Notes under the pieces: model-generated
What the model was told of the DNA's origin: nothing
The model's database searches: none
The model's input: only the letters and a program-made list of their open reading frames with translations
Shown: piece by piece, positions 1 to 64,000 of the stretch
How positions within the stretch are numbered: position 1 is the stretch's first letter
Layout: the number at the start of each line of letters is the position of its first letter
Made by a program: the position numbers and the translations under genes
Assembly (NCBI GenBank): GCA_945861565.1
Contig: CAMAUY010000018.1
Coordinates: forward strand, 1-64,000
DNA from: Akkermansia muciniphila
Lineage (GTDB): Bacteria; Verrucomicrobiota; Verrucomicrobiia; Limisphaerales; UBA9464
DNA length: 64,000 nucleotides
Reading direction: 5' to 3'

Positions 1-129
1 AGCGCTCAAAGCCGCCGGGTCAGGCAAAGAAGATCCAGGAAGAAGGAAGAAGAGATCTGTTGAAGTGTTTGAAGAAAATCCATCAAGAAAACTGTGCGGT
101 TTTCAGACCGGTCGTTTTGCACGGTTTAG

Positions 130-462
130 GTCCCGGCCTCCGCAATCGATTGGCTTGCGCCTCATGGGGGCCGAGTCGGGCCGATCTGGGAGGGAAGCCA
201 CGAAGCGTTCTACGATGCCCAGCAAACGACCGCCACCCTTGCCGGGGTAAAGTGGAAGGCCAACGCCCTACGCCACTCCTACGCCAGCTACCGCTTCGGC
301 CAAACCAACGACGCCGGGCGGGTGGCGGGCGAACTCGGCAACAGCGCCGTCGTTGTCCATCGGCACTACCGCGAACTGGTGAATACCGCCGATGCTGAAC
401 GCTGGTTTGCTGTCCGACCGGATGCGGGCGGAAATCTTATTCCCCTTTCCGAGTCCGCCTAA
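130..462 (+). pseudogene. Tyrosine recombinase (integrase), C-terminal fragment
   Basis: Reading the frame that ends at TAA 460-462 gives a peptide with ALRHSYAS (the R-H-x-x-H/Y box) and, about 35 residues later, VVHRHYREL, which carries the distal His and the nucleophile Tyr of phage-type integrases. A stop at 127-129 and the lack of an N-terminal half or start codon show that only the C-terminal catalytic end survives here, about 110 codons. The protein would cut and rejoin DNA at an attachment site, but this piece lacks the core-binding domain. Residues LAGVKWKANALRHSYAS and their flanks are repeated almost perfectly at 17.47 kb. Most likely it is a relic of the element that carried the first 17 kb. 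Confidence 0.75.
232..321 (+). repeat. 90-bp direct repeat, left copy (inside integrase)
   Basis: These 90 bases match 17473-17562 with only two mismatches and in the same orientation. The sequence encodes the RHSYASYRF catalytic box of the integrase. The match stops abruptly at 321/322, where the left copy runs on to the natural end of the gene and the right copy does not. Confidence 0.9.
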
Positions 463-494
463 AGCCGCGAACGGGCACCATTAAATTTCCCTGT

Positions 495-1235
495 ATGAAA
501 AGAAAGGACGGAGCGCCAAAAACCAACCAATACGCCTTCGACAATGCGTCTTACTACATTTGGGGACTTGGACAATTCGGGACTGAGCAATTAGCGGAGA
601 AGGAGGAGTGCACCATCCTCCGATCTCAGGAACAGGCCATCAAAATACTCGAACTCAAGACTTCGGGTTGCAATCGCAGCAAGGCTCAGACTAGAGAACC
701 CCGAGAATCGCAAGAACCATTCGATCCACAAGAGTGGGCATTCCGGCGAGGGAAGTACCTCCCGGCCAAACGAGACGAAATTCTATCCGCCATCGAAAAA
801 AACGATCTGGATTATTTCGTGAGGTTGGGAAAGACAATCGCAGCACTGAAAAAACAGCTTCCCGGGGAGGAAGTGGATGCACTCGGCTATTTTCTGACAC
901 GCCACTGGATTGCCGAGGACAAAACGGGCCACGTGCCGTCCTTTTCAATGCTTAGCGCAAAAGTGCTCGCGGAAGCCTGCTGGAGGTGTCGCCGCGACTT
1001 CGTAGAAATCGAAAAACTTTCCAAGGACTACAAGGCAACACATTTTCGGCGATTTGCAGCCGCAATCGAATCGGTAGTGGAAAGGCTCGATCTGAGACGA
1101 GTGAAGAAATCGGTCAGAATCGGGCACTGCGCTCACGAGATTGAGCGGCCTAGAATCCTGTATGTAGCCAAAAATCCCGATCTCTTGCGGAAGTTTGAGA
1201 GTAAATCGGAACGCAAACAAACATTGATTTGTTGA
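495..1235 (+). CDS. Hypothetical protein, island cargo
   Basis: A 246-aa protein that I do not recognise. It is basic and rich in charged residues, with no signal peptide and no membrane segment, so it is probably cytoplasmic. The middle (about residues 85-170) looks helical, with WAFRRGKYLPAKRDEIL and FFL-type hydrophobic spacing. There is a lone CWRCRRDF cluster near residue 162, but no second cysteine pair that would make a zinc site. It starts 32 bp after the integrase fragment and is followed by an excisionase-like gene on the same strand, so it may belong to the mobile element. A long reading frame on the opposite strand begins inside it but has no recognisable features. Confidence 0.55.
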   Translation: MKRKDGAPKTNQYAFDNASYYIWGLGQFGTEQLAEKEECTILRSQEQAIKILELKTSGCNRSKAQTREPRESQEPFDPQEWAFRRGKYLPAKRDEILSAIEKNDLDYFVRLGKTIAALKKQLPGEEVDALGYFLTRHWIAEDKTGHVPSFSMLSAKVLAEACWRCRRDFVEIEKLSKDYKATHFRRFAAAIESVVERLDLRRVKKSVRIGHCAHEIERPRILYVAKNPDLLRKFESKSERKQTLIC

Positions 1236-1313
1236 TTCCACGGAATCCTGGTCAGCCAACTGTGGTTTCCCATTACTGGCAAATCGGTGCGCCTTTGTCG
1301 ACCGTCCTAGCGC

Positions 1314-1565
1314 ATGAAACAAACTGCGTTCGCGTCCGACCGCATTCCGGAAGAATTCCAACAAACGGCTGAAATCACCGACAAGAAGGGATTCGGCGCC
1401 CGGTGGAGATTTAGTACCCGCCACGTCGACAACTTCCTGTCTCAAGGGATGCCGCACTTTGCCATAGGCAAGCGGCGAGTCCGCATTGTCACTAAGGAGG
1501 CTGACGCGTGGATGCGAGAGAAGTTCGCGACCCGCCGAATCGCCTGTAACAAAACGATGCAGTAA
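1314..1565 (+). CDS. Excisionase-like / MerR-type helix-turn-helix protein
   Basis: An 83-aa protein. Residues about 28-70 follow the small winged-helix excisionase pattern: a helix with RWRFSTRHVDNFLSQGMPHF, then IGKRRVRIVTKEADAWM. This is the 'select the helix, read the wing' layout of AlpA/excisionase-family DNA-binding proteins (helix_turn_helix_17-like). Such proteins bind att-site or promoter DNA and often steer integrase towards excision. It lies on the same strand as the integrase relic and upstream of a phage-like gene, which fits an element regulator. The family call rests on pattern only, so a general DNA-binding role is safer than excisionase proper. Confidence 0.6.
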   Translation: MKQTAFASDRIPEEFQQTAEITDKKGFGARWRFSTRHVDNFLSQGMPHFAIGKRRVRIVTKEADAWMREKFATRRIACNKTMQ

Positions 1566-2004
1566 CCACATTTTTTACTTCAACGACCCCGTCGAAAGCT
1601 GATTGATACGACGGCGAGTTAGACCGAGCCAAACGCGGAATGCGAAGGCCGCCATCGGGCGATAGATAAATCGGCACTCGTAAAACAACACAGCGACGGA
1701 TGGCGATATTACCGGAAGAGAGCCATGACCGTCATTGGCGCAAGCCGAGGCCTTTGTCTGATGGGTTTACAGGATGACCGCAACCCGCGAACAGCAGCAG
1801 GACATTGAAAAGTGTGGAAACCGAACGGATACCTGAACGAAAGGGAATCTTTCTTTGCTCACACGTCTCCCTACCTTTTGGTAGGGAGACGTGTGTTTCC
1901 GTCCGTTGTCCTGCCTCAGAGAATCTTCCATTGCGGCGGATCCGAAATATTACGGGAACCGTCAATATAGATCAATATCACAACCTGATGATCAAAAGAC
2001 ATTT
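1566..2004. other. 439-bp gene-poor stretch with a perfect hairpin
   Basis: No convincing gene lies between the excisionase-like stop and the next ATG at 2005. Reading frames on both strands here contain mirror-image peptides caused by the palindrome at 1860-1895 and show no family resemblance. Apart from that hairpin I see nothing in it. Confidence 0.5.
1860..1895. repeat. Perfect 16-bp inverted repeat with TTTT loop
   Basis: The left arm CACACGTCTCCCTACC (1860-1875) is followed by TTTT and then the exact reverse complement GGTAGGGAGACGTGTG (1880-1895). The stem has no mismatch. No T-run follows on either strand, so it is not a standard intrinsic terminator. It may be a REP-like or regulatory hairpin, or a protein-binding site. 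Confidence 0.85.
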
Positions 2005-2652
2005 ATGAGTCTAACCCAACAGCATATCGAACCTTGGACGCAACTCCCAGATGAAGGGCAGAAAGCCTATGCGGCGTTCGTTATCTACCTGCACGCCGGC
2101 ATTAACCGGTCGACGGCCAAAGTCGGGAGAGAGTGTGGAAGGAGTGGGAAGCTGATCCAAAGATGGTGCACCGATTTCAAGTGGGTCAGCCGGGTGCAGG
2201 CGTACTCGGATCACATGGAAGCGGCACGGGTCGAGGCTGAGGAGAAGGCGCTCGGGAACATCACGTTGAAGTGGGCGGCAAGGCAGGACGAGCTCCGGGA
2301 GAAGGAGTACGCGACCGGCACGGCGCTGATCGCCAAGGCTGAGGAGATGCTGAAGTTCCCCCTGGCGAAGCGGACGGTAAGGCAAGGTCCAAACGGCGAG
2401 GAAATCCACCTTCACCCGACGCGATGGTCGATGGAGGCAGCCGTGCGCTTCTTTCAAGCCGGGTCGCAGCTCATTCGATTGAGCCTGGGACTTTCGAACG
2501 AGACCGTGAAAATGACGGGCGGCACAGATAGCAAGGTGGCGATCGACACGGACCTGACGGACAAGGACATTGCCGAATCCCTGGCGGCAATCGCCCGCCG
2601 GTTCAACATCACGAAACAACCTCGACCGGAGGCAGCAAGTAAGCATGAGTAA
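2005..2652 (+). CDS. Phage terminase small subunit-like HTH protein
   Basis: A 215-aa protein. The start at ATG 2005 is preferred over an upstream in-frame codon because the family-like part begins at once. Residues about 20-60 form a resolvase-like helix-turn-helix (STAKVGRECGRSGKLIQRW) followed by W-x(5)-R-x-x-A-Y-x-x-H, as in small terminase subunits and related phage DNA-recognition proteins. The rest is a charged helical region and an acidic tail (ATDTDLTDKDIAESLAAIARRF-type pattern). A small terminase would bind the phage packaging site and recruit the ATPase/nuclease subunit, but no large subunit is present. It is therefore likely an orphan of a decayed prophage or satellite. Confidence 0.5.
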   Translation: MSLTQQHIEPWTQLPDEGQKAYAAFVIYLHAGINRSTAKVGRECGRSGKLIQRWCTDFKWVSRVQAYSDHMEAARVEAEEKALGNITLKWAARQDELREKEYATGTALIAKAEEMLKFPLAKRTVRQGPNGEEIHLHPTRWSMEAAVRFFQAGSQLIRLSLGLSNETVKMTGGTDSKVAIDTDLTDKDIAESLAAIARRFNITKQPRPEAASKHE

Positions 2653-2920
2653 GCCAAACGTAAGCAATAGTAAGCCGCCGTGCTTACGGAAGGGTGGCGG
2701 AGGGGGTGAAGCGGCTCCCGTTGACGCCCAAAACGGGGCCCCGCCCGCTACTTTGACCCTCGGAATGAGTCAAAATGCCTCCTTGACCCCTCCAAGGGGC
2801 TCCCCGGGGCCTCCTAGCCGATCCAATTTGGTGAGCTTTCGCCTCCCCGGCCGGCATCCCTCCCGGAGTGGCAAACGACCCATGCCGGGGAGAAATGAAA
2901 TGAGCTTATTCCTTTGGTAA
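2645..2920 (+). CDS. Possible small Pro/Gly-rich ORF overlapping the previous gene
   Basis: An ATG at 2645 opens a 91-aa frame that overlaps the end of the terminase-like gene by 8 bases, the spacing typical of coupled genes. The product is rich in Pro, Gly and Ser and low in complexity, with no recognisable domain. I keep it only because of the tight overlap; it could easily be non-coding. Confidence 0.2.
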   Translation: MSKPNVSNSKPPCLRKGGGGGEAAPVDAQNGAPPATLTLGMSQNASLTPPRGSPGPPSRSNLVSFRLPGRHPSRSGKRPMPGRNEMSLFLW

Positions 2921-2989
2921 TCGAGGGACCCTTCATCGATCAGTCGATGCATCCGCCACAACCAACCATCGTCGTGTGGCTGGTTTTGA

Positions 2990-3236
2990 TTCGCCCGCTG
3001 ACACAACGAGGGCCTTTGAGCTGACCGGCGAGGCAGAGGCTAAGGACCACAAGCCCGCCCGGCTTGTCCCCCGGAAGACGCGGTTCACTCGGGCAATCGC
3101 ATGCATGAGGCCGTGGCCTTGCATCGGCTTGTCGGCATACATCGTGTGCAGCAGGGCGCGTCGAAACCGGTCAGCCACAAACGTTGGGGTGCCTCACCCT
3201 CGTGCACGATCACGATGCGGAATGGGTCCTTGGCTG
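2990..3236 (-). pseudogene. Type I restriction HsdR fossil (motor motifs V-VI)
   Basis: Read on the minus strand from 3236 downward, three frames in turn match one stretch of HsdR. First comes DPFRIVIV...LWLTGFDAP (motif V). Then, in the frame holding 3178-2933, LLHTMYADKPMQGHGLMHAIARVNRVFR (motif VI, quoted here in two blocks: LLHTMYADKPMQGHG and LMHAIARVNRVFR). Finally, after a shift, DKPGGLVV. At least two frameshifts and missing ends make it a dead fragment. It abuts the stop of the metalloprotease gene. It differs from the intact HsdR at 4-7 kb, whose motif VI reads [11 protein letters not shown], so it is not a simple duplication of that gene. Confidence 0.8.
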
Positions 3237-3953
3237 CTACTCCCTCCACGCCTCGGCACTCAGCGGCAGTTCGTTTAATTCCGCCCGCGCTTCGCGCCAG
3301 GTTGGGTAGTGCTCCTGAAGGATGGCAACGAAACGCTCGCTGTGCGTCGGCTCCCTCAGGTGAACCATTTCGTGGACGATGACGTATTCGAGGAGATCCT
3401 TCGGCTTCTTCACGAGTTCAGTATTTAGGCGGATGTGGCCGGCGCAGTGGTTGCAGCTTCCCCACTTGGTTTTCATCCGTTGCAGGAAATAGCCGGTGAC
3501 TTTCACCTTCAGCTTGGGCTCCCACTTTTGAATGAGTGGGCGCACGACATCGTGCAGCAGCGATTTGTGCCACTCGTGGATGATCTCGGCGCGTTTCCCG
3601 GAATCGCTGCCGGGGCGCACTGTGAGGGTGATGCGTTTGTGGTCGAGAGAAACGGATGGCTTGGCATCGCGGTGAGCGACGGACAGTAGGTGCCGCCGGC
3701 CCCAGAGGTAATGGCTCTCACGTTCGATAAAGCGGCGGGGCGTTTCGCGGGCCTGGTCCCTGAGCTTCTCCTGTTGCTGCCGAATCCATCCAAGACGGGA
3801 GATCGCGTAAGCGCGGGCGACATCCAAGCGGGTCACGGTGGGGGCGGCCAACGTGACGCGGCCATCGGGCGGATGAACGGAAAGATGGACGTTCTTGATG
3901 TCTTTCTTCGTCACCCAAATCGAAAGCTCCCCAATCTGGATCGTTTCGGTCAT
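3237..3953 (-). CDS. YgjP-type M48 family metallopeptidase (DUF45)
   Basis: A 238-aa soluble protein. The zinc site is plain: HEMVH at 194-198 followed by H204 and ERF, and the family-specific KWGSC at 163-167. The N-terminal half (residues 1-120) is the beta-rich YgjP/WLM-like front. Its ATG shares bases with the hsdR stop (TGATG), so it is last in the restriction operon and probably translationally coupled to hsdR. Genes of this family are often found next to type I restriction genes, but their job there is not settled; trimming or turnover of the restriction complex is only a guess. Length and motifs are complete. Confidence 0.85.
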   Translation of the reverse strand: MTETIQIGELSIWVTKKDIKNVHLSVHPPDGRVTLAAPTVTRLDVARAYAISRLGWIRQQQEKLRDQARETPRRFIERESHYLWGRRHLLSVAHRDAKPSVSLDHKRITLTVRPGSDSGKRAEIIHEWHKSLLHDVVRPLIQKWEPKLKVKVTGYFLQRMKTKWGSCNHCAGHIRLNTELVKKPKDLLEYVIVHEMVHLREPTHSERFVAILQEHYPTWREARAELNELPLSAEAWRE

Positions 3954-6900
3954 CAGTAGCCCGGTTGGTGTTTGATGATCTCGAAGATCGCCCGAGTCGC
4001 TGCCCGGTCCCTCGACATGATCGGAAAGAGCGCGTTCAGCACCTGTTTCTCACGAGTGTCGTCGCCCTTCCAGCCCGCCGGCGCGTGCTCGCGCATGGCT
4101 CGGTCGATTCGGACGGCAAGAGCCGCCCTTGCCTCTTGTTCCAGAGGTCTTTCCTCGCGCAGCACGAGCGCGCCGCCAGCGAGGATGTCGGGCAGGTTGT
4201 TATAGATCACGATGGCCTCCGGTTTGCCGTGAAGGACGGCAGGCACACCGGCAACGGCATCCTTCTTCGCTATGCGCTTCACGAGTTCCTCCGCCTTTTT
4301 GAGAAATGCCTCGTAGGCAGCGGCGTCGGCCCGGCTCTGCTTGATGAGGTCATCCAGGAGCTTCGACATCTCCGCGTAGAACCGCGGGTCGGTGAGCTGG
4401 TCGCGGATGATGGTCTTGCGGACGTTGTTGATGATGCCCTCGGCGATAGCGTTCTTCGACAGCTTGCCTTTTTCATTGAGCTTACGGGCGATGGCGTCGT
4501 GGATCCCGGTCTCGATGATCAACTCCGTGAGCGACAGCGAATTAAGGTTGCCCATGTCTGCCGCCGGGTCGGCTTGCACGTAAGTGTTGAGCAGATGGCG
4601 CATGTCAGCCTCGAAGGGCTTGATGTCCAGCTCCTCGCCCGAGTGCCTTTTGATGGCGGCGCGGGTGTCGCCATAAGACTCAACCTCCTTCTGCAGCGCG
4701 GCGGCCTCCTCCTCCGAGTAGCCGGCCTCGGTGAGATCCTGTGCGATATCGGCGAAGGATCGCACGAACGTGGCCACGGACTTGTAGAACGAGATGCGCA
4801 GCGGTTCCGTGTCGGCCATCGCCTGCGGGTTGGCGGCGTCGCCGCAGAAGTAATTCAGGAACTGCTCCATTTCACGCGGGAGCTTCACTGGCTCGCAGAG
4901 ATAGCGGAGCGCCTCGCGCGCGGCATCGAGCTTTTTCCTCCCTTCCTTGAGCCAGTCTTTCAGTTCGACGTTGTTGTCGCCACCGTTGCCCTGATCAATG
5001 TCCAGTTCGTCTGAGCTATAGACCGCGATAGCCTCCTGCACGTCATCGAACAGCTTCTTGAAATCCACGATGTGGCCGTAGACCTTGTCTTCACCGTCAA
5101 GCCGGTTCGTGCGGCAGATAGCTTGGAAGAGGTTGTGGTCGTGCAGTTCATTATCGAGGTAGATGTAGGTGCAGCTCGGCGCATCGAAGCCGGTCAGGAG
5201 CTTGCTCACCACGATGAGAAGCTTCATGTTGGCGGGCTCCTCGATGAAGCGGCGCTTGGCTTCATCCTCATAGGCTTTGGTCGTCTGTCCGTTGCTGAGG
5301 ACGTACTTCGTGTAGGTATCGAATTTGTAGCGTTCGTTGCTGTTGGGCGGCTCCAGCACAATCGCACCCGGTTGCGGCTCAAAGGACGTAATGATGCCGC
5401 AGTATTGGCCGAATGGCTTGCTTTGGAAGATGCGGTAATAATGGCAGGCGTCGTAGATGCTCGCGGCTACGAGAATAGCCGTACCCCGGTCGTTGTTCAG
5501 GCGCGGCTTCGTGTCGAAATCGTGGATGATGCTGGCGGCGATACGAGCCTTACGTTCCTCGGCGCTCATCAATTCCTCCATCGTCGCCCAGCGCTTGCGG
5601 ATGATGGCTTTCTGAAAATTATTCAGCGTCTTGGTCTTTTGCTCGAAATACGCCTCGATCGCCTTGGGGGAAGTGATGCGTTGCGGCACATCGCGGGCCT
5701 CATATTTCAAATCGAGAATCACTCCATCGGCCACACCCTCGTGAAACTTATAGGTGTGGATGTAAGTGCCGAAAACGTCCCGTGTAGTCTGCTTGTCCTT
5801 CCGCAAGAGCGGTGTGCCGGTGAAGCCGATGAAGAGCGCGTTCTCCAGCCAGCGCTTCATCTGTTTATTCATGTCGCCGCCCTGGGTGCGGTGGCACTCA
5901 TCCACAAAGACGTAGAACCGGCCATGCACAGGCGGCGGCGGGCCTTTGACGTCCGCGGGATCGAACTTGTGCAGTAGGGCGCAGAGCAGCCGGGGCGAGG
6001 CCGCACCGAGTTTGGCGACAAACTCCGCCCGGTTCTGGATGCGGGGCGAAGGCGAGTTCTCGCCGATCACTCCGGCGTTCTTCATCACGCCCTCGATCTG
6101 CTTGTCCAGTTCGTCGCGGTCGGTGACGACGAGGATGCGGGCCTCTGGATCGTGTTCCAGCAGCCACTTGGCGAGCAGCACCATAAGGATGCTCTTGCCG
6201 CTGCCCTGCGTGTGCCAGATGACGCCGCCCTCGCGGATGCGAATGCGTTCCTGCGCCGCCTTCACGCCCGCGAACTGATGCGGGCGCGGGACCTTCTTGA
6301 TGCCGTTGTCGAAGATGATGAAGTTGCGGATCAGGTCGAGCAGGCGGGACTTCTCGCATATCTCGGCCAGTGGACGGTCCAGCAAAGTGCCAACGGTAAG
6401 CGCAGCGGTGTTCGCCGACTTCCACTCCACGAAAAACTCCTCCCTGGTGGTCACAGTGCCGTAGCGCAACCCTTGCGAATCGCTGCCCGCAAAAACGAGC
6501 TGCACCGTGGGGAAGAAACCCTTGTTGAAAATGTCCTCCTGGTTGGTGATGAGCTGGCGCACGCCGTCGGCGATTTCGACCGAACTGCGCTTCAGCTCAA
6601 TGACGCCTACCGTGATGCCATTCAGGTACATCACCAAGTCCGGTCGCCGCTCGTAACCGCCGCGCAAGGTCACTTCCTCGGCGAGGGCGAAGTGATTGTT
6701 CTCTGGGTGCTCCCAATCCACCAGATGCACTGTGTCGTGCGGCCTGCCGGCGGCAATCTGCACCGACACCCCGTAGCGCAGCAGTTGGTAGGTGCGCAGG
6801 TTGGCCTGATAGAGCGTGATGCCGGTGGCGTCCGCGACAACCAGCAACTTTTGCAAGGCGGCGGAAATGTGCGCCTCGGAATAGCCGCGCCGCTTCAAAT

Positions 6901-7057
6901 TCGCCCGGAGCAGGTCCGTCTCAATGCAGCGGTTATTGTCCCGCTTGTTCCACTCGCCGAGGTAATCGTAGCCGAGGCAATCGGAATGGGTCTTGTCCGT
7001 GAACAGGGAAATGACGCGGTTCTGCGTCTTGCGTTCGGAGCGGGGGATTTCAGGCAT
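3953..7057 (-). CDS. hsdR: Type I restriction endonuclease subunit R
   Basis: A 1034-aa motor-nuclease subunit of a type I restriction complex, which translocates unmethylated DNA with ATP and cuts it at a distance. The N-terminal nuclease core has RPD140 and E154-L-K156, the PD-(D/E)xK triad. The superfamily 2 helicase follows: HTQGSGKS (283-289, Walker A), DECH (386-389), FTGTP (412-416), the motif V block KLLTGFDAP and motif [12 protein letters not shown] helical C-terminus follows for binding HsdM. Its stop overlaps the start of the metalloprotease. The gap to the upstream 747-aa gene (7058-7249) holds an apparent read-through extension of that gene. All active-site residues are present, so it should be functional. 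Confidence 0.95.
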
Positions 7058-7093
7058 GATGCTTGCTCTTTCTGGGTGTCGCTCGTGGCATAA

Positions 7094-7249
7094 TCAAACA
7101 CCAGTCAGGAGGTTGATTGCTTCGGTGGCATCGGCGAACTGGCCCGTGAGTTCTGGTTTGTCGGTGAAATGATACGAAACGAAACGCGCTCCATCGCGTT
7201 CCAAGCGACTGAAGAAATAGCAGGCGTTCTTGGCGGACTGCGGGGACGG
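7094..7249 (-). other. In-frame C-terminal extension after a TGA stop
   Basis: Directly after the TGA at 7250-7252 the same minus-strand frame stays open for 51 codons to a TGA at 7094-7096. The peptide (PSPQSAKNACYFFSRLERDG, then ARFVSYHF and onwards) has ordinary protein composition and reads as a natural continuation of the preceding beta-rich domain. Either the 747-aa gene carries a nonsense change (for example CGA to TGA), the stop is read through, or the base is a sequencing error. Confidence 0.6.
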
Positions 7250-9493
7250 TCAAACCTGAATCAATGGGAGAAGTTTCAATGCCTTACCCGAATCCTTCTT
7301 CGACAAGTAAAGAGTTTCGACATCCAGCCACATCGCCATTTCGCGAGTCTCCTTGATGAAATCGCTGTTGCTGCCCATCAATATCGCCACGTCCGTCTCA
7401 AACACACCGCGCCGAGGACGACAGTTGGATGCGAGAATCATCTGCGTTTCTACCCATGTGTCCGCGATTGCCTCGCGCAGTTTCTGGACTTCTGCGAGGA
7501 GTTGTTGATTCCGCGACTCGGCTTCAGCTTGCCCGACAACTCCCCCGTGGCCGCCCCAGTCGTTGCGCATCTTGTTCGTGGCTGAGAATATCGCGCCCAA
7601 CTCCTTTCGGCTGAGAGCATCAGGCAGCGAGAGGGAGGGGTCAGCAAACATGTCCGCGCAAAGTGACCTGTCATTCTTGGCGTCCTCCGGCTTCTTCCCA
7701 TTCTCATTGAGCAGGTCACGCGTCTGCTTGCCGAGATACTCAACCACCAGTTTCCAAGTCCCGAAGGTCGCCCGGTTGAAGCTCAGATTCTGCTTCTGCA
7801 TCGTCTCCATCAGCTTCTGCCGGTGAGGGACGAAAACCGCATCATTGGAATTGAATGCGCTCAGCAGGATGACGCTGACGAACTCGGCCGTTCCTTCGAA
7901 GAAATGGAGGAGGTGCTCATACTTCGTCTTGAAGTCCTGGCTTGGTGTCGCTTGCCAAGCCCTGAGGATTGATGCCTGCGGGAACGGAAGCGTTTCAAAC
8001 CACTGGTCGAGCGATTCGGATGCGTGCTGTTTGATGCCTCCCGCCAGCCGCCTTGCCAGACCATCAATCCTTTCTTGGACTTGTGGGGCTGACTTGGGGT
8101 TCGCCCAAAGCTCACGGCGCAGCTCAGCAATCTCGTTCTGGAGAGCCGTGACTGTGTTGTGCTCGGCCATGATACGCGTTTCGAGTTCCAGCATCTGTCG
8201 TTGTGTCTGGAGGTCAGGCACGAAGACGCGCAGTTCCCTCAAGGTCTGCTTGTTCAGCTTCGGGATGAAGCCAGTCTTGGTTTGTTCACGAAGTTCTTTA
8301 CCGAACTCGGAGTTTAGAAACCGGGCCACGAAACGCGCATTTGAACGTGCCGGATCAATGACGACTTGAGCGTAGTTCTGAGGCTTCAACGTCAACTCAC
8401 CCGGTGATTCCAACACATCGCTGTTGCCGATCATCGGAATGTAAATCGCGTTCTCTAGCGGATGAAATGCGAACTCATCGCCGGGCCGCCCCAGCTTAAT
8501 CCCGGATTTCACATCTCCTAGCTCGGCAAGATTCGAGGCTTGAACGCCGAAGCGTTTTTCAGCCGCCGTCATTGCGTCCGAAGCGCGTAGGTGTTCTATG
8601 CTTCGGAAGGTGTCGGCGGCGACGAAACGACCGAGTTCCAACGAGCCACCCTCCGTTCCTTGTCGAAAATTTGCGATAACCTGAGTGTTCGTGTTCGTGT
8701 CGGCGGATAACTGGGCCACAAACATCCGCGTTGATGGCCTTCGGCGAACGACGACCAAGTAGGCGGGAATGTTCGTGTATGGCGCAAATGTTCCAGACGG
8801 CAATGCCAGCGCCGCTTCCATTTCGAGGCCGAGTTCGCCGAATCGGTGAAAGACAGACTGCTGCTGGAAGAAGAAGGAAGGGGTGACGACGAACAATCCA
8901 ACGCCGGAAGAACTCAAACGCATGGACGCTGCAACCATCACCAGATTGCCAAGGTCGTCGGCCAGTTCGACGGCTTCCCCGGACGTGAGTGTGACCTTTA
9001 GCGGATGGTGTGCCCTCGATCCCATCGGTAGGATGCTTGCAACGACATCCAACTCTTTTGTCTCTTTTCCAAGCACAAGCAGTGGATCACCCAATTGCCA
9101 ATCCGCTTGTGGAACTAGAACCTTCCCGAGCGTGTGCTCGCCTGTATTCTGCGTAATGGCCAACGTCTCGATTGCCCCTGACGCCTCCTGCAATACAGCA
9201 GCGAGAAAACCGATTCCGGCCCAAGGATCACAAATGGTTTTGGGGGAAATGCCTTCGGCCAGTGAAGCAAACGCTCGCGCCAACCATTCTGGGACGTAAA
9301 ACTGGCCCTCGCTGCGATGAATGCGCGTGGTCAGGATGTAACCAAAGGCGATTAAATCATCTGCGGAAAACTCGGCCTTTTCCTTCTTCAAAAACTCAGC
9401 GAACTCCTCGGGTCGGCGGAAGTCCACTCCGCGAAGTTTGGCCATTATCTTCCGGAGATTTTCGCTACTGCGTGGCTGAGTTGGTTTGTTCAT
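7250..9493 (-). CDS. Degenerate N6-adenine methylase / HEPN-motif fusion protein
   Basis: A 747-aa protein inside the type I operon. Residues about 60-330 follow an HsdM-like methylase fold: a weak motif I, DPWAGIGF, at 89-96, but no NPPF/Y; the motif IV position reads ILPMGS, so adenine methylation is unlikely. Residues about 330-450 look like the end of a target-recognition region (IPKLNKQTLRELRVFVPDL, then a coiled coil). The C-terminal third has RNDWGGH at 643-649, which fits the HEPN RNase signature R-N-x(4)-H, inside a helical domain, then a beta-rich tail. An in-frame TGA at 7250 may truncate 51 more residues. A likely inference is an accessory effector that senses DNA state and acts through a HEPN nuclease; this is unproven. 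Confidence 0.7.
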   Translation of the reverse strand: MNKPTQPRSSENLRKIMAKLRGVDFRRPEEFAEFLKKEKAEFSADDLIAFGYILTTRIHRSEGQFYVPEWLARAFASLAEGISPKTICDPWAGIGFLAAVLQEASGAIETLAITQNTGEHTLGKVLVPQADWQLGDPLLVLGKETKELDVVASILPMGSRAHHPLKVTLTSGEAVELADDLGNLVMVAASMRLSSSGVGLFVVTPSFFFQQQSVFHRFGELGLEMEAALALPSGTFAPYTNIPAYLVVVRRRPSTRMFVAQLSADTNTNTQVIANFRQGTEGGSLELGRFVAADTFRSIEHLRASDAMTAAEKRFGVQASNLAELGDVKSGIKLGRPGDEFAFHPLENAIYIPMIGNSDVLESPGELTLKPQNYAQVVIDPARSNARFVARFLNSEFGKELREQTKTGFIPKLNKQTLRELRVFVPDLQTQRQMLELETRIMAEHNTVTALQNEIAELRRELWANPKSAPQVQERIDGLARRLAGGIKQHASESLDQWFETLPFPQASILRAWQATPSQDFKTKYEHLLHFFEGTAEFVSVILLSAFNSNDAVFVPHRQKLMETMQKQNLSFNRATFGTWKLVVEYLGKQTRDLLNENGKKPEDAKNDRSLCADMFADPSLSLPDALSRKELGAIFSATNKMRNDWGGHGGVVGQAEAESRNQQLLAEVQKLREAIADTWVETQMILASNCRPRRGVFETDVAILMGSNSDFIKETREMAMWLDVETLYLSKKDSGKALKLLPLIQV

Positions 9494-9540
9494 AACGCGT
9501 TTCTAAAGTGATCCGGTGAAGGCTTGGTGCGGCAGCGACT

Positions 9541-9669
9541 TCATACCAATTTTGTCCTCCCCGTGATGAGTTCAAGCATCGTGATCTGCTTGAGGGCGCG
9601 AGGCTTCTCCCTCAGCCCGGCATCCCGCCACTGCTCCATCTCCGCCAGCTCCGGAATGAGGATGCTCAT
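9541..9669 (-). pseudogene. Micro-ORF duplicating the HsdS C-terminal tail
   Basis: A 42-aa frame whose ATG overlaps the stop of the AlbA_2 gene (ATGA). Its end, REKPRALKQITMLELITGRT-K-L-V, matches the end of the intact HsdS, REKTRALKQAMMQELLTGRT-R-L-V, residue for residue apart from a few changes. It is therefore a second copy of the HsdS conserved C-terminal helix, left behind on the far side of the AlbA_2 gene. It could be expressed because of the overlap, but it is too short for a specificity subunit. It is best read as a scar of insertion or partial duplication. Confidence 0.8.
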
Positions 9670-11015
9670 GGTTTTGCCTCTTTTACCTGCCAGACGCCAC
9701 CCTTGGCCGCGCCGATGCGGGCGATCAGATTTTGCGTTTTGAGATACCTCAGATTGTTCTCCACCGCCGTCGTGCTGAGGCCGAGCTGATGGGCCAGTTG
9801 CACGACCGTTACCTTGGGGTTGGCCGCGATGGCGCGGATGATGGCCGTCCGGTTTTCACCCAACCTTTCACCCAACCTTTCACCCAACCTTTCACCCAAC
9901 CCAGCGACCTGGCCTGGCGGCAGTGTAAACTCCACCCACAGGCCGGACGGCTCGTAACGGATCCGGGGCGGCGGGGCTTGGGCGGCACGGCAGGCTTCCC
10001 ATATCCGCTCGATGCCGCGTCCCCATGCCTCGATCATTCCCGCCCGGAAAAACGCGTTCGCCACATCCGGATTGAAGGGGTGCGAGGGATGTTTGCCCTT
10101 GAGCTTGGCCACCGTCCAGGCCGGCGGCAGCTCGCCGGGGTTCCACAGCATTAGCTTGTCGGGATAGACACTGATCTGGATCGGCGTCCCCGAGGAATAA
10201 TCCTTGTGGACCACCGCGTTGAGCAACGCCTCGCGCAAGGCCGCCTCTGGCACCGGAAATGTCTCGCGCCGTTGGAGGCCCTCGTAGCTGAGTCCCGCCT
10301 TGAGATACTTCGTCAGCAGCAGGTCCATCGTCTGCGTGACCTGCGTGAAGAGGTCGCCATGGATTTCGTCGTGATAGAGCAGCTCCGTGTTGGTGCGGAA
10401 GAAGCCGATCTTCACGAAGGCTCCCGTGGTGAACTTCTCGGGATCGGGGTGAAAGAGCAGCACCGCTGCCCGCTTCAAATACGGGCCATCCCGCAGCCGC
10501 AGCTTCTCAATCAGCGCGGGCGTGGCTTCCCGCAGCGTCGTGGAATCCAGGCGATGGCTCTGACGCGCCAGTTGGCGAAAACGGTAGATGGCCGCCCTCG
10601 ACAAATCCTTGACCGCCACGTGCGGCACCGGAACGGCATCCCAGTGTTTGCCTTGTTTGCGCAGGAGAAATTTGTCCAGCGCCGCGCCCTTCAGCTCCTG
10701 CTTCGTGCTGCCGCTGCGCAGGTGATACTCGCCCTTGTAGCTCACGGGATACGGATAAGGCTCGACGACGATCTCCAGCCATTCCTTCCCGCTTTTCTCG
10801 CGCAGGTTCACTTCCACGATGATGCCGAGGATGTCCCGCACCTTGTTCGGAATCTCCTCCATGAGCCGTGCCGCGTTCGGCACGCCGATGACCACGCCCT
10901 TATCATTCCGGCCGATGTGCAGCACGCCGCCCTCGGCATTGGCAAATCCGCCGATCCACTTTAGGAACTCGTCCCGCCACGTCTCCTTCCACTCGATCTG
11001 CTGGTCCTCTTTCAT
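9666..11015 (-). CDS. AlbA_2 / GHKL ATP-binding, DNA-binding protein
   Basis: A 449-aa protein of the 'RecG-like' or Schlafen-AAA_4 type. The N-terminal AlbA_2 domain shows EWKETW, FANAEGG and LHIGRNDKG (residues 8-40). A GHKL-type ATP site follows (EALLNAVVHKDY and WNPGELPP, about residues 255-300). The C-terminus is a winged helix (VVQLAHQLGLSTTAVENNLR). A linker near residue 380 repeats GERL from a 12-bp DNA repeat. Its ATG overlaps the hsdS stop (ATGA), so it is translated with the restriction operon. Proteins of this kind recur in defence islands and some type I loci, where they may regulate or add to restriction; the exact role here is unknown. Confidence 0.8.
   Translation of the reverse strand: MKEDQQIEWKETWRDEFLKWIGGFANAEGGVLHIGRNDKGVVIGVPNAARLMEEIPNKVRDILGIIVEVNLREKSGKEWLEIVVEPYPYPVSYKGEYHLRSGSTKQELKGAALDKFLLRKQGKHWDAVPVPHVAVKDLSRAAIYRFRQLARQSHRLDSTTLREATPALIEKLRLRDGPYLKRAAVLLFHPDPEKFTTGAFVKIGFFRTNTELLYHDEIHGDLFTQVTQTMDLLLTKYLKAGLSYEGLQRRETFPVPEAALREALLNAVVHKDYSSGTPIQISVYPDKLMLWNPGELPPAWTVAKLKGKHPSHPFNPDVANAFFRAGMIEAWGRGIERIWEACRAAQAPPPRIRYEPSGLWVEFTLPPGQVAGLGERLGERLGERLGENRTAIIRAIAANPKVTVVQLAHQLGLSTTAVENNLRYLKTQNLIARIGAAKGGVWQVKEAKP
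9855..9902. repeat. Tandem 12-bp repeat, four copies, in frame
   Basis: The unit TTCACCCAACCT occurs four times head to tail, with one mismatch at the last base. On the coding strand it gives a repeated Leu-Gly-Glu-Arg in the linker before the winged helix of the AlbA_2 protein. Because the unit is a multiple of three, copy-number change would lengthen or shorten the linker without a frameshift. Confidence 0.9.
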
Positions 11016-12316
11016 ACTAGCCGCGTCCTGCCGGTGAGGAGTTCCTGCATCATGGCCTGCTTGAGGGCGCGGGTCTTCTCCCGCCGCTGCTCCAGCACCG
11101 CCAGCTCCCCGTCCATCTCCGTCAGCACCTCGGCGATGGCGGTTTGTTCGGGGAGTTCAGGCAGCCGGCACTCAATGCCTTCAACGTCGCCGTGCGAAAG
11201 GTGCTTCACGGTTGTGCTGGAGGTGACAATTTCGATTTCCTTCAACGGTTCGATCAATGCGTAGAAGGCGAATGCGACATTCAGTCCGGAGTTTGGCACG
11301 ACCCGGCCAACTCGCTGGTTCAGCAGCGCAGGACCTTTGTTCCACTGACAAGGAAGGAAATCGCCGTCCATCCCAATCAAGACATCGCCGTCACGGACAA
11401 CAAATGCCTCCTCATACCTGGCGTTGTAGTGGAAGACTTGGTCGTCGCTCTTGAGGTCACGATTCTTCACGAGCCGGATGCCTTCGCCCTTTTCGTTGAA
11501 GAAGGCGGAACTGAACGGAAAGCCGACTTGGAATCGAAGCAAAGTGCCCAGCCTCTTCACCTCCCACTCGCCGTGGAAGCCGGGGAGGCGGAGACTCAAG
11601 GGAGAATTGACAATGGACAATGGAGAATTTCGAGAAGAGCCATCCTTGTTGTCCATTTTCCATTTTCCATTTTCCATTGGTTTTGTCGGCGGCGACAAAA
11701 GCGCCTGCATGGCGGCCTGTTTGAGGTCGCGCTTCTTGGCGATGAGCCGGTCCAACCCGCCGAGCAGCCCATCCACATCGCTCAACGCCGTTGCGATGGC
11801 GCGTTGTTCCTCAACAGGCGGAGACGGCAGGAATAGCCGCTTCATAGCGCCACCGTTGAGATGCTTCATCGTTGTGCCGGTCTCAATCTCCTTGAATGCA
11901 ACCCGGCCTCGTTCGGAGTTGAAGTATTGGCAGTAATATCCAGGTTCAGATTCCTGCTTCCTCAGCCGCGAAATAATCAAGGCATGGCAATTCGCTCCAA
12001 CAAGCTCGGGAGGAACGACCGTGGTTACGCCAATATCTCCCGTCTGAATCGTGAGCAAATCGCTCGCCTGCAAACATGACTTCTTATTGCGGGCGTGGAA
12101 TGCCTTCGAGACGCGTTTGATTCCGTGAAAATTGAAGCCGTTTTCCTGAACGTTGTATCCTTGGATGTAGAGAACGCCATCATCGCCTGCGACGTAAGCT
12201 GTGGTTGCTGTTCCAACGAAGCCGTTGGTCAGAAGGGTTGTGAGCGAGCCAAGCGTCTTCACCTCCCACTCCTTCGGGATGACGCCGACTTCGGTCTGTT
12301 TGTAGCCAGGCTTCAT
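11012..12316 (-). CDS. hsdS: Type I restriction specificity subunit
   Basis: A 434-aa subunit that recognises the bipartite DNA target for both HsdM and HsdR. Two target-recognition domains are visible, each opened by a conserved stretch (GVIPKEWEVKTLG near residue 11; GFHGEWEVKRLG near 246) and closed by a helical spacer (EEQRAIATALSDVDGLL; PEQTAIAEVLTEMDGEL). Between them, residues about 213-242 come from a simple-sequence DNA insert (PMENGKWKMDNK...NSPLSIVNSPLS), which lengthens the linker that sets half-site spacing. It starts 1 bp after the stop of the small upstream gene, and its stop overlaps the AlbA_2 start. Both domains look intact. Confidence 0.93.
   Translation of the reverse strand: MKPGYKQTEVGVIPKEWEVKTLGSLTTLLTNGFVGTATTAYVAGDDGVLYIQGYNVQENGFNFHGIKRVSKAFHARNKKSCLQASDLLTIQTGDIGVTTVVPPELVGANCHALIISRLRKQESEPGYYCQYFNSERGRVAFKEIETGTTMKHLNGGAMKRLFLPSPPVEEQRAIATALSDVDGLLGGLDRLIAKKRDLKQAAMQALLSPPTKPMENGKWKMDNKDGSSRNSPLSIVNSPLSLRLPGFHGEWEVKRLGTLLRFQVGFPFSSAFFNEKGEGIRLVKNRDLKSDDQVFHYNARYEEAFVVRDGDVLIGMDGDFLPCQWNKGPALLNQRVGRVVPNSGLNVAFAFYALIEPLKEIEIVTSSTTVKHLSHGDVEGIECRLPELPEQTAIAEVLTEMDGELAVLEQRREKTRALKQAMMQELLTGRTRLV
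11599..11680. repeat. In-frame simple-sequence insert in hsdS
   Basis: This stretch of hsdS is made of GGAGAATTGACAATGGACAA-like and CATTTTCCATTTTCCATTTT-like runs, quite unlike the flanking GC-rich codons. It is in frame and encodes the linker between the two recognition domains. A related run occurs in hsdM at 13537-13568. Confidence 0.75.
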
Positions 12317-12317
12317 A

Positions 12318-12575
12318 CTAATCCTTCAACACGTAGTGTGTGCCACTGCTAACGCCCTTTCGAAGTAGGCGCTTCTCGGTAACGGCTCGATTGAAAAAGG
12401 CGATTGCCTGGTCATATCCAATCCCAGTGATTTCGCGAAGCTGCTGGTTTCGGATCTTTTTATTTTCTGCTAGAAATGCTTTGGCGGTCTTCCAACAAGT
12501 CTCGAATTGTTGGTCGGTTAGTCTCGTTGGAAGTTCGCGGTTTCTTGCGTCCATAGCATTGGGTTTCACTTCCAT
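12318..12575 (-). CDS. Small protein between hsdM and hsdS
   Basis: An 85-aa protein. I chose the ATG at 12575, which overlaps the end of hsdM by 10 bases, because the longer open frame upstream only shadows hsdM. The body is helical: LTDQQFETCWKTAKAFL, then IRNQQLREITGIGYDQAIAFFNRA and EKRLLRKG. Together these resemble a small winged-helix or recognition-helix fold, where a helix-turn-helix is followed by a hairpin (SGTHYVLKD). No enzyme motif is seen. Its place between the methylase and specificity genes, 1 bp before hsdS, suggests a subunit or regulator of the restriction system. The family is unknown to me. Confidence 0.65.
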   Translation of the reverse strand: MEVKPNAMDARNRELPTRLTDQQFETCWKTAKAFLAENKKIRNQQLREITGIGYDQAIAFFNRAVTEKRLLRKGVSSGTHYVLKD

Positions 12576-15058
12576 ACCGCTCCCATCTTTTTGAGGTGTC
12601 CGTCCACGTGGGCGGCGAGCGTCGCCACTTCGTCGGTGAGCTGCGGCAGCGGGGTGGCGTAGCGTTCGGCGAGCTGGCGGATGCGGCCGGTGAGGGTTTG
12701 CGAGACGCGGTCCAGCTCGCCCTGCACGGCGGCGGCGAGGGTTTGTAACCATTTGTCGTCCACCACGAGGGTCTGGATGTCGGCCTCGGTGAGCGTGGGG
12801 TATTTGGCGTCGAGCTTGGCTTCGAGGTCGTCCTGCGCGGTCTTGAGCCGGGCCTTGGCGTCGTCCTGCTGGTCGAGCAGCGCGGCGTAGGCGTCGAGGG
12901 CCTGGCGTTCGTCGGCGTAGTCGGGGTCGCGGCCGATTTCCTTGAGGCGGGCCTTCAGGGCTTTGGCGGTGATTTTCTGCTTCTCGCCCTCGCCTTCGAT
13001 GACTTCCGCGAGCAGCCCTTCCTCGCCGCTTTGTTCCTCGCGTGTTTCGTCGAGCTGCTGCTCGATGCCGGCGAGTTCGGCTTCGAGGGCGGCGATGGTA
13101 TCGCGCTCGGCGGCGAAGGTGCGGGCGATGAGCAGAGGGGCGGGGACGAGGTCGGACTTGAAGCGGCGATTGCCGACTTTGAAGTCTTCCTTCTCGGGCC
13201 AGACAAGTTTGTTGTCTTTGTTTCTGATCTTAACAATTTCGCGGGGCAACGCGCCCGCCTTCCACCCGGCTTCGGCGATGAGGTAGGAATCGTCCTGCAT
13301 GGTCTCGGCCCAGTAGTCCATGAGGTGCTGATAGACATCGTAGGCGTCGAGCAACGGCGCGGTCTTGAAGGTGGCGAGCAGGTCCTCGGCGATGGTCTCG
13401 ATGAGCGGCTTGGGATGGCCGTCCTTGGCCAAGCCCTTGAGCCGCGGGACGGAGGCCGTCTGCCATTTGGTGAAGAGCTTCCGGGCCTTGGTGGTGAAGG
13501 CGGTGAACTCGGGGTGGCCGAAGATGGTCCCCTTCAGTTGAGAATGGAGAATGGATAATTGAGAATAGCCGGGGCGCAGCGGTTTGAACAAGGCGGCGCG
13601 CAGGCCTGGCATGATTTTCCAGTAGTTGCCGAGAGCATCGAGGTCGCGCTCGGGGATGCCGCCGCGTAGGTGGCCGTCGATGTCCTGCAAATCCTCCGGC
13701 TCGGTGCTGTCGATGTAGCGCGGGAGGTTGAGGTTGTAGTCGTTCTTCGGGTCGGCGATTTCCGAGACCGGCACCATGCGGGCGTAGCGCGGGTCGCTTT
13801 CATCCTGGCGCGTGAAGGTGTCCACGATCTTGTGGAGGTCCTGCTCGCGGAGACGGTTCTTCGGGCCGTCCTTCTTGAAGCCTTTGGAGGCATCGATCAT
13901 GAAGATGCCTTTGCGGGCGGTGGCATTTTCTTTGTCGAGCACGACGATGCAGGCGGGGATGCCGGTGCCGTAAAAGAGATTGGCGGGCAGGCCGATGATG
14001 GCCTTCAAGTATCCGGAGCGGACGAGCTGCTGGCGGATGACGGCCTCGGCATTGCCCCGGAAGAGAACGCCGTGGGGGAGAATGCACGCGCCTTTGCCCG
14101 TGCTCTTCAGGGAGCGGATGATGTGCAGGAGGTAGGCGTAGTCGCCCTGCTTCTTCGGCGGCACGCCCCAGGTGAAGCGCTGGAAGTGGTCGCCGCTGCC
14201 GCCCTCGCCCAAGGTGAGGCCGGTGGACCACGTCTTGTCGGAGAAGGGCGGATTGGCGACGACGTAGTCGTAGGTTCGGAGCTGCTCGCCGTCTTTGAAC
14301 TTGGGATCGAAGAGCGTGTTTCCCGAGAGCACATTGGCCGTCGGGAAATCGTGCAGGATCATGTTCATGCGGGCGAGACCGGCAGTGGTTACGTCCTTTT
14401 CCTGCCCTTCGAGGGTGATGTGCTTGTCGGCCTCGGCGGCGACTTTCAGCAACAACGAACCGGAGCCGCAGGTGGGATCGTAGGCGGTGGTGGCGGCGAT
14501 GGAGTTGGCTGGCGAGATGCCGATAGCCTTGGCCATGATGCGGCTGACCTCGGACGGGGTGTAAAATTGGCCCTTGCTCTTGCCGCTCTGGCTGGCGAAG
14601 TGCCGCATCAGATATTCGTAGGCATCGCCCAGGATGTCGTCGTTCTCGGCGCGGTTCTGGGAGAAATCGAGCGCGGAGTTCTCGAAGATGGCGATGAGAT
14701 TTCCCAGCTTTTCGACCTTCTGCGCGCCGTCGCCGAGCTTGTTCGAGTCGTTGAAGTCGGGGAAATCGCTGCGGGCGAGGCGGGAATTGGCGTCGATCAG
14801 CGGCTGGATGACCTGGGTGTTGATCTTGTCGCCGATGTCGTCCTTGCCCTTGAGGGCGACCATGTCCTTAAAGCTGGCTCCCTTTGGGATGACTACCGGT
14901 GGGGCGAAGTCATCGGAGTCGCCGTATTTATCGGAGACGTATTTGATGAACAGCATGAACAGGACGTAGTCCTTGTATTGGCTGGCATCCATGCCGCCAC
15001 GGAGTTCATCGCACGAAGCCCAGAGGGAGGAGTAGAGATCGGATTTCTTGATGGCCAT
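12566..15058 (-). CDS. hsdM: Type I DNA methyltransferase subunit M
   Basis: An 830-aa N6-adenine methyltransferase that, with HsdS, marks host DNA and licenses HsdR. The HsdM N-terminal helical domain is at 8-45 (LYSSLWASCDELRGGMDASQYKDYVLFMLF region). S-adenosylmethionine motif I is DPTCGSG at 194-200 and the catalytic motif IV is NPPF at 269-272. The protein is longer than many HsdM proteins because of a C-terminal coiled-coil region (residues 600-830) of the kind found in fused or long M subunits. Near residues 497-507, GYSQLSILHSQLK comes from a simple-repeat insert. It is the first gene of the operon, and an hsdM fossil lies immediately upstream. Confidence 0.95.
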   Translation of the reverse strand: MAIKKSDLYSSLWASCDELRGGMDASQYKDYVLFMLFIKYVSDKYGDSDDFAPPVVIPKGASFKDMVALKGKDDIGDKINTQVIQPLIDANSRLARSDFPDFNDSNKLGDGAQKVEKLGNLIAIFENSALDFSQNRAENDDILGDAYEYLMRHFASQSGKSKGQFYTPSEVSRIMAKAIGISPANSIAATTAYDPTCGSGSLLLKVAAEADKHITLEGQEKDVTTAGLARMNMILHDFPTANVLSGNTLFDPKFKDGEQLRTYDYVVANPPFSDKTWSTGLTLGEGGSGDHFQRFTWGVPPKKQGDYAYLLHIIRSLKSTGKGACILPHGVLFRGNAEAVIRQQLVRSGYLKAIIGLPANLFYGTGIPACIVVLDKENATARKGIFMIDASKGFKKDGPKNRLREQDLHKIVDTFTRQDESDPRYARMVPVSEIADPKNDYNLNLPRYIDSTEPEDLQDIDGHLRGGIPERDLDALGNYWKIMPGLRAALFKPLRPGYSQLSILHSQLKGTIFGHPEFTAFTTKARKLFTKWQTASVPRLKGLAKDGHPKPLIETIAEDLLATFKTAPLLDAYDVYQHLMDYWAETMQDDSYLIAEAGWKAGALPREIVKIRNKDNKLVWPEKEDFKVGNRRFKSDLVPAPLLIARTFAAERDTIAALEAELAGIEQQLDETREEQSGEEGLLAEVIEGEGEKQKITAKALKARLKEIGRDPDYADERQALDAYAALLDQQDDAKARLKTAQDDLEAKLDAKYPTLTEADIQTLVVDDKWLQTLAAAVQGELDRVSQTLTGRIRQLAERYATPLPQLTDEVATLAAHVDGHLKKMGAVWK
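13537..13568. repeat. In-frame simple-sequence insert in hsdM
   Basis: The bases TTGAGAATGGAGAATGG and ATAATTGAGAATA form an AT-rich run inside otherwise GC-rich hsdM, in frame. The same AATGGAGAAT and AATTGA words occur in the hsdS insert. This points to one family of small repeats entering two genes of the same operon. Confidence 0.7.
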
Positions 15059-15062
15059 GACG

Positions 15063-15354
15063 TTAATTCAAACAAGGGTCGCGGCGGAAGGTGTCGGCGT
15101 GCTCGCGGCCGAAGTTGGCTTCGATGCCGCGCAGGGGGAGATTCATGACGGAGAGGCGGCGGGTGTTGGCGTTGCTCTTCTGTCGGAGGAGTCCTTCGGC
15201 GAAGACTTGGATTGGGCACGGGCCATAGGGCTTAAAAGGACTTGAAGCTGGTTTGACCCTCCGGGGCGCTCAACTGCTGCAGGACCACACCCAAGAAACG
15301 CTTTTCCAGCGCAGCGTTGTCGGTGTCCTTCTCAGACGGGGCGATCCAGAGCAT
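15063..15354 (-). pseudogene. Second type I methylase (HsdM) fossil
   Basis: From ATG 15354 the frame gives MLWIAPSEKDTDNAALEKR, the opening of a different HsdM family, before it runs out at TAA 15232-15234. A second frame, ending at TAA 15063-15065, gives NTRRLSVMNLPLRGIEANFG and then REHADTFRRD, the stretch that follows motif I and precedes NPPF in the same family. Large internal pieces, including both catalytic motifs, are missing. The fossil ends a few bases before the ATG of the living hsdM. It matches none of that gene, so it is a remnant of another system. Confidence 0.78.
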
Positions 15355-15439
15355 CGGAAGTTTTGAGGTGAAGCGCAGGCTAGAAGTCCCAACGGGTTAC
15401 GCCAAGGCAGCATTTGCCTGCGCGATGGATTCCGCTCCG

Positions 15440-16237
15440 TCACGCCGGGACGTACTGTCGCCTCACGGCTGCCTGAACGAACTCCGTCACCGTTTCCAAG
15501 TCGGCCGCCAACGCCTCCCGCTCGAACTGATGACGATCCACGCCCGCACCCACCCACCCCTTAAAGACCTCCACGTCACCCGCGAACAGACGGCGAAGTT
15601 GTGTCGGTGCCTGGGTCAGCAGATGAGCCTCCACGCCGGCTTCCTGCCCCAGGCGGACACATTCGGGCAGGCGACCGTGGAACCACCCGTCCGGCAATGC
15701 TGTCACGGTCCGGGCCGGATGTAGCGAGAACCAGAGCAACCGCACCAAGGCCGCCCGTAGAAACACCGCGCTGGCTCCCACCGGCCCATGGCATTCCCAG
15801 CCGTCTTCCTTCTCGGCTCGGATGGTAAGTTCCAACGCCGTCTCGGTTACTCGCCACGCGAGGAATTTCGGCGCTGCCGGCCAGACTCCCGCCCGATTGA
15901 AACGAGGGCGCAGGGTCAGCAAAAGCTCACGCTCCCGGGCTAGCGCGGCGGCTTCGTCCGGGCAGGCCTGCCATTCAATGCGAGCGGCCTGGTGCAACAG
16001 GCGGAGCAGGCGGCGAGGCAGCCGTTCCGGATTGGCGACGCGGTAGTTGTTCAGACGCTTCCGTAGATTCTTCGCCTTGCCCACGTAAAGCACGGCGTCG
16101 CGCGAGTCACGCAGCAGATAAACACCCGGATGCGTGGGCAGCGTGCGGAAGAAGTCGCGCCCCAGCCGATCCACCAAAGGCTGGGCATCGGGCAGAAAGT
16201 GGGGTTGCACGATCGACACCCTGCAATGGGGACGCAA
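15440..16237 (-). CDS. GIY-YIG nuclease (UvrC/Cho-like N-terminal type)
   Basis: A 265-aa protein. Residues about 38-115 carry the GIY-YIG fold as used by UvrC and Cho: PGVYLLRD (GIY position), VLYVGKAKNLRKRL (YIG position with the catalytic Arg), and a downstream Glu in AALARERELL, followed by LRPRFN. The family makes a single-strand nick near DNA lesions or acts as an endonuclease. The C-terminal part (120-265) lacks the UvrC RNase H-like and HhH domains, so it is a stand-alone nuclease similar to Cho. It is transcribed towards the restriction operon but separated from it by the hsdM fossil, and is probably independent. Confidence 0.8.
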   Translation of the reverse strand: MRPHCRVSIVQPHFLPDAQPLVDRLGRDFFRTLPTHPGVYLLRDSRDAVLYVGKAKNLRKRLNNYRVANPERLPRRLLRLLHQAARIEWQACPDEAAALARERELLLTLRPRFNRAGVWPAAPKFLAWRVTETALELTIRAEKEDGWECHGPVGASAVFLRAALVRLLWFSLHPARTVTALPDGWFHGRLPECVRLGQEAGVEAHLLTQAPTQLRRLFAGDVEVFKGWVGAGVDRHQFEREALAADLETVTEFVQAAVRRQYVPA

Positions 16238-16330
16238 TCGCCCGACAACGCCAATTCGGACAGTGATTCAGTGATTCGGTGGTGTATCAGTTTGGTTGCC
16301 AAGCTGGGTTTTATGTGAATCCTGTCTCGA

Positions 16331-16522
16331 ATGACCCAAAACGAAATAGAGGACAAATTTAGCGATTTAGAAACTGAGATTCACGCTGCCAAAGACGATG
16401 CGAGTTCCGCCAAAGCGCGGGTTGTTATCCTTCAGGGTATCGTAGAAGCTTTGGCTAAGGACACCGCGCTGTCTGAAAAAACACGCGCAACACTTGAAGG
16501 GGTGCTCGCGGAACTTAGTTGA
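16331..16522 (+). CDS. Small coiled-coil protein
   Basis: A 63-aa acidic protein made almost entirely of helix-forming residues with heptad spacing (IEDKFSDLETEIHAAKDDAS, then VVILQGIVEALAKDT). No domain is recognised. It is divergent from the GIY-YIG gene, with about 90 bp between starts that could hold both promoters. The composition and clear heptads make it a plausible real gene. Confidence 0.5.
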   Translation: MTQNEIEDKFSDLETEIHAAKDDASSAKARVVILQGIVEALAKDTALSEKTRATLEGVLAELS

Positions 16523-16621
16523 TGAGCTTAATTATCTCATCGATTTCCCAAACATGTCAGCCGTGGGCAGGAAGTGCGTCGGCCGCCAACCCTCCCGTCC
16601 TACTTCGACGAGGAGCCTGCA

Positions 16622-16981
16622 ATGACGAATAAATTCAAACTGCTCGCACTCGACTGCAGCGTATGCAAGACCGAGAGAGTGATGCAACCGACCACCGTGT
16701 CGAAGATGAGCAACCCGGTGAGAGCCATCGGCATCATCCTGCTGATCCCGTCATTCATCGGGATGCTGTTTGGGCTCTTGATGATGTTCGTGAGTTTAAC
16801 CCCTTCAGCAGTGGCGGCGGATGACAAAGCTCGACATGGCTTTGGCGTCCTAATGGTTGGGTTTTCGGCCATTATCATCGTGTTGCCGTCCTTCGTCCTC
16901 GGCCTCCTGGGCTGGCTGCTCCTGATGAAGAAGAAGATCTACAAGTGTCAACGTTGCGGCTTCATTCTCGATCGAGCTTAA
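16622..16981 (+). CDS. Two-helix membrane protein with split zinc-ribbon cysteines
   Basis: A 119-aa protein. The start at ATG 16622 is chosen because GAGGAG lies just upstream; an earlier in-frame ATG at 16574 lacks this. CSVC (residues about 13-16) and CQRC (near 109-112) frame two long hydrophobic segments (IGIILLIPSFIGMLFGLLMM region and IIIVLPSFVLGLLGWLLLM region). The four cysteines could bring both cytoplasmic ends together around one zinc ion. No enzyme motif is present and the function is unknown. It is the last credible gene before the island's right edge. Confidence 0.65.
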   Translation: MTNKFKLLALDCSVCKTERVMQPTTVSKMSNPVRAIGIILLIPSFIGMLFGLLMMFVSLTPSAVAADDKARHGFGVLMVGFSAIIIVLPSFVLGLLGWLLLMKKKIYKCQRCGFILDRA

Positions 16982-17404
16982 GGGAAAGTGAACGAGAACG
17001 AAGTAGGCCGACAGAAACAGCTATAGGCCATTTCCAACTCCTCGCAGTACCAGCCATATCGGAACCCATCCTTCGCAAGCAATCTGCCACCCAAGGTTTC
17101 CGAGCCGCTATTGGCTCAAGCAATTGGGATACACCCATGGGTCTCGGGGGAACATTCCGCGGCGTGGGTGCTCAAGTTGGATCGCGGCGAGGATCAAATC
17201 GAGGATCCCACCCCGGTGTGTCCCCTCCCCCCCCGCCTAGCCGTGGGCGTCAAAAATGGCGACGCACAATTCCGACAAATTCCGACACCGGAAGTGCGCG
17301 AATGTGCGTTTTTGGAACAAATCGCCCTCATTTGTGAAAGTGCATCTTTAGCCTTTATTCATGCGGTGTTCATGCACTTTTCACGCACCATCGCGAAGTG
17401 GCAA
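16982..17404. other. Gene-poor stretch before the attachment-site remnant
   Basis: Open frames here are short, rich in Pro and Arg, and match no family I know. The sequence includes a C-rich run near 17223-17233. I see no gene, RNA or strong hairpin in it. Confidence 0.5.
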
Positions 17405-17456
17405 CTATGGATTCGTAAACCGTAGGTCGTCGGTTCAATCCCGACCACTGGCTCCA
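17405..17456 (+). other. tRNA-Thr(CGT) 3'-half: attachment-site remnant
   Basis: From 17407 the bases fold as an anticodon arm with loop TTCGTAA (anticodon CGT at 17414-17416, one A-A mismatch at the stem top). Next come a 5-base variable loop, a perfect T arm GTCGG/TTCAATC/CCGAC (17429-17445), the acceptor strand CACTGGC, a T discriminator and an encoded CCA (17454-17456). The matching 5' half (GCCAGTG and D arm) is absent upstream. This is what remains where an element has integrated at the anticodon loop of a tRNA-Thr gene. A truncated integrase copy follows within 20 bp. Confidence 0.8.
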
Positions 17457-17472
17457 GTTTGAGGCCAAAACG

Positions 17473-17562
17473 GCCACCCTTGCCGGGGTAAAGTGGAAGG
17501 CCAACGCCCTACGCCACTCCTACGCCAGCTACCGCTTCGACCAAACTAACGACGCCGGGCGG
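17473..17562 (+). repeat. 90-bp direct repeat, right copy (truncated integrase)
   Basis: This copy has two mismatches to 232-321. The integrase frame is interrupted right after the repeat, so only about 30 codons around the RHSYASYRF box survive. It lies just outside the tRNA fragment, as an integrase relic from an older or tandem insertion would. The following 225 bp up to argS contain no recognisable gene. Confidence 0.9.
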
Positions 17563-17787
17563 TTCGGCGTTGCGGACACGACGCGTCCGACGTACGGGAC
17601 ATCGGCATGGGCAGCGCGGCAGACGATCATGCGGTTGATCCAGCCCTGGTCACCGACGGAGGTCCCGACAACCGCTGCCGGGTTGAGGTAATTTTCCGCG
17701 AAGCGTCGAGAAACCAAATTCGTGCTATCTCCACGCAAAAAGCAGGGATGGGATGCCCGGACACCGCCGGTCGCTACGGGGCGACGC

Positions 17788-19554
17788 CTACATCACGTCG
17801 CTGGTCCCGATCCCCAGACAGGTCAGCCCCTGTTTCAACACCCGGGCGGTCAGATCGCAAAGGGTCAACCGGGTATGGCGTTGTGGTTCTTCTGCCTTGA
17901 GCACAGGACAGGCTTCATAAAATCGTGAGTACCGGCCGGCAAGGTCGGACAGATAATTGCAAAGGTAGTTCGGCCGGCACTCTTCACCGGTCGCCTCCAG
18001 CGCAATTCCGAAATCCATCAACTGCCGAGCCAAGCTCAACTCCGCGGGATCCGTCAGATGCAGTGCCGGGATCGCCCCGGCGGCCGGGGATGGGCCCGCA
18101 TCACGAACGACCTTGGACGCGCGCGTGTACTGGTACTGCACGTACGGTGCGGTGTTGCCGGTCAACGCCAACATCTTGTCCCAATTGAAAACGTAATCGC
18201 TCTGCCGGTTCGGCAGGAGATCCTGGTACTTGACCGACCCGATCGCGACGATCCGCGCGATGATCCGGCGCTCCTCCTCGGGCAACTCCGGTCGCTTTCC
18301 CGTCACCACCACAAAGGCCCGTTCCTCCGCTTCATCCAGCAAATCCGCCAGCTTCACCGTGTCGCCGCTTCGCGTCTTGAACGGCTTCCCGTCATCGCCC
18401 AGGATTTTCCCAAATCCGATGTGACGCAATTGCACTCGGCGGTTCGCCTCCGGCTGCCAACGGGCAAAGGCGAGAAACAGCTTCCTGAAATGGGGAGCCT
18501 GACGATCATCCACCACGTAGAGCACCTGGTCCGGCGACCACGTCTTCAGCCGGTAATCAATCGTCGCGAGATCGGTGGTCATGTAGTTGAACCCGCCATC
18601 GCTCTTCCGAACGAGCGCCGGATCCGCCTGCCATTCACCCTCCTTATTGACCAGGAACGGGTCTTCCTTGGGGGGCAGAGAACCGTCGCTAAAAATGCCA
18701 ACCGCACCTTCCGATTCCCGGGCAATCCCTCGGGTCATCAGGTCCGCAACCGTCGCTGCCAGCCACGGGTTGTAGAAGCTCTCCCCCAAGGTGTGATCGA
18801 ACCGGATGTTTAGTCGTCCGTAGATCGCATCAAATTGGACCTGCGACAACCGGATCATCTCCTTCCAGAGCGCGAGATTTTCCGGGTCTCCATGCTGCAA
18901 GAGGACCAGTTCTGCGCGGGCCGCTTCTTGTTGGCTTGGCTGTTCCTTGCACCGTGCGCTGATCAGGCGATACAAACGTTCCAATTCCGAGATGGCATCC
19001 GTTTGGAGAGCCGTGGCATCCAGTTCGGTTTTCCATCCCAGCAAGAGCATCCCAAACTGTGTACCCCAGTCACCAATGTGGTTGTCGGTGATTACCCGGT
19101 GCCCGAGAAGCCGCAGCGTTCGTGCGATCGCATCGCCAATCCCCGTCGATCGGATGTGGCCGACGTGCATGGGCTTGGCCACGTTGGGCGCGCTAAAATC
19201 AATGACAATTGTCCGCGGTCGGTCGGTCGTCGTGAAAAACAGATGGCGACCGGCGGCGGCGGCGGCGAGGACGGCGGCGATGGCGGCGGGGCGCAGACGA
19301 AAATTGAGAAATCCCGGGCCGGCGATTTCGATCGGTTCGCAGAGGTCATTGAGATCCAAAGCGGCAACCACCCGGACCGCGAGTTGTCGCGGGTTGGTCT
19401 GGGTCGTCTTGCCGATCGCCATGAGGGCATTGCTTTGGTAGTCGCCGAACTGTGGGTCGACGGCAGGGCGTACCCGCACCGAGGAAATGTCCGCGTCTGG
19501 GCAAACAGACTGAACCGCGAGTTGGAGTCGTTTTTCGAGAATTGCGTGCAGCAC
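17788..19554 (-). CDS. argS: Arginine-tRNA ligase
   Basis: A class I synthetase charging tRNA-Arg in the cytoplasm. The N-terminal Add-1 domain is followed by KPMHVGH, the HIGH-motif equivalent, and then by the catalytic Rossmann fold. KTRSGDTV is in the KMSKS position, and the C-terminal anticodon-binding helical domain holds NYLCNYLSDLAGRYSRFYE. I place the start at GTG 19554 (VLHAILEKRL), where homology to the family begins; the frame stays open to an ATG at 19662, so a longer form cannot be excluded. It follows the EIIA-type gene on the same strand. The tRNA-Thr integration scar lies just beyond its 3' end. Confidence 0.93.
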   Translation of the reverse strand: MLHAILEKRLQLAVQSVCPDADISSVRVRPAVDPQFGDYQSNALMAIGKTTQTNPRQLAVRVVAALDLNDLCEPIEIAGPGFLNFRLRPAAIAAVLAAAAAGRHLFFTTTDRPRTIVIDFSAPNVAKPMHVGHIRSTGIGDAIARTLRLLGHRVITDNHIGDWGTQFGMLLLGWKTELDATALQTDAISELERLYRLISARCKEQPSQQEAARAELVLLQHGDPENLALWKEMIRLSQVQFDAIYGRLNIRFDHTLGESFYNPWLAATVADLMTRGIARESEGAVGIFSDGSLPPKEDPFLVNKEGEWQADPALVRKSDGGFNYMTTDLATIDYRLKTWSPDQVLYVVDDRQAPHFRKLFLAFARWQPEANRRVQLRHIGFGKILGDDGKPFKTRSGDTVKLADLLDEAEERAFVVVTGKRPELPEEERRIIARIVAIGSVKYQDLLPNRQSDYVFNWDKMLALTGNTAPYVQYQYTRASKVVRDAGPSPAAGAIPALHLTDPAELSLARQLMDFGIALEATGEECRPNYLCNYLSDLAGRYSRFYEACPVLKAEEPQRHTRLTLCDLTARVLKQGLTCLGIGTSDVM

Positions 19555-19676
19555 AAGGACGGGAGGGTAACGGAGGAACCCGGCGGGAAAAACCAAAGAT
19601 GCAAGGAACCGAGGTCCGCGAGGGAGACACCGTTTCGGTGGAAGACCGAACTCCGGACCCACCTCCCAAAATCGGA

Positions 19677-20147
19677 TCAGCGCACGTTGGCGGAGAATTC
19701 GCGAATGATCTGCATCATCGCGACCGCATCGTTCGCACCCAGGATAGCTTTATGGAATGCGTCGTTGCGCAATACTTTGGCGATGTGTGCCAAGGTGTGG
19801 AGGTGTTTTTGGAACTGGCCCTGAGGCACCAGAAAGAGCATCACGAGGTGCACCGGTTGGTTGTCGAGGGAGTCGAATTGCAGGCCACGCGCGGACCGGG
19901 CGAACGCCCCGGTGACCTCGGGGATCAGATCGGTCGAGGCGTGCGGAATCCCGATTCCGAAGCCAATCCCGGTGCTCATCGATGTTTCGCGCTTCTTAAC
20001 TGCCGCGGTGACGGCTTCACGGTTCTCCGGTTTAACCCGCCCCGCATGCACGAGCTGGCCGATCAGCTCATCGATGGCCTCCCAGCGTGTGGAAGCACGA
20101 AGCTCGGGAACGAGCTGGCTGGACGAAAGAATGTCACCAAGATTCAT
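19677..20147 (-). CDS. PTS EIIA-type (PtsN/fructose family) protein
   Basis: About 156 residues from ATG 20147 (MNLGDIL), the usual family start; alternative starts at 20183 and 20210 would add a poorly conserved front. The active-site His lies in GIGIPHAS, and MLFLVPQGQFQKHLHTLAHIAKVL is the typical distal region, quoted here up to 20 residues as LVPQGQFQKHLHTLAHIAKV. EIIA proteins accept phosphate from HPr; PtsN-like members mostly regulate potassium and nitrogen metabolism rather than sugar uptake. No PTS permease genes are nearby, so a regulatory role is more likely. It is next to argS and divergent from glgB. Confidence 0.85.
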   Translation of the reverse strand: MNLGDILSSSQLVPELRASTRWEAIDELIGQLVHAGRVKPENREAVTAAVKKRETSMSTGIGFGIGIPHASTDLIPEVTGAFARSARGLQFDSLDNQPVHLVMLFLVPQGQFQKHLHTLAHIAKVLRNDAFHKAILGANDAVAMMQIIREFSANVR

Positions 20148-20293
20148 ATCGGACGCTGAGGACCGCGTGCAGAGCTCGGCCATTTCGCCGTAGCGGGAGG
20201 CTCCTTTCAAGCCCCGATTTCCCCGGATGCGATTCGTTCGATCCCGGAATTCATCGCTCGAAGCCCTTTCCTTCTATCGAAGATCGGGGTTGA

Positions 20294-22525
20294 ATGGACT
20301 TGATGCTTCTTTCTCCCGCCGAGTTCGAGGCGGTGTCGCAGGTGCAACACCGGGATCCGCATTCGCTGCTCGGCATGCACCCACTCGGCGGCCGGCAGGG
20401 TCTCGTCGTTCGCGCCCTCGTGCCCGGAGCTACCCGGATCGAGGTCAAACCTGTGCACGATCGATCGAAGCCGACTTTTCCACTACACCGCCTCGGAGAC
20501 TCTTGCGTCTTCGAAGGACGTACCGCCGCCGCTCACGAAGTCTATGCCTACGACCTCGTAATTCATGACGAAGCAGGGCACCGACGGCAAGGCCGCGATC
20601 CGTACTCGTTCGGCCCCACCCTTGGGGACGTGGATCTGCACCTATTCGGCGAAGGAAACCATCGCCACCTGCACGATTGCCTGGGAGCACATCGCCGCGT
20701 CATCGATGGCGTCGCCGGAACCGGCTTCGCTGTCTGGGCACCGAATGCGCGGCGCGTATCCGTCGTCAGCACGTGCAACCAGTGGGACGGTCGCATTCAT
20801 CCGATGCGGATGCTGGGATCTTCGGGAGTTTGGGAACTGTTCATTCCCGGAGTCGGTGAAGGGACTCTCTACCAGTTCGAAATCGTCGACGCCCAGGGAG
20901 TCATCGCCGTGAAGACGGATCCTTTCGGCGGTTTTTTCGAACGGGCGCCGAAACATGCCTCGATTGTGTGGGATAATCGAAAGTTCCGCTGGACGGACGA
21001 CGCCTGGATGGCCCAGCGGCGGCGCGAAAACATCCTTCGCCGACCGGTCAGCATTTACGAGGTGCACCTGGGATCCTGGCAGAAAAAATCGGCGGCGGAA
21101 TCCCTCAGTTATTCTGAAGTCGCCGGCCCGTTGATCCAGCATGTGACACAACTCGGCTTTACTCATGTGGAATTCTTGCCACCTGCGGAGCATGCGTACT
21201 ATCCAAGCTGGGGCTACCAAGTGACGGGCTTTTTTGCACCCACCAGCCGGTTTGGGACCCCGGATGATTTTCAATTTCTCATCAACGCACTCCACGAAGC
21301 CGGCATTGGCGTCATTATCGACTGGGTCCCGGCGCATTTCCCGCGCGACACCTGGGCATTGGCCAATTTCGACGGCACCGCCCTTTATGAGCATGCGGAT
21401 CCGCGACAAGGAGCACATCAGGACTGGGGAACATTGATCTTCAATTTCGGTCGCCACGAAGTCCGCAATTTTCTTACCGCCAATGCGCTCTTTTGGTGTG
21501 AACGCTTTCATATCGACGGCCTGCGAGTCGATGCCGTGGCGTCCATGCTGTACCTGGACTACTCGCGGTCCCCCGGGGAGTGGGTTCCCAATCAATATGG
21601 CGGACGGGAGAATATCGATGCCGTCGATTTCCTGCGTCACTTCAATCACGTCGTCCACACCGAGCACCCCGGCGTGCTCACCATCGCGGAAGAAAGCACC
21701 GCGTGGCCCCAGGTCAGCCGTCCCCCGGAAAGCGGCGGACTCGGCTTCAGCCTGAAATGGAACATGGGCTGGATGCACGACACCCTCGGCTACTTCAAGC
21801 GCGACCCAGTCCATCGCAAGCACCACCAGAATGAGCTCACGTTCGCGATGCTGTATCATCACACCGAGAACTTTGTCCTCCCGCTCTCCCATGATGAAGT
21901 CGTGCACGGCAAGGGTTCCCTTCGGCGAAGAATGCCGGGTGACGATTGGCAGGCATTCGCCAACCTGCGCACTCTCTTGGGATATCAATGGCTGTTTCCA
22001 GGGAAGAAACTGCTTTTCATGGGGTGCGAGTTTGGGCAGTCGTCGGAGTGGAGCGAAAACGGTGAACTCGACTGGTGGCTCCGCGAATGCGGCCCGTTTC
22101 ACACCGGGATCCAGTCGTGGGTAATGGACCTGAACGCGGTTTATCGGAACCAGGCCGCATTGTGGGCCGGTGACTTTGAGCCGGATGGTTTCCAGTGGAT
22201 CGACTGTGCGGATGAAGCGAACAGTGTCCTGAGCTTTATCCGCCGTCCGGGGCACACTCCGGACCTGCGCGGGGCGACGGAATCCGGAGAATTGGTCATC
22301 GTTCTAAATCTGACTCCCGTACCCCGCACCGGCTACCGCATTGGTTTTCCGGTAACCGGCCCCTGGCGCGAAATCCTCAATAGCGATGCCACCCCATACG
22401 GGGGGAGCGGTCAGGGCAATGCGGGCGCCATCGACGCCCTGCCCGCCCCATTCCACGGGCAACCCGCCTCGGTTCTCCTCACCCTTCCCCCGATGTCCGT
22501 TGTCGTTTTCGCCAAGTCGCGCTGA
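20294..22525 (+). CDS. glgB: 1,4-alpha-glucan branching enzyme
   Basis: A 743-aa GH13 enzyme that makes the alpha-1,6 branches of glycogen. Two N-terminal beta-sandwich modules (about 1-105 and 125-225, with AVWAPNARRVSVV) precede the catalytic barrel. Catalytic residues are visible: nucleophile D413 in DGLRVDAVASMLY, the acid/base Glu in TIAEEST (466-467), and D534 in LPLSHDEVVHGKG. The C-terminal beta domain ends normally. The length is that of full GlgB with the extra N-terminal module. No other glycogen genes are beside it, so it is probably a single-gene unit, divergent from the EIIA gene. Confidence 0.97.
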   Translation: MDLMLLSPAEFEAVSQVQHRDPHSLLGMHPLGGRQGLVVRALVPGATRIEVKPVHDRSKPTFPLHRLGDSCVFEGRTAAAHEVYAYDLVIHDEAGHRRQGRDPYSFGPTLGDVDLHLFGEGNHRHLHDCLGAHRRVIDGVAGTGFAVWAPNARRVSVVSTCNQWDGRIHPMRMLGSSGVWELFIPGVGEGTLYQFEIVDAQGVIAVKTDPFGGFFERAPKHASIVWDNRKFRWTDDAWMAQRRRENILRRPVSIYEVHLGSWQKKSAAESLSYSEVAGPLIQHVTQLGFTHVEFLPPAEHAYYPSWGYQVTGFFAPTSRFGTPDDFQFLINALHEAGIGVIIDWVPAHFPRDTWALANFDGTALYEHADPRQGAHQDWGTLIFNFGRHEVRNFLTANALFWCERFHIDGLRVDAVASMLYLDYSRSPGEWVPNQYGGRENIDAVDFLRHFNHVVHTEHPGVLTIAEESTAWPQVSRPPESGGLGFSLKWNMGWMHDTLGYFKRDPVHRKHHQNELTFAMLYHHTENFVLPLSHDEVVHGKGSLRRRMPGDDWQAFANLRTLLGYQWLFPGKKLLFMGCEFGQSSEWSENGELDWWLRECGPFHTGIQSWVMDLNAVYRNQAALWAGDFEPDGFQWIDCADEANSVLSFIRRPGHTPDLRGATESGELVIVLNLTPVPRTGYRIGFPVTGPWREILNSDATPYGGSGQGNAGAIDALPAPFHGQPASVLLTLPPMSVVVFAKSR

Positions 22526-22547
22526 TTCGCGCGGATTGGCACACCCC

Positions 22548-23417
22548 CTAGATCCAACCCCGCAGCCGATACCACCACCAGCCGATCTCCTCGTGACTCC
22601 AGCGTTGCAGATTTGAAAATCCGCGAAGCTGTGGCACCCAATGCCACTGGCCGCCCGCCTCGAGTCCGTCCATCCCCACGAAATTGCACCCGACAGGGAC
22701 CACGTCGAGCCCGACCTGCCGAAAGACGGCCTCCGCACGCCGGAGATGGCTCGCCGTCGATACGACCAGAATTCGCTTCCACTTCCGGTCCATCACGAGG
22801 GCTGCAGTTCGTTTCGCCTCGTCCCGCGTATCCGCACACATCCCCAATGGATGCAGGCGGCCGGTCGGCAGACGCCAAGCCCGAAACCATGCTTCGAGCA
22901 ATTCGGCATCGGGACGCTTAACCCCATCGAGTCGGTAAAAGGCGCCTCCCAGGACCAGAGCGGGTGCCTTCCCGGTTCGCATCAATTCGATGGCCGTCAG
23001 CACACGGTTCGCCCCGTCGCCCATATTGAACCGGAGAAGGCCGCGCTTCGTAAAATCATGCGTGCCTCCCAACATCACCACCGCATCCGCCGTTGGCGGG
23101 GATTGCGTGCTCATCGCATACGGTTGCTCGAGCGAAGCCAACAGCCAGTAGGACAAAGGCGTGGCACCGACAGCCCAAAGAATCGCGGCCAGACCCAGCT
23201 CCAGAACCGCCATCCCCTGGGCTCTCTTGAACAACAAATCTCGAATCCCCACACCTAGCAGGAAGATCCATACTAGCCCCAAGGGGGAAATGAGGGCTTC
23301 AAGTTCACCGGCAAGCACAGGGGGGAAGACTTCCAGATCACGCCGCAAATGGAATCCCAGATTACAGAGGGGAGATCGACAATCGCAGGACGGAATCGAA
23401 GGCAACGAAGAAAGCAA
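22548..23417 (-). CDS. YdcF/ElyC-like (DUF218) membrane-anchored protein
   Basis: A 289-aa protein. Two hydrophobic segments near the N-terminus (LGLVWIFLLGVGI and LGLAAILWAVGATPLSYWLL) anchor a DUF218 domain. That domain starts at ADAVVMLGG, includes ALVLGGAF and RILVVSTASHLRRAEAVF (the conserved S-x-H-x-R-R site), and ends in a Trp-rich tail (HEEIGWWWYRLRGWI). ElyC and SanA, the best-known relatives, act in envelope integrity and peptidoglycan precursor handling. The first 25 residues look unlike the family, so the true start may be slightly downstream. It is convergent with glgB, 22 bp away. Confidence 0.85.
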   Translation of the reverse strand: MLSSLPSIPSCDCRSPLCNLGFHLRRDLEVFPPVLAGELEALISPLGLVWIFLLGVGIRDLLFKRAQGMAVLELGLAAILWAVGATPLSYWLLASLEQPYAMSTQSPPTADAVVMLGGTHDFTKRGLLRFNMGDGANRVLTAIELMRTGKAPALVLGGAFYRLDGVKRPDAELLEAWFRAWRLPTGRLHPLGMCADTRDEAKRTAALVMDRKWKRILVVSTASHLRRAEAVFRQVGLDVVPVGCNFVGMDGLEAGGQWHWVPQLRGFSNLQRWSHEEIGWWWYRLRGWI

Positions 23418-23557
23418 AAGGCGGTGGACGCACTCGTTTCCTTCTCTTGTCTAACGCTTATCACCTCACCCTCATTTACCGCCCCCTCAAAATGCAAACT
23501 ACGGCGGTGGAAGCGTTCCCCGTTGCCTCGCCTCCCGCCCGACGGCATCGTCTCGCC

Positions 23558-23959
23558 ATGCCAAAACGGCCCACCCGCGATGAGATGCGCACCGACGCCG
23601 CCCGGAGTCGAGCGCTGCAAGCGTGGAGGCGAGTGGACTGGACCGGTCTTGAAAAGGCGTGGAAACCCGCTGCATTGGCCACGGCCGAGCTCGTGCCAAA
23701 CGTCCTCACCCACCTCCGGCTAGAACAACGGGTCGCGGAGTCGCAACTCCTGCAACTCTGGCAAAAAATCATGGACCCGGTCATCGCGGCCCATTCCCGG
23801 CCCGTTGGGTTGGTTCGCGGCACGTTGTTTGTCGAAGTCGATAGCAGCGTATGGCTCAGTGAAATCGTCCGCTATCGGCGAGCAGAAATCATCGAGCGCG
23901 TTCAACACGCGGTGGGTTCGGAAATGGTGGGCAAGATTTCGTTCAGAACCGCCGGTTGA
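23558..23959 (+). CDS. DciA-like (DUF721) protein
   Basis: About 133 residues from ATG 23558 (MPKRPTRDEMR); an upstream ATG at 23447 would add an unconserved basic stretch. The DUF721 core is present: LWQKIMDPVIAAHSRPVGL, then GTLFVEVDSSVWLSEIVRYR. This fold is shared with DciA, the loader of the replicative helicase DnaB found in most bacteria that lack DnaC. I infer a role at replication start or in single-strand nucleic-acid binding. It stands alone, with a tRNA gene on the opposite strand downstream. Confidence 0.75.
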   Translation: MPKRPTRDEMRTDAARSRALQAWRRVDWTGLEKAWKPAALATAELVPNVLTHLRLEQRVAESQLLQLWQKIMDPVIAAHSRPVGLVRGTLFVEVDSSVWLSEIVRYRRAEIIERVQHAVGSEMVGKISFRTAG

Positions 23960-24052
23960 TCAGGCAGAGGAGACTTGCTTGGACCTACGGGGTCGTTTCC
24001 AGTCGCGAGAATGCCAAGGGGTGAAAACGGGAAAACCGCCGAGTTTGCTCAG

Positions 24053-24082
24053 AAAAAAGCCGATTTCGTTGGAGAAATCGGC
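24053..24082 (-). terminator. Intrinsic terminator after tRNA-Gly
   Basis: On the minus strand GCCGATTTC (24082-24074) pairs perfectly with GAAATCGGC (24067-24059) around a 6-base loop, and TTTTTT follows (24058-24053). It lies 10 bp past the CCA end of the tRNA, as expected for its terminator. Confidence 0.9.
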
Positions 24083-24092
24083 GAAAGAAAAT

Positions 24093-24169
24093 TGGAGCGA
24101 GCGAAGGGATTCGAACCCTCGACATTCACCTTGGCAAGGTGACGCTCTACCAGGCTGAGCTACGCTCGC
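24093..24169 (-). tRNA. tRNA-Gly (anticodon GCC)
   Basis: The minus strand folds into a full cloverleaf of 77 bases. The acceptor is GCGAGCG/CGCTCGC and the D arm is GCTC...GAGC. The anticodon arm is TCACC-TTGCCAA-GGTGA with GCC at 34-36, and the T arm is GAGGG-TTCGAAT-CCCTT. The discriminator is T and the CCA is encoded (complement of 24093-24095). A strong terminator follows. Confidence 0.96.
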
Positions 24170-24224
24170 TCCCAACTAACGGCAAACAAAATGGCGATAC
24201 GGGCGAAGATTGCAAGCAGGAGTT

Positions 24225-27200
24225 TTACGGAGTGACCCGCAGACGGAAGTAGTACTCCAACCGGGAATCGAGTGCCGGCAGACTCACAACCGCGGTGTCT
24301 CCCCTCCCCCGGATCGCATCGCTACCCGTCACCCAATGCTCCAGATCGTTGCTGATCTCCAGCCGATACTCGTGACCCACGACTCCCAACCACTCAAAAT
24401 GCAGCGTCCGATTGGGTTGCACCAGGGGCCCGATGATCTGCAGTACGGATTGAGGCCGCACCGGATCGGTCCCTGCGAGGAATTCCCCAAAATCAGTGGC
24501 ACCGTCCCCATCGGTATCCGTCGTCGCCGGATGCATGGCATCCACTCGGCCAAAGTATTGCTGCTCCCACAGATCCGAAATCCCGTTCTGATTGGAATCC
24601 GGGAACGTATAGGTCCCACTAAACACCAACGGCCCGTTAGTCGTCAGCACGTTGGTTTGCGGCAGAGGCGTCACGTAATAGGGCACCGGCGACCAGGAAA
24701 TGCCGTAGGAACCCGTCGTGACGTTGGTTCGAAAATCGCGCCCTTCGCCCGCGATGTTGTTGGATCCGGTGATCACGAAGCGGGCCGCCGCCAGATTATT
24801 GGTTACGTGGATAATCGTTTCCGCAACGGCATTCATCTCCACCGCAATATCATCAATCAGCCAGCCAACCCTGTCGGTCGTATTGAAACTAAACATCTGA
24901 TAGTTGAATCGGAATCGGACAACCTGCCCCACGTATTTCGAGATATCGAGGCGGATCTCCTCCCAGCCAAAGCTGGATTCATCCTGATTCGAATAGATGT
25001 CAATCCACGCACCGCCGTTGTTGGTCGAGAGCGCAATTTGCGCGGCCTCGATGTGAATGTCTCCAAACCCTCCGTCATCCTCCCCCCCCGTGCCGACGTC
25101 TTGAAAGTCATAATTATGCCAAAATCTCAAGGTCGCACGGTTGCCGCCAATCAGGCTCACCGCCGGGCTAATCAGATCGGTCGTGGCAAAATCTACCGGC
25201 TCGCCCTTCAGGTTGGTCGCCCAACAATTGGTCCCGCTATGGGCTTCCACGGCATGACGATTTTGCGGTGTCCCAAACTGCCAGCCAACACTGCTGAACC
25301 CAAATTCGCCGTCCTCACCGTCGCCAATGTCTCCGCCGAACACCGACGCATCCTCGAAGACAGCCCAACCGGTTCGGCCGTCCTCGAGTGTATCTTCCCA
25401 AGGCGGGAGGACCGGTTTCAACGTACGAACCGAATAGAGCTTCCCGGCATTGTTGTCCGTCGTGGTGTTGCCGGCGGCATCGCGGCTGACCACCTGGAAG
25501 AAGTAATCGCGATCGGGCAGCAGGCCGCGCAGGACCACTTCGTGCGCTGTGGCAAGCTCCGCACTATACGCCGAACGGGTCAGAAATGAATCGTCACCGC
25601 CGGATTCCCCAAAACGAATCGTCGCATCCGTCTCCTTATCGGTATCCCAAAAAACGGTCACCTCATTGTAGGCGGGATCCGTTTCAACTCCGGAAATCGT
25701 GGGTCGAACGGTGTCGATCAATGCGGTCGAAGATGTCTCGCGCGATACGGCATCGACGTAGGAGGCGGTGATTGTTTCTCCACCGGCACCGATCAACGGG
25801 TCCGAGCTGCCTCCACTGCCAGACAGCGTCAGGCGGGTGCGGAAAACCCCCTTCTGGACGGTTTCGGCTAGGTTCACAGTTCGCGGTGGACGCCCACCCA
25901 CCGTTACGGATGCCGCGACGGAACCTGAGCCAGATCGGCGACTGTCGATTACTTCTACGACAACCGAGCTCGGCAAGGTATACGATCCCTGATCGAAGGC
26001 GATTCCCGAACTGTCCCGCAGATTGGGAACGAGGAAATTGAGCGCATTGCCGAGTACGGTGGCTCGGTTGTTGGGGGCCGGGTTGTCGGCCGGCACCGAT
26101 TCCAAGGCAAACGAGTAGAATACGACGCGTCCCCTGCTGTCCTGTCCGGTGCGCGGAAAACGTACCCCGATGGGTCGGCCGTCCTCTTGTTGGAAGATCG
26201 CAGCTCCATCGGAGGCGACCCGAAGATGGTCGGAACCATCGGGCCAGACGATTCCCAGTAGATCGATGATAAACCCGCTCGGAAAGGCGTCGTAATTTAG
26301 ATCCAAATCGATGCCACCGCCCACCGGATCTCCGGCGAGCCCCTTTAGCTGATTGGCCCCCCGGTCTTCATCAAATCCAACCAGATGCAGGATATCCGCA
26401 GGGAAATTTGTCGAGTTGAGTTCCCGCAGGCGAGTGAGAAGATCAAATGAACTGACGAACAAAGCACCGCCCTGTCGGACGTAGGCACCGAGCGCGGTGA
26501 CCAATCCTGGCGCTGGTTTCACAAGTTCCTCCGGCCGCCAGAGCACGAGACGGTACGGACTCAAATCGTTACCCGCGGGAACCGGCTTCTGGCTGGTATC
26601 CCAGACTTCATATTCCAGCCCTATGGAATCGAGTGTACCGGTCCAGGTTTCAATCCCCGGATACGGAGTCTCACTGAGGAGGCCATCCGGTCCGAACGTG
26701 GATTCCGGCGAATACACCAACAACGCCGCGGCAACCTTTGGCCCAACGAAGCGATAATAGCGTCCGTCGATCGTATTCGTCGTCCCGTTGCCCGCCTTAT
26801 CGGTTGAGACGACGAAGTAATAGTAATTCGTCCCGGCATCGAGCTCCGGCAGACGCAGACGATGTTGGGCTCGAAACCCCAGATTACTGACGACATTGGT
26901 CAAAGCGTTGGTGACACCGAAATAGACAAACGAATCAGCCGGTTCATCCGTAATCCACTGCACGGTGACGTGGCCAAACTCGGCGACCGTAGTAACCCCC
27001 GCGACGACCGGTGGCGTCAAATCTATGAGCGCAAAGGCGACCCGTTCTCCGGCCGGGTTGGCGTCCACATAAGTCACGGTCAACTCATCCTTGTCTTGGA
27101 CCTGCAATACCGTGTCGCCGGGGTCCACCGGCCCGGAAGCCAAGTCAACCCTGCCGGTAAACGAACCGCCGGCACTGCTCCGGAAGAGCGTCACGGGAAA

Positions 27201-29474
27201 TCCGGCGGATTCGGCTGTGCTTCGCACGGTGACGACAACCGTGGGTTGGGCGGCGAGCTGAGAATCCACCAGACGAATCGTGGCGGTGGCTGGCGCGCGA
27301 TAGGCATCACGTCCCCACGAAACAACACCCTCACCTGGCAGGGGCAGGCGTCCGGAAATTACCAGCGCGAAATCCTGCTCGGGGGCTCCATTCGTGCGAT
27401 GATGGACGTCCTGCACCACGTTATGGGCCCGGATGCGCACAATCCATTCACCCGCTTGAGGGGTGCTTATATGGACGGCTTCGACGTTATTGATCCGATC
27501 CCCTTCCGGAGTGCCCGCCACCCCTTCCCCGTCGGCAAACGCGTTTCCTCGGTAGAGCTGACCATCCGGTCCCACCACTTCAAGATCGAGGTCATTGACG
27601 AGGGCGGGGATTGCTGCCGGCAGTCCGGGAACATCCGTATAGACAAGCGTGATCTTGAGCGCCTCCTCCGGGCCCGCGATGAATCGCTTTTCGGAAATCC
27701 TCCCGGTTGCAAGCCCGATCCCCTGGTCGGTTAGGTCAAACCGCACGCCCGCCGGATCAATCAAGTTTTCAAGATTGATTCGTCCCCAGCCTTCGTCGGG
27801 GTTCGGCACCGGCGCGGTGTCCCCCACCACAATACCCCCATCCCCACCTCCATCCTCTTCACCGTCCGGAATGACCGCCGTCCCCATGTCGTCCGCGGAG
27901 TTAATCAGCGCCGCCTTCACGAGCGCCGGCGACGGATTGGCTCCGGCGTGGGATTGTCGGTACCACTGTACGATTACCGCCGCCGCCCCGCTGGCATGCG
28001 GGCCGGCCTGGGACGTTCCGCCCTGGTAGAGGTAGTTCGCATTGATGGGTGACCAGGCGTTTTCCTCGCCGGCGAGTTGCGATTTCACCGAGGCAATCCA
28101 GGTTCCGGGGGCCGTGATGTCCGGTTTGATCCGGCCATCTTCGCAGGGGCCCCGGCTGGAGAAATCCGCCATGACTTCCTGGCCACTATCATAGATGCCA
28201 AAGCCGAACCGGTTGTTCTCCGCGGCGCCCGTTGCGATCACGTTTTTCGCCACCGCCGGGCTGCCGATGGTTTGACCGCCCGGCCCGGCATTTCCGGCAC
28301 TAAACTCCAACACATATTGCTGCTCACCAGGGGTCAGGCCATCCGCATCCCGGACAAGGGCGTCAAATTCCGCCGCGCTGATATCGTACTGTCCCTGGGT
28401 ATCGTCACCCCAAGAATTCGAGCCCACGTAGGCACCGCTACGCACGGCATCCCGGGTCAGCGTCTCGTAGGTCGGCGGCGCAAAGTAACCGCCTGCACCG
28501 TCAAAAAGTCGCTGGGCAACCAAGTGGGCTCCCGGTGCAACGCCCAGTCCCCAAAGATTTCCATCGTCATCGGTTTCACCGGTGGCTCCATTTCCCGCAA
28601 CGATTCCGGCGCAATGCGTGCCGTGGCTGTGTTCATCGCCGGCATCCGGAAGCCCCCCGTAGGCAAAGAACGCATCCACGCGCCCAGCCAAATCCGGATG
28701 CAATCCGTCCGGCTCCCCCACGTCGATCCCGGAATCCGCGATCGAAACCGTGACGCCGCTCCCATCAAATCCCAATTCATGCACATGCGGGCGCGGCGGG
28801 GCTCCGGAGCCCTCGCCCATGACAATCAGGGTGGAAACTTCATCAACCAGTTTCATTCGCGGTGCCACCTCCACCCAGAGCACCAGGGGCGAACGGACCA
28901 GGGCGAGTAGCCGTGCGGGAAGAATTCGGCCCGTTATGACGGCCCCGAATGTGGCGTTCAAATGGTGGCGTGTCCCCGCCTCAAACGCCCGCGACAACAC
29001 AGAAAGGCCCGCAACTCCCGCCCGCGGATTGGCGAGAATCTTAACCTCAATGAAATTCCCGAGAGAGTTGGTCGCCAACTGACGCATCAATCGTGACTGG
29101 AGCTTGTGTCTCGGCTCGTACGACCCGACCCATCGGACAAACGGTAGCGACCGGAGTTCACCCAGGCGGTTGGAGACCACTTCCACCACGAAGGCATCGT
29201 CCGGAACGAACCGGAGCAGATCAACTCCGCGATCGCGCAGCGCATCGCGCCATTCCGGCTGCATCCGATCGGTAAATTGAAGGATGAACAGCCCGGAAAC
29301 CGCCGTCTCCGGCACCGCCGCCTGTAATCGAGCTCGCGCTGGATTCACCGGCGGTGTGGCGATCGTCTCGTTCCGAAGCCGTATGAATCGAGCGTCATCG
29401 GATCGCGCCGCAAACGACGCCATCAGAATGACGAACACGGTACCGACCAGCCCGCGGGCGGGTGAGAATTTCAC
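24225..29474 (-). CDS. Large secreted subtilisin-like serine protease
   Basis: A 1749-aa exported protease. A signal peptide occupies about residues 1-24 and a pro-region runs to about 215. The S8 domain has D247 in SIADSGID, H284 in HSHGTHCAG, oxyanion N395 in SAGNAGPG and S488 in GGTSQAGPHASG. A jelly-roll P-like domain (about 600-705, LVYTDVPGLP...DLDLEV) follows. Two fibronectin-III-like modules (TVQWITDEPADS and TVFWDTDKETDA) are separated by a beta-rich, GATase-like insert. A lectin-like region comes next, then a Ca-binding stretch (NQNGISDLWEQQYFG; DTDGDGATDFGEF). The layout suggests degradation of large extracellular or cell-surface proteins. It stands alone between the tRNA and a small lipoprotein gene. 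Confidence 0.9.
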   Translation of the reverse strand: MKFSPARGLVGTVFVILMASFAARSDDARFIRLRNETIATPPVNPARARLQAAVPETAVSGLFILQFTDRMQPEWRDALRDRGVDLLRFVPDDAFVVEVVSNRLGELRSLPFVRWVGSYEPRHKLQSRLMRQLATNSLGNFIEVKILANPRAGVAGLSVLSRAFEAGTRHHLNATFGAVITGRILPARLLALVRSPLVLWVEVAPRMKLVDEVSTLIVMGEGSGAPPRPHVHELGFDGSGVTVSIADSGIDVGEPDGLHPDLAGRVDAFFAYGGLPDAGDEHSHGTHCAGIVAGNGATGETDDDGNLWGLGVAPGAHLVAQRLFDGAGGYFAPPTYETLTRDAVRSGAYVGSNSWGDDTQGQYDISAAEFDALVRDADGLTPGEQQYVLEFSAGNAGPGGQTIGSPAVAKNVIATGAAENNRFGFGIYDSGQEVMADFSSRGPCEDGRIKPDITAPGTWIASVKSQLAGEENAWSPINANYLYQGGTSQAGPHASGAAAVIVQWYRQSHAGANPSPALVKAALINSADDMGTAVIPDGEEDGGGDGGIVVGDTAPVPNPDEGWGRINLENLIDPAGVRFDLTDQGIGLATGRISEKRFIAGPEEALKITLVYTDVPGLPAAIPALVNDLDLEVVGPDGQLYRGNAFADGEGVAGTPEGDRINNVEAVHISTPQAGEWIVRIRAHNVVQDVHHRTNGAPEQDFALVISGRLPLPGEGVVSWGRDAYRAPATATIRLVDSQLAAQPTVVVTVRSTAESAGFPVTLFRSSAGGSFTGRVDLASGPVDPGDTVLQVQDKDELTVTYVDANPAGERVAFALIDLTPPVVAGVTTVAEFGHVTVQWITDEPADSFVYFGVTNALTNVVSNLGFRAQHRLRLPELDAGTNYYYFVVSTDKAGNGTTNTIDGRYYRFVGPKVAAALLVYSPESTFGPDGLLSETPYPGIETWTGTLDSIGLEYEVWDTSQKPVPAGNDLSPYRLVLWRPEELVKPAPGLVTALGAYVRQGGALFVSSFDLLTRLRELNSTNFPADILHLVGFDEDRGANQLKGLAGDPVGGGIDLDLNYDAFPSGFIIDLLGIVWPDGSDHLRVASDGAAIFQQEDGRPIGVRFPRTGQDSRGRVVFYSFALESVPADNPAPNNRATVLGNALNFLVPNLRDSSGIAFDQGSYTLPSSVVVEVIDSRRSGSGSVAASVTVGGRPPRTVNLAETVQKGVFRTRLTLSGSGGSSDPLIGAGGETITASYVDAVSRETSSTALIDTVRPTISGVETDPAYNEVTVFWDTDKETDATIRFGESGGDDSFLTRSAYSAELATAHEVVLRGLLPDRDYFFQVVSRDAAGNTTTDNNAGKLYSVRTLKPVLPPWEDTLEDGRTGWAVFEDASVFGGDIGDGEDGEFGFSSVGWQFGTPQNRHAVEAHSGTNCWATNLKGEPVDFATTDLISPAVSLIGGNRATLRFWHNYDFQDVGTGGEDDGGFGDIHIEAAQIALSTNNGGAWIDIYSNQDESSFGWEEIRLDISKYVGQVVRFRFNYQMFSFNTTDRVGWLIDDIAVEMNAVAETIIHVTNNLAAARFVITGSNNIAGEGRDFRTNVTTGSYGISWSPVPYYVTPLPQTNVLTTNGPLVFSGTYTFPDSNQNGISDLWEQQYFGRVDAMHPATTDTDGDGATDFGEFLAGTDPVRPQSVLQIIGPLVQPNRTLHFEWLGVVGHEYRLEISNDLEHWVTGSDAIRGRGDTAVVSLPALDSRLEYYFRLRVTP

Positions 29475-29575
29475 GACTCCACCCTACTCACAAATCCGAT
29501 GAACGACAAGGTGTGACCCTCATTCTGATTGCCGGTGTTGACTCATTTCCCCAAGACCACCCACAGTGGAGAGCG

Positions 29576-29743
29576 ATGATAAAACTGCGAACATTCGTCC
29601 TGAGCGCCCTCTTCGGCGCGATGGTCTTCGGCTCCATTGGGTGCGTGACGAAGCGGACGATCACTGAAAAAGGGGGCGTGGTTTCTGAAGGATATGTTTG
29701 GAAGAATCCCTTTCACAGTACCCCAAAGGAGAAGGCACGTTGA
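29576..29743 (+). CDS. Small lipoprotein
   Basis: A 55-aa protein from ATG 29576. A basic start (MIKLRTF), a hydrophobic stretch and FGSIGC form a lipoprotein signal with the modified Cys at about residue 22. The mature part is about 34 residues and charged. An upstream ATG at 29462 would put a non-hydrophobic stretch before the signal, so it is less likely. Function unknown; it is divergent from the subtilase gene. Confidence 0.6.
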   Translation: MIKLRTFVLSALFGAMVFGSIGCVTKRTITEKGGVVSEGYVWKNPFHSTPKEKAR

Positions 29744-29869
29744 AACTGATTTCGGAGCTAATCTACGAGGATGCTGCCAAAATCCCGAGTTTGCGAGCTG
29801 ACACCGGAGGGAAGGGAAGGCCCCTCTCGGCAAACTTGAAACTTGTATCTTCCTGCGACCTCGCTTGGC

Positions 29870-30850
29870 ATGTCACCCATGTCGAATCCATCCCCAGAAT
29901 CTGCTTCGGGCCACCGGGTCATCCTTTGGATGGTTACCGGCATCATTCTTCTCAACCTTTTCTTAGCCTGGAAGTTTGGGTTCACGGATAAGCCAACGCC
30001 CACCGGATCGGGCACGGCACCTGCAAGTCACCTGGGAGCTGTCGGCGGTCATGGGGACACGGCTTCCACGGGCTCCGTGGCGTCGGCGCATGCGCCCACG
30101 GCTGCGGCGACCGCTCCGACCGCTGCGCAGGCGACTGCGACTGCGACTCCGACGACCGCTGCGGGGACCGAAAAATCCGGTGGAACTGCGGTCCCGGGCG
30201 GAAACCGTGTCAAGGGATCGGTGACCCTGGCAGGAACGCCGCCCGCGGAAAAACAAATCACGCCGATCACGAAGGATCCCAATTGTGGACCACTGCATTC
30301 CGTCCCGGTGATGACTCGCAACTACCTTATCGGTTCGAACAACGGACTCGCCAATGTCTTGGTCTACGTCAAATCCGGCCTGGAGGGGAAGACGTTCCCA
30401 CTACCCGGAACCGCAGCCGTGATTGATCAGAAGGGATGTCTCTACGAACCGTATGTTAGCGGAGTGATCGCCGGGCAGCCCGTGGATATCAAGAACAGCG
30501 ATAATTTCATGCACAACGTGAACTTTGCGGCATCCATTGCCGGGAACCAGACCTTTAACTTCGCGCAAGGATCGGCCGGCCTAGTGAACACCAAGACGTT
30601 CGCCAAACCGGAGATCTTCGCCAAGATGCAATGCAATGTTCATCCGTGGATGTTCGCATTCGTCGGCGTGATCGCCCACCCGTTCTTTGCGGTCACGGAC
30701 AAGGATGGAACCTTTGAACTCCCCGCCGGCCTCCCCGCCGGCGACTACGTCTTGGAATTGGTCCACCTCAAGGCGGGTAAGGTTCAAGTCCCCCTTAAAA
30801 CCAGTCCGGAGGGCGGTGCCTCCCTCACCGGCGTTTTGCTCGCTCAGTAA
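29870..30850 (+). CDS. Membrane-tethered blue-copper-like protein
   Basis: About 326 residues from ATG 29870 (another ATG lies at 29879). One N-terminal membrane helix (VILWMVTGIILLNLFLAW) is followed by an Ala/Thr/Gly-rich linker of about 75 residues and a folded domain. The domain carries FMHNVNF and, 46 residues on, CNVHPWM, the His...Cys-x2-His-x2-Met set of a type-1 copper site. The end (TFELPAGLPAGDYVLELVH) resembles a carboxypeptidase-regulatory-like beta sandwich. It would sit on the outer face of the inner membrane as an electron carrier or copper binder. No oxidase genes lie nearby, so the partner is unknown. Confidence 0.75.
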   Translation: MSPMSNPSPESASGHRVILWMVTGIILLNLFLAWKFGFTDKPTPTGSGTAPASHLGAVGGHGDTASTGSVASAHAPTAAATAPTAAQATATATPTTAAGTEKSGGTAVPGGNRVKGSVTLAGTPPAEKQITPITKDPNCGPLHSVPVMTRNYLIGSNNGLANVLVYVKSGLEGKTFPLPGTAAVIDQKGCLYEPYVSGVIAGQPVDIKNSDNFMHNVNFAASIAGNQTFNFAQGSAGLVNTKTFAKPEIFAKMQCNVHPWMFAFVGVIAHPFFAVTDKDGTFELPAGLPAGDYVLELVHLKAGKVQVPLKTSPEGGASLTGVLLAQ

Positions 30851-30854
30851 CGGA

Positions 30855-31313
30855 TCACACCGGCCAATTCTCGCACTTCAGTCCCGGAACTCGCGAAAAC
30901 TCCGTCAGGTCGTTCGTGACCAGGATGGCTCCCAGAGCGAGTGCGTGAGCAGCGATCAGGGTGTCCAGCGAACCGATGGTTCTGCCCGAGGATTCCAACC
31001 GGTGTCGGATGTCTCCGTAGTGCGCGGCGCATTCTTCCGCATCGAAGGGCAGTAAGAGAAAGGGAGTAATGGCACGTCGCGTCGCGTCCAGCTCGGTCTG
31101 ATAATCGCCGCTTTTCCACGCCCCGAACTCCAATTCCGCCACCGTGACAGCGGACAGGGCGACGTCATGCCCCGCGGCCTTCTGCTTTTGTGCATGGGCG
31201 AGAATACACTCGGCAATTCGGCGGCACTCATGCTGTCGGGCGGTGGGACTCGCCCGTACCTTCAAGCCCCGCACCATGTAGACCACAATATTCGTGTCGA
31301 GCAGATAGGTCAT
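30855..31313 (-). CDS. vapC: PIN-domain ribonuclease toxin (VapC-like)
   Basis: About 152 residues from ATG 31313. PIN-domain acids are in place: D6 in YLLDTNIV, a Glu in SAVTVAELEFG, and Asp residues in GSLDTLIAAHAL and LVTNDLTEF. VapC toxins are Mg-dependent RNases, often cutting initiator or other tRNA. The ATG overlaps the vapB stop (ATGA), the standard coupling of an antitoxin-toxin pair. Between vapC and the copper-protein gene only 4 bp remain, tail to tail. Start 31328 is possible but not coupled. Confidence 0.92.
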   Translation of the reverse strand: MTYLLDTNIVVYMVRGLKVRASPTARQHECRRIAECILAHAQKQKAAGHDVALSAVTVAELEFGAWKSGDYQTELDATRRAITPFLLLPFDAEECAAHYGDIRHRLESSGRTIGSLDTLIAAHALALGAILVTNDLTEFSRVPGLKCENWPV

Positions 31314-31543
31314 CGCTTCTTGCTCCACTCACGCTTCTGCTGCAGCGGCTGTACGCGCTCCTCCATAAAGTCATCGGACAACTCCTGACACGCTTCACGG
31401 CAGATTTCCCACGGGTCGCGCTCCAAGATCAGAATCCCCTGCGGAACCCGCTTCAGGCGGACCTCCCGGCCGTCGACGCGAAACGCCTTTGGCAGCCGGA
31501 TCGCCTGACTGCGCCCGTTCATGAAGACTTTGGCCGTTGTCAT
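31310..31543 (-). CDS. vapB: VapB-like AbrB-fold antitoxin
   Basis: 77 residues from ATG 31543. The AbrB/SpoVT swapped-hairpin pattern is clear: AKVFMNGRSQAIRLPKAFRV, then EVRLKRVPQGILILE. The C-terminal tail should wrap the toxin. It precedes vapC in a two-gene operon that it probably represses itself; an upstream AT-rich patch near 31545-31560 (GTGGTATATACCACGCGGTA on the plus strand) holds the palindrome TGGTATATACCA, a likely operator. Confidence 0.9.
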   Translation of the reverse strand: MTTAKVFMNGRSQAIRLPKAFRVDGREVRLKRVPQGILILERDPWEICREACQELSDDFMEERVQPLQQKREWSKKR

Positions 31544-31548
31544 GCCGT

Positions 31549-31560
31549 GGTATATACCAC
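31549..31560. promoter_or_regulatory. Candidate vapBC operator palindrome
   Basis: TGGTATATACCA is a perfect 12-base palindrome located 6 bp upstream of the vapB ATG (31543). VapB-type antitoxins bind palindromes next to their own start, so an autoregulatory site is likely. This is inference from place and symmetry. Confidence 0.5.
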
Positions 31561-31675
31561 GCGGTACTATCCAGTTCAATGGTTCAAATCGCCCCTCCCC
31601 ACGCCTACTGCCGTCGCACGTTATTGCCGGTTGAACCGGTGGCGGTCTCAGCCATTTCCTGCCACCCTATCTCTC

Positions 31676-33277
31676 ATGTCAGGCACCGTGGCCATCGTCG
31701 GCCGTCCCAACGTCGGAAAATCCGCCCTTTTTAACCGCATCGTCGGCCGGCGCGTCGCCATTGTGCACGACCAACCGGGCGTCACCCGCGACCGTGTCAT
31801 CGCGACGGCGGAATACCGGGGACATCCGTTCAGCCTGATCGACACCGGGGGCATCGGCCTGTTGCGGGGAGAAAAAACCGAAGACGTCATCACCGCCGCC
31901 GCTCTGCAACAAGCCGAGATTGCGATCGACGCCGCCGATGTTCTGTTGTTGGTGGTCAACGTCCAGGAAGGGATCGTTCCCCTGGATCAGGAGGTCGCCC
32001 GCAAGCTGCGTTCCCTGCGCAAACCGGTTCTGGTCGTGGTGAACAAGGTCGACAGCGCCAAGGCAACCCCGGGCATCCCGGAGTTCACCGCCCTGGGTTT
32101 TGAGCGGATTTTTCCGGTCACAGCGATTCATGGTGACGGGATTCAAGCCTTACTCGATGCCGTGATCGCTTTGCTTCCGCAGCCTAGCGCAGAACCCGTT
32201 GAAGATTCCGACCTCGCAACCGATGAAGAAGAACCCGCGACGAAAAGACGGTCTCGACGTAACAAGGGTGGCGCCAACAAATCCCGGGGCGCCTCGCTCC
32301 CAGCGGGACTAAAGCTCGCGATCGTAGGCCGCCCCAATGTGGGGAAATCGTCCATCATCAACGCCCTGACTGGATCCGAGCGAGTGGTGGTGAGCCCGAT
32401 TCCCGGAACCACCCGCGATGCCATTGACGTCCCCTTTGAAGTGACCACCGAGGGGCAAGTAGAGAATTATGTCTTGATTGATACGGCGGGGGTTCGCAAG
32501 GCACGTCGCGTTGACACCACCCTCGAGTACTTCACGGTCGAACGAACCCGAGAGGCGATTGCCCGGTGTGACCTCGCCATTCTGGTGCTCGATGCCGAAG
32601 CCGGCATTACCGAGCAAGACAAGAAGATCGCGGATATAATCACGGAGAATCGCCGGGCTTGCATCGTGGTCGTGAACAAGTGGGATTTGGTCGCGGAAGA
32701 AGTTCGCAAGAAGCGGGAGGTCGAACTGACCGCCCGGAGCGAGAAAACGCGCGATCGCGACGACCGTGAGGAGCGGCTCACGACCCTGGCCGAATTCGGC
32801 GAATGGGTGCAGTCGAAGCTTTTCTTCCTGGACTATGCCCCGGTCATTTTCACATCGGCGAAGGATGGATTCCAATTAGATCGCCTGCTCGAAGCGGTTC
32901 GTTATGTAGCCGCTCAGCTAAAACAGAAAGTGCCCACCGCAATTCTCAACCGGACGCTGAACGACGCCATTGAGCGGCGTCAACCGGTCAGCAGTTCCGG
33001 GCGGCGGTTGACATTTTTTTATGCCACCCAGGTGAGGCTGGCTCCACCCACGTTTTTGCTATTCGTCAATCGGGACGACGATTTTTCGGAACCGTATACC
33101 AAGTATCTATCGGGCGCGATGCGCAAAGCCTTTGGCTACGAAGGATGTCCGGTGGTGCTGGTGCCGAAGCCGCGTCCGAAGACGATCAAGCCCATCCGCC
33201 GGCCCCGGAAGCACCCGTACGCAGAGCCGGGCAAACGTCATCCGGGTGGTGCCAAACGACCTCGACCACGCGTTTAG
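31676..33277 (+). CDS. der: Ribosome-assembly GTPase Der (EngA)
   Basis: A 533-aa double GTPase that helps assemble the 50S subunit. GTPase 1 begins at once with VAIVGRPNVGKSALFNR; GTPase 2 begins with LAIVGRPNVGKSSIINAL. Both have DTGG/DTAG switch II and NKxD motifs (VVNKVD; VVNKWD). A KH-like domain closes the protein and ends in a basic tail. The linker between the GTPases (EPVEDSDLATDEEEPATKRR and onwards) is long and charged. ATG 31676 is the start; the same frame is open further upstream across the vapBC genes but that part is not homologous. Confidence 0.96.
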   Translation: MSGTVAIVGRPNVGKSALFNRIVGRRVAIVHDQPGVTRDRVIATAEYRGHPFSLIDTGGIGLLRGEKTEDVITAAALQQAEIAIDAADVLLLVVNVQEGIVPLDQEVARKLRSLRKPVLVVVNKVDSAKATPGIPEFTALGFERIFPVTAIHGDGIQALLDAVIALLPQPSAEPVEDSDLATDEEEPATKRRSRRNKGGANKSRGASLPAGLKLAIVGRPNVGKSSIINALTGSERVVVSPIPGTTRDAIDVPFEVTTEGQVENYVLIDTAGVRKARRVDTTLEYFTVERTREAIARCDLAILVLDAEAGITEQDKKIADIITENRRACIVVVNKWDLVAEEVRKKREVELTARSEKTRDRDDREERLTTLAEFGEWVQSKLFFLDYAPVIFTSAKDGFQLDRLLEAVRYVAAQLKQKVPTAILNRTLNDAIERRQPVSSSGRRLTFFYATQVRLAPPTFLLFVNRDDDFSEPYTKYLSGAMRKAFGYEGCPVVLVPKPRPKTIKPIRRPRKHPYAEPGKRHPGGAKRPRPRV

Positions 33278-33410
33278 AAGGCACGAGCGGCGGGACGTAT
33301 GGATTCAGGCTCCGTACGTTCCACTGTTTCTTTCGCGTAATGTCTCACGGAGCCAGGCCCCCGCCATGAACCGCCCCATAAGATTGCCATCGTGACCGGG
33401 TGGGACTTCT

Positions 33411-34169
33411 ATGCACGGAATGCTGACCACCGGAATGCTATTCGGCGCCGGGCTCGCGGCGGGTTTTGTGGACGCCATCGCCGGCGGCGGCGGCTTGATC
33501 ACGGTGCCTATGCTCCTGTGGACGGGTCTCCCTCCGACGCTGGCGTTGGGTACCAATAAACTTCAATCCTCGTGCGGTACGACTGTCGCCATCTGGAACT
33601 ATTCCCGAGCCGGATTAATCTCCTGGACGCGGCTCCGCCTTCCGATGGTTCTGGCCTTCGTAGCGGCGATGGCGGGCAGTTGGGCGGTCTCACAAGTACC
33701 ACGGGATTTTCTTCGACTCTGCATTCCCATTCTTTTGGGCTGTGTGGCTGTTTACACCTGGACGCAGCCCGCGCTGGGACGTGTCGCCCGGCCCGCGAAG
33801 TGGTCGTGGTCCGTGGGATTGATGGCGATAGCCGGGTTGCTCGGATTTTACGACGGCTTTCTGGGGCCGGGGACCGGCTCCTTCTGGACCCTCGCGCTGG
33901 TCGTGGGATTCGGCCTGGACCTTCCCTCAGCGACGGGCACGACCAAGGCGCTCAATCTCGCCAGCAACCTGGGGTCCCTGGTGCTGTTTCTATCGACGGG
34001 ATTCGTTGATATTCGGATTGGATTGATCATGGCCGCAGGCCAGTTGATCGGTGCCAGACTGGGCTCGGGTCTTGTAATCCGACGAGGAGCCGAATTCATC
34101 CGGCCGGTGTTTCTGACCGTTGTGATGCTGTTGACAGCAAGACTGCTCTGGGAGGCGTTGCGGGACTAA
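33411..34169 (+). CDS. TauE/SafE-family (TSUP) membrane transporter
   Basis: A 252-aa integral membrane protein with about eight hydrophobic segments. The two family repeats begin with GFVDAIAGGGGLITVP (near residue 18) and GFYDGFLGPGTGSFWTLALV (near residue 144), the glycine-rich signatures of the family. TSUP proteins export or import sulfur-containing or organic anions such as sulfite, sulfoacetate or taurine products. Substrate cannot be told from the sequence. It stands between der and hisD without clear linkage. Confidence 0.88.
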   Translation: MHGMLTTGMLFGAGLAAGFVDAIAGGGGLITVPMLLWTGLPPTLALGTNKLQSSCGTTVAIWNYSRAGLISWTRLRLPMVLAFVAAMAGSWAVSQVPRDFLRLCIPILLGCVAVYTWTQPALGRVARPAKWSWSVGLMAIAGLLGFYDGFLGPGTGSFWTLALVVGFGLDLPSATGTTKALNLASNLGSLVLFLSTGFVDIRIGLIMAAGQLIGARLGSGLVIRRGAEFIRPVFLTVVMLLTARLLWEALRD

Positions 34170-34321
34170 TTCCTATTGCGTGCGTGTGCACACCGAATCC
34201 AGTCCTGGCGCAATGCAAACGCTGGATGAGTCCTTAAGCGTGGATGAGCACCACGCGACCCATTACCCATCTTCCCGTTGCCGGAACTTTGACAACCGAA
34301 CGATGCTGTTTAGCCTGCCGC

Positions 34322-35617
34322 ATGCACATTGTCCGCCCCCGGGATTCGAACTACGCCGCACGACTCGCCGAGGCGTCATCGACAGGTAGTTTGTTCGATC
34401 CTCTGATCGAGCAGCGAACGCGAGAAATCGTGGAGTCGATCCGGGATCGCGGTGACGCCGCGCTGCTGGAGCTGACTCTCCGCTTCGATGGGGCGGATCT
34501 TGCCGCAGAACAACTGGCGGTGACGGCTGCGGAATTGATGAATGCGTCCCTGAAGGCCGACGAATCCCTGCGGGCAGCGGTCCGGGACGCCCACAAGAAT
34601 ATCGCAATGTTTGCCCGGAAATCCCTGCGCAAAGGTTGGCGGACCACCAATTCTCACCAGGCGACTGTTTCCGAAAAGTTTGATCCATTTCAACGCGTGG
34701 GCATTTATATCCCCGGCGGCACAGCCCCCCTCGTCTCCACGGCCCTGATGACCATCACGCTCGCTCAGGCGGCGGGATGCCGCGAGATCGTCGTCTGCAC
34801 GCCGTGCGGGCGAGACGGTACCATTCATCCCGGCCTGCTCTTCGCGGCACGGGTGGCGGGTGCCACCGAGATCTACCGCGCCGGGGGTGCGCAGGCCATC
34901 GCCGCACTGGCGCTGGGAACTCCGACAATTCGCCGGGTTCAAAAGGTTTTTGGCCCCGGCAATGCCTACGTGGTGGCCGCCAAAAGGCTGCTCTTTGGTC
35001 ACGTGTCGGTGGATCTGCTGCCCGGCCCAAGTGAAGTTTGTGTGTTGGCGGACGACTCCGCGGATCCACGCTTTGCGGCCGCCGACCTCCTGGCCCAAGC
35101 GGAGCATGGGTCCGGGCACGAACGAATCTGGTTGGTCACGCCATCCGCCCGCATCCTTAAGTCGGTGGAGTTGGAAATTCGAAGACAGCTCCCGAAACTG
35201 GCGCGCCGGGAATTCATTCACCGGGTCCTCGACACGAACGGTTGGTTGATCCAGGTGCGCGATCTCGCCCGTGGCATTGAGTTGGTGAATCGGCTGGCGC
35301 CCGAACATTGTGAATTGATGGTTGAGGATGCCGGCACGATTTCGGTCCAGATCGTGACGGCGGGTGCCCTGTTCCTGGGAAACTATTCTCCGACCGTGCT
35401 GGGAGACTACGTGGCCGGGCCAAGCCACACGCTGCCCACTGGGGGTGCGGGTGCGAGCTTTGCCGGACTGACCGTGGACCAGTTCCAACGTCGGACGAGT
35501 GTGGTGGAGTATGGGAAGCCCGCCCTGCGCAAGGCGCTCAAAACCGTGGCTAAGTTTTCCGCCCTTGAAGGTCTGGACGCACACGGGCGTTCCGCAGAAA
35601 TCCGCGTGCGCGCCTGA
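34322..35617 (+). CDS. hisD: Histidinol dehydrogenase
   Basis: 431 residues from ATG 34322 (MHIVRPRD), the family-like start; an upstream ATG at 34244 adds an unconserved piece. It catalyses the last two steps of histidine synthesis, histidinol to histidine, with NAD and zinc. Seen are YIPGGTAPLVST, the NAD loop GPGNAYVVAAK, zinc-ligand areas LAQAEHGSG and LAPEHCEL, and LGDYVAGPSHTLPTGG near the C-terminus. hisC follows after 18 bp on the same strand, so the two form a short histidine operon. Confidence 0.96.
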   Translation: MHIVRPRDSNYAARLAEASSTGSLFDPLIEQRTREIVESIRDRGDAALLELTLRFDGADLAAEQLAVTAAELMNASLKADESLRAAVRDAHKNIAMFARKSLRKGWRTTNSHQATVSEKFDPFQRVGIYIPGGTAPLVSTALMTITLAQAAGCREIVVCTPCGRDGTIHPGLLFAARVAGATEIYRAGGAQAIAALALGTPTIRRVQKVFGPGNAYVVAAKRLLFGHVSVDLLPGPSEVCVLADDSADPRFAAADLLAQAEHGSGHERIWLVTPSARILKSVELEIRRQLPKLARREFIHRVLDTNGWLIQVRDLARGIELVNRLAPEHCELMVEDAGTISVQIVTAGALFLGNYSPTVLGDYVAGPSHTLPTGGAGASFAGLTVDQFQRRTSVVEYGKPALRKALKTVAKFSALEGLDAHGRSAEIRVRA

Positions 35618-35635
35618 GCGCCGAGAACGGCTGCC

Positions 35636-36766
35636 ATGAAGAATCTACGTTCCCTGATCCGCCCCCTGGTGCGCTCCCTGCATGCGTATGTGCCGGGAGA
35701 ACAGCCGAAAATTCCGAATCTGATCAAGCTCAATACGAACGAAAATCCCTATCCACCCTCGCCCGGTGTACTCCGGGCCGTCCGGAAGGCAGTCGATGAA
35801 CGCCTGCGACTCTATCCCGATCCCACGGCGGAACAATTGCGGGACAAGCTGGCGCGATTGCACAGCTGCCGACCGTCGCAGGTAATTGTCGGGAATGGAT
35901 CGGATGAATTGCTCGCGCTCGCCGTCCGGGCATTCGTGGAGCCAGCAAGGATCGGTCAGACGGCAGCGGCTCGCAGCCGTGCCACCGTGCAGTTTCCGTG
36001 GCCGTGCTATTCGCTGTATCCGGTGATCGCGGAGGCTCATGGGGCGCGGACTCAGGCTATTCCGCTGAAAGAGAACTATGATCTGCCATCGGCATCGGCA
36101 TTGCGGCGGGGCGGCAGCTGGGATTTCCGGGCGGCTCTAACCTTTATTACGACGCCCAATGCCCCGTCCGGGCGCGGCTATTCCCTTTCGCAGTTGGATG
36201 AACTCTGTCGGGCACAAAAGGGGGTGGTGGTATTGGACGAGGCGTACGTGGATTTTGCCGCCGGCAATGCCCTCGCGCTAACGAAGAAGCACCCGCATGT
36301 ACTGATTGCTCGAACGTTCAGCAAAGCCTATTCGCTCTGCTTCCAACGGATCGGCTATTTTATCGGGCACGAGGAGCTGATCGCTGCCCTGCATTCGATC
36401 CGCGATAGCTACAACGTCAATGGCCTCGGGCAGGTGGCGGCGCAAGCCACGCTCGACGACCTCGCCTACTACGAACGGAATTTCTCCAGGATTCTAGCAA
36501 CCCGGGAGCGGTTGAGGCGGGAACTCATCGGTCTTGGGTTCGAAGTTGTGCCCAGTCAGACCAACTTCTTGTTTTGCAAGCCGCCGGGTCCCACCGCCGA
36601 GGAGTGGCTGTCCGCCTTGCGCGACCGTCGCATTTTAGTGCGCTGGTTCCGCCTCCCCGAACTCGCCCGGTTTCTCAGAATTACCGTCGGAACCGATCGC
36701 GAGGCAGGCGCTCTCCTCAAGGCCGTGCGCGATATTGTCGGCAGATCCCGTTCGGGAGTTGATTGA
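35636..36766 (+). CDS. hisC: Histidinol-phosphate aminotransferase
   Basis: A 376-aa fold-type I PLP enzyme that transaminates imidazole-acetol phosphate to histidinol phosphate. The family marks are KLNTNENPYPPSP at the start, ITTPNAPSGRGYS, VLDEAYVDF and the PLP lysine K230 in RTFSKAYSL. Full length. It lies directly downstream of hisD and 27 bp before an Lrp-type regulator, all on one strand. Confidence 0.95.
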   Translation: MKNLRSLIRPLVRSLHAYVPGEQPKIPNLIKLNTNENPYPPSPGVLRAVRKAVDERLRLYPDPTAEQLRDKLARLHSCRPSQVIVGNGSDELLALAVRAFVEPARIGQTAAARSRATVQFPWPCYSLYPVIAEAHGARTQAIPLKENYDLPSASALRRGGSWDFRAALTFITTPNAPSGRGYSLSQLDELCRAQKGVVVLDEAYVDFAAGNALALTKKHPHVLIARTFSKAYSLCFQRIGYFIGHEELIAALHSIRDSYNVNGLGQVAAQATLDDLAYYERNFSRILATRERLRRELIGLGFEVVPSQTNFLFCKPPGPTAEEWLSALRDRRILVRWFRLPELARFLRITVGTDREAGALLKAVRDIVGRSRSGVD

Positions 36767-36793
36767 CGAGACGAGTTCCGGTTTCCTCCCGGG

Positions 36794-37273
36794 ATGGATG
36801 CATTGCTGAATCTATTGCGGGAGAGCGCGGCCAATACCCCGGCCGAAATGGCCAGTCTGCTGGGCTGGAGCGAAGCCGAGGTGCGGAGCCGAATTCGTGA
36901 ATTAGAATCCTCCCGCCGAATCCTTGGGTATCGAGCGGTGATGAACGAAGACCAGATCGGCAGCGACCGCGTCCGCGCCATGATTGAGGTTAAAATTACA
37001 CCGGAGCGGGGCGGCGGTTTCGACAAACTGGCGGAGCGAATCGCCAAGCATTCCGAGGTGCGATCGTGCCACTTGATGTCAGGCGGGTACGATCTGCTGG
37101 TGGAGGTGGAGGGAGGAAACCTGCGGGAGGTGGCGTCGTTCGTGTCCGAAAGGCTTTCGACGCTGCAGGGGGTGCTTTCGACCGCCACTCACTTTGTCCT
37201 CCGGGCCTACAAGGAGCAGGGAGTGCTGATGAAGCCTGAAATTGCCGAGGAACGGCTCTCGGTCGCGCCGTAG
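36794..37273 (+). CDS. Lrp/AsnC-family transcription regulator
   Basis: A 159-aa protein. Residues 1-55 are the helix-turn-helix (PAEMASLLGWSEAEVRSRIR, then LESSRRILGYRAVMN); residues 65-145 are the RAM/ligand domain (MIEVKITPERGGGFDKLAER region, then HLMSGGYDLLVEVEG). Family members sense amino acids and often control their synthesis genes. Position 27 bp after hisC suggests co-transcription with hisDC and possible control of amino-acid supply. The N-terminal HTH is a little shorter than in classical Lrp. Confidence 0.85.
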   Translation: MDALLNLLRESAANTPAEMASLLGWSEAEVRSRIRELESSRRILGYRAVMNEDQIGSDRVRAMIEVKITPERGGGFDKLAERIAKHSEVRSCHLMSGGYDLLVEVEGGNLREVASFVSERLSTLQGVLSTATHFVLRAYKEQGVLMKPEIAEERLSVAP

Positions 37274-37391
37274 GGGCCGGTTTCGGCTTGGGAATCCGCA
37301 AGGCGGCGGAATCGAAGTCCTTACGCATCATGGACGAAGGCCAGATTGCGGGAGCTGATGACGGTGCTTTGGCTGCCGCTGTATGCAGCGC

Positions 37392-38921
37392 TTATTTTGC
37401 AGGCGGCTTGGAAGCCGGGTCGGGAGTTCCACCCTTGGCGCGACCGCCGTTCGGTGCTGCCACCGGCGCATTGGTTGCCGCCGGTGGGGGTGGAGGTAGT
37501 CCAAGAGCGGTCCTTAGAAGCAACTGCAATTCGGGGTGAAGCTCGCTCTGTGGATCCAGCATGCGGTTAAGCACTTCCCCCTTGATGTCCGACAATTCCG
37601 GCATCGGGAGCCGCTCCCGGGCTCCCTTGTACTGCGTGCGATCGAGAAAATTCTGACGGACAATGGCGGCGAGGCGGTTATACCCCTCGGCCTCTTCGTC
37701 CAAGCCCTGCGCCAGGTTCGCAAAATAATTGCCGACCAACCCCTCCAGCATCGCCTTGACGCGATCCGGGGATGTTTCGTTGACGTCTTCGCTGATCTTG
37801 GCCACCGCCCATTCCTGCGCGGAGTTCGCATCCGGAAACGCGTTGGTGCCGTATTTTTCGGTCCCGTAGGCAAACCATTTCTTGGCCTCATTCTCACGAT
37901 TATGAATGAAAAGGAAATAGACCGCATCCCGCATCATATTCTTGTGAGCGCTGCCGATGTGGTCTCGCTGCTCGGGGTCGTCCGTCATGGCCTTTTCATA
38001 AGCTTTCGAGGCATTTTCGATGATGGCCAGATTTGGCCCCAACTGCGGCACTCTGCGCAGTTGACCCTCGATCACCACCTGGTTGGTGATGAAGCGGCCG
38101 CGTTGGAACGAGGTGAGGAGAGGTTGATAGATCGCCCGCCGCAGGGTGATCAACTGAGCTTCGGGCTTATCGGACAGTTTGCAGACCTTCAACCCGACAC
38201 TGGCCCAGTAAATCGCGTGCGTCTCGGGCAGCCGCCACTCCAGCGGCCCGTACTGGTCGTCCACTTCCTTCATTGCGCGGGGATCCATCTTATAACGATT
38301 GGTCAGAACCGAAACTCGCGCCTGCATTTCCGGTGTCTGTGGGTTAATGAATGCGTCGAAATCTGGACGACCGCCTCCCAAAACGCTGTGCATTTCGGCG
38401 GCCCACTCCGCCTTGTAGGTCATGTGAGCGTCATCGAGATAGGCGCCGAGCTTATGCTGAAAAATCCAGGCAAGCTCCCGATACATGAGCACTTCGTGAG
38501 GATTATACCGAAGGCCATCATCACGGATCAGTTCAATGCCTTTGCGGACCCGGAACCATCGGTCCATGTGGTTGGGAAACTTGACCGATATGTTATAGGC
38601 GAGATTCCAAGCTTGATTGACCCAGACTTGAGTGAAATGCGGCTGAAGCTTGGTAATCCAGTTCGCGAGTTGAGCCATTTCGAAATACTTCCCGTTCTCC
38701 TGCAATTCCGCGGCGCGAATCCACAGAATATTGGCGATGAGACCGCGGAATCCTCCGAGCGCAATCGTGGTGAACGCGAGTACCGGCGGCGCATTCTCCA
38801 GTACCGCGGTTCGGGTCAGTTCCATCTTCTCCCGGTCGCGGTTCAAGCGCCCCTGCATCCGGCCGGCAACCGCGAGACAGGCGATCAGGGAGACTGCCAG
38901 GATGGATTTTCGCAAAGACAT
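37392..38921 (-). CDS. Helical membrane-anchored protein of unknown function
   Basis: About 509 residues from ATG 38921. A single N-terminal hydrophobic segment (ILAVSLIACLAVAGRM) anchors a large, mostly helical extracytoplasmic part. Helix pairs such as NGKYFEMAQLANWITKLQPH and VWVNQAWNLAYNISVKFP, with spaced aromatic residues, look like degenerate TPR units, but no repeat is regular enough to be sure. The C-terminus is Pro/Ala-rich (ALGLPPPPPAATNAPVAAP). It is the last gene of the eight-gene operon and starts 27 bp after the second ABC permease, so it probably serves the same machine. Confidence 0.6.
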   Translation of the reverse strand: MSLRKSILAVSLIACLAVAGRMQGRLNRDREKMELTRTAVLENAPPVLAFTTIALGGFRGLIANILWIRAAELQENGKYFEMAQLANWITKLQPHFTQVWVNQAWNLAYNISVKFPNHMDRWFRVRKGIELIRDDGLRYNPHEVLMYRELAWIFQHKLGAYLDDAHMTYKAEWAAEMHSVLGGGRPDFDAFINPQTPEMQARVSVLTNRYKMDPRAMKEVDDQYGPLEWRLPETHAIYWASVGLKVCKLSDKPEAQLITLRRAIYQPLLTSFQRGRFITNQVVIEGQLRRVPQLGPNLAIIENASKAYEKAMTDDPEQRDHIGSAHKNMMRDAVYFLFIHNRENEAKKWFAYGTEKYGTNAFPDANSAQEWAVAKISEDVNETSPDRVKAMLEGLVGNYFANLAQGLDEEAEGYNRLAAIVRQNFLDRTQYKGARERLPMPELSDIKGEVLNRMLDPQSELHPELQLLLRTALGLPPPPPAATNAPVAAPNGGRAKGGTPDPASKPPAK

Positions 38922-38948
38922 CACCAATAAGGTAAAAGGCAAACGACG

Positions 38949-40742
38949 CTAGGTCGGCAGGGCAATTTCCCGACGGGTCAGCACCACGATGCCAAGCACC
39001 ACAAAAACCCCGCCCATGAGCACGACGATCTGGAAAAAGGCCCGGGCCAACTCACCCCACGTAATGCTTTTGCCCGAACTGAGCGCATCCACGGGTGAAA
39101 AATTCTGAGCCACACCGATCAAATCGCGAGCTCCCTTGAAGAACTCGACCGCGATCGAGTTTATGACGTTTCTCTCCTTCACCATCCCGGTGTCATGGTC
39201 CACTTCCAGAATGCCACCTTGCTCGATCACCGCACGGATCGTGCCGCCGGAGAAAGCGACGATGAGCATCGCCAGGGAAACAAAGGACGAAACGGCGAAC
39301 GACATCCGACTGGAACAGGCCAGACCGATCGCGGCGAGCAAGGCCAGCCAGAAGAATAGGATCAGCAGCCCGCGAAGAAAATTGAGGGTGAATCCTCCCT
39401 CGCGATAAAGAACAGACAAACCGTCTTCGAGCGGAAAAAGGAGGGCAATCTGGTTCCAGTTCTGGCAATCAATCGTCAGCTTGTTGTCATCGCCGACCAT
39501 GTTTGGCGGGATGGCGAATTCGATCGGAGCCTCGGCCGCAAGGTCATTTTCTACCGTCAGGCGCTCCCGAGAATCCCGGGCGCCCACAATCCACTTCAGT
39601 TGATAGGTCTTTTCCGATCCGTCGAATGTTGCTGCGAAAAATTTCACCCGGAGATGCATCGGCTGATCCTTAAGCCGCGCCTTGGCCCCCGAACCGAGAT
39701 CAATGACCCACTGCCGATAGTGACCCGACTGGACAATCTGGTTGGCCGCCTTGACCTGTTCCTCGACCTGCTTGCGGACAAACTGCCGATCCATGGCGGC
39801 GACCGTCCCCTGCTTGAGGCGCTCGGCCAGCACCTGCTGAATCTGGGGCTCCAAGTCCGGCACCGCTTCCCGAGCCGACGCTCGAGCGACGAGTACTTCG
39901 CTCCGAAGAATGGCCTGCTGTTCCGGGGTGAGCTGCGCAGCACGCCCCAACAACAACCCATAAATCGTGGCCCCTGAAATTGCGAGCAGCCCGAAATCCA
40001 ACACCAGGATTCCCACCCATTTTCCAATCCAGATTTCCCAGCGCGCAATGGGCTTCGTCATAACCACGTGCATCTGGCAGTCTTCGATGTCGCGGGCCAA
40101 CGTGCCGCACGCGAGCCAAAGCGTCGTGATCCCGAGCAACCCGATGACGGCTCCCAGCGTATACGTCAGCACAATCTGAGTGAAACCCTGAGCGGTTCCG
40201 TCGTGCTCAATAATCCCCGGGAGCACAAACACCGCGGCGAGGAGCAGTGCGATCAGAATCAGGACAAGCTTATATCGGAACGCGGCCTTGAGGGTCAACC
40301 AGGCAACGGCACCAATTCGGCGCAGGGATTTGGGCGTAAAGTCCGGCAGGGTCAGGAATCGACGTCCACGCCACTCCAGCAGGGGTTCGCCCCCGACTTG
40401 TGCTAGTTTTGCGATCGCTGTCGCCCCGTTGCGGGCCGGAATCGTGCATCGAAACGAATAGCCCCCCCCCTCCGCCGCGTAGGCGCGAAGGTGACGGGCC
40501 TGAAAACCGAGCAACACCCCCGTAATAATCCAGGCAATGGCGTACGAGAACCCGGCGGCTTGGAAAGCGTGCAGAACGCCAAACGTTACCCCAAGAACGA
40601 TCAGGCCGATGGCCGCCGAAACCCAAAGCTTGTTCAACGCCGCCCAAACCGGGCCACCGATAACCGCCGGCCAGGAAAATCCCGCGGGAACGGATAGACT
40701 CTGCCCCTCGGGATTCTGGTAGATTTCGTAGTGGCGATTCAT
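38949..40742 (-). CDS. ABC-2 type permease with DUF2628-like N-terminus
   Basis: 597 residues from ATG 40742 (MNRHYEIYQNPEG); an upstream in-frame ATG at 40913 lies inside the ATPase gene and adds only arginine-rich sequence. Residues 1-75 (YEIY.NPEG...FSWPAVIGGPVWAALNK) resemble DUF2628, a small membrane domain. From about 130 an ABC-2 permease follows, with membrane helices, a large loop of about 200 residues outside the membrane (240-440), and more helices at the end. It starts 25 bp after the ATPase gene, which should power it. The fusion of the two membrane modules is unusual. Confidence 0.75.
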   Translation of the reverse strand: MNRHYEIYQNPEGQSLSVPAGFSWPAVIGGPVWAALNKLWVSAAIGLIVLGVTFGVLHAFQAAGFSYAIAWIITGVLLGFQARHLRAYAAEGGGYSFRCTIPARNGATAIAKLAQVGGEPLLEWRGRRFLTLPDFTPKSLRRIGAVAWLTLKAAFRYKLVLILIALLLAAVFVLPGIIEHDGTAQGFTQIVLTYTLGAVIGLLGITTLWLACGTLARDIEDCQMHVVMTKPIARWEIWIGKWVGILVLDFGLLAISGATIYGLLLGRAAQLTPEQQAILRSEVLVARASAREAVPDLEPQIQQVLAERLKQGTVAAMDRQFVRKQVEEQVKAANQIVQSGHYRQWVIDLGSGAKARLKDQPMHLRVKFFAATFDGSEKTYQLKWIVGARDSRERLTVENDLAAEAPIEFAIPPNMVGDDNKLTIDCQNWNQIALLFPLEDGLSVLYREGGFTLNFLRGLLILFFWLALLAAIGLACSSRMSFAVSSFVSLAMLIVAFSGGTIRAVIEQGGILEVDHDTGMVKERNVINSIAVEFFKGARDLIGVAQNFSPVDALSSGKSITWGELARAFFQIVVLMGGVFVVLGIVVLTRREIALPT

Positions 40743-40767
40743 TGGGCGCTTACCGGGGATCCCTACT

Positions 40768-42006
40768 CTACTTCTTCCCGCCCAGGAGACCGGAGAGTTT
40801 TTCGTTGGCCGTTTTGAGGTCCGCTCCCTTCGCTGCCGTTCCCGGCGCTGGGACGCTCGGGCTACCGCCCGCCGGAGGAGGCGTTGTGGAAGGAGGCGTC
40901 GCGGCCGCTTCACTTCGGGCTAAGGCGGACAATCGGGCGAGATCGACCTGGGGTTCGCTGGAGGGGGGCGCCATCACCTGCACATCCTCCACGGAGGTGG
41001 AGCGAGTAAGCCGATCGAGAACCTTATCCGATTGGGTTTGGCCACCCGCGCCCGCGCCCCGGATGAACTGCGCTACCCGATTGCCACTGGTGGCACCGCT
41101 GGTCTGACCGCCCGCGCGAGCCCGTTCGACAACGCCCAGGAAATAGGTCTCCAAGTTTTGAGTCGGAGTCCCTAATCGCACACGGTCGCCTCCCTCCGCC
41201 CGCAGAATTCCGAGCACGCGCTCCGTAACCTCCCGGCTGAGGACAGGCGTGGTGATCTGTACCGAATCGGGAGCTGCGAGAAGATCCTGGAGAGTCCCCA
41301 TGGCCTGAATCCGACCGCCGTAATAGATCACGACGCGATCACAGACGTCCTCGACATCCGCAAGCAAATGCGAGCTGAGGATTACCGTCTTTCCCCGACG
41401 TGCCAGCGCTAGAATCAAATCCTTCACTTCCCGACATCCCAGGGGATCAAGGCCGGCAGTCGGCTCATCGAGGATAATCAGGTCCGGATCATTAATCAGG
41501 GCCTGCGCCAAGCCAATGCGCCGCTGCATCCCTTTCGAAAATTCGCCCACGGTCCGCGTCCGGGCCTGGTTCAATCCAACCATCTCGATCAACTGCTCGG
41601 CGCGCAGGCGGCGATCCGCCGAGTTCAGTTGGAATAGGTTGCCGAAAAAATCCAGCGTTTCGCCCGGGTTGAGATACTTATAAAGATAACTCTCCTCCGG
41701 TAGATAGCCGATCCGCTCCTTGGTCCGGACGTCCCGAGGCGAATGGCCGAAGACTTCAATGTGCCCGCGGGTGGGGTAAAGAAGGCCCAGCAGCATCTTA
41801 ATGGTCGTCGATTTGCCCGAGCCATTCGGTCCCAGCAGGCCAAAAATCTCCCCTCGCCGGATGTCGAAAGTCACGTCGCTGACCGCACGCGCCTTGGGAC
41901 GACCCCAGAAATCTTTGAACACCTTGGTAAGTCCGGCGACGCGTACAACATTCTCGGCGGAGACCGTGTCGGATCTGCCGGACGCAGGATTGGGGAGGGA
42001 GGCCAT
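40768..42006 (-). CDS. ABC transporter ATP-binding protein with long tail
   Basis: 412 residues from ATG 42006. The nucleotide-binding domain is standard: LLGPNGSGKSTT (Walker A), EFSKGMQRRIGLAQAL (signature), LIILDEPTAGLD (Walker B) and the H-loop in ILSSHLL. Residues after about 290 form a C-terminal extension of about 120 residues rich in Gly, Ala, Pro and Ser, which is not part of the fold and may bind partners. It is probably the shared motor for the permeases at 38.9 and 48.2 kb; no second ATPase lies in the operon. Confidence 0.9.
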   Translation of the reverse strand: MASLPNPASGRSDTVSAENVVRVAGLTKVFKDFWGRPKARAVSDVTFDIRRGEIFGLLGPNGSGKSTTIKMLLGLLYPTRGHIEVFGHSPRDVRTKERIGYLPEESYLYKYLNPGETLDFFGNLFQLNSADRRLRAEQLIEMVGLNQARTRTVGEFSKGMQRRIGLAQALINDPDLIILDEPTAGLDPLGCREVKDLILALARRGKTVILSSHLLADVEDVCDRVVIYYGGRIQAMGTLQDLLAAPDSVQITTPVLSREVTERVLGILRAEGGDRVRLGTPTQNLETYFLGVVERARAGGQTSGATSGNRVAQFIRGAGAGGQTQSDKVLDRLTRSTSVEDVQVMAPPSSEPQVDLARLSALARSEAAATPPSTTPPPAGGSPSVPAPGTAAKGADLKTANEKLSGLLGGKK

Positions 42007-42117
42007 GGCGGGTATCGTGCAGTGGATGGATTCTTCCGAGAGGATGCGTTGCCGAGTTGAACCGGGGTTCAAACACCTCTCACTGGAGTGGACGTGTGCC
42101 GGCTCATGTCAGGAATT

Positions 42118-44127
42118 TCATGCTGTCGCCGGTGCCAACCGGACCGGCCCCGTAGCCCCGGGATCCGTCGGTTGCGCTTCAATCTGGAACGGTTCCAACT
42201 CCTCCCCCTGCCGCACGAGGCGGGCGCTGTTGAAAACGACGAACAACGCACCGGCATTGTGCAACAGGGCGGCCACGATCGGGTGGATATAGCCCATCGA
42301 ACCCGCGGTGATCACGATGATTACAAAAACGATCCCAAAGAGAAAATTCTGGTTGATCACCTGGCGTGTCAGGCGGGAAAGCTTGATCAGGAAAGGCAAC
42401 CGTCGGAGGTCGTTGTTCATGAGGGCGATCGTCGCACTGTGAATCGCCACTTCGCTGCCCGCAGCGCCCATCGCGATGCTGATGTCGCCCGCCGCGAGGG
42501 CCGGTGCGTCGTTGACACCGTCTCCAATCACGGCGACCCGGTACCCCTTCGCCTTAGTTTGCTTCACGTATTCAACCTTGTTCTGCGGAAGACATTCGGC
42601 CACGACCTCCTCGATTCCGATTTCCTTCGCCACTCGGGCAGCGACCGGTTGACGGTCCCCGGACACCATCGCGATCCGACGCACTCCCGCATCCCGCAAT
42701 CCCTGAAGAGCCTCGGCCGCCTCCGGCCGAGTCTGATCCTGAAGGCCAACCCACCCGATACAGTCATTACCCCGGGCAATGAACAACAGGCTGAATCCTT
42801 CCGTTTCGTTCAAATCCACGGTCTTAAGAAAGTCACCCGTCACGCCATTGTCTTTGAGCCAGGCGGATCGCCCGATCACTACCCGGTGCCCGTCAACCAA
42901 GGCTTCGACTCCCCGGCCCGCCGATTCCTTGAAATCGGTGGCGGACACCAAAGGCACTCCCGCCTCCTCGGCCAGCTGCACCAGCGCTTTGGCGGTCGGA
43001 TGCTGGGAATATTGCTCCGCACTGGCGGCGGTCCGCAGCAACTCCGCCGCCAGCGTATCACCAATCGGTTGCAGGCGGCTCACCACCAATTTGCCCGTGG
43101 TCAAGGTACCGGTCTTGTCGAAAACAAACGCGTTGATGCTCGCCGCAGACTCCAGGTCACCCACGTTTTTTACCAACACCCCGAGCCGTGCAGCGGCGGC
43201 GATCGCAGCCACCATTGCGCTGGGTGTGGCGAGAATGAACGCGCAGGGGCAGGCACCAATCAGAATGGTGATAACCCGATCCAGATCCTTGGTAAACGCC
43301 CAGACCAGCGCGGCAATCACCAGCACCAACGGTGTATAATAGCCGATATACTGGTCGATGATCCGCATGAACGGCAGCCGGGTCTTTTCGGCCGCCAAGA
43401 TCAACTCCCGCACGCGACCGATGGTTGTATCCTCGCCCGCCTTGGTGACCTTGACATCGAGCGCTCCGGTCAAATTGATCGTACCGGCGAAAACCTGATC
43501 CCCAGGGTTCTTATCGACCGGGAGGGATTCACCCGTGATGTTCGCCTGATTGACCGAGCCCTGGCCGGTGACGATCACCCCGTCCGCCGCGATGTTGTCG
43601 CCGGGCCGGATCCGGATCATGTCCCCAACCCCAAGATCACGCGCGGCCACCTCTTCCTCGCGCCCCTTGGTCAGGCGCCGAGCCTTGGATGGAGTCAACT
43701 TGATCAACGATTCAATCGAAGCCCGCGCCCCCGCCGCCGTCCGGGTTTCAATGATCTCACCCAGCAGCATGAAGAAGGCGACAATTCCTGCCGTCTGAAA
43801 ATCCCCTTTCGCCGCGCAGGCGAGAACTCCCAACGCCACCAGCTCGTTGATGCTCAGCCGACCCTTGGACAAATCCGCGACCGCCACCCGCAGTATCGGG
43901 ACGGCAAGAGTGACCGCTCCCACCATGGCAAACAATCCGGCCGTAATATCGCCCTTTTCGTAGACCCATTGCATGAGATACGAGATCAAGACGAAAACCA
44001 AACCGAACAACGTATAGGATAACCTCACGTTCGTATGGGAATGGTTTCCGCCGCAGTCGGCGCAGGTTTCTCCGGCCGCGTGCTGGTGAGGTTTGTCTTC
44101 AAGACTGAGCAGCGAGGTTATTTGCAT
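42118..44127 (-). CDS. P1B-type metal-transporting ATPase
   Basis: A 669-aa ion pump of the inner membrane. Motifs in order: TGES (198-201), CPC (293-295) in the metal-path helix, DKTGT with phosphorylated D337, QHP (375-377, nucleotide-binding His-Pro), and GDGVNDAPAL. It lacks a cytoplasmic HMA domain; instead the first 35 residues carry a short His/Cys cluster (HQHAAGETCADCGGNHSH). The last helix pair reads LLHNAGALFVVFNSARL, where zinc/cadmium pumps usually have Asp, so metal choice is open. It starts 25 bp after the HflK-like gene, in one operon with SPFH and ABC genes. Confidence 0.88.
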   Translation of the reverse strand: MQITSLLSLEDKPHQHAAGETCADCGGNHSHTNVRLSYTLFGLVFVLISYLMQWVYEKGDITAGLFAMVGAVTLAVPILRVAVADLSKGRLSINELVALGVLACAAKGDFQTAGIVAFFMLLGEIIETRTAAGARASIESLIKLTPSKARRLTKGREEEVAARDLGVGDMIRIRPGDNIAADGVIVTGQGSVNQANITGESLPVDKNPGDQVFAGTINLTGALDVKVTKAGEDTTIGRVRELILAAEKTRLPFMRIIDQYIGYYTPLVLVIAALVWAFTKDLDRVITILIGACPCAFILATPSAMVAAIAAAARLGVLVKNVGDLESAASINAFVFDKTGTLTTGKLVVSRLQPIGDTLAAELLRTAASAEQYSQHPTAKALVQLAEEAGVPLVSATDFKESAGRGVEALVDGHRVVIGRSAWLKDNGVTGDFLKTVDLNETEGFSLLFIARGNDCIGWVGLQDQTRPEAAEALQGLRDAGVRRIAMVSGDRQPVAARVAKEIGIEEVVAECLPQNKVEYVKQTKAKGYRVAVIGDGVNDAPALAAGDISIAMGAAGSEVAIHSATIALMNNDLRRLPFLIKLSRLTRQVINQNFLFGIVFVIIVITAGSMGYIHPIVAALLHNAGALFVVFNSARLVRQGEELEPFQIEAQPTDPGATGPVRLAPATA

Positions 44128-44152
44128 GGCAAGAATCGAACGGGGTTACAAC

Positions 44153-45259
44153 TCAGTTGGCGGGAGACGGTTGGGTACCAGGCTTCACGGGCACCACCGC
44201 TTCGCGGCTGATCAGCAGCCGCAATTCGTCCCCACCCACGAAAAACTTGTCCTGCGCATTGGTCAGGACCCGCGCGAAGGTCTCGGTGAGCACCCGGGTC
44301 CGGTAGAGGTCCGGATCCTTGAGATAGTACGGCAATTGCTTCCGGAAGGAATCCGCGTCACCGGATACCGCCGCCACGAGTTGGTTGGAAGCGATGATAC
44401 CTCGGTTGAGGATCTCGCGAGACTCGGCCTCCGCTTTGCGCAGAATCTCCAAGGCATCGCCCTCCGCCTGCTTGATGCGGGTGGTTCGCTCGAGTTCCGC
44501 CTTCGTCACCTGCACAAACGCCTCCCGCACCGATAGCGGCGCGATTGTGGGCACTTCCAAAAGATCAATTTTGACGCCCAGTTGCGTCCGGGCGACCCAG
44601 TCCTGAAGCCGCTGGGCAACCTCAAGTCGAAAACCCTCGGTGTTCTTGTACAATACATCGTCCGCCTTGAAACCGGCGGCCGTCCGATAGATCGCGTTGT
44701 TGAACGCGTTGAGCAGTAGATTGGAAACGCTGGTGAAGTTGAAGACAAACGCCACCGGGTCACTAATCCGGTACTTCACGGTGCCCCGGACATGCACAAT
44801 GTTACCGTCCGCCGTCAAGACGTGGCCTTCCGCCGCCGGGTTCAATCGCCCCGTTCCATTGGAGGCCTCCCCTTCCAGCTTCCCGGATAGGAGCTCATCC
44901 GGCGTTAGTTGAAACCATGGCGTAAACGTCGTCACCGTCAGCGTCTCACCGTTGCGGATGCGCACCACCTCGTCGATCGGTTGAGGCAGGGCAAAATGCA
45001 AACCCTGCTTCCGGATCATGTCCACGCCGGTGCCTACCGGCTTTCCGAAGCGGAGGACGATTGCGACTTCATTCGGATTGACCGTGAAAATGCAGGAGAT
45101 GAAAAAGGCGGCGACCAGAGCAATCACCAGCGCACGGATAACAACCAAGCTACTGCCCAGAGCCTCATTGAGGGCCTGACTGCTGGCATCATCGTTACCG
45201 AGGGCATTGCCCCGGGCGGGACGCAGATCGCCGGACTTCGGGGGTTTATCAGCACTCAT
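44153..45259 (-). CDS. SPFH/band-7 protein, HflK-like (third of three)
   Basis: A 368-aa protein. A cytoplasmic tail of about 35 residues precedes one membrane helix (VVIRALVIALVAAFFISCIF). The SPFH domain follows (NPNEVAIVLRFGKPVG; TADGNIVHVRGTVKYRISDP), then a long helix (AELERTTRIKQAEGDALEIL; AEAESREIL) and a C-terminal YYLKDPDLYRTRVL block as in HflK. HflK/HflC form large membrane cages that restrain FtsH protease; no ftsH is here. It starts 33 bp after the HflC-like gene and precedes the P-type ATPase. Confidence 0.85.
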   Translation of the reverse strand: MSADKPPKSGDLRPARGNALGNDDASSQALNEALGSSLVVIRALVIALVAAFFISCIFTVNPNEVAIVLRFGKPVGTGVDMIRKQGLHFALPQPIDEVVRIRNGETLTVTTFTPWFQLTPDELLSGKLEGEASNGTGRLNPAAEGHVLTADGNIVHVRGTVKYRISDPVAFVFNFTSVSNLLLNAFNNAIYRTAAGFKADDVLYKNTEGFRLEVAQRLQDWVARTQLGVKIDLLEVPTIAPLSVREAFVQVTKAELERTTRIKQAEGDALEILRKAEAESREILNRGIIASNQLVAAVSGDADSFRKQLPYYLKDPDLYRTRVLTETFARVLTNAQDKFFVGGDELRLLISREAVVPVKPGTQPSPAN

Positions 45260-45292
45260 AGGGGCGGATTTGGCTGGGCAATTTGCAGGGCG

Positions 45293-46195
45293 TTACTTGC
45301 CAACGGGCTTCAGCTTCGTCGCTTCCTTGAGGAGATCTAAGGGCGGCGTGCGGTCGTCGAGAATCAGGGTCGTCCGACTTTGGAGCGATTCCTGGAGTCG
45401 TTGCGACTTCAACTGCAACTCGGCAAGGCGTGGGTTCTTTTCGAATTCTTTATAGGCCTCTGACACCTGAGCCTCGGCATCGCCCCGAATGGTGGCCTGC
45501 TTCACCCGCGCCTCCGAGAGTCGTGACTCGCGTTGCACGTCCGCGTCAGAACGGATCTTGCGCGCTTCCGCTTCGCCCTGTGCGACGTGATTTTTAGCCA
45601 GCGTTTCACGCTCGGCTTTCATCCGTTTGAAAACGTCAGCCGTCACATTCTCCGGCAATCCCAACTGCTTGATTCCGAGCAGTTCGACGGCGATGCCAAA
45701 GGTGTCCACCGTGTCCTTGGAGACCAGAGCAAGCATCTCCTTCTCGATCTGCTCGAACCTCACCTCCTCGGGCTTGGAAGAAATCAGATCGCCGAGATTG
45801 TGCTGACTCAGCACGGCGGCTTTGGCATTGCGGACCACATTTTCGAGGGCGGCCTCCGCCTTGAAGGAATCGCCACTGAACCGATCCAGAAATGTGCGCG
45901 GGTTCACCACACGCCATCCAGTGAAGACGGTGCAGAGAATGGTCTTGCCGTCTCGGGTCAGGCTTTGATCAAACTTGCGCTCGAAGTTCTGCAGGCGCTT
46001 GTCAAACTTATAGACGTTTTGAATCGGCACCGGCCAGCGGGCCTTCAGTCCCGGGGAATCGGTCGAATAGGAGATCCGGCCGAAGGTGGTGACCACCGCA
46101 ACTTCGTTCATTCGCACCTGATAGGCGAACAGGAGGAAAAGGAAGACCAGCAACAGGAGGCCACCGGTGATGAGGGTTAGACGATTCTTGCTCAT
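45293..46195 (-). CDS. SPFH/band-7 protein, HflC-like (second of three)
   Basis: A 300-aa protein with one N-terminal membrane helix (LITGGLLLLVFLFLLFAYQV). An SPFH domain follows (MNEVAVVTTFGRI; ILCTVFTGWRVVNPRTFLDR; EALL-type turn near HNLGDLISS), then a charged helix (ARKIRSDADVQRESRLSEAR) and an HflC-like end (QSRTTLILDDRTPPLDLLKE). By analogy it pairs with the HflK-like neighbour to build a membrane microdomain ring. It is the fourth gene from the end of the SPFH block in order of reading: gap 60 bp before it and 33 bp after. Confidence 0.85.
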   Translation of the reverse strand: MSKNRLTLITGGLLLLVFLFLLFAYQVRMNEVAVVTTFGRISYSTDSPGLKARWPVPIQNVYKFDKRLQNFERKFDQSLTRDGKTILCTVFTGWRVVNPRTFLDRFSGDSFKAEAALENVVRNAKAAVLSQHNLGDLISSKPEEVRFEQIEKEMLALVSKDTVDTFGIAVELLGIKQLGLPENVTADVFKRMKAERETLAKNHVAQGEAEARKIRSDADVQRESRLSEARVKQATIRGDAEAQVSEAYKEFEKNPRLAELQLKSQRLQESLQSRTTLILDDRTPPLDLLKEATKLKPVGK

Positions 46196-46255
46196 GACTA
46201 ATAGAATGGGCGGGGAGATGAATCCGGACTGACTTGAGGGTGGATGGGTAGGGAG

Positions 46256-48157
46256 TTACTTCTCGGACTTCTTGTTGGGATTCTCGATGTAGATCTGGTT
46301 CGCCAGATCTTCGCGTATTCCGCCTTCGAGATTGAGTTGCAGCATCTGCTTGCTGGCATCGCTAAGAACCACGTACTTCCTGGCCGGGGCGATGGCCCGG
46401 GTGATCGCATCCAACACCAGACGTTCGCCGTAGATACTCGGTGCCGCGCTGAACGCCACCAACTGGCCACGGAACTGCGCCGCGGCACCCTGAGCCTCCG
46501 CAATCTTTAACGCCGCGGCCACCTTGGCGTCATTGACGATCTTCACCGCTTCGGCGTCTGCCCGCGGCAGGACTTCGGCACGGTATCCATAGGCTTCGTG
46601 AATTTTTGCCTCCTTTTGGGCTTCGGCTCCAATCTCCTGCTCGAAGGCGGCGGCCACCTGGATCTCTTTGTTCCCGATGGGCGGATGAACATCCTGCAAC
46701 CCGACAAACGTTATCTCAACGCCAAGCCTATGCTCGTCGGCCGCCTTTTGAATGCGCGTCCGCACTTCACCCACTGCCTTCAGGCGACCCGCCGACATGA
46801 AGTCAATCATATCGACGCTGACGAGGTACCGGACCACTTCACGCGTGGCGATTCGCTGCAGGAGATCGCCGGGATTGGAATGAGTATACATCCAGGACTT
46901 CAAGTCCTTGACAAAATATTGCACCGGGATGCTCACCGTTAGCAGGTTCACCGGAACCGCCTTCGTTACGTCGGTGTCCGTGCCCGAGGTGGTATCGCGA
47001 CTGGCAACGAGCATATTATATTCCGCCTGGCTATGCTGGACCGTCCAAACGACCGTCCTTCCTGAAGACTTGGATTCGTCCTGTTCAATACCGATGGTGA
47101 AGCTCTGGAGGGAGCGCACGGGGTAGCGATGGACGGCGTCCATGGGCCAGGGCCACTTGAAATGAAATCCCGGCTCCAAAATGCCGCGATTCGCGACCGG
47201 GCTGCCAAACCGTTCCAAAAGAGCCTGTTCCTGAGGTTCGACAAAGACAAACATGGAGCCAAACCAAAGTAGTCCGATGGCAAGGAGAGCAAGGCGTCCC
47301 AGTTCCTGTTCGAGATACTTGTAAAACCATGTCTCCGAGACCCGGAATCCGAACTGGTAATCCAACGTCTGCGCAGCCGTGCTGAACAAACCCCCAGTGG
47401 AACCGAGCAAGCCAATCAATCGGCTCTCATACACCAACCGCGTCTCACCCCCCTGAACACGGGGTCGGTAGACTTCAAACACAAGGGCGAAAAGGGTCTC
47501 CAACGCCACAATCACGAGGACGGCTAGCAGCAGCCAGGAAAGGTATCGATCCAGTTTTCCGTACTTGAAAAAATCGGAGTCTGCCGCTTCCGCAACGGCC
47601 GCGATCGCACACAGCACGGAACCGAGTAACAGTGCGGATGCTCCCGGCCGCAACAGTCGGTGATTCTCATAGCGGGCCAGCCGCGCCGAATAGGTGCCCA
47701 GTAGGAATAAGACCAATCCGATTCCGGCAAAGGCCGCCATGGAGTAGCTCGAGAAGGCCTCCACTACCACCTTCGTCGTCATTCCCTGGTAATTCCACCC
47801 AATGGCCGCCGCCTCAAAGGCAAACAACAGCAGGGTGAACGCCGGCACCATCCATTTTTCAAACATCTTCCGCGACCGCTTCGCATGCAGGGTATCCTCC
47901 GAGGATGCGGCGAAGAGTGCGGAACCGCTGCGCTGAGTCGATAAATCCTCGAATTCCAGTCGCTCCGCTTCTTCCCTGGCTTCAAGCCGCATCTGGAACC
48001 AGCTCACCAAGGCGACGAGCGTGCCCACGACCAGAAAGGCAACACTGATCTCTGCCGTGGTGGAGCCAGCCAACCGGGCGAGAAACTGCATTGCCACCGC
48101 TGCCAGAGCGAGGACAACCCAGTTCAACAACCCATTCTTCGAAAGATTTCGTTCCAT
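46256..48157 (-). CDS. Polytopic SPFH/band-7 protein (first of three)
   Basis: A 633-aa protein, unusual for its front. About eight hydrophobic segments fill residues 10-310 (for example WVVLALAAVAMQFLARL; AAFAGIGLVLFLLGTYSA; LSWLLLAVLVIVALETLFAL). An HflK-type SPFH domain starts at FVEPQEQALLERFGSPVANR (about 315), with PVNLLTVSIPVQYFVKDL, a helix rich in Ala/Glu and the end VVLSDASKQMLQL. HflK-like proteins normally have one membrane helix, so this is a fused form that could couple a transporter-like membrane part to a microdomain scaffold. It starts 91 bp after the first permease gene. Confidence 0.85.
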   Translation of the reverse strand: MERNLSKNGLLNWVVLALAAVAMQFLARLAGSTTAEISVAFLVVGTLVALVSWFQMRLEAREEAERLEFEDLSTQRSGSALFAASSEDTLHAKRSRKMFEKWMVPAFTLLLFAFEAAAIGWNYQGMTTKVVVEAFSSYSMAAFAGIGLVLFLLGTYSARLARYENHRLLRPGASALLLGSVLCAIAAVAEAADSDFFKYGKLDRYLSWLLLAVLVIVALETLFALVFEVYRPRVQGGETRLVYESRLIGLLGSTGGLFSTAAQTLDYQFGFRVSETWFYKYLEQELGRLALLAIGLLWFGSMFVFVEPQEQALLERFGSPVANRGILEPGFHFKWPWPMDAVHRYPVRSLQSFTIGIEQDESKSSGRTVVWTVQHSQAEYNMLVASRDTTSGTDTDVTKAVPVNLLTVSIPVQYFVKDLKSWMYTHSNPGDLLQRIATREVVRYLVSVDMIDFMSAGRLKAVGEVRTRIQKAADEHRLGVEITFVGLQDVHPPIGNKEIQVAAAFEQEIGAEAQKEAKIHEAYGYRAEVLPRADAEAVKIVNDAKVAAALKIAEAQGAAAQFRGQLVAFSAAPSIYGERLVLDAITRAIAPARKYVVLSDASKQMLQLNLEGGIREDLANQIYIENPNKKSEK

Positions 48158-48248
48158 GATTTTCTTCCTAAAACCGTCCCTAAACCATCGTAAATCAGCC
48201 CTGGATCCAACCGCTTCAGGCGGCAGACTCCATCCCGTGCCGGCGACC

Positions 48249-49208
48249 CTAACTCAATTCCCGATCCTCGAACAAGAGCAACGCCGCCGAAAGAGCTGCC
48301 CCGACATACGCCACGAGATATCCCGCGGCTCGCGCCACGTACTCCCATGGAATCATTTTCTTGTTTTCCAGCGCGTCCGCCATCCAGAACAACTGCCAGT
48401 TGGGTGTTACCGTGTAAAGCACTTGTGCCCATCCAATGCCGCGCGCAGCGGGTCGGCCAAAAAAATAGTCCGACATGATTCCCACCATAAAAAGCGCCGA
48501 ACAAACTGCCAACGTCGGGATCACCTCCAACCGGGTCGAACACGCCAGGGCAACTGCCGCAATGATCCACAGAGCGAAAAGGATCAACACCAGCGCGGGA
48601 ATTAGCCGCCAGTCCACCCCCGCCTTGTCACCAAATGCCTTCTCCAATTGGGTGAAATACTCAATGTAAAGAAACGCCATCGTCGTCAAGACCACCAAGC
48701 CCGCCACCGCGTTGGGCGCAAACGGCCGACTGAGGAAAAAATTGAGAAAACCACCCAACAAATAGGCAAGAGCCACCGCGCCAAAATACAATCCCAACGA
48801 CGGCAGGTCCGCATTGCCGTAGGCGTCAAACGCCATCCGACTCGACAGCAACGCCGCGACCGCATTGGTAAACGTCAGCAATGTCAGCGTTCCCGCGAGT
48901 CCCGCATACTTCGCCAATAAAAAAGTCGTCCGACTCACCGGTTTGGACAGGACGGTCAAAGCGGTCCCCAGCCGGATCTCCTCCGCCACACTTGAGGCCG
49001 CACACAAAACGGCACCTAACAAGCCCGCGAGGAGCGTCACAGCCAACGCCATGTCCTTCACAAGCTTCGGATCATCGCCAAATCCGAAGTAGGGAACCGC
49101 TGAGAGAAAAACAATGAATCCCGCTGAGCAGGTCTGCAGCAATAGGTATACCGGCTGCCGGACCAGCTCCAGGAAAGCGTTGATCGCGATTGTGACAAAC
49201 TGACGCAT
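48249..49208 (-). CDS. ABC-2 type permease (first gene of the operon)
   Basis: About 319 residues from ATG 49208 (MRQFVTIAINAFLELVRQPV), where the family pattern begins; the frame is open to 49334, but that part is hydrophilic and less likely. Six or more membrane helices are seen (LAVTLLAGLLGAVLCAASSV; GTLTLLTFTNAVAALL; TLAVCSALFMVGIMSDYFFG). The KPVSRTTFLLAKYAGL stretch is the coupling region of ABC-2 permeases. No ATPase is adjacent; the one at 40.8-42.0 kb in the same operon is the likely partner. It is divergent from the MFS gene, with about 130 bp for promoters. Confidence 0.82.
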   Translation of the reverse strand: MRQFVTIAINAFLELVRQPVYLLLQTCSAGFIVFLSAVPYFGFGDDPKLVKDMALAVTLLAGLLGAVLCAASSVAEEIRLGTALTVLSKPVSRTTFLLAKYAGLAGTLTLLTFTNAVAALLSSRMAFDAYGNADLPSLGLYFGAVALAYLLGGFLNFFLSRPFAPNAVAGLVVLTTMAFLYIEYFTQLEKAFGDKAGVDWRLIPALVLILFALWIIAAVALACSTRLEVIPTLAVCSALFMVGIMSDYFFGRPAARGIGWAQVLYTVTPNWQLFWMADALENKKMIPWEYVARAAGYLVAYVGAALSAALLLFEDRELS

Positions 49209-49342
49209 CGTTTCTAGGGACTGTGTGACGAGAAACATACTGTTCCAAACCGAACCGTCAATGCTTTGCGCAGACGAAGAAGCGGGCTTGTCCGCTCCCG
49301 TGCCTTTCCCTAGCCTCACGGCCGGTCTCACCACTTCTTGCC

Positions 49343-50659
49343 ATGAATTCGTCGATCCGATTAAAGCTGTTTCTCATGATGGTGCTTGAGTTCTTCATCT
49401 GGGGAGCCTGGCTGCCATTAATCTTTAGCTACCTGCCTGCGCTGGGATTCACCACCACGCAGCAGTCGCTTATTCTCAACGCCTTTCCCGTCGCCGCCAT
49501 CGTCGGAATGTTTTTTAGCAATCAGTTTGCAGACCGAAACTTTGCGGCGGAAAAATTCCTGGCCTTCAGTCATCTGGTCGGTGGACTAGCGATGCTCGGA
49601 CTCGCCTTCACTCGGGATTTCCTGCCATTTTTCACCCTCATGCTCGTGCACTGCCTTTTGTACGTGCCGACAATTTCGATCACGAACTCCATTGCCTTCG
49701 CCAATATGAAGGACGCGCAAAAAGAGTTTGGCCTGATCCGCATGGGCGGAACCATCGGTTGGATCCTCGCCGCCTGGCCCTTCACCTTCATTCTCGTCGA
49801 CTGGTCGAAGGTCGAGGCTGCGAAGCCCCAGGGATTTGTCAATTGGCTCGGCGAAGTGCTGCGCAACGGACTTTCCGGATTGCCCCTCCAAAACGCAACC
49901 CGTTGGACCTTCATCATCGCGGGTGCCGCCTCGCTCGCGCTCGCCGCATTTAGTCTCCTCCTCCCTCACACACCCCCGAAGCCGGCCAAGGAGGGAGACG
50001 ATTCCCTCGCGTGGCTGAAAGCGGCCAAGCTCCTCGGACTTCCCTTTGTGCTGGTGCTCTGGTTGGTCACCTTCGTTGATTCCTTCATCCACAATTGCTA
50101 TTTCAACTGGGCTGGAACCTTCCTGGGCAGTAAAGAAGTGGGGATTCCAGGCAACTGGATCATGCCCGTGATGAGCATTGGCCAGATCGCCGAAATCATC
50201 ACGATGATGGCTCTCGGCGCGACTCTGAAGCGACTTGGATGGCGAACCACCATGGTTCTGGGAGTGCTCGGCCATGCCGTTCGGTTCGCGATCTGGGCGT
50301 TCATGCCCGAAGCCACCGGAGTGATCGTCGCGGTTCAGGTCATGCACGGCATCTGCTACGCGTTCTTCTTCGCGACGGTCTACATTTTCGTCGACGAATA
50401 CTTCCCGACGGACGTGCGGTCTTCCGCTCAGGGCCTTTTCAACGTCATGATCCTAGGAATCGGTGGATTGGTCGCGAACTCGATCTGCCCCAAACTGATC
50501 CAGGATGTTTACACTTCCAAAGGAGGTGTGACTGATTTCAAAGGGTTATTCCTGATTCCGCTCGCCTGCGCCGTTTTGGCCGCTCTCGCGCTCGCACTGT
50601 TCTTCCGACCGCCCCCTAAACCCATGGCACGCGTGGGCGGCACCGCCCCCGCTCACTAG
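49343..50659 (+). CDS. MFS permease, nucleoside:H+ symporter type
   Basis: A 438-aa membrane protein with about 12 hydrophobic segments. It begins LKLFLMMVLEFFIWGAWLPL, as in the NupG-like nucleoside symporter family, and contains ISITNSIAFANMKDAQKEFG and RMGGTIGWILAAWPF, also family-like. It probably imports nucleosides or a related metabolite. The next gene, 72 bp downstream on the same strand, is a sugar-phosphate isomerase-like protein; such MFS plus isomerase pairs are common in Verrucomicrobiota and Planctomycetes and suggest use of a sugar substrate. Confidence 0.85.
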   Translation: MNSSIRLKLFLMMVLEFFIWGAWLPLIFSYLPALGFTTTQQSLILNAFPVAAIVGMFFSNQFADRNFAAEKFLAFSHLVGGLAMLGLAFTRDFLPFFTLMLVHCLLYVPTISITNSIAFANMKDAQKEFGLIRMGGTIGWILAAWPFTFILVDWSKVEAAKPQGFVNWLGEVLRNGLSGLPLQNATRWTFIIAGAASLALAAFSLLLPHTPPKPAKEGDDSLAWLKAAKLLGLPFVLVLWLVTFVDSFIHNCYFNWAGTFLGSKEVGIPGNWIMPVMSIGQIAEIITMMALGATLKRLGWRTTMVLGVLGHAVRFAIWAFMPEATGVIVAVQVMHGICYAFFFATVYIFVDEYFPTDVRSSAQGLFNVMILGIGGLVANSICPKLIQDVYTSKGGVTDFKGLFLIPLACAVLAALALALFFRPPPKPMARVGGTAPAH

Positions 50660-50731
50660 TCGCGTCTCCCGTCTCATCCCGCGTTGTCCCGCCTGGCACG
50701 GTCGTGCCAACCCACCCAATCATACCCTCGC

Positions 50732-51670
50732 ATGAATCGCCGACAATTCCTCCAGCAAGCTGCCACCCTGAGCGCAACGGCTGCTTCCCTGCCGTTCTCC
50801 GGCTGCGAATCCGATTCCCGCCGAGCCCAAGGCCCGCGGAAAACTCTCTTCAAAATCAGTCTTGCGGAGTGGTCGTATCACAACGCGCTCTTCGCAAAGA
50901 AGATGTCTCACCTCGATTTTCCCGTGGTCGCCCGACGCGATCACGGGATCGATGCCATCGAGTTGGTCAATCAGTTCTTCATGGATCAGGCGACGGATAG
51001 GACGTATCTCGCCGAGTTCAAACGACGGTGCGCCGGCGAGGGTGTCTCGACACTATTGATCATGTGCGACGACGAGGGAAACCTCGGAGACCCCGATTCC
51101 AACCAACGCCGCCAAGCGGTGCGGAACCACCATAAATGGGCAGATGCAGCCCAGTACCTCGGCTGCCACTCGATCCGGGTCAATGCCGAAACGGAAGGCG
51201 TGGGAAGTTTCGAGGAACAACAAAAACGCGCCGCCGATGGACTCCATGAACTGACCGTCTATTGCGGCAACTTGGGATTGAATTGCATCGTCGAAAACCA
51301 CGGCCACCTCTCGTCAAACGGAGCATGGCTCTCGGGCGTCATGCGCCTCATCAATCTTCCCAACGCAGGCACGCTCCCTGATTTTGGTAATTTCAGCCTG
51401 GGCGACGGCACCTGGTACGATCGTTACAAAGGCGTCGCTGAAATGATGCCCTTCGCGAAAGCGGTCAGCGCGAAAAGCTACGATTTCGACGCCCGCGGGA
51501 ACTGCATCGAAACCGACTACCGCCGGATGATGAAAATCGTGCTGGATGCCGGCTACCACGACTGGCTGGGAATCGAGTACGAGGGCGAACATCTGCCCGA
51601 ACGCGACGGTGTTCAAGCGACCCTCGTCCTGCTGAACCGGATCCGCACCGGTACCGGGGTCAGTCCCTAG
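50732..51670 (+). CDS. Exported sugar-phosphate isomerase/epimerase-like TIM barrel
   Basis: 312 residues from ATG 50732 (MNRRQFLQQAATLSATAASL), which is a Tat-like signal followed by PFSGC, so the protein may also be lipid-anchored. The body is a xylose-isomerase-like TIM barrel: AIELVNQFF, CIVENHGHLSSNG (a metal-binding Glu and His), PDFGNFSLGDG, and LGIEYEGEHLPE near the end with the last Glu ligand. Relatives isomerise or epimerise keto sugars with a divalent metal; the substrate is unknown. It lies 72 bp after the MFS gene. Confidence 0.8.
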   Translation: MNRRQFLQQAATLSATAASLPFSGCESDSRRAQGPRKTLFKISLAEWSYHNALFAKKMSHLDFPVVARRDHGIDAIELVNQFFMDQATDRTYLAEFKRRCAGEGVSTLLIMCDDEGNLGDPDSNQRRQAVRNHHKWADAAQYLGCHSIRVNAETEGVGSFEEQQKRAADGLHELTVYCGNLGLNCIVENHGHLSSNGAWLSGVMRLINLPNAGTLPDFGNFSLGDGTWYDRYKGVAEMMPFAKAVSAKSYDFDARGNCIETDYRRMMKIVLDAGYHDWLGIEYEGEHLPERDGVQATLVLLNRIRTGTGVSP

Positions 51671-51690
51671 TAATGGTAAGCACATTACTA
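51668..51690. repeat. 8-bp hairpin at the isomerase stop codon
   Basis: TAGTAATG (51668-51675, including the TAG stop) pairs perfectly with CATTACTA (51683-51690) around a 7-base loop. No T-run follows, so it is a weak terminator at best. It separates the isomerase from pheT, whose ATG is 17 bp further on. Confidence 0.55.
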
Positions 51691-51707
51691 TTCCCTGACC
51701 CCATTTT

Positions 51708-54146
51708 ATGAAAGTTACACTCAATTGGCTGAAGAACTACGTCGATTTTGACTGGCCACCCGCAGAACTGACCGAGCGCTTAACCATGCTGGGCCTCGAA
51801 GTCGAAGGGGTCAAAACCCTCGGCGGTCAGTTTTCCGGTGTCGTGGTGGCACAGGTGCTGAGTCGCGACAAACATCCCAACGCCGATAAATTGTCCGTTT
51901 GCCGAGTTGCCGACGGACACGGCGAGCGCCAAATCGTCTGCGGTGCCCACAATTTTCAGGCGGGCGACAAGGTGCCTCTGATCCTGCCCGGCAATTCCCT
52001 GCCCCCTAAACCGGGCGACAAAGAACCGTTTGCCATCAAGGTGGGAAAAATCCGCGGCGTCGAGTCCCACGGAATGCTGTGCTCTCCCCAGGAGTTGGGA
52101 CTGCCGGATGCCGTGGACGGCCTCCTGATCCTCAAGCCCGAGGCTCGCGTGGGTCAGCCGTTTGCGGAATACCTCGGGCAACCCGGTACCGACGTCGTTT
52201 TTGACCTGGAGGTTACGCCGAACCGGCCGGACCTGAACTCGGTCGTCGGCATCGGCCGGGAAATCGCTGGGCTTACCGGGGGTGCCCTGCGAATTCCGCC
52301 GGCCGATCTTCCCACGGACACCGTTGCTAGCAGTGAATTAGCTGCCGCGTGGGTGACTGTTCGCGTCGACGCGCCGGATCTTTGCCCGCGCTACAACGCC
52401 CGGCTCATCCGCGGTGTGAAGATTGGGCCCAGCCCGGATTGGCTCCGGCAAGCCCTGGAAAAAGTCGGCTTGCGCAGCATCAATAACGTGGTGGATGTCA
52501 CCAACTTCGTGATGCTCGAAACCGGTCAACCCCTCCACGCATTTGATTTTCACCTGATCGCAAAGGGCGAGAATCGCCCAACCATCGTCGTGCGGCGAAG
52601 TGCCGCGGGTGAACAATTCACAACCCTGGATGGGCGGTCACACACGTTGGCCATGGATAATCTTCTGATCGCGGACGAACAGAAGGCCATTGCACTTGCC
52701 GGAGTGATGGGTGGACAGAATACCGAGATCAAACCCGACACGACCGATGTGTTGCTGGAGTCTGCCTGTTTTGCGCCGACCAACATCCGTCGTACGAGCA
52801 AGTCCCTGGGGCTGCGGACGGACGCGAGTTATCGGTTTGAGCGCGGGTCTGATATTGGGATGGTCGACTACGCCAGCCGACGGGCGGCCGCGTTGATTCT
52901 TGAGACCGCTGGCGGCCGTATGGCTCCGGGCGCGGTGGAGGCATTTCCGCAACCGCCCTCGCCTCGACAGATCACCCTGCGACACGCGCGGGTGAACCAG
53001 CTTCTCGGGCTCAATATCCCGGGAGAATGGATCGACTCGCAACTGGCCCGATTGGATATCCGCAAGGCAGAAACCACCGCGCCAGGCGTGGGGACCTTTT
53101 CCGTCCCGACCTTTCGCGTCGATCTGAAGCGTGAAGTCGATCTCATTGAAGAAGTGGCTCGATTGCACGGCGTCGATAAAATCCCGGCGACGGCACCGCG
53201 CGGTGCGAAGGGCGAGCACTCCTTCGACACGGTCTACGATCAATTCGCCGCGATGCGCCGGATTCTCGTCGGACTGGGTTTGAACGAGGCGCAGGGGCAA
53301 ACCCTGATCGCCGGGGGCGCGGCGACGATGGCGATGGCCGACCCCGTGAAGCTCGCAAATCCGCTGAGCGGCGAGATGGATACTCTGCGCCCGAGTTTGC
53401 TGCCGGGCTTGCTCGACACCCTCCGACACAACGCCGCCCACCGGACGAACGACGCACAGGTGTTTGAGATCGGCCGCGTATTTCGCCAGGACAACGGGCG
53501 GATTAAAGAGGGCTGGCGCGTGGCCCTGGCGATGACCGGCCTTCGTGACCCGGTATTTTGGAGCGGTTCAGACCGCGGAGCCACCTGTGACAGCGCGGAC
53601 ATGAAGGGACGCCTGGAGGAATTGCTCGAGCAATTCGGCGTGCGGGGGGCTGTGTTCTCCCGACGACTGGAAGCAACGGCCCTGTTCCTGGAGTCCGCGG
53701 TCATTTCGCTCGGAGGTAAGCTCGTGCTCGGTGAACTCGGCCAGGTATCGCCCCGGGTGGCGCGGCAAAATGATCTGCGGGATCCCGTCTTCCTGGCCGA
53801 GTTGGACATGGACCAACTCCTCGCCCGTCGGAACGTCGCCCGATCCTTCAAGCCATTGCCGGCGTTTCCCTCCGTCCGGCGCGACGTCGCCATGATTGTC
53901 TCGGAAGCAACCACCCATGACGGAATTCTCGGGGTCGTCCGGCAAACTCGTCCGGCAAACCTCGAGGCCGTCGAGCTGTTTGACATCTTTCGCGGCAAAC
54001 ACGTGCCCGACGGGCAGAAGAGCATGGCGTATGCTTTCACGTATCGTTCGGCGGACAAAACACTGACCGATGCGGAAGTGACGACCACGCACACGGGATT
54101 GGTGGAATCCTTCCGCCGGACATTGCAGGCTGTGATTCGGGAATAG
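51708..54146 (+). CDS. pheT: Phenylalanine-tRNA ligase beta subunit
   Basis: An 812-aa subunit that pairs with PheS to charge tRNA-Phe. In order: the N-terminal MKVTLNWLKNYVDFDWPPAE; the EMAP-like tRNA-binding fold (VVVAQVLSRDKHPNADKLSV); the B3/B4 editing region (RSINNVVDVTNFVMLETGQP); the B5 domain; the class II-like catalytic-like domain; and the C-terminal ferredoxin-like anticodon domain (FPSVRRDVAMIV; DAEVTTTHTGLVE). Full length. pheS is not next to it, unlike in most bacteria, so the two subunits are encoded apart. Confidence 0.97.
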   Translation: MKVTLNWLKNYVDFDWPPAELTERLTMLGLEVEGVKTLGGQFSGVVVAQVLSRDKHPNADKLSVCRVADGHGERQIVCGAHNFQAGDKVPLILPGNSLPPKPGDKEPFAIKVGKIRGVESHGMLCSPQELGLPDAVDGLLILKPEARVGQPFAEYLGQPGTDVVFDLEVTPNRPDLNSVVGIGREIAGLTGGALRIPPADLPTDTVASSELAAAWVTVRVDAPDLCPRYNARLIRGVKIGPSPDWLRQALEKVGLRSINNVVDVTNFVMLETGQPLHAFDFHLIAKGENRPTIVVRRSAAGEQFTTLDGRSHTLAMDNLLIADEQKAIALAGVMGGQNTEIKPDTTDVLLESACFAPTNIRRTSKSLGLRTDASYRFERGSDIGMVDYASRRAAALILETAGGRMAPGAVEAFPQPPSPRQITLRHARVNQLLGLNIPGEWIDSQLARLDIRKAETTAPGVGTFSVPTFRVDLKREVDLIEEVARLHGVDKIPATAPRGAKGEHSFDTVYDQFAAMRRILVGLGLNEAQGQTLIAGGAATMAMADPVKLANPLSGEMDTLRPSLLPGLLDTLRHNAAHRTNDAQVFEIGRVFRQDNGRIKEGWRVALAMTGLRDPVFWSGSDRGATCDSADMKGRLEELLEQFGVRGAVFSRRLEATALFLESAVISLGGKLVLGELGQVSPRVARQNDLRDPVFLAELDMDQLLARRNVARSFKPLPAFPSVRRDVAMIVSEATTHDGILGVVRQTRPANLEAVELFDIFRGKHVPDGQKSMAYAFTYRSADKTLTDAEVTTTHTGLVESFRRTLQAVIRE

Positions 54147-54204
54147 GGAACGGCGATTCCTACTTCGCATCGCTTTCCCCGGCCGCGGCAGGTAACGTCA
54201 CCCA

Positions 54205-54408
54205 ATGAAAATCGTCGGCACGCGATGCACGAGCGAGGACCTAACACCGATTTTGCCGGAGGAGGCATTGCGGCGGGCGACGATTCTTCAAGCGCAGGCC
54301 GATTTGATTAATCCTTACCCGCGCCCGCGCGGATTTGTGTTTAAAGCAAAGACTCGCGAAGACTACGAGCGCTGGCGGAAGGCGCAGGCGAATCCACGGC
54401 TTTGGTAA
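54205..54408 (+). CDS. Small partner protein upstream of a nucleotidyltransferase
   Basis: A 67-aa protein, MKIVGTRCTSEDLTPILPEE followed by a helix and KAKTREDYERWRKAQ. No known domain. Its stop lies 5 bp before the nucleotidyltransferase ATG, so the two are co-translated. A small gene directly before a nucleotidyltransferase recalls toxin-antitoxin or partner-protein modules, but that is inference. Confidence 0.6.
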   Translation: MKIVGTRCTSEDLTPILPEEALRRATILQAQADLINPYPRPRGFVFKAKTREDYERWRKAQANPRLW

Positions 54409-54413
54409 TCATC

Positions 54414-54872
54414 ATGTCGACCCTTCCGCCACTTCTCCGTGTCTGCCAATTGCTGAACGAAGCGGGCGCGAAGTATCTCCTCTGCGGTGCTCAAGCCTGC
54501 ATCCTCCATGGTCTCGTACGCACGACCGAAGACGTGGACATCCTCGTGGAAGCCACCGAGGAGAATTGCCGGAGAGTGATCGATGGTTTGTCTTACCTCG
54601 AAGACGGCGCGGCGCGCGAACTAACGCCACGCGACATCCTGGAGAACGTGGTCGTAAAAGTAGCCGATGAAGTTGAAGTGGACGTAAGCACCCACGCTTG
54701 GAAAGTCACCTATACCGATGCCATCAGTTCGGCGCGCGAAACGACTCTCGAAGGCGTGCGAGTACCTTTTCTGAATTTGGATTCACTGATCGCGAGCAAA
54801 GAAACCTACCGGGAGAAGGATGCCTGGGATCGGGCACAACTGTTGGAATTAAAGAGGCGGCAGCGACCCTAA
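54414..54872 (+). CDS. Nucleotidyltransferase-fold protein
   Basis: 152 residues from ATG 54414. The front has the minimal nucleotidyltransferase pattern: GAKYLLCGAQACILHG, R-T-T-E-D-VDILV (two acids coordinating metal), and a third acid in VEVDVSTHAW. The C-terminal half, VPFLNLDSLIASKETYREKD, is typical of the AbiEii/DUF6036-type group in which the enzyme adds nucleotides to protein or tRNA. With the 67-aa gene before it, it forms a two-gene module, perhaps a toxin-antitoxin system. Confidence 0.75.
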   Translation: MSTLPPLLRVCQLLNEAGAKYLLCGAQACILHGLVRTTEDVDILVEATEENCRRVIDGLSYLEDGAARELTPRDILENVVVKVADEVEVDVSTHAWKVTYTDAISSARETTLEGVRVPFLNLDSLIASKETYREKDAWDRAQLLELKRRQRP

Positions 54873-55189
54873 AATGCCCACGGAACTTCTAAGATCCGAA
54901 AGTATTTCCCCACTTCTGATACCACGAATTCCTGCGTGATGTTTTCTTCCTGGGCCAAAAAATTCGTGCCGGATTTTGCCCAAACCGCTAAGTCGCTCGA
55001 TGTTTCCAGCTGATACCTTTTGCCCAAGACCACTTTGAGGTTCACGTTAACTCGACTGACTTCGATGGAAAGTTCCGCTGCAAACTGTGGCGAACCGATA
55101 CGGACTGTTGGAAGACGAGTCACGGTCAAGCTCCGAAATCGGAGCATGGCCGAGAAGCTACAAAAAAATTTTGGGCCGCAGATTCGCAA
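54869..55189 (-). pseudogene. Orphan C-terminal module of a secreted protein
   Basis: The frame gives VVLGKRYQLETSSDLAVW, then FLAQEENITQEFVV and GKYFRILEV. This is the SSDL...W...T-E-F...FFR beta module that closes many large secreted proteins in Verrucomicrobiota. Only this end is present; the rest of the parent protein is missing, and the front runs into the divergent XRE gene. It ends 3 bp inside the nucleotidyltransferase gene's last codons. It is most likely a truncated remnant, though a small protein is possible. Confidence 0.5.
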
Positions 55190-55382
55190 ACTGCGTTACC
55201 ACCAGGGCCTCACCCAGGAGATGTTCGCTGCACGTTGTACGATTCGCGGGATGGAGTTGAGCCGTGCCACTCTCTCAAAGGTTGAAGCAAGGCTGCGTTG
55301 CGTCACGGACCAGGAGTTGGAGGTTTTTGCCGAAGCCCTCGGCGTTGAAATCAAGGTGCTTTATCCCGCCAAGCGGAAGTAG
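55146..55382 (+). CDS. XRE-family helix-turn-helix regulator
   Basis: 78 residues from ATG 55146. The HTH is FGPQIRKLRYHQGLTQEMFA, then AARCTIRGMELSRATLSKVE, and ends EVFAEALGVEIKVLYP, the usual XRE spacing. The insert CTIRGMEL between helices 2 and 3 is somewhat longer than normal. It probably represses a nearby promoter, either its own or that of an accessory gene. Neighbouring nucleotidyltransferase and remnant genes suggest a recently rearranged spot. Confidence 0.8.
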   Translation: MAEKLQKNFGPQIRKLRYHQGLTQEMFAARCTIRGMELSRATLSKVEARLRCVTDQELEVFAEALGVEIKVLYPAKRK

Positions 55383-55447
55383 GTTCAAATGCAAGCGCAT
55401 GAGTCCTCGTTGACGACACCGGACTTCAACGATAATTTCCCGCCTCC

Positions 55448-56863
55448 ATGTTCTCCCTCGGCCACCAGACGGTCCGACTCTGTGACGGCGTTTCGCGCCG
55501 GGAGATGCTCCGTCTGGGCGGGCTGAGTTGCCTCGGGTTGTCCCTGCCCACCCTGCTGGAGACTCACGTCAAGGCTGCGAGCACGAAAATCATCCCGCGT
55601 GAATCCTTTGGCCGGGCCAAGTCGTGCCTCCTGATCTTTTTGGGCGGCGGGCCGCCGCAACACGAGACGTTTGATCCCAAACCGGAAGCGCCGATGGAGA
55701 TTCGCGGTGAGTTCCGGGCCATTCGCACCAAAGTTCCCGGCATGCAGTTTTCCGAACTGCTCCCACGAACGGCCCAAATCGCCGACCGCCTCGCCGTGAT
55801 TCGCTCGATGACCACGGACGTGAATAGCCATTCTTCCAGCGGTTATTGGATGATGACTGGTTATCCCCATCCGGCGGGCCAGGCCGAAACGCAGGCGAGT
55901 GCGGAGGACTGGCCCAGTCTGACCGCTGTGGTGGGTGCGCTGAAACCCAATCCACGCTCCCCGTTCTCCTCGGTCATATTGCCCGAACCGATGGTCAACA
56001 ACCCGTCCATTCCCTGGCCCGGCCAAGATGGCGGACTGATGGGGCCGACGTGGCATCCGCAGATGTTCCGGTGCGATCCCTCGGCACCCCAATTTCAAGT
56101 GGATGGCATGGCCCTGCCGGAAGGCTTGTCCGAGGTGCGCCTGACCGAGCGCGTGGGGTTGATGAAACAGCTCGACCACCATTTTCTCCGAGTATCGGAC
56201 AACGAACAAATGGCCGCCGTGGTCCGGTCACAACAACAAGCCTTCGACGTGGTGCGCTCCAGCGCAACGCGCGCTGCCTTCGAGTTGGAACGTGAATCGG
56301 CGTCCGTCCGCGACCGTTACGGACGGCACAAGTTCGGGCAAAGCGTCCTGCTCGCCCGCCGGATGATCGAGGCGGGTGTACGGTTGGTCCAGGTGAACTG
56401 GCCACGTGAACCCGGAAGTCTCACGATGAATAATCCGATGTGGGATACGCACACGGACAACGCCGGCCGGGTTCGCGACGTCCTCTGCCCAACCTTCGAC
56501 GGAGCCTTCGCCACGCTTATCACCGACTTGGAGGAACGCGGCCTGCTGGACGAAACGTTGGTGGTGGTAATGGGCGAATTTGGACGCTCGCCGAAAATCA
56601 ACACGTCCGGCGGGCGTGATCATTGGGGACATTGCTTTTCCATTGCCCTGGCGGGCGCGGGTACCGGCAGCGGGCAACTCATTGGCGCCAGTGATCGCGA
56701 CGGCGCGTATCCCGTGAGCCGCCCGATCCGGCCGCCCGATTTGGTCGCGACGATCTTCCATTTGCTTGGCCTAGACCCGCGGGCCGAATTTCTCGACCCG
56801 CTAGGCCGGCCACGTTTGCTCACCAACGGAGGCGATCCTATACGCGAATTGATCGGGGCTTGA
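55448..56863 (+). CDS. DUF1501 (sulfatase-like) protein
   Basis: A 471-aa protein of the alkaline-phosphatase superfamily. The N-terminal VSRREMLRLGGLSCLGLSLP is a Tat signal. Then come LLIFLGGGPPQHETFDPKPE (metal-binding Asp), MTTDVNSHSSSGYWMMTG, VVMGEFGRSPKINTSGGRDH and WGHCFSIALAGAG, all signature blocks of DUF1501. The family is very frequent in Planctomycetes and Verrucomicrobiota, usually after a DUF1553/DUF1549 gene. Here no such partner is present, so it stands alone. Role unknown; a periplasmic hydrolase of sulfate or phosphate esters is the guess. Confidence 0.92.
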   Translation: MFSLGHQTVRLCDGVSRREMLRLGGLSCLGLSLPTLLETHVKAASTKIIPRESFGRAKSCLLIFLGGGPPQHETFDPKPEAPMEIRGEFRAIRTKVPGMQFSELLPRTAQIADRLAVIRSMTTDVNSHSSSGYWMMTGYPHPAGQAETQASAEDWPSLTAVVGALKPNPRSPFSSVILPEPMVNNPSIPWPGQDGGLMGPTWHPQMFRCDPSAPQFQVDGMALPEGLSEVRLTERVGLMKQLDHHFLRVSDNEQMAAVVRSQQQAFDVVRSSATRAAFELERESASVRDRYGRHKFGQSVLLARRMIEAGVRLVQVNWPREPGSLTMNNPMWDTHTDNAGRVRDVLCPTFDGAFATLITDLEERGLLDETLVVVMGEFGRSPKINTSGGRDHWGHCFSIALAGAGTGSGQLIGASDRDGAYPVSRPIRPPDLVATIFHLLGLDPRAEFLDPLGRPRLLTNGGDPIRELIGA

Positions 56864-56906
56864 TCGGGGCATTGTCGCCGACAATGCGAATGAGAATTGC
56901 TTCCCC

Positions 56907-57131
56907 TTAACGAACCGACGCGACTTGCTCTGGAGTTTCGGTCGCGGGAGCAAGGGCAACGGTCGAGGCGGGGGGCGCGGGAGGCGGGGCATAAAGCAGC
57001 CCGCGCCATAACGGGCCGCCAGGAATTAAAAAGTCAATCGGCGAAACACTCTTCGACGCGTTGATGCCGCTGCATCCGACCGCGAAGATTTGCAGGGTGG
57101 CTAAGGTAACCAACCATAATGTTTTCCGCAT
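56907..57131 (-). CDS. Small lipoprotein
   Basis: 74 residues from ATG 57131 (MRKTLWLVTLATLQIFAVGC): a classic lipoprotein signal with the Cys at residue 20. The mature part is short, Pro/Ala-rich (PPPAPPASTVALAPATETP) and lacks a fold I know. It is convergent with the DUF1501 gene. Confidence 0.75.
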   Translation of the reverse strand: MRKTLWLVTLATLQIFAVGCSGINASKSVSPIDFLIPGGPLWRGLLYAPPPAPPASTVALAPATETPEQVASVR

Positions 57132-57320
57132 GGGTATCACTGATCGGCCAGGGTAAATCCTCTCAACAGGTTCGCAACAGCTAATTCTTCGACTCGCCCG
57201 CCGTTGGGGCGCAAATCTGGCCTGATATCACTCCTCGCGGCGATGCGGGGTGTCGCAGCCGACGTGAGTCCCACCGCTCGCGCACGTTGGCAAGCGGACG
57301 CGGCAATTCCGGTCTTACGC

Positions 57321-58115
57321 TCACTTCGCGAGTGGCATCCGCATGGTTTGCTGGAGGTCTAGCAGCGGCTGCTGGCTGATGCCGATGAAGCCCTGCCGCG
57401 GGTGCGTGATGTCGAAGATGAGGGCGATGACGGCGGTAATGAGCAGCGGGAGCGCGATATTCGCAAAAGCCGAACGCGCTCCGACCGCGCCCGCGCCGTA
57501 GGATGTCGTGAAGCAACCGAAACCCGCGACCAGGATTACGAGCACAACGACCAGGACCGGAATGCGGTTGCGCCCTGCGGAGATCCGCTCGGCATCGGTA
57601 TCGATCATTTCATTCAGCGCGACGATAAAGGTAGCGGTGATCGGCGTCGCCGCTTCCCTGGCCGCCGTCTCAGCGTGCTGCCAGAGTTCGTTCTCAATCT
57701 TCCCACTCAGGCCCAGACCCTCGGCGAGCAGTGCGGGATCACTGGCTAGCCGTTCGAATTTCAGCCTCACATCCACGTAATGGCGGAGTAAGTCCTTCAC
57801 CGGCGTCCGGTGCGCCTCCGGTAGGAGGCCCGCACGCAGCCAAGTCGTGCCAACCGCATTGGCCTCCTTCAAGACGAGGTCACGCCGGATCTCGAAGCGG
57901 TCAACCCCCATGGAAAACGTGAAACCGAGCAGCAGGCCGAGCAGTGCGAGCGCCGCACCTTGCACCCCGCCAATCTGGCTCCTGCGCGCCTTGTCGTGCA
58001 CCGTGAAGAGGTGCAAGCCGATACGGTAACCCAACTCCCCCAGCCCCAGCAGCAGGGTGGCGACGAGGGCGGAAAAAATCAGGAGATTGTCGAAGAGGAA
58101 AGGAGGCTGAGCCAT
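57321..58115 (-). CDS. DUF4239-like membrane protein
   Basis: 264 residues from ATG 58115 (MAQPPFLFDNLLIFSALVAT); the frame is open to 58178 but the extra front is hydrophilic. Two membrane helices lie near the start (LIFSALVATLLLGLGELGY and GAALALLGLLLGFTFSMG), a long helical loop follows (VDRFEIRRDLVLKEANAVGT), and two more helices lie at the end (IPVLVVVLVILVAGFGCFTT; ANIALPLLITAVIALIFDIT). This matches DUF4239, a bestrophin-like family, which may form an anion channel. No partner genes are obvious. Confidence 0.8.
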   Translation of the reverse strand: MAQPPFLFDNLLIFSALVATLLLGLGELGYRIGLHLFTVHDKARRSQIGGVQGAALALLGLLLGFTFSMGVDRFEIRRDLVLKEANAVGTTWLRAGLLPEAHRTPVKDLLRHYVDVRLKFERLASDPALLAEGLGLSGKIENELWQHAETAAREAATPITATFIVALNEMIDTDAERISAGRNRIPVLVVVLVILVAGFGCFTTSYGAGAVGARSAFANIALPLLITAVIALIFDITHPRQGFIGISQQPLLDLQQTMRMPLAK

Positions 58116-58595
58116 GGAGTCGGTTGCGTCGTCGATGGACTGGACTACCGGTGCCCTGGGAATCGCCACGGAGGGCAAGGTCTCGGTCCACGCGTTCGCT
58201 CAGGCGCGATGCGAGGATCGTGCTCCGCTCGATTTTGGCGGCTAGGTTTTCTCCGCCGAGGCGGAGGCAGGTGAACCGGTCGGTTTGGCATTGAGCGAGA
58301 ATTGGTTAACGCTTCACCACGGTCAGGGATATCAGGATTCTTGGCAATGCCAGCTTCTCCAGCGGCATCCACAATTTATCGATCGACGGCGCAGAGCAAG
58401 GGAACTCGCTTTGGAAATGCAAACTCCTTGCACCGAAGCACACGAAGCAAACAAAGAATCTCCCTGTCTTTGTCTGCCTTCGCTTCCATTGATTGCTCCT
58501 GCCTCCAGCCGACAATATCGGGATGCACCGGTGGACGTCCGCGCTCCGTTTCCGCGCTTGCCACGGGCCAGAGGTGCTGTTAATTCCGAAGCGCA
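58116..58595. other. 480-bp intergenic stretch with an imperfect palindrome
   Basis: No convincing gene. Frames on both strands are short and follow a low-complexity repeat. At 58433-58489, CGAAGCACACGAAGCAAACA and its continuation pair imperfectly with TCTTTGTCTGCCTTCGCTTC downstream. This resembles the short palindromic repeats scattered in such genomes. Confidence 0.5.
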
Positions 58596-58877
58596 ATGAA
58601 AATGCTTTTCAGCGCTGTGTTATTCGCCTTGCTGCTATCATCGAGTTCCGCCCGCGCGGGCGACGACCCGGGCTTGCGCTTCGCAGCCGTCACCGTGGAT
58701 ATATTCATCGCCCGGCCCTTCACGTTTGCCGTCAGCTTGCTGGGCGGCGTGCTCTGGACTGTGGCGCTGCCCATCACAGCGCCGACGCACACAATGAAGG
58801 ATTCCTTCGACACTTTGGTTCGGACTCCCTGGGATCTAACCTTCGAACGCAGTCTCGGTGATTTCGGCGAAGAATAG
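58596..58877 (+). CDS. Small exported protein
   Basis: A 93-aa protein. It starts with a signal peptide (MKMLFSAVLFALLLSSSSAR, cleaved after ARAG), then one more hydrophobic stretch (FTFAVSLLGGVLWTVALP), and ends DLTFERSLGDFGEE. Proteins of this type recur in proteobacteria and relatives as 'multidrug transporter'-labelled small proteins, but they are too short to be transporters. Function unknown. No neighbour is close enough to suggest an operon. Confidence 0.7.
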   Translation: MKMLFSAVLFALLLSSSSARAGDDPGLRFAAVTVDIFIARPFTFAVSLLGGVLWTVALPITAPTHTMKDSFDTLVRTPWDLTFERSLGDFGEE

Positions 58878-59098
58878 ATTCGTCCCTGCGCCGCCGGCCC
58901 CCGTACGCGCGACTTTCCTGGCGCAGTGTTTCGACGCGGGTGATCGAGTCTTCCGCGGGGCGTATCGGCTCAGTCTTATCGGTCTGGGCATCCGAAAAAG
59001 TGCCAGGCTCACTTCCATTGTGAGTTGACGAGATGTTCAACCCGTCCTTTCTCTTTCGGGTGGAATCAGGACGCCGAATTGACCGGGAGAGGCTCTGC

Positions 59099-59902
59099 TC
59101 AGAGATCGATGTCCCGTTTTACCCAATTGGCGCGCATATCCAGATAGATCTGGTTGCGTCCCCCCCTGTGGCCGGACCAGCCCTTTCGGGGAGGCACGCT
59201 CTCGCCCACGGTCCACTGGCTGTTGAAGTCAGTCCACCAACTCTTTTCAAAAAAAGGGCACATCAACCATTCCTCATGTGAAACACTGTCGTTACGTTTG
59301 ATAGCCACGCTGAGCGGCGTTCGTCCCCGCAGGTAACGGGCTTGTTCCGGATCCAATTCCGCCAATTTGTCGCTGATGTAATTGGCCAAGCCCTTTTCCG
59401 GTTGGTCCACGCCCTCTGCCTTCCACGGGCTGTTGAAGTGTTTGAGCCAGGAATCTTGCGTGACGATAGGGGTCGTGGGACACCGCCAGATTCGGACGTT
59501 ATCTAAATAAGGATGCAGCAGAGGCATGAAGGAGCCCATGCTGTTGTAGCGTTTACCGCTGGCATTAACCGGGGGCGTCAACTGCAGGTGCGCATCGGCC
59601 ACCCACGGCATCCGATCGTTGAACTCGCTTAGATACACGGTTGTACCGACCGCGATTTGGTGCAAGTTCGACAAGCAGGCGGACCTTTTGGCCGATTGTT
59701 TGGCGTGGGCAAACGCCGGCAACAGCATGCCCGCCAGGATGCCAATGATCGCGATGCAGACCAACAGTTCGATCAGGGTGAACCCAACTCGACGGCATCT
59801 AATAATCTGGAGGGGAGAGGTCACGTCATCTTCAGCGTCCGGATGACAGTACCTACCCGTGTCAAACGCAAGAAAAAGCGACGGTCCAGTTGATTTGATC
59901 AA
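59099..59902 (-). CDS. Pseudopilin-like protein (type II secretion-type leader)
   Basis: A 267-aa protein. The leader CRRVG is followed by [20 protein letters not shown], the prepilin N-terminal helix cut by PilD-type peptidase. The remainder, with [20 protein letters not shown] and near the end [18 protein letters not shown], is the globular head typical of the single-gene pseudopilins that are multiplied in Verrucomicrobiota. The pre-leader from ATG 59902 is long (about 40 aa); GTG 59824 would give a more normal 13-aa leader. Likely exported and held at the inner membrane or built into a fibre. Confidence 0.85.
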
Positions 59903-60087
59903 ACAATGGACCTGTCACTTTTGCCCGCCCGACTTCGGCAACTTTTTCTGGGACGCGCTCATCGCTGCAACGGCCCGCGAGCGACCGTTGGATCGCACCG
60001 CATATACTGGAAGAACTTCATCGATTCGGGTTGTTCGACCTGCGAGTGCGATCGTTATAAGCGTGAACATGCAGGTCGGCTCGTCCG

Positions 60088-61416
60088 CTATTTTCTCACG
60101 CCTTCGGATGAGCCGATGCTGAACAGATGTTTGTCGCCTCGAACCAAGAGCCGGTCGTTGGCCAGCGCCAGGGAAGCCACGATCCGTTCGCCCATGGGGT
60201 TTTCACCGAGAAGCTCGAAGTTCTCGCCCACTTTGGCGGTGAAAACCACGCCATCCTCGCGGGCGGCATAGAGCAGGCCGTTGGCGATGACCGGGGAGGC
60301 ATAGTAGCTGGCAGCCCCCTTGGGGAGCGCCGCCGTCCAGAGCGTCCGGCCGGTTTTCGGATCCAGACAGACGATTTCACCGCGATGACGGAGGAGGTAA
60401 ACACGTCCGTCGTAGGCTACCGGGGTGGTCACAAACACGCCTACGTCGTCGCGCTTCCACGCGCGGTGGGTGGTGGTCACGTCATCCTGGCCATCCAGTT
60501 TGATGGCATGAATCCGAGCCTGGCCTGGCCGATCATCCCGGCCAACTGGAATGATCGCTAGGTTGCCTTGGACGACGGGAGAGGCAATGGCGGGCCAATA
60601 GGCGGTGTTTTCCGGATTGAATCCCGCGCAGGACCAAAGCAGGTGACCGTCGGCCGCCGCATGCGCGGTCAAACGGTCTGCACCCCAGATCAGGAACGCC
60701 TGGCGTCCTGCGTACTGGAAGAGAATAGGAGTGGTATAGCCGTTGTCGTTCTCGGTGGGGACCTTGAAATTACGCTGCGTTTGCCAGCGCAGTTCCCCGG
60801 TGGCCTTGTCAAAACCCGCGATCCAGGAATCGCCCCCGTGTAGGCGGGGCAGGATAACGTGGTTCTCCGTCACGACGGGTGAGCTGCCCTGATCCCAGAA
60901 CAAATTTTCCGCCCCAAAGCGTTCGGTGAGATTGATCTTCCATCGGATCGAACCGTCGAACTCGAGCGCCGCAAGATGCCCGCTGCGGAAATACACGAAC
61001 AACCCTTTGCCATCGGTGACTGGGGAGGCGTTGCAGCTGGAGCCCAACGTTCGATGTTTGGGGGGGCTTTCTGTGCCCAGCTTGGTTTGCCAGATCTGCT
61101 GGCCGGAAAAATCCAGCGCTAGCACCGCGTCCTGACCCTCCGCGGGTGTCGTCAGGTGAATCTGATTCCGCCAGACCACCGGGGTGGAGCCGCCTTTGCC
61201 GGGCAGTGCAAACTTCCAGGCAACACTTTCAGCATTCCAACGACCCGGAAAGGCTCCCGTCGCGGTGCTGCCAGTGCCGGAAGGCCCGCGCCAGTTCGGC
61301 CAGTCCGTCGCGACCGACGGAGCCACCGCGCCCCGCGTCGCCACCGTGGCCGCTGCGACCAACGCAAGCGCCATCCATGGCCGGCGATCAATCAATGAGA
61401 GCAAGGAAGGGTCCAT
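60088..61416 (-). CDS. PQQ-like beta-propeller protein
   Basis: 442 residues from ATG 61416 (MDPSLLSLIDRRPWMALALV), a signal-anchor; the frame is open further upstream but lacks homology. WPNWRGPSGTGS is the canonical front of verrucomicrobial/planctomycetal PQQ-type propellers. The repeated blade motifs follow (STPVVWRNQIHLTT; LDFSGQQIWQTKL; ASPVVQGNLAIIPVG; LDPKTGRTLWTAALP). Quinone-binding residues of true dehydrogenases are not evident, so a BamB-like structural or sensor propeller is more likely than an enzyme. It lies between two pseudopilin genes on the same strand. Confidence 0.88.
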   Translation of the reverse strand: MDPSLLSLIDRRPWMALALVAAATVATRGAVAPSVATDWPNWRGPSGTGSTATGAFPGRWNAESVAWKFALPGKGGSTPVVWRNQIHLTTPAEGQDAVLALDFSGQQIWQTKLGTESPPKHRTLGSSCNASPVTDGKGLFVYFRSGHLAALEFDGSIRWKINLTERFGAENLFWDQGSSPVVTENHVILPRLHGGDSWIAGFDKATGELRWQTQRNFKVPTENDNGYTTPILFQYAGRQAFLIWGADRLTAHAAADGHLLWSCAGFNPENTAYWPAIASPVVQGNLAIIPVGRDDRPGQARIHAIKLDGQDDVTTTHRAWKRDDVGVFVTTPVAYDGRVYLLRHRGEIVCLDPKTGRTLWTAALPKGAASYYASPVIANGLLYAAREDGVVFTAKVGENFELLGENPMGERIVASLALANDRLLVRGDKHLFSIGSSEGVRK

Positions 61417-61625
61417 GGGTTGGAGAGTGCGGCGAACCCTCCGGTATGAAAAGCCCTGAGTGACCGTGCCGTAGAGAAAATAGATATAAAGTGAAAGGTT
61501 TAATTGAGGTTCACTTGGGGTCGAAATATTGAGGCTGTCACTTTGTTTTCGCTCCACAAAAGCCGATCCCTCCAGGAATGACTTCTAATCCATGACCCAC
61601 AATGAAATTAGACCTGCCACTTTAT

Positions 61626-62381
61626 CTAGTAGAAGGTGGTCTGATTGCCCGACTGTTGCCATTGCATTTGCGCGCGCGATCGGGTTTCGACGTGTCCATC
61701 GGCGAAGGCGAGATTGATGTTTAGCAGGGTGTTGCCCTGGGAGTGGCCAGCCACCACTTTGAGAACATTGGTTTGCTTCTGACCGATCGCGAGGCAGAAA
61801 TCGGTGATTACCGGTTGCAATGCCGAGTTCGAGTCCTCCAGCCGGGTGGGCCAGCCATCCTGCGTCCGGCTCACCGTGCCGCCCGTCTTCGGTGTTGGAA
61901 ACATTTCGCCGTCTTCCAGGGGTCGAGGCACCCACCAGCAATGCCGCAGTTGGGCGAAGCCTGGGTAATCCTTGCGAAAGAATTCGTTGAGATCCGTGAC
62001 TGTCGCCAGAGGTTTCTTCTTGTTGGCTAGAAACCAATCGCTGGCTTCCTTGAGCTCCCAGGGTCTGACCGGGCAATGCCACATGGCGAGGGTCAATCCG
62101 TACTTCTCGAGGCCGGGTGCCATGCCGAGCGAGACGTCCCATGGATTCAATCCCGTTCGGGGCATTCTAAAAGCGGGCAGACGACCCCGGCTGTCGTCGA
62201 GGGCATACACATTCACGGCAATGCCCCATTGTCGATAATTCGAGGTGCAATTAACCATCTTGGCGCGGAACTTGGCCTTGGCGAGCGCAGGCAGCAGCAT
62301 TCCGGCGAGGATCGCGATGATGGCGATCACCACCAGCAATTCGATGAGCGTGAAACCGCGGGAAAAGCGACGAGTCTTCAT
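61626..62381 (-). CDS. Pseudopilin-like protein (second copy)
   Basis: A 251-aa protein. MKTRRFSRG precedes [20 protein letters not shown] and LPALAKAK, the textbook prepilin leader with Glu at +5. Then comes a head with a conserved end, [20 protein letters not shown] (the FADGH motif of DUF1559-like and related heads). It is related to the copy at 59.1 kb by its leader but not closely in the head. Likely exported. The PQQ gene follows it after about 210 bp. Confidence 0.92.
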
Positions 62382-62917
62382 GGCGTTATCGAGAGCAGGA
62401 ATTATTGCTGAGAAGTCCCTTTATTGACGCACCGCGATTACGGAGAGTGTTTCGTTTATCTGCAAAATGGATTTCTGGGGCACGGTCCGCGCACGGTAGT
62501 TGCCTGTCAATGCGCTTTCGGAGGCCCAAATCCGCGGATAAAGGAGAGGAGAACCGCGGATGAACACGGATTGACGCGGATAGAAAGGGCATGGAATCTG
62601 CGTCTATCGGCGTTTATCCGTGGTTCTCATTCCTCGATAGTCGGTGGCGACAAGTTCAATTCTCAAGGCAAGCACAGTCTACGCGGAAATAGCGCTGCGT
62701 GCCCGTGTTGGGAAGTGCCCCGAACGCGGTCTTGGACTGGAGTGGTATGCGCGCGGCGCATTCGTGTTCAATACAGCATATATAACATTTGCAATCGAAA
62801 AAAGCACAGGAGAGAGCTTTTTCTCTCATTTTCAGATTCCTATCCGCGGATCAGGGGGAGGGCTTCAAGCCCGTCGAGTGGGGCATTGCTGATAAGTGAT
62901 TCCACGTTCTCGTTTTT
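62382..62917. other. 536-bp intergenic stretch with a palindromic repeat
   Basis: No gene is convincing here. It holds the inverted repeat at 62549-62628 and a weakly AT-rich segment near 62760-62830 that could contain a promoter. The frames across it are short and repeat-driven. Confidence 0.5.
62549..62628. repeat. Imperfect 29-bp inverted repeat
   Basis: Bases 62549-62577 match the reverse complement of 62600-62628 at 24 of 29 positions, with a 22-base spacer. The arms read as GAACCGCGGATGAACACGGA-like sequence, a wording seen as a dispersed repeat in many Verrucomicrobiota genomes, so it is likely a MITE/REP-like element. Confidence 0.75.
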
Positions 62918-63589
62918 TTAGCGTCCGAGCGTCGACTTGTAGTCCGGCGGAGGTTCCCCGTAGCCCAACTTCCGGCGTGCGATAGCCGGTTCGATGATAT
63001 CGCGCCGGACGTCTATCTCCTGTCCAAAGAACTCCCGCCACAATCGTCGGGTGTTCTCCGGGTAGCGATTGGGTGAATCATCGTCGAAAGCGGGTCGAAA
63101 AAGATCCACCGCGTTTTGGAGCTCGTGTTGTAGTTCCTCGGCGGTCGGGTGGCCCGTGAGTTCGCGTACGCGTCGGAAGGCTTGCAGATCCTTCGGTTCC
63201 AGCCGGTCGAGCTTGCCGATGAGAATATCGATCGGGTGCGGGAACGCGAGCGTCACGTTGGCGAGCGTCACGACCTTGGCGCGCTGCCGCCAGCGGGGGC
63301 TGGTTCGGAAGCTCAACTCAAACCCGAATTCCAAATGAAGACCGCCCTGGGACTTGTCCAAGCCCGCAGCCGCAATGAGGCCACTCAAATCTTCGTCGTC
63401 ATCCGAGAACAAGTCCACGTCACCGCTGAGCAACTGACGATCGACGGTGAGCTGCAACGGCGCAGAACCATACACAGTGAGATGAAACGCACGGTCGACC
63501 GGTAGCGCCACCAGGAACTTCTGAAGCAACCGGCCAGCGGGTGCGGTCCAGTCAACCTCTGCGCGCCACCAGTTTGCAGTCGAATTCAT
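62918..63589 (-). CDS. Nucleotidyltransferase-like protein (DUF6036 type)
   Basis: 223 residues from ATG 63589. The fold signs are LTVYGSAPLQLTVDRQL, then SGDVDLFSDDDEDL (paired acids) and later HPIDILIGKLDRLEPKDLQA, typical of DUF6036/AbiEii-like nucleotidyltransferases. A usual GS-x(10-12)-D-x-D motif is present in relaxed form (GSAPLQ...GDVDLF). It lies right after, and overlaps, an 89-aa ORF, forming a two-gene module like the one at 54.2-54.9 kb. A nucleotidyl-adding toxin or its neutraliser are possible roles. Confidence 0.75.
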   Translation of the reverse strand: MNSTANWWRAEVDWTAPAGRLLQKFLVALPVDRAFHLTVYGSAPLQLTVDRQLLSGDVDLFSDDDEDLSGLIAAAGLDKSQGGLHLEFGFELSFRTSPRWRQRAKVVTLANVTLAFPHPIDILIGKLDRLEPKDLQAFRRVRELTGHPTAEELQHELQNAVDLFRPAFDDDSPNRYPENTRRLWREFFGQEIDVRRDIIEPAIARRKLGYGEPPPDYKSTLGR

Positions 63590-63821
63590 GTTTGCGCCGG
63601 CCGATGCCAAGGAAGTAGAGGGCTTGCTGGATGAGGCGATTGGTCACTTCTGCATCTTGGGCGAGGTGTCGGGCCAACCGCTGGTCACGAACTCGAAGCG
63701 GGCGGACCTCCTGGCGAAGCAGAAGCCGCGCGGCCAGACGCGACTTGCGCCAAGCCCTGTCATTCTTGATGCCAGCTCGGTTCACCGCCTGAAGACTAGA
63801 ACTCAAACCCGCTTGGGGCAA
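63552..63821 (-). CDS. Possible small protein upstream of the nucleotidyltransferase
   Basis: An 89-aa basic frame (start TTG 63821) that overlaps the nucleotidyltransferase start by 38 bases. Most of it is helical: RAWRKSRLAARLLLRQEVRP, then EVTNRLIQQALYFLGIGRRK. No domain is known to me. The overlap and same strand favour a module, but the weak start and a competing frame on the other strand leave it uncertain. Confidence 0.4.
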   Translation of the reverse strand: MPQAGLSSSLQAVNRAGIKNDRAWRKSRLAARLLLRQEVRPLRVRDQRLARHLAQDAEVTNRLIQQALYFLGIGRRKHEFDCKLVARRG

Positions 63822-63858
63822 CGCTAGAGTCCACCGCGGAAAACCGAGCGAGAAATGA

Positions 63859-64000
63859 TTGATCAGACAGGGTCGAATCCTGAGTGCTGCTATCCACTAT
63901 GAAAGCAGTCCATCGCCCGTTCCTTGGGGAGACCGCATCTTTCTGACGAGCACGCGCGATCAAGAAGGCGGGCTTTATGTTCTTGGCGTCAGCGCACGGA
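63859..64000 (+). CDS. Partial PQQ-propeller reading frame, cut by the window edge
   Basis: The frame after the TGA at 63856-63858 reads SSPSPVPWGDRIFLTSTRDQ, then EGGLYVLGVSAR, which is a blade of a PQQ-type beta-propeller (compare STPVVWRNQIHLTT in the complete protein at 60-61.4 kb). The usual front (WPxWRGP) is missing before it, so this is either a remnant or the end of a deletion. It runs off the right edge. Confidence 0.5.
   Translation, partial: MIRQGRILSAAIHYESSPSPVPWGDRIFLTSTRDQEGGLYVLGVSAR

Follow-up and report, generated by a model that had tools for sequence, protein, structure and literature searches.

The 64,000-nt stretch of DNA analysed here, called the window in what follows, carries a Type I restriction operon on its minus strand. 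Its genes lie in the order hsdM, a small ORF, hsdS, an AlbA_2 gene, a micro-ORF, orf747, hsdR and a ygjP/SprT gene. The genes, and the smaller features among them, are these:

12566-15058, minus strand: hsdM, 830 aa (Pfam N6_Mtase, 2e-93; PADLOC MTase_I).
12318-12752, minus strand: small ORF, about 85 codons long from a probable start near 12575, between hsdM and hsdS; no family match.
11012-12316, minus strand: complete hsdS, 434 aa (Pfam Methylase_S, 1.7e-24; PADLOC Specificity_I, 3e-80).
11011-11108, minus strand: the last 98 nt of hsdS, the parent-type copy of the tail.
9666-11015, minus strand: AlbA_2 gene, 449 aa (SLFN_AlbA_2, HATPase_c_4 and a winged helix; Pfam).
9541-9669, minus strand: micro-ORF of 42 codons, translation MSILIPELAEMEQWRDAGLREKPRALKQITMLELITGRTKLV.
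9653-9669, minus strand: non-hsdS start of the micro-ORF, ATGAGCATCCTCATTCC, 17 nt, a putative and only suggestive relic of an hsdR start.
9540-9652, minus strand: relic copy of the final 32 hsdS codons and stop: 98 nt, interrupted at about 9612-9626 by 15 inserted nt.
9503-9544, minus strand: ORF of 13 codons starting from the ATGA with which the relic tail ends, with no known role.
7250-9493, minus strand: orf747, an HsdM-like N-terminal part without the NPPF motif joined to an HsdS-like C-terminal part.
3953-7057, minus strand: hsdR, 1034 aa (TIGR00348, 1e-139; Pfam).
3237-3953, minus strand: ygjP/SprT-like metallopeptidase gene, the last of the operon (Pfam YgjP-like, 3e-55).

The AlbA_2 gene lies between hsdS and hsdR and points the same way, in an operon where hsdM, hsdS and hsdR are all present; by position it is an embedded accessory gene of a Type I system. 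Its product passes the Pfam gathering scores for both of its named domains (SLFN_AlbA_2, 41.7 versus 25.3 bits; HATPase_c_4, 70.4 versus 26 bits), and from its sequence it appears to belong to the SLFN_AlbA_2/RecG-C-like ATP-binding family. The linker contains a 12-bp in-frame tandem repeat at 9854-9901 (minus strand; GERL units), and related genes carry different repeats near the corresponding point: GDGL-like in L054, RPES in L062.

The next full-length gene, orf747, has ILPM in place of the NPPF catalytic motif in its HsdM-like part. Codon 747 is followed by an in-frame TGA (7250-7252), and homology runs on beyond it to 7094: the 51 codons past the TGA (7094-7252, minus strand) agree with the C terminus of the L007 homologue at 44 of 50 positions. 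The TGA might be a nonsense mutation, a site of readthrough or a sequencing error. Relatives of orf747, at 55-67%, occur in four other bins (Kuenenia, Aminicenantes, Verrucomicrobiia and Acidobacteriaceae), adjacent to hsdS in three of them, and together these proteins look like an unnamed family. Viral contigs and plasmids were considered as the source of orf747 and set aside, the former having no relative and the latter only distant ones. One relative stands in a degenerate operon in L006 (about 9500-10000), just after an N-terminal piece of hsdM that is fused to an hsdS tail.

The original prediction was that the micro-ORF ends like HsdS, and so it does. The intact HsdS tail in the window ends ELAVLEQRREKTRALKQAMMQELLTGRTRLV, and the micro-ORF aligns to this tail with a protein score of 86, when the best of 2000 shuffles reaches 55, and a local DNA score of 48, when the best of 500 reaches 17. 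By blastn, hsdS finds a single match in the window's hsdS–hsdR interval (107 columns, 75.7%, E=1.7e-14), and comparison of the plus strand of the operon with itself returns one direct repeat pair. Once the 15-nt insert, which is in frame, is taken out, 9540-9652 and 11011-11108 are identical at 79 of 98 positions. The homology takes in the final 32 hsdS codons and continues through the stop for one further base (TGAA), but does not extend to the first 17 nt of the micro-ORF. The 42 codons have no Pfam match and no target recognition domain; their homology is to these last 32 HsdS codons only.

This copy is probably a decayed relic, judging from its substitutions, and not a working peptide. It differs from its own hsdS at 7, 5 and 7 sites in codon positions 1, 2 and 3, small numbers that show no sign of coding constraint; intact tails differ from the window's hsdS tail at 1, 1 and 7 (L166) and at 4, 1 and 12 (L060). 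Since the relic's differences are spread evenly over the codon positions, the amino acid sequence does not appear to be being kept. Among hsdS alleles compared ungapped over 98 nt—the row for L054 being out of register and unusable—the relic is closest to the window's own (79/98) and to that of L166 (78/98), followed by those of L060 (73/98), L061 (70/98), L063 (64/98), L062 (62/98) and L133 (61/98), although 98 nt is too short to resolve crossover mosaicism between the two tails. By this comparison the relic tail is of the lineage of the operon's own hsdS. It had been proposed that the tail might match a different hsdS allele better, but own and sister alleles match best and a foreign origin is rejected. 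A single ancestral orphan common to the window and L061 fares no better: the two orphans score 30 with one another versus 50 and 60 with their own hsdS, and an orphan is absent from L166 and L060, which are closer relatives, so independent events are likelier.

ATGA overlaps join the AlbA_2 gene to hsdS at 11012-11015 and to the micro-ORF at 9666-9669. The original prediction saw in this an AlbA_2 gene standing between two hsdS 3' ends and linked to each. The position and both overlaps are correct, but the right-hand ATGA is best read as the habitual overlap of AlbA_2 with the start codon of hsdR, not as an hsdS overlap, because AlbA_2 relatives lie directly upstream of hsdR and overlap its start in this way in L042, L054, L133, L161 and L163; relatives also adjoin hsdR in L135 and L145. 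The start of the micro-ORF, ATGAGCATCCTC, matches the hsdR start of L067, ATGAGCACCCTC, at 11 of 12 nt, a short match chosen among about nine starts; none of 2115 other ATGA contexts tested matched its eight variable positions equally well. L067 has no AlbA_2 before hsdR. HsdR starts in the window's operon class often read MS-T/P-L/I-GQPE. We take the 17 nt that open the micro-ORF as a putative relic of an hsdR start, and the resemblance is suggestive only. It had been thought, too, that translational coupling was preserved across the insertion. It was not: orf747 begins 47 nt past the stop of the micro-ORF, whose ATGA opens the 13-codon ORF instead. The idea of an accessory gene spliced into the operon at hsdS is right in outline, then, but the tail is local and decayed, and the downstream gene is not coupled.

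Related operons have other things, or nothing, in the same slot, as expected if the AlbA_2 gene is an accessory. The window's closest relative, L166, has the same order of genes and an HsdR that is 86% identical, but DUF262/GmrSD genes in the slot and no AlbA_2, and L060 likewise has DUF262/GmrSD genes and no AlbA_2. In L063 the slot is empty, hsdR following hsdS directly; in L062 it holds a 500-aa DUF4062/HATPase_c_4 gene, and in L061 a PD-(D/E)XK gene together with a second gene, of ~320 codons, that runs in frame into hsdR from the ATGA of the orphan tail (oriented 13179-17252; open frame of 1373 codons). The window groups with L060, L061, L062 and L063 in a single clade of the HsdR tree, and since their contents differ, the slot seems to have been refilled repeatedly. 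Each of the window's two larger passengers can also be found there alone. The order hsdS–AlbA_2–hsdR occurs in L042 and L135, and hsdS–orf747–hsdR in L004, L005 and L007, with an ATGA overlap between hsdS and orf747 in L007. Loci of the latter kind, with orf747 directly after hsdS, were what the original prediction needed to find; their hsdM and hsdR are only 25-32% identical to those of the window, however, and so they are not the window's operon minus AlbA_2.

How often does such a copy occur? Loci were fetched by HsdR similarity alone, and the interval between hsdS and hsdR was compared with three queries: hsdS, the stretch upstream of hsdS, and hsdR. Both genes were assembled in 17 loci, and the interval exceeded 14 nt in 15. 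A copy of the hsdS tail is present, at E<1e-6, in six of these 15 filled intervals (the window, L061, L062, L066, L073 and L074); L076 has a weak copy that is not counted among the six. All of the copies in the survey derive from the last 28-107 nt of hsdS. The rest of hsdS gave no copies in the intervals apart from cross-matches of its internal repeat, and hsdM gave none that convinced us; what the hsdM-side and hsdR-side queries matched in L062, L075 and L078 was short or repetitive-looking. Many of the surveyed loci come from draft assemblies, but L062 and L066 come from single-contig genomes, which makes an assembly artefact unlikely as the general cause. In L062, two tandem units of 238 bp (oriented 10545-11020) each comprise a GGGACAAAGGGGAC-type minisatellite and an hsdS tail.

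In L066 the first 14 codons of an AlbA_2 gene are fused to the hsdS tail copy, the anatomy being that of the window. L073 also provides the mirror case: the first 99 nt of hsdR are duplicated, 96% identical, to the left of a 1.6-kb block that stops exactly at the hsdR ATG (copies at oriented 10334-10432 and 12067-12165). Two further, selected cases are L058, with a tail copy at 93% over 107 nt, and L133. The latter is from the class of a Methylococcaceae genome, and in it hsdS is followed by a 57-nt insert and then by 15 codons of copied tail. In 210 genomes of another class, about 14 complete hsdS genes of the window's kind were found, and only the one in L133 has an orphan beside it; plasmids yielded 14 operons that share the HsdS tail and have a complete hsdS, and not one contains an orphan. 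The scar is frequent in the window's phylum and rarer elsewhere, and the process behind it is not universal. Plasmid loci L151 and L153 contain hsdS relics with no complete hsdS, and L138 an isolated tail relic (7511-7573) with no hsd genes within about 7 kb. A 30-nt match in L140 falls inside a small ORF whose translation is not HsdS-like, and was left out of the count. What looked like orphans in L131, L134, L135 and L137 proved to be contig-edge pieces or broken hsdS genes.

On balance, and with some reserve, we favor the view that the micro-ORF is a recombination scar, left when AlbA_2 came from an hsdS*-AlbA_2-hsdR* operon that recombined with the resident one in the hsdS tail. The gap between hsdS and hsdR would be a landing site for accessory genes, mostly putative defence genes, and AlbA_2 would have arrived there on a fragment of a foreign operon, probably after orf747. 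At the left end, homologous recombination with the resident hsdS in its conserved tail would have left AlbA_2 with its natural ATGA junction. The right end of the fragment would have fallen just inside the foreign hsdR*, a few codons from its start, and been joined to the hsdS tail 32 codons before the stop, duplicating the tail. Integration of a circularised fragment by a single crossover is one possible route to this arrangement. Such an event would leave hsdS intact and AlbA_2 still coupled to it, with the start of hsdR* and the hsdS tail abandoned together as a short, decaying ORF. The same reading would extend to L066 and the other loci: blocks enter with homology to the hsdS tail on their left, and end on their right at some arbitrary point a few codons inside the donor's next gene, where they become joined to an hsdS tail.

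The order of events could have been the reverse, an account to which we give a lesser but appreciable chance. Here hsdS–AlbA_2–hsdR would have come first, and a block made up of hsdS tail and orf747 would have inserted later at the start of hsdR, stranding a few hsdR codons on the left. The normal place of AlbA_2 is next to hsdR, on its upstream side, other loci have orf747 straight after hsdS, and L073 demonstrates insertion with duplication at an hsdR start; a two-step origin of this kind, with orf747 and the tail arriving after AlbA_2, fits nearly as well as the best explanation. Its difficulty lies in the tail, which is of the window's own hsdS lineage, when hsdS genes adjacent to orf747 elsewhere end differently (LMTAQIRV...). 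For the same reason, we reject the idea that orf747 carried the tail in from its usual operon: the hsdS tails there are unlike the relic. The absence of AlbA_2 from L166 and L060, moreover, suggests that AlbA_2 itself is probably a recent arrival.

We think it improbable that the tail is the remnant of a second hsdS, once present between AlbA_2 and orf747 and since deleted. Loci with several hsdS genes are common (PMC7394358, PMC3874165), and degenerate hsdS genes are to be seen in L134, L137 and L006, but the orphan tails beside complete hsdS genes are at most about 36 codons long, and random loss from about 420 codons would leave longer pieces as well. The orphans also match the hsdS of their own operon, which a copy of different specificity need not do. 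Slightly more doubtful again is the notion that the tail copy is a functional module, kept, whatever its origin, for starting translation of the next gene by way of GGGAGG and ATGA. The relic tail does have a Shine-Dalgarno-like motif, GGGGAGGA, ahead of its ATGA; most hsdS tails of the class end xTATGA, the start overlapping the stop, several with GGAGG shortly before; and a tail copy directly starts AlbA_2 in L133 and the hsdR-fused gene in L061. A tail copy therefore carries a ready-made start for the gene that follows, but in the window this is not evidently used, opening only the 13-codon ORF, and in L058, L074 and L062 the gene after the copy brings a start and a ribosome-binding-like site of its own. 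We regard the start so supplied as a consequence of these events, not their cause, and one that may help some of them to survive. That a random small ORF should resemble an HsdS tail by chance has nothing of weight to recommend it beyond the shortness of the motif, and we reject it given the shuffle tests, the DNA-level E=1.7e-14 and the recurrence of the copy in this position across unrelated operons.

That accessory genes can stand between hsdS and hsdR is already well known, and the window's operon is not a new system. Two papers describe PrrC as an accessory gene within the Type I operon of EcoprrI (PMC3874165), and DarTG2 in the E. coli RRDM island, where it occupies the hsdS–hsdR interval, with a metallopeptidase gene downstream and the site termed a potential recombination hotspot (PMC12255303). 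Like both, the window has an accessory gene inside a Type I operon, and like RRDM it uses the hsdS–hsdR slot and has a metallopeptidase gene downstream; unlike either, its cargo is AlbA_2 and a pseudo-methyltransferase gene. Copies of the hsdS tail as scars are not described in the searched text of PMC3874165 and PMC12255303. In the open-access literature searched, we came across no account of insertion scars made of hsdS tail or hsdR head copies.

In integrons and in cassettes that integrate at gene ends, the 3' end of a gene reappears on the far side of the inserted gene, much as here. Integrons and transposons are poor models for the window, though, since there is neither integrase nor conserved core, no recombinase gene lies between hsdS and hsdR, and the duplication is of no fixed length (28-107 nt across loci). 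A closer parallel is integration of circularised linear DNA into E. coli by a single crossover, which gave partial duplications of the target, 109-950 bp in sequenced clones, in 56 of 60 clones tested during a search for homology-facilitated illegitimate recombination (PMC3240628). There, too, no dedicated recombinase or transposase is involved and insertion is accompanied by partial duplication of the homologous end, but the system was a laboratory lacZ construct, whereas the window's tail is about 100 nt and its event is read from sequence only. The operon also resembles duplicated hsdS loci that switch specificity (PMC7394358) in having more than one piece of hsdS. It differs from them in that the operon has no recombinase gene and the second piece has no target recognition domain, being just a decaying, terminal coiled-coil end; we found no second hsdS with an intact recognition domain such as phase variation would call for.

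We offer, tentatively and as something that may well prove wrong, a broader idea: that the conserved 3' end of hsdS is a docking site that needs no recombinase. It would be both a patch of homology common to many Type I operons and a translation start already in place for whichever gene comes to lie beside it, made up of the Shine-Dalgarno sequence in the TGR codons and the ATGA. Accessory defence genes might then be swapped as ‘tail-gene’ units, each exchange being able to leave behind a tail copy as the next docking site.

The hsdS-tail scar is, in our view, a recurrent and datable footprint of the gain of cargo by restriction operons. Many anti-phage genes have been found through their location inside such operons, and how they got in has not been explained. 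A readable scar—part of an hsdS tail, or of an hsdR head—would date and orient these insertions, would mark the boundaries of the slot in the search for new embedded defence genes, and would make the mechanism of insertion testable by ordinary recombination assays. Its recurrence suggests how defence operons can acquire new genes while leaving the existing ones intact.

Follow-up and report, generated by a model that had tools for sequence, protein, structure and literature searches.

In Escherichia coli, HflK/C surrounds FtsH in an assembly that reaches into the periplasm (PMC12048511), and human stomatin is described as enclosing aquaporin-1 and urea transporter-B (UT-B) (PMC12407830). HflK is marked by a single N-terminal membrane helix and by an HflC-like partner encoded adjacent to it. 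Beyond FtsH, the roles of SPFH cages are, in our view, a question still open in the field. Here we analyzed a 64,000-nucleotide stretch of DNA (the window) and compared with these systems one of its proteins, SPFHpoly, in which an HflK-like SPFH domain follows a polytopic N terminus.

The SPFHpoly gene (46256..48157, minus strand) encodes a protein of 633 amino acids (633 codons plus stop), identified from its open reading frame and translation. The sole Pfam domain detected was Band_7 (residues 306-524; 55.9 bits against a curated cut-off of 23.6), which places the protein in the SPFH/Band 7 superfamily; this domain (46586..47242, minus strand) is related to that of E. coli HflK and is predicted to be periplasmic. 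Residues 403-610 aligned to E. coli HflK (whole-sequence E 6.6e-22), whereas the score against the NCBIfam hflK model TIGR01933, 122.6 bits, lay below the equivalog cut-off of 159.4. An insert (residues 350-404; 46946..47110, minus strand) separates the SPFH sub-domains and carries W371 and H375. In contrast to the single membrane helix of HflK, hydropathy gave seven segments (residues 9-27, 36-54, 102-120, 135-153, 173-191, 209-227, and 289-307). The last of these, helix 7 (47237..47293, minus strand), is the usual HflK anchor, and six helices precede it. AlphaFold2 models likewise contained six long N-terminal helices and then a seventh. The first-pass annotation had proposed about 310 residues of membrane segments ahead of the SPFH domain, to be abandoned if a single helix were predicted. 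That estimate was about right, the region being made up of the six helices, a conserved linker of about 60 residues, and the anchor, and neither topology nor structure prediction returned a single helix. At the same hydropathy threshold, 43 relatives of 595-727 amino acids had seven segments in 26 cases, six in 13, five in 3, and four in 1.

The juxtamembrane linker (residues 229-288; 47294..47473, minus strand) bears the motif YRPR...SR...YQFGFxVSETWFY, and column counts among 80 family members were high (R231 in 75, P232 in 75, S245 in 77, G270 in 78, and W277 in 74). Flanking charges favored an N-in topology for helices 1-4 and were neutral or weak for the remainder. An N-in protein would hold its SPFH domain in the periplasm, as HflK does, and the same charges lead us to predict a cytosolic linker. 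The full-length AlphaFold2 model, built from 10 sequences, was poor (pLDDT 52.9, pTM 0.33), and for this reason no SPFH arrangement was taken from it; it matched HflK of the FtsH-HflK/C assembly (Foldseek E 2.5e-9) and contained the C-terminal strands. A chance joining of open reading frames was ruled out, since both the N-terminal domain and the join are conserved across two phyla.

By sequence and modeled fold, the N terminus of SPFHpoly (residues 1-228; 47474..48157, minus strand) looks like a conserved six-helix domain related to the cation diffusion facilitators (CDFs; YiiP/ZnT). For residues 1-300, AlphaFold2 with 10 sequences gave a model of moderate confidence (pLDDT 65.6, pTM 0.61, with the membrane helices mostly at 70-86). 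With this model, the first twelve Foldseek matches in the PDB were all CDF transporters, at weak E-values (best 0.044). VIA-align superposed YiiP at Z 17.9 over 185 residues (2.8 A) and returned 18 CDF entries at Z of at least 13, followed by the first unrelated chain at 8.9; such values are to be read against a best Z of 14 that mostly helical models lacking clear relatives typically reach. Profile comparison pointed the same way. An hhalign profile of 80 N-terminal domains matched 13 CDFs from relatives at 80.9%, collinear across six helices, and reached 93.0% (E 3.5e-7, 185 columns) when E. coli FieF and ZitB were added and the linker was removed. Control profiles aligned with the same query (rhomboid, EamA, ZIP, two permeases of the locus, and its P-type ATPase) gave at most 2.4%, and reversed CDF gave 0.2%. 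The result for the ATPase led us to reject homology of the domain to the ATPase's own membrane part. Split into two parts, the family matched at 76% (35 near rows) and 90% (45 far rows). A CDF profile aligned with its own reversal, however, scored 40%, so that in this family a high hhalign score can arise by chance.

A direct link was provided by the N-terminal HMM, which was built with no CDF in the query and yet retrieved true CDFs from four genomes (G200, 2.5e-9; G210, 4.2e-9; G262, 5.3e-9; and G478, 2.9e-7), with matches spanning roughly helices 3 to 6. The retrieved proteins scored 163-203 bits with the CDF profile and had the usual CDF C-terminal part. This cytosolic domain was absent from SPFHpoly, where helix 6 is followed by about 60 residues and then by helix 7. 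Searches of sequence libraries were negative within their scope: Pfam on window residues 1-286 gave no PF01545 match at E ≤1, only DUF420 (0.24) and SPC25 (0.41); Pfam on 27 N-terminal members gave nothing convincing, the best value among the best 25 of 33 weak families being 0.0032 in one member; and a PDB sequence search with the domain reached 0.076 at best. Taking fold and sequence relation together, we regard the domain as CDF-like and related to the CDF/SLC30 (PF01545) family.

The metal site of the CDFs has been lost. We take the metal ligands of FieF to be D45, D49, H153, and D157, in helices 2 and 5, and we confirmed the numbering of D45 and D49 on the FieF sequence. Every one of the 15 CDFs had D, E, or H at all four ligand columns. 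In the 80 members, the same columns held mostly F/L/Y, G/A, Y/F/A/W, and G/A (F, G, A, and G in the window); 62 members had no D, E, H, or C in any of them, and 18 had one such residue. In neither helix 2 nor helix 5 did any member have a D/E/H pair with four-residue spacing (0/80). An acid in helix 6, E220, was retained in all 80 (Glu in 77 members and Asp in the other 3). Because the ligand pairs are gone in all 80 members, the CDF-like domain reads as a pseudo-transporter.

To map the distribution of the domain, we searched the two phyla with a profile built from 27 sequences. The profile matched 157 of 387 genomes in the window's own phylum and 61 of 294 in the second, Planctomycetota (the phylum of genome G463, the source of locus L019); both counts include a few proteins that are not SPFHpoly. 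With the whole protein as the query, 54 of 141 class genomes had relatives at E 0.001, many of them other SPFH proteins. Twelve genomes with weak or short-frame matches were rechecked: six had SPFHpoly, four had true CDF transporters instead (G200, G210, G262, and G478), and in two (G450 and G556, both with weak profile matches) no such gene was found. Open frames shorter than 550 codons numbered at least 3 among the matches listed for the own phylum and 7 of 67 for Planctomycetota. Those inspected proved to be cut by contig ends (L169-L172), interrupted by an in-frame stop (L168), or split (L137, L138, and L173/L139); other short-frame or weak matches were true CDFs (L258-L260, L262, and L265) or contained no such gene (L263 and L264). 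Thus, the search for the N-terminal part as a separate protein, which had been suggested as a check, found no lone copy among the short-frame matches inspected in both phyla; six genomes with strong matches (G155, G163, G181, G211, G228, and G258; best E 2.9e-35 to 1.3e-29) lay outside this check. Plasmids searched with the domain gave no match.

In the window, SPFHpoly belongs to a cluster of eight same-strand genes that lie roughly 6 to 110 bases from one another. The first gene encodes an ABC-2-type permease, PERM1 (48249..49208, minus strand), which was recognized from weak ABC2_membrane matches, found no match among PDB sequences, and had its start set from the length of relatives. SPFHpoly comes next, followed by an HflC-like SPFH subunit (45293..46195, minus strand; 300 amino acids) and a second HflK-like subunit (44153..45259, minus strand; 368 amino acids). 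Each of these two has one membrane helix and was identified with profiles. The fifth gene encodes a P1B-type (heavy-metal) ATPase (42118..44127, minus strand; 669 amino acids) with a His/Cys-containing N-terminal tail. This protein scored 552.5 bits with TIGR01525, above the cut-off, found the cadmium P-type ATPase 7qbz as its best phmmer match among solved structures, and contains TGES, DKTGT, GDGxND, and an intramembrane CPC, all four of the features looked for. The remaining genes encode an accessory ABC ATPase of the ABCA/NosF type (40768..42006, minus strand; identified with profiles), a second, accessory ABC-2-type permease, PERM2 (38949..40742, minus strand; weak matches), and a conserved protein with one N-terminal membrane helix (37392..38942, minus strand) that lies behind PERM2 in many relatives and had no Pfam match at E ≤1. 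The accessory ABC ATPase was nearest to the ABCA lipid transporters and then to NosF, a likeness that we did not take as a substrate assignment. The genome, a 5.9-Mb draft, holds another HflK/HflC-like pair on contig C31, one more on C14, and an eighth Band_7 match on C117.

We then compared the neighbors of the domain across 83 loci, drawn from a search for near relatives (11), a class search (32), Planctomycetota (20), and an own-phylum search (20). These loci were picked by score and spread rather than at random; two (L009 and L010) are near-copies of the window, and some genomes appear twice. On the same strand, an HflC-like gene was found at 81 loci, a second HflK-like gene at 78, a P-type ATPase at 75, an ABC ATPase at 58, and PERM2 at 51; PERM1, counted on either strand, was near 61. 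Most absences of the P-type ATPase reflected contig ends. Of the eight loci that had no hit, five end too soon (L011, which retains a fragment, L013, L123, L149, and L160), and L139 begins at a contig end, its genome having an ATPase beside an N-terminal fragment on another contig (L173). Only L127 and L142 are real exceptions with room: the former runs into a 2,304-codon open frame that, read from its sequence, resembles a peptide synthetase, and the latter had no ATPase within 19.5 kb. An ABC ATPase, in turn, was missing from seven loci whose downstream sequence extends for 9 kb or more, and six of these (L084-L089) also lacked both permeases while retaining SPFHpoly, the HflC-like and HflK-like genes, and the P1B ATPase. 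The same four-gene order was present at three weakly matching Planctomycetota loci outside the 83 (L174-L176). SPFHpoly is therefore accompanied more constantly by its two SPFH siblings and the P1B-type ATPase than by the ABC module, which was no constant associate. The first-pass annotation had proposed a built-in membrane part that works with the ABC permease. Its built-in character stands, the domain being conserved and no lone copy having been found among the short-frame matches inspected, whereas the choice of the ABC permease as partner is probably wrong given the higher constancy of the SPFH siblings and the ATPase.

Fusions of a P1B ATPase to an SPFH domain also point, like the linkage, to this ATPase as the partner rather than the ABC module. 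Such fusions were identified as SPFH matches within open frames longer than 1,000 codons; they occurred in 7 of 141 class genomes, each as one frame of 1,004-1,073 amino acids, and all seven were examined. The ATPase comes first and the HflK-like SPFH domain after it, with an anchor helix between them in the three that were scanned. An HflC-like gene lay downstream in 7/7 and an HflK-like gene in 6/7 (absent from L094). Two genomes (G025 and G052) hold both a fusion and an SPFHpoly module. A similar set of genes thus exists in two forms: in one the front is CDF-like and the ATPase separate, and in the other the ATPase takes the place of the front.

We computed a tree from 72 SPFH domains by a quick method with SH-aLRT support only; the sequences came from 19 module loci and the window, from three loci with fusions, from the C31 pair of the same genome, and from E. 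coli HflK and HflC. The polytopic, HflC-like, and HflK-like groups each fell on one side of a branch (support of 98, 99, and 95, respectively). The HflC-like proteins, that of the window included, grouped with E. coli HflC, and the polytopic proteins, the plain HflK-like proteins (again with that of the window), and the fusions grouped with E. coli HflK; on the HflK side, the tree fixed no order among the fusions and the other groups. Within the SPFH insert, a W-x3-H pattern ("LWTxxH" or "EWNxxH") was present in 16 of 20 polytopic rows and in all 3 fusions, compared with 1 of 20 plain HflK-like module rows and with none of the 20 HflC-like or the 9 remaining rows.

The ligand motif of the ATPase was less uniform than its linkage. 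Over 79 aligned rows, including the window and three fusions, DKTGT was found in 78, the remaining row being cut, and CPC in 60. The other rows had IPC/MPC/LPC, CPS, CPV/CPI, TPC, VPA, or SPV. Because these ligands vary, we dropped the notion of one common metal for all modules. The variation suggests a common enclosure for pumps whose transported ion differs between modules or, in some, is not a soft metal.

Considering these observations together, we propose, at a probability of roughly 0.55, that SPFHpoly is part of an SPFH assembly made of three subunits, two of them HflK-like and one HflC-like, and that this assembly belongs to the P1B-type ATPase, with the pseudo-CDF domain holding or gating the pump. 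The three SPFH proteins would enclose the ATPase in a periplasmic dome like that of HflK/C; inside it, the pseudo-CDF domain and the linker may hold or gate the pump as an anchor or dock, the conserved linker being the likely contact with the ATPase on the cytosolic side. Metal would then exit into a closed compartment or a confined area of the membrane. Speaking for this reading are the linkage in loci of two phyla, with most absences at contig ends, the ATPase-SPFH fusions, the tree, the CDF matches, the resemblance of the full-length model to HflK of the FtsH-HflK/C assembly, and the stomatin precedent; speaking against it are the two loci with room that lack the ATPase, the variability of the ATPase ligands, and the poor to moderate quality of the models.

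Two other readings differ in the partner. The trio could be an additional HflK/C set that governs whether FtsH degrades or spares particular clients, the P1B ATPase included, with the CDF-like domain recognizing the client. FtsH is the known partner of HflK/C (PMC12048511), and the genome encodes one FtsH above the cut-off (819.5 bits, contig C34). That gene sits on a contig other than that of the cluster, however, and the C31 pair is also at hand in this genome. The frequent neighbor of the trio is a pump, fused to SPFH in seven genomes, and we regard an FtsH modulator as unlikely. Still less probable, in our judgment, is the original suggestion in the form that the membrane part serves an ABC exporter, for instance as a link between PERM1 or PERM2 and the SPFH assembly. 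All ABC parts do lie in one gene cluster in the window, and each of the three was near more than half of the 83 loci; against this stand the loci with ample downstream sequence that lack the ABC ATPase, six of them devoid of permeases with the four-gene core intact, and the opposite orientation of PERM1 in several loci, mostly from the Planctomycetota search.

The remaining readings concern the CDF-like domain itself. It might still transport another ion or protons through a rewired site, such as one at E220 of helix 6, which is nearly invariant within a membrane segment. We consider this improbable: the ligand-type pair is lacking from helices 2 and 5 in all 80 members, and E220 lies near the conserved YRPR of the linker and may be structural. 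Least probable of all is that the helical bundle is an unrelated scaffold domain that resembles CDFs by chance or convergence. The weak Foldseek E-values, the missing PF01545 match of the window domain, and the typical best Z of 14 for helical models without clear relatives would fit such a chance resemblance, but Z values here rose to 17.9 with a gap below the CDF entries down to about 9, the collinear six-helix match recurred in both parts of the family, and the N-terminal HMM reached true CDFs directly.

If our preferred reading of SPFHpoly as part of a pump assembly is correct, a transporter fold has been retained as a structural part after its transport site was lost. As a broader and more tentative possibility, PVC-type bacteria may have walled metal pumps, in which a dome of three SPFH paralogues encloses a P1B ATPase and provides a closed periplasmic chamber for exported metal, a decayed CDF serves as a fixed dock, and the fusions are a second form of the same machine. 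Conserved linkage and naturally occurring fusions here connect a cage protein with one likely client, a metal pump, and make the idea of enclosure directly testable with one four-gene core. The CDF-like domain is a known fold and the SPFH part a known family; the surprise lies in the fused and unfused pump modules. Among the papers listed, by title and abstract, in searches of the open full-text literature, which leaves aside subscription journals and most preprints, we recognized none on HflK-like proteins with CDF-like domains or on P1B ATPase-SPFH fusions. Our results also suggest that labels assigned automatically, such as "FtsH protease modulator HflK," would be misleading in the SPFHpoly family.

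Among known systems, HflK (SPFH3; TIGR01933; E. coli) is alike in its SPFH domain, in the coiled-coil and C-terminal strands that align, and in the adjacent HflC-like gene. SPFHpoly differs from it by the six added helices and linker in front, by the insert with W371/H375, and by its score below the hflK cut-off, and its cluster differs by a second HflK-like gene and the P1B ATPase. With the CDF/SLC30 transporters (YiiP/FieF and ZnT), SPFHpoly has in common the six-helix membrane fold, the helix order, and the direct HMM matches; unlike them, it lacks the ligand pairs in helices 2 and 5 and the cytosolic C-terminal domain and instead continues into the linker, a seventh helix, and the SPFH domain. 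The P1B ATPase-SPFH fusions are like SPFHpoly in their SPFH partners and in having a polytopic domain of metal-exporter type before an HflK-like SPFH domain, but their membrane front is a whole ATPase, whereas that of SPFHpoly is a CDF-like domain. Two further systems are alike in concept. Stomatin with aquaporin-1 or UT-B (PMC12407830) offers the example of a polytopic transport protein enclosed by an SPFH dome, although it is human stomatin rather than an HflK-like protein and the partner is not fused. In the flotillin-associated rhodopsins (PMC10308929), an SPFH gene stands in tandem with a gene of a membrane pump family; there, flotillin is not HflK-like, rhodopsin is not a metal pump, and the two are encoded by separate genes.

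In the window, the SPFH domain of the polytopic SPFH protein (an HflK-like protein with a six-helix N-terminal domain resembling cation diffusion facilitators, encoded at 46256-48157 on the minus strand) carries an insert at 46946-47110 in which W and H lie four residues apart. This insert was present in 16 of 20 polytopic proteins compared and in 3 of 3 compared fusions (L092-L094), which join a P1B-type ATPase to an HflK-like SPFH domain in a single ORF. The W/H insert may mark the pump-facing subunit. Two genomes, G025 and G052, encode both the fusion (L093 and L166) and the module with a CDF-like SPFH protein and separate ATPase (L083 and L084).

Several polytopic SPFH genes were found split within the CDF-like domain: L137 (8118-10168, genome G634), L138 (8009-9924, G570), and L173/L139 (G574). 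In each, a short ORF encodes approximately the first three helices and a second ORF encodes the remaining three helices plus the SPFH domain; the two ORFs overlap in L137 and L138 and lie on separate contigs in G574. These are either real split genes or frame breaks. In L168, an in-frame stop breaks the polytopic gene (5492-7495), downstream of which lie genes for HflC-like, HflK-like, P-ATPase, and ABC ATPase proteins. Polytopic ORFs of above-usual length (826 to 883 amino acids) were observed in L125, L159, and L160.

A whole-genome search of the window's own draft genome returned no match to the Cation_efflux profile (PF01545), although of 15 genomes to which this profile was applied, 11 have a match. 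Because this draft is 93% complete, the missing match may reflect a gap. Elsewhere in the window, as judged from translations, ORFs at 3953-15058 resemble a restriction-modification set of type I: their products look like a large helicase, a specificity protein, and a methylase, and other genes are interspersed among them. By the same kind of reading, a very long ORF (24225-29474; 1,749 amino acids) resembles a subtilisin-like protease that is secreted and carries repeat domains.

Across modules, the intramembrane cysteines of the ATPase were changed or gone in L082, L083-L089, L147, L148, L150, L154, and L155. The altered motifs include IPC, MPC, or LPC, mostly accompanied by HE in helix 8, as well as VPA, CPV, CPI, and SPV. 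The substrate of the ATPase therefore probably differs from module to module.
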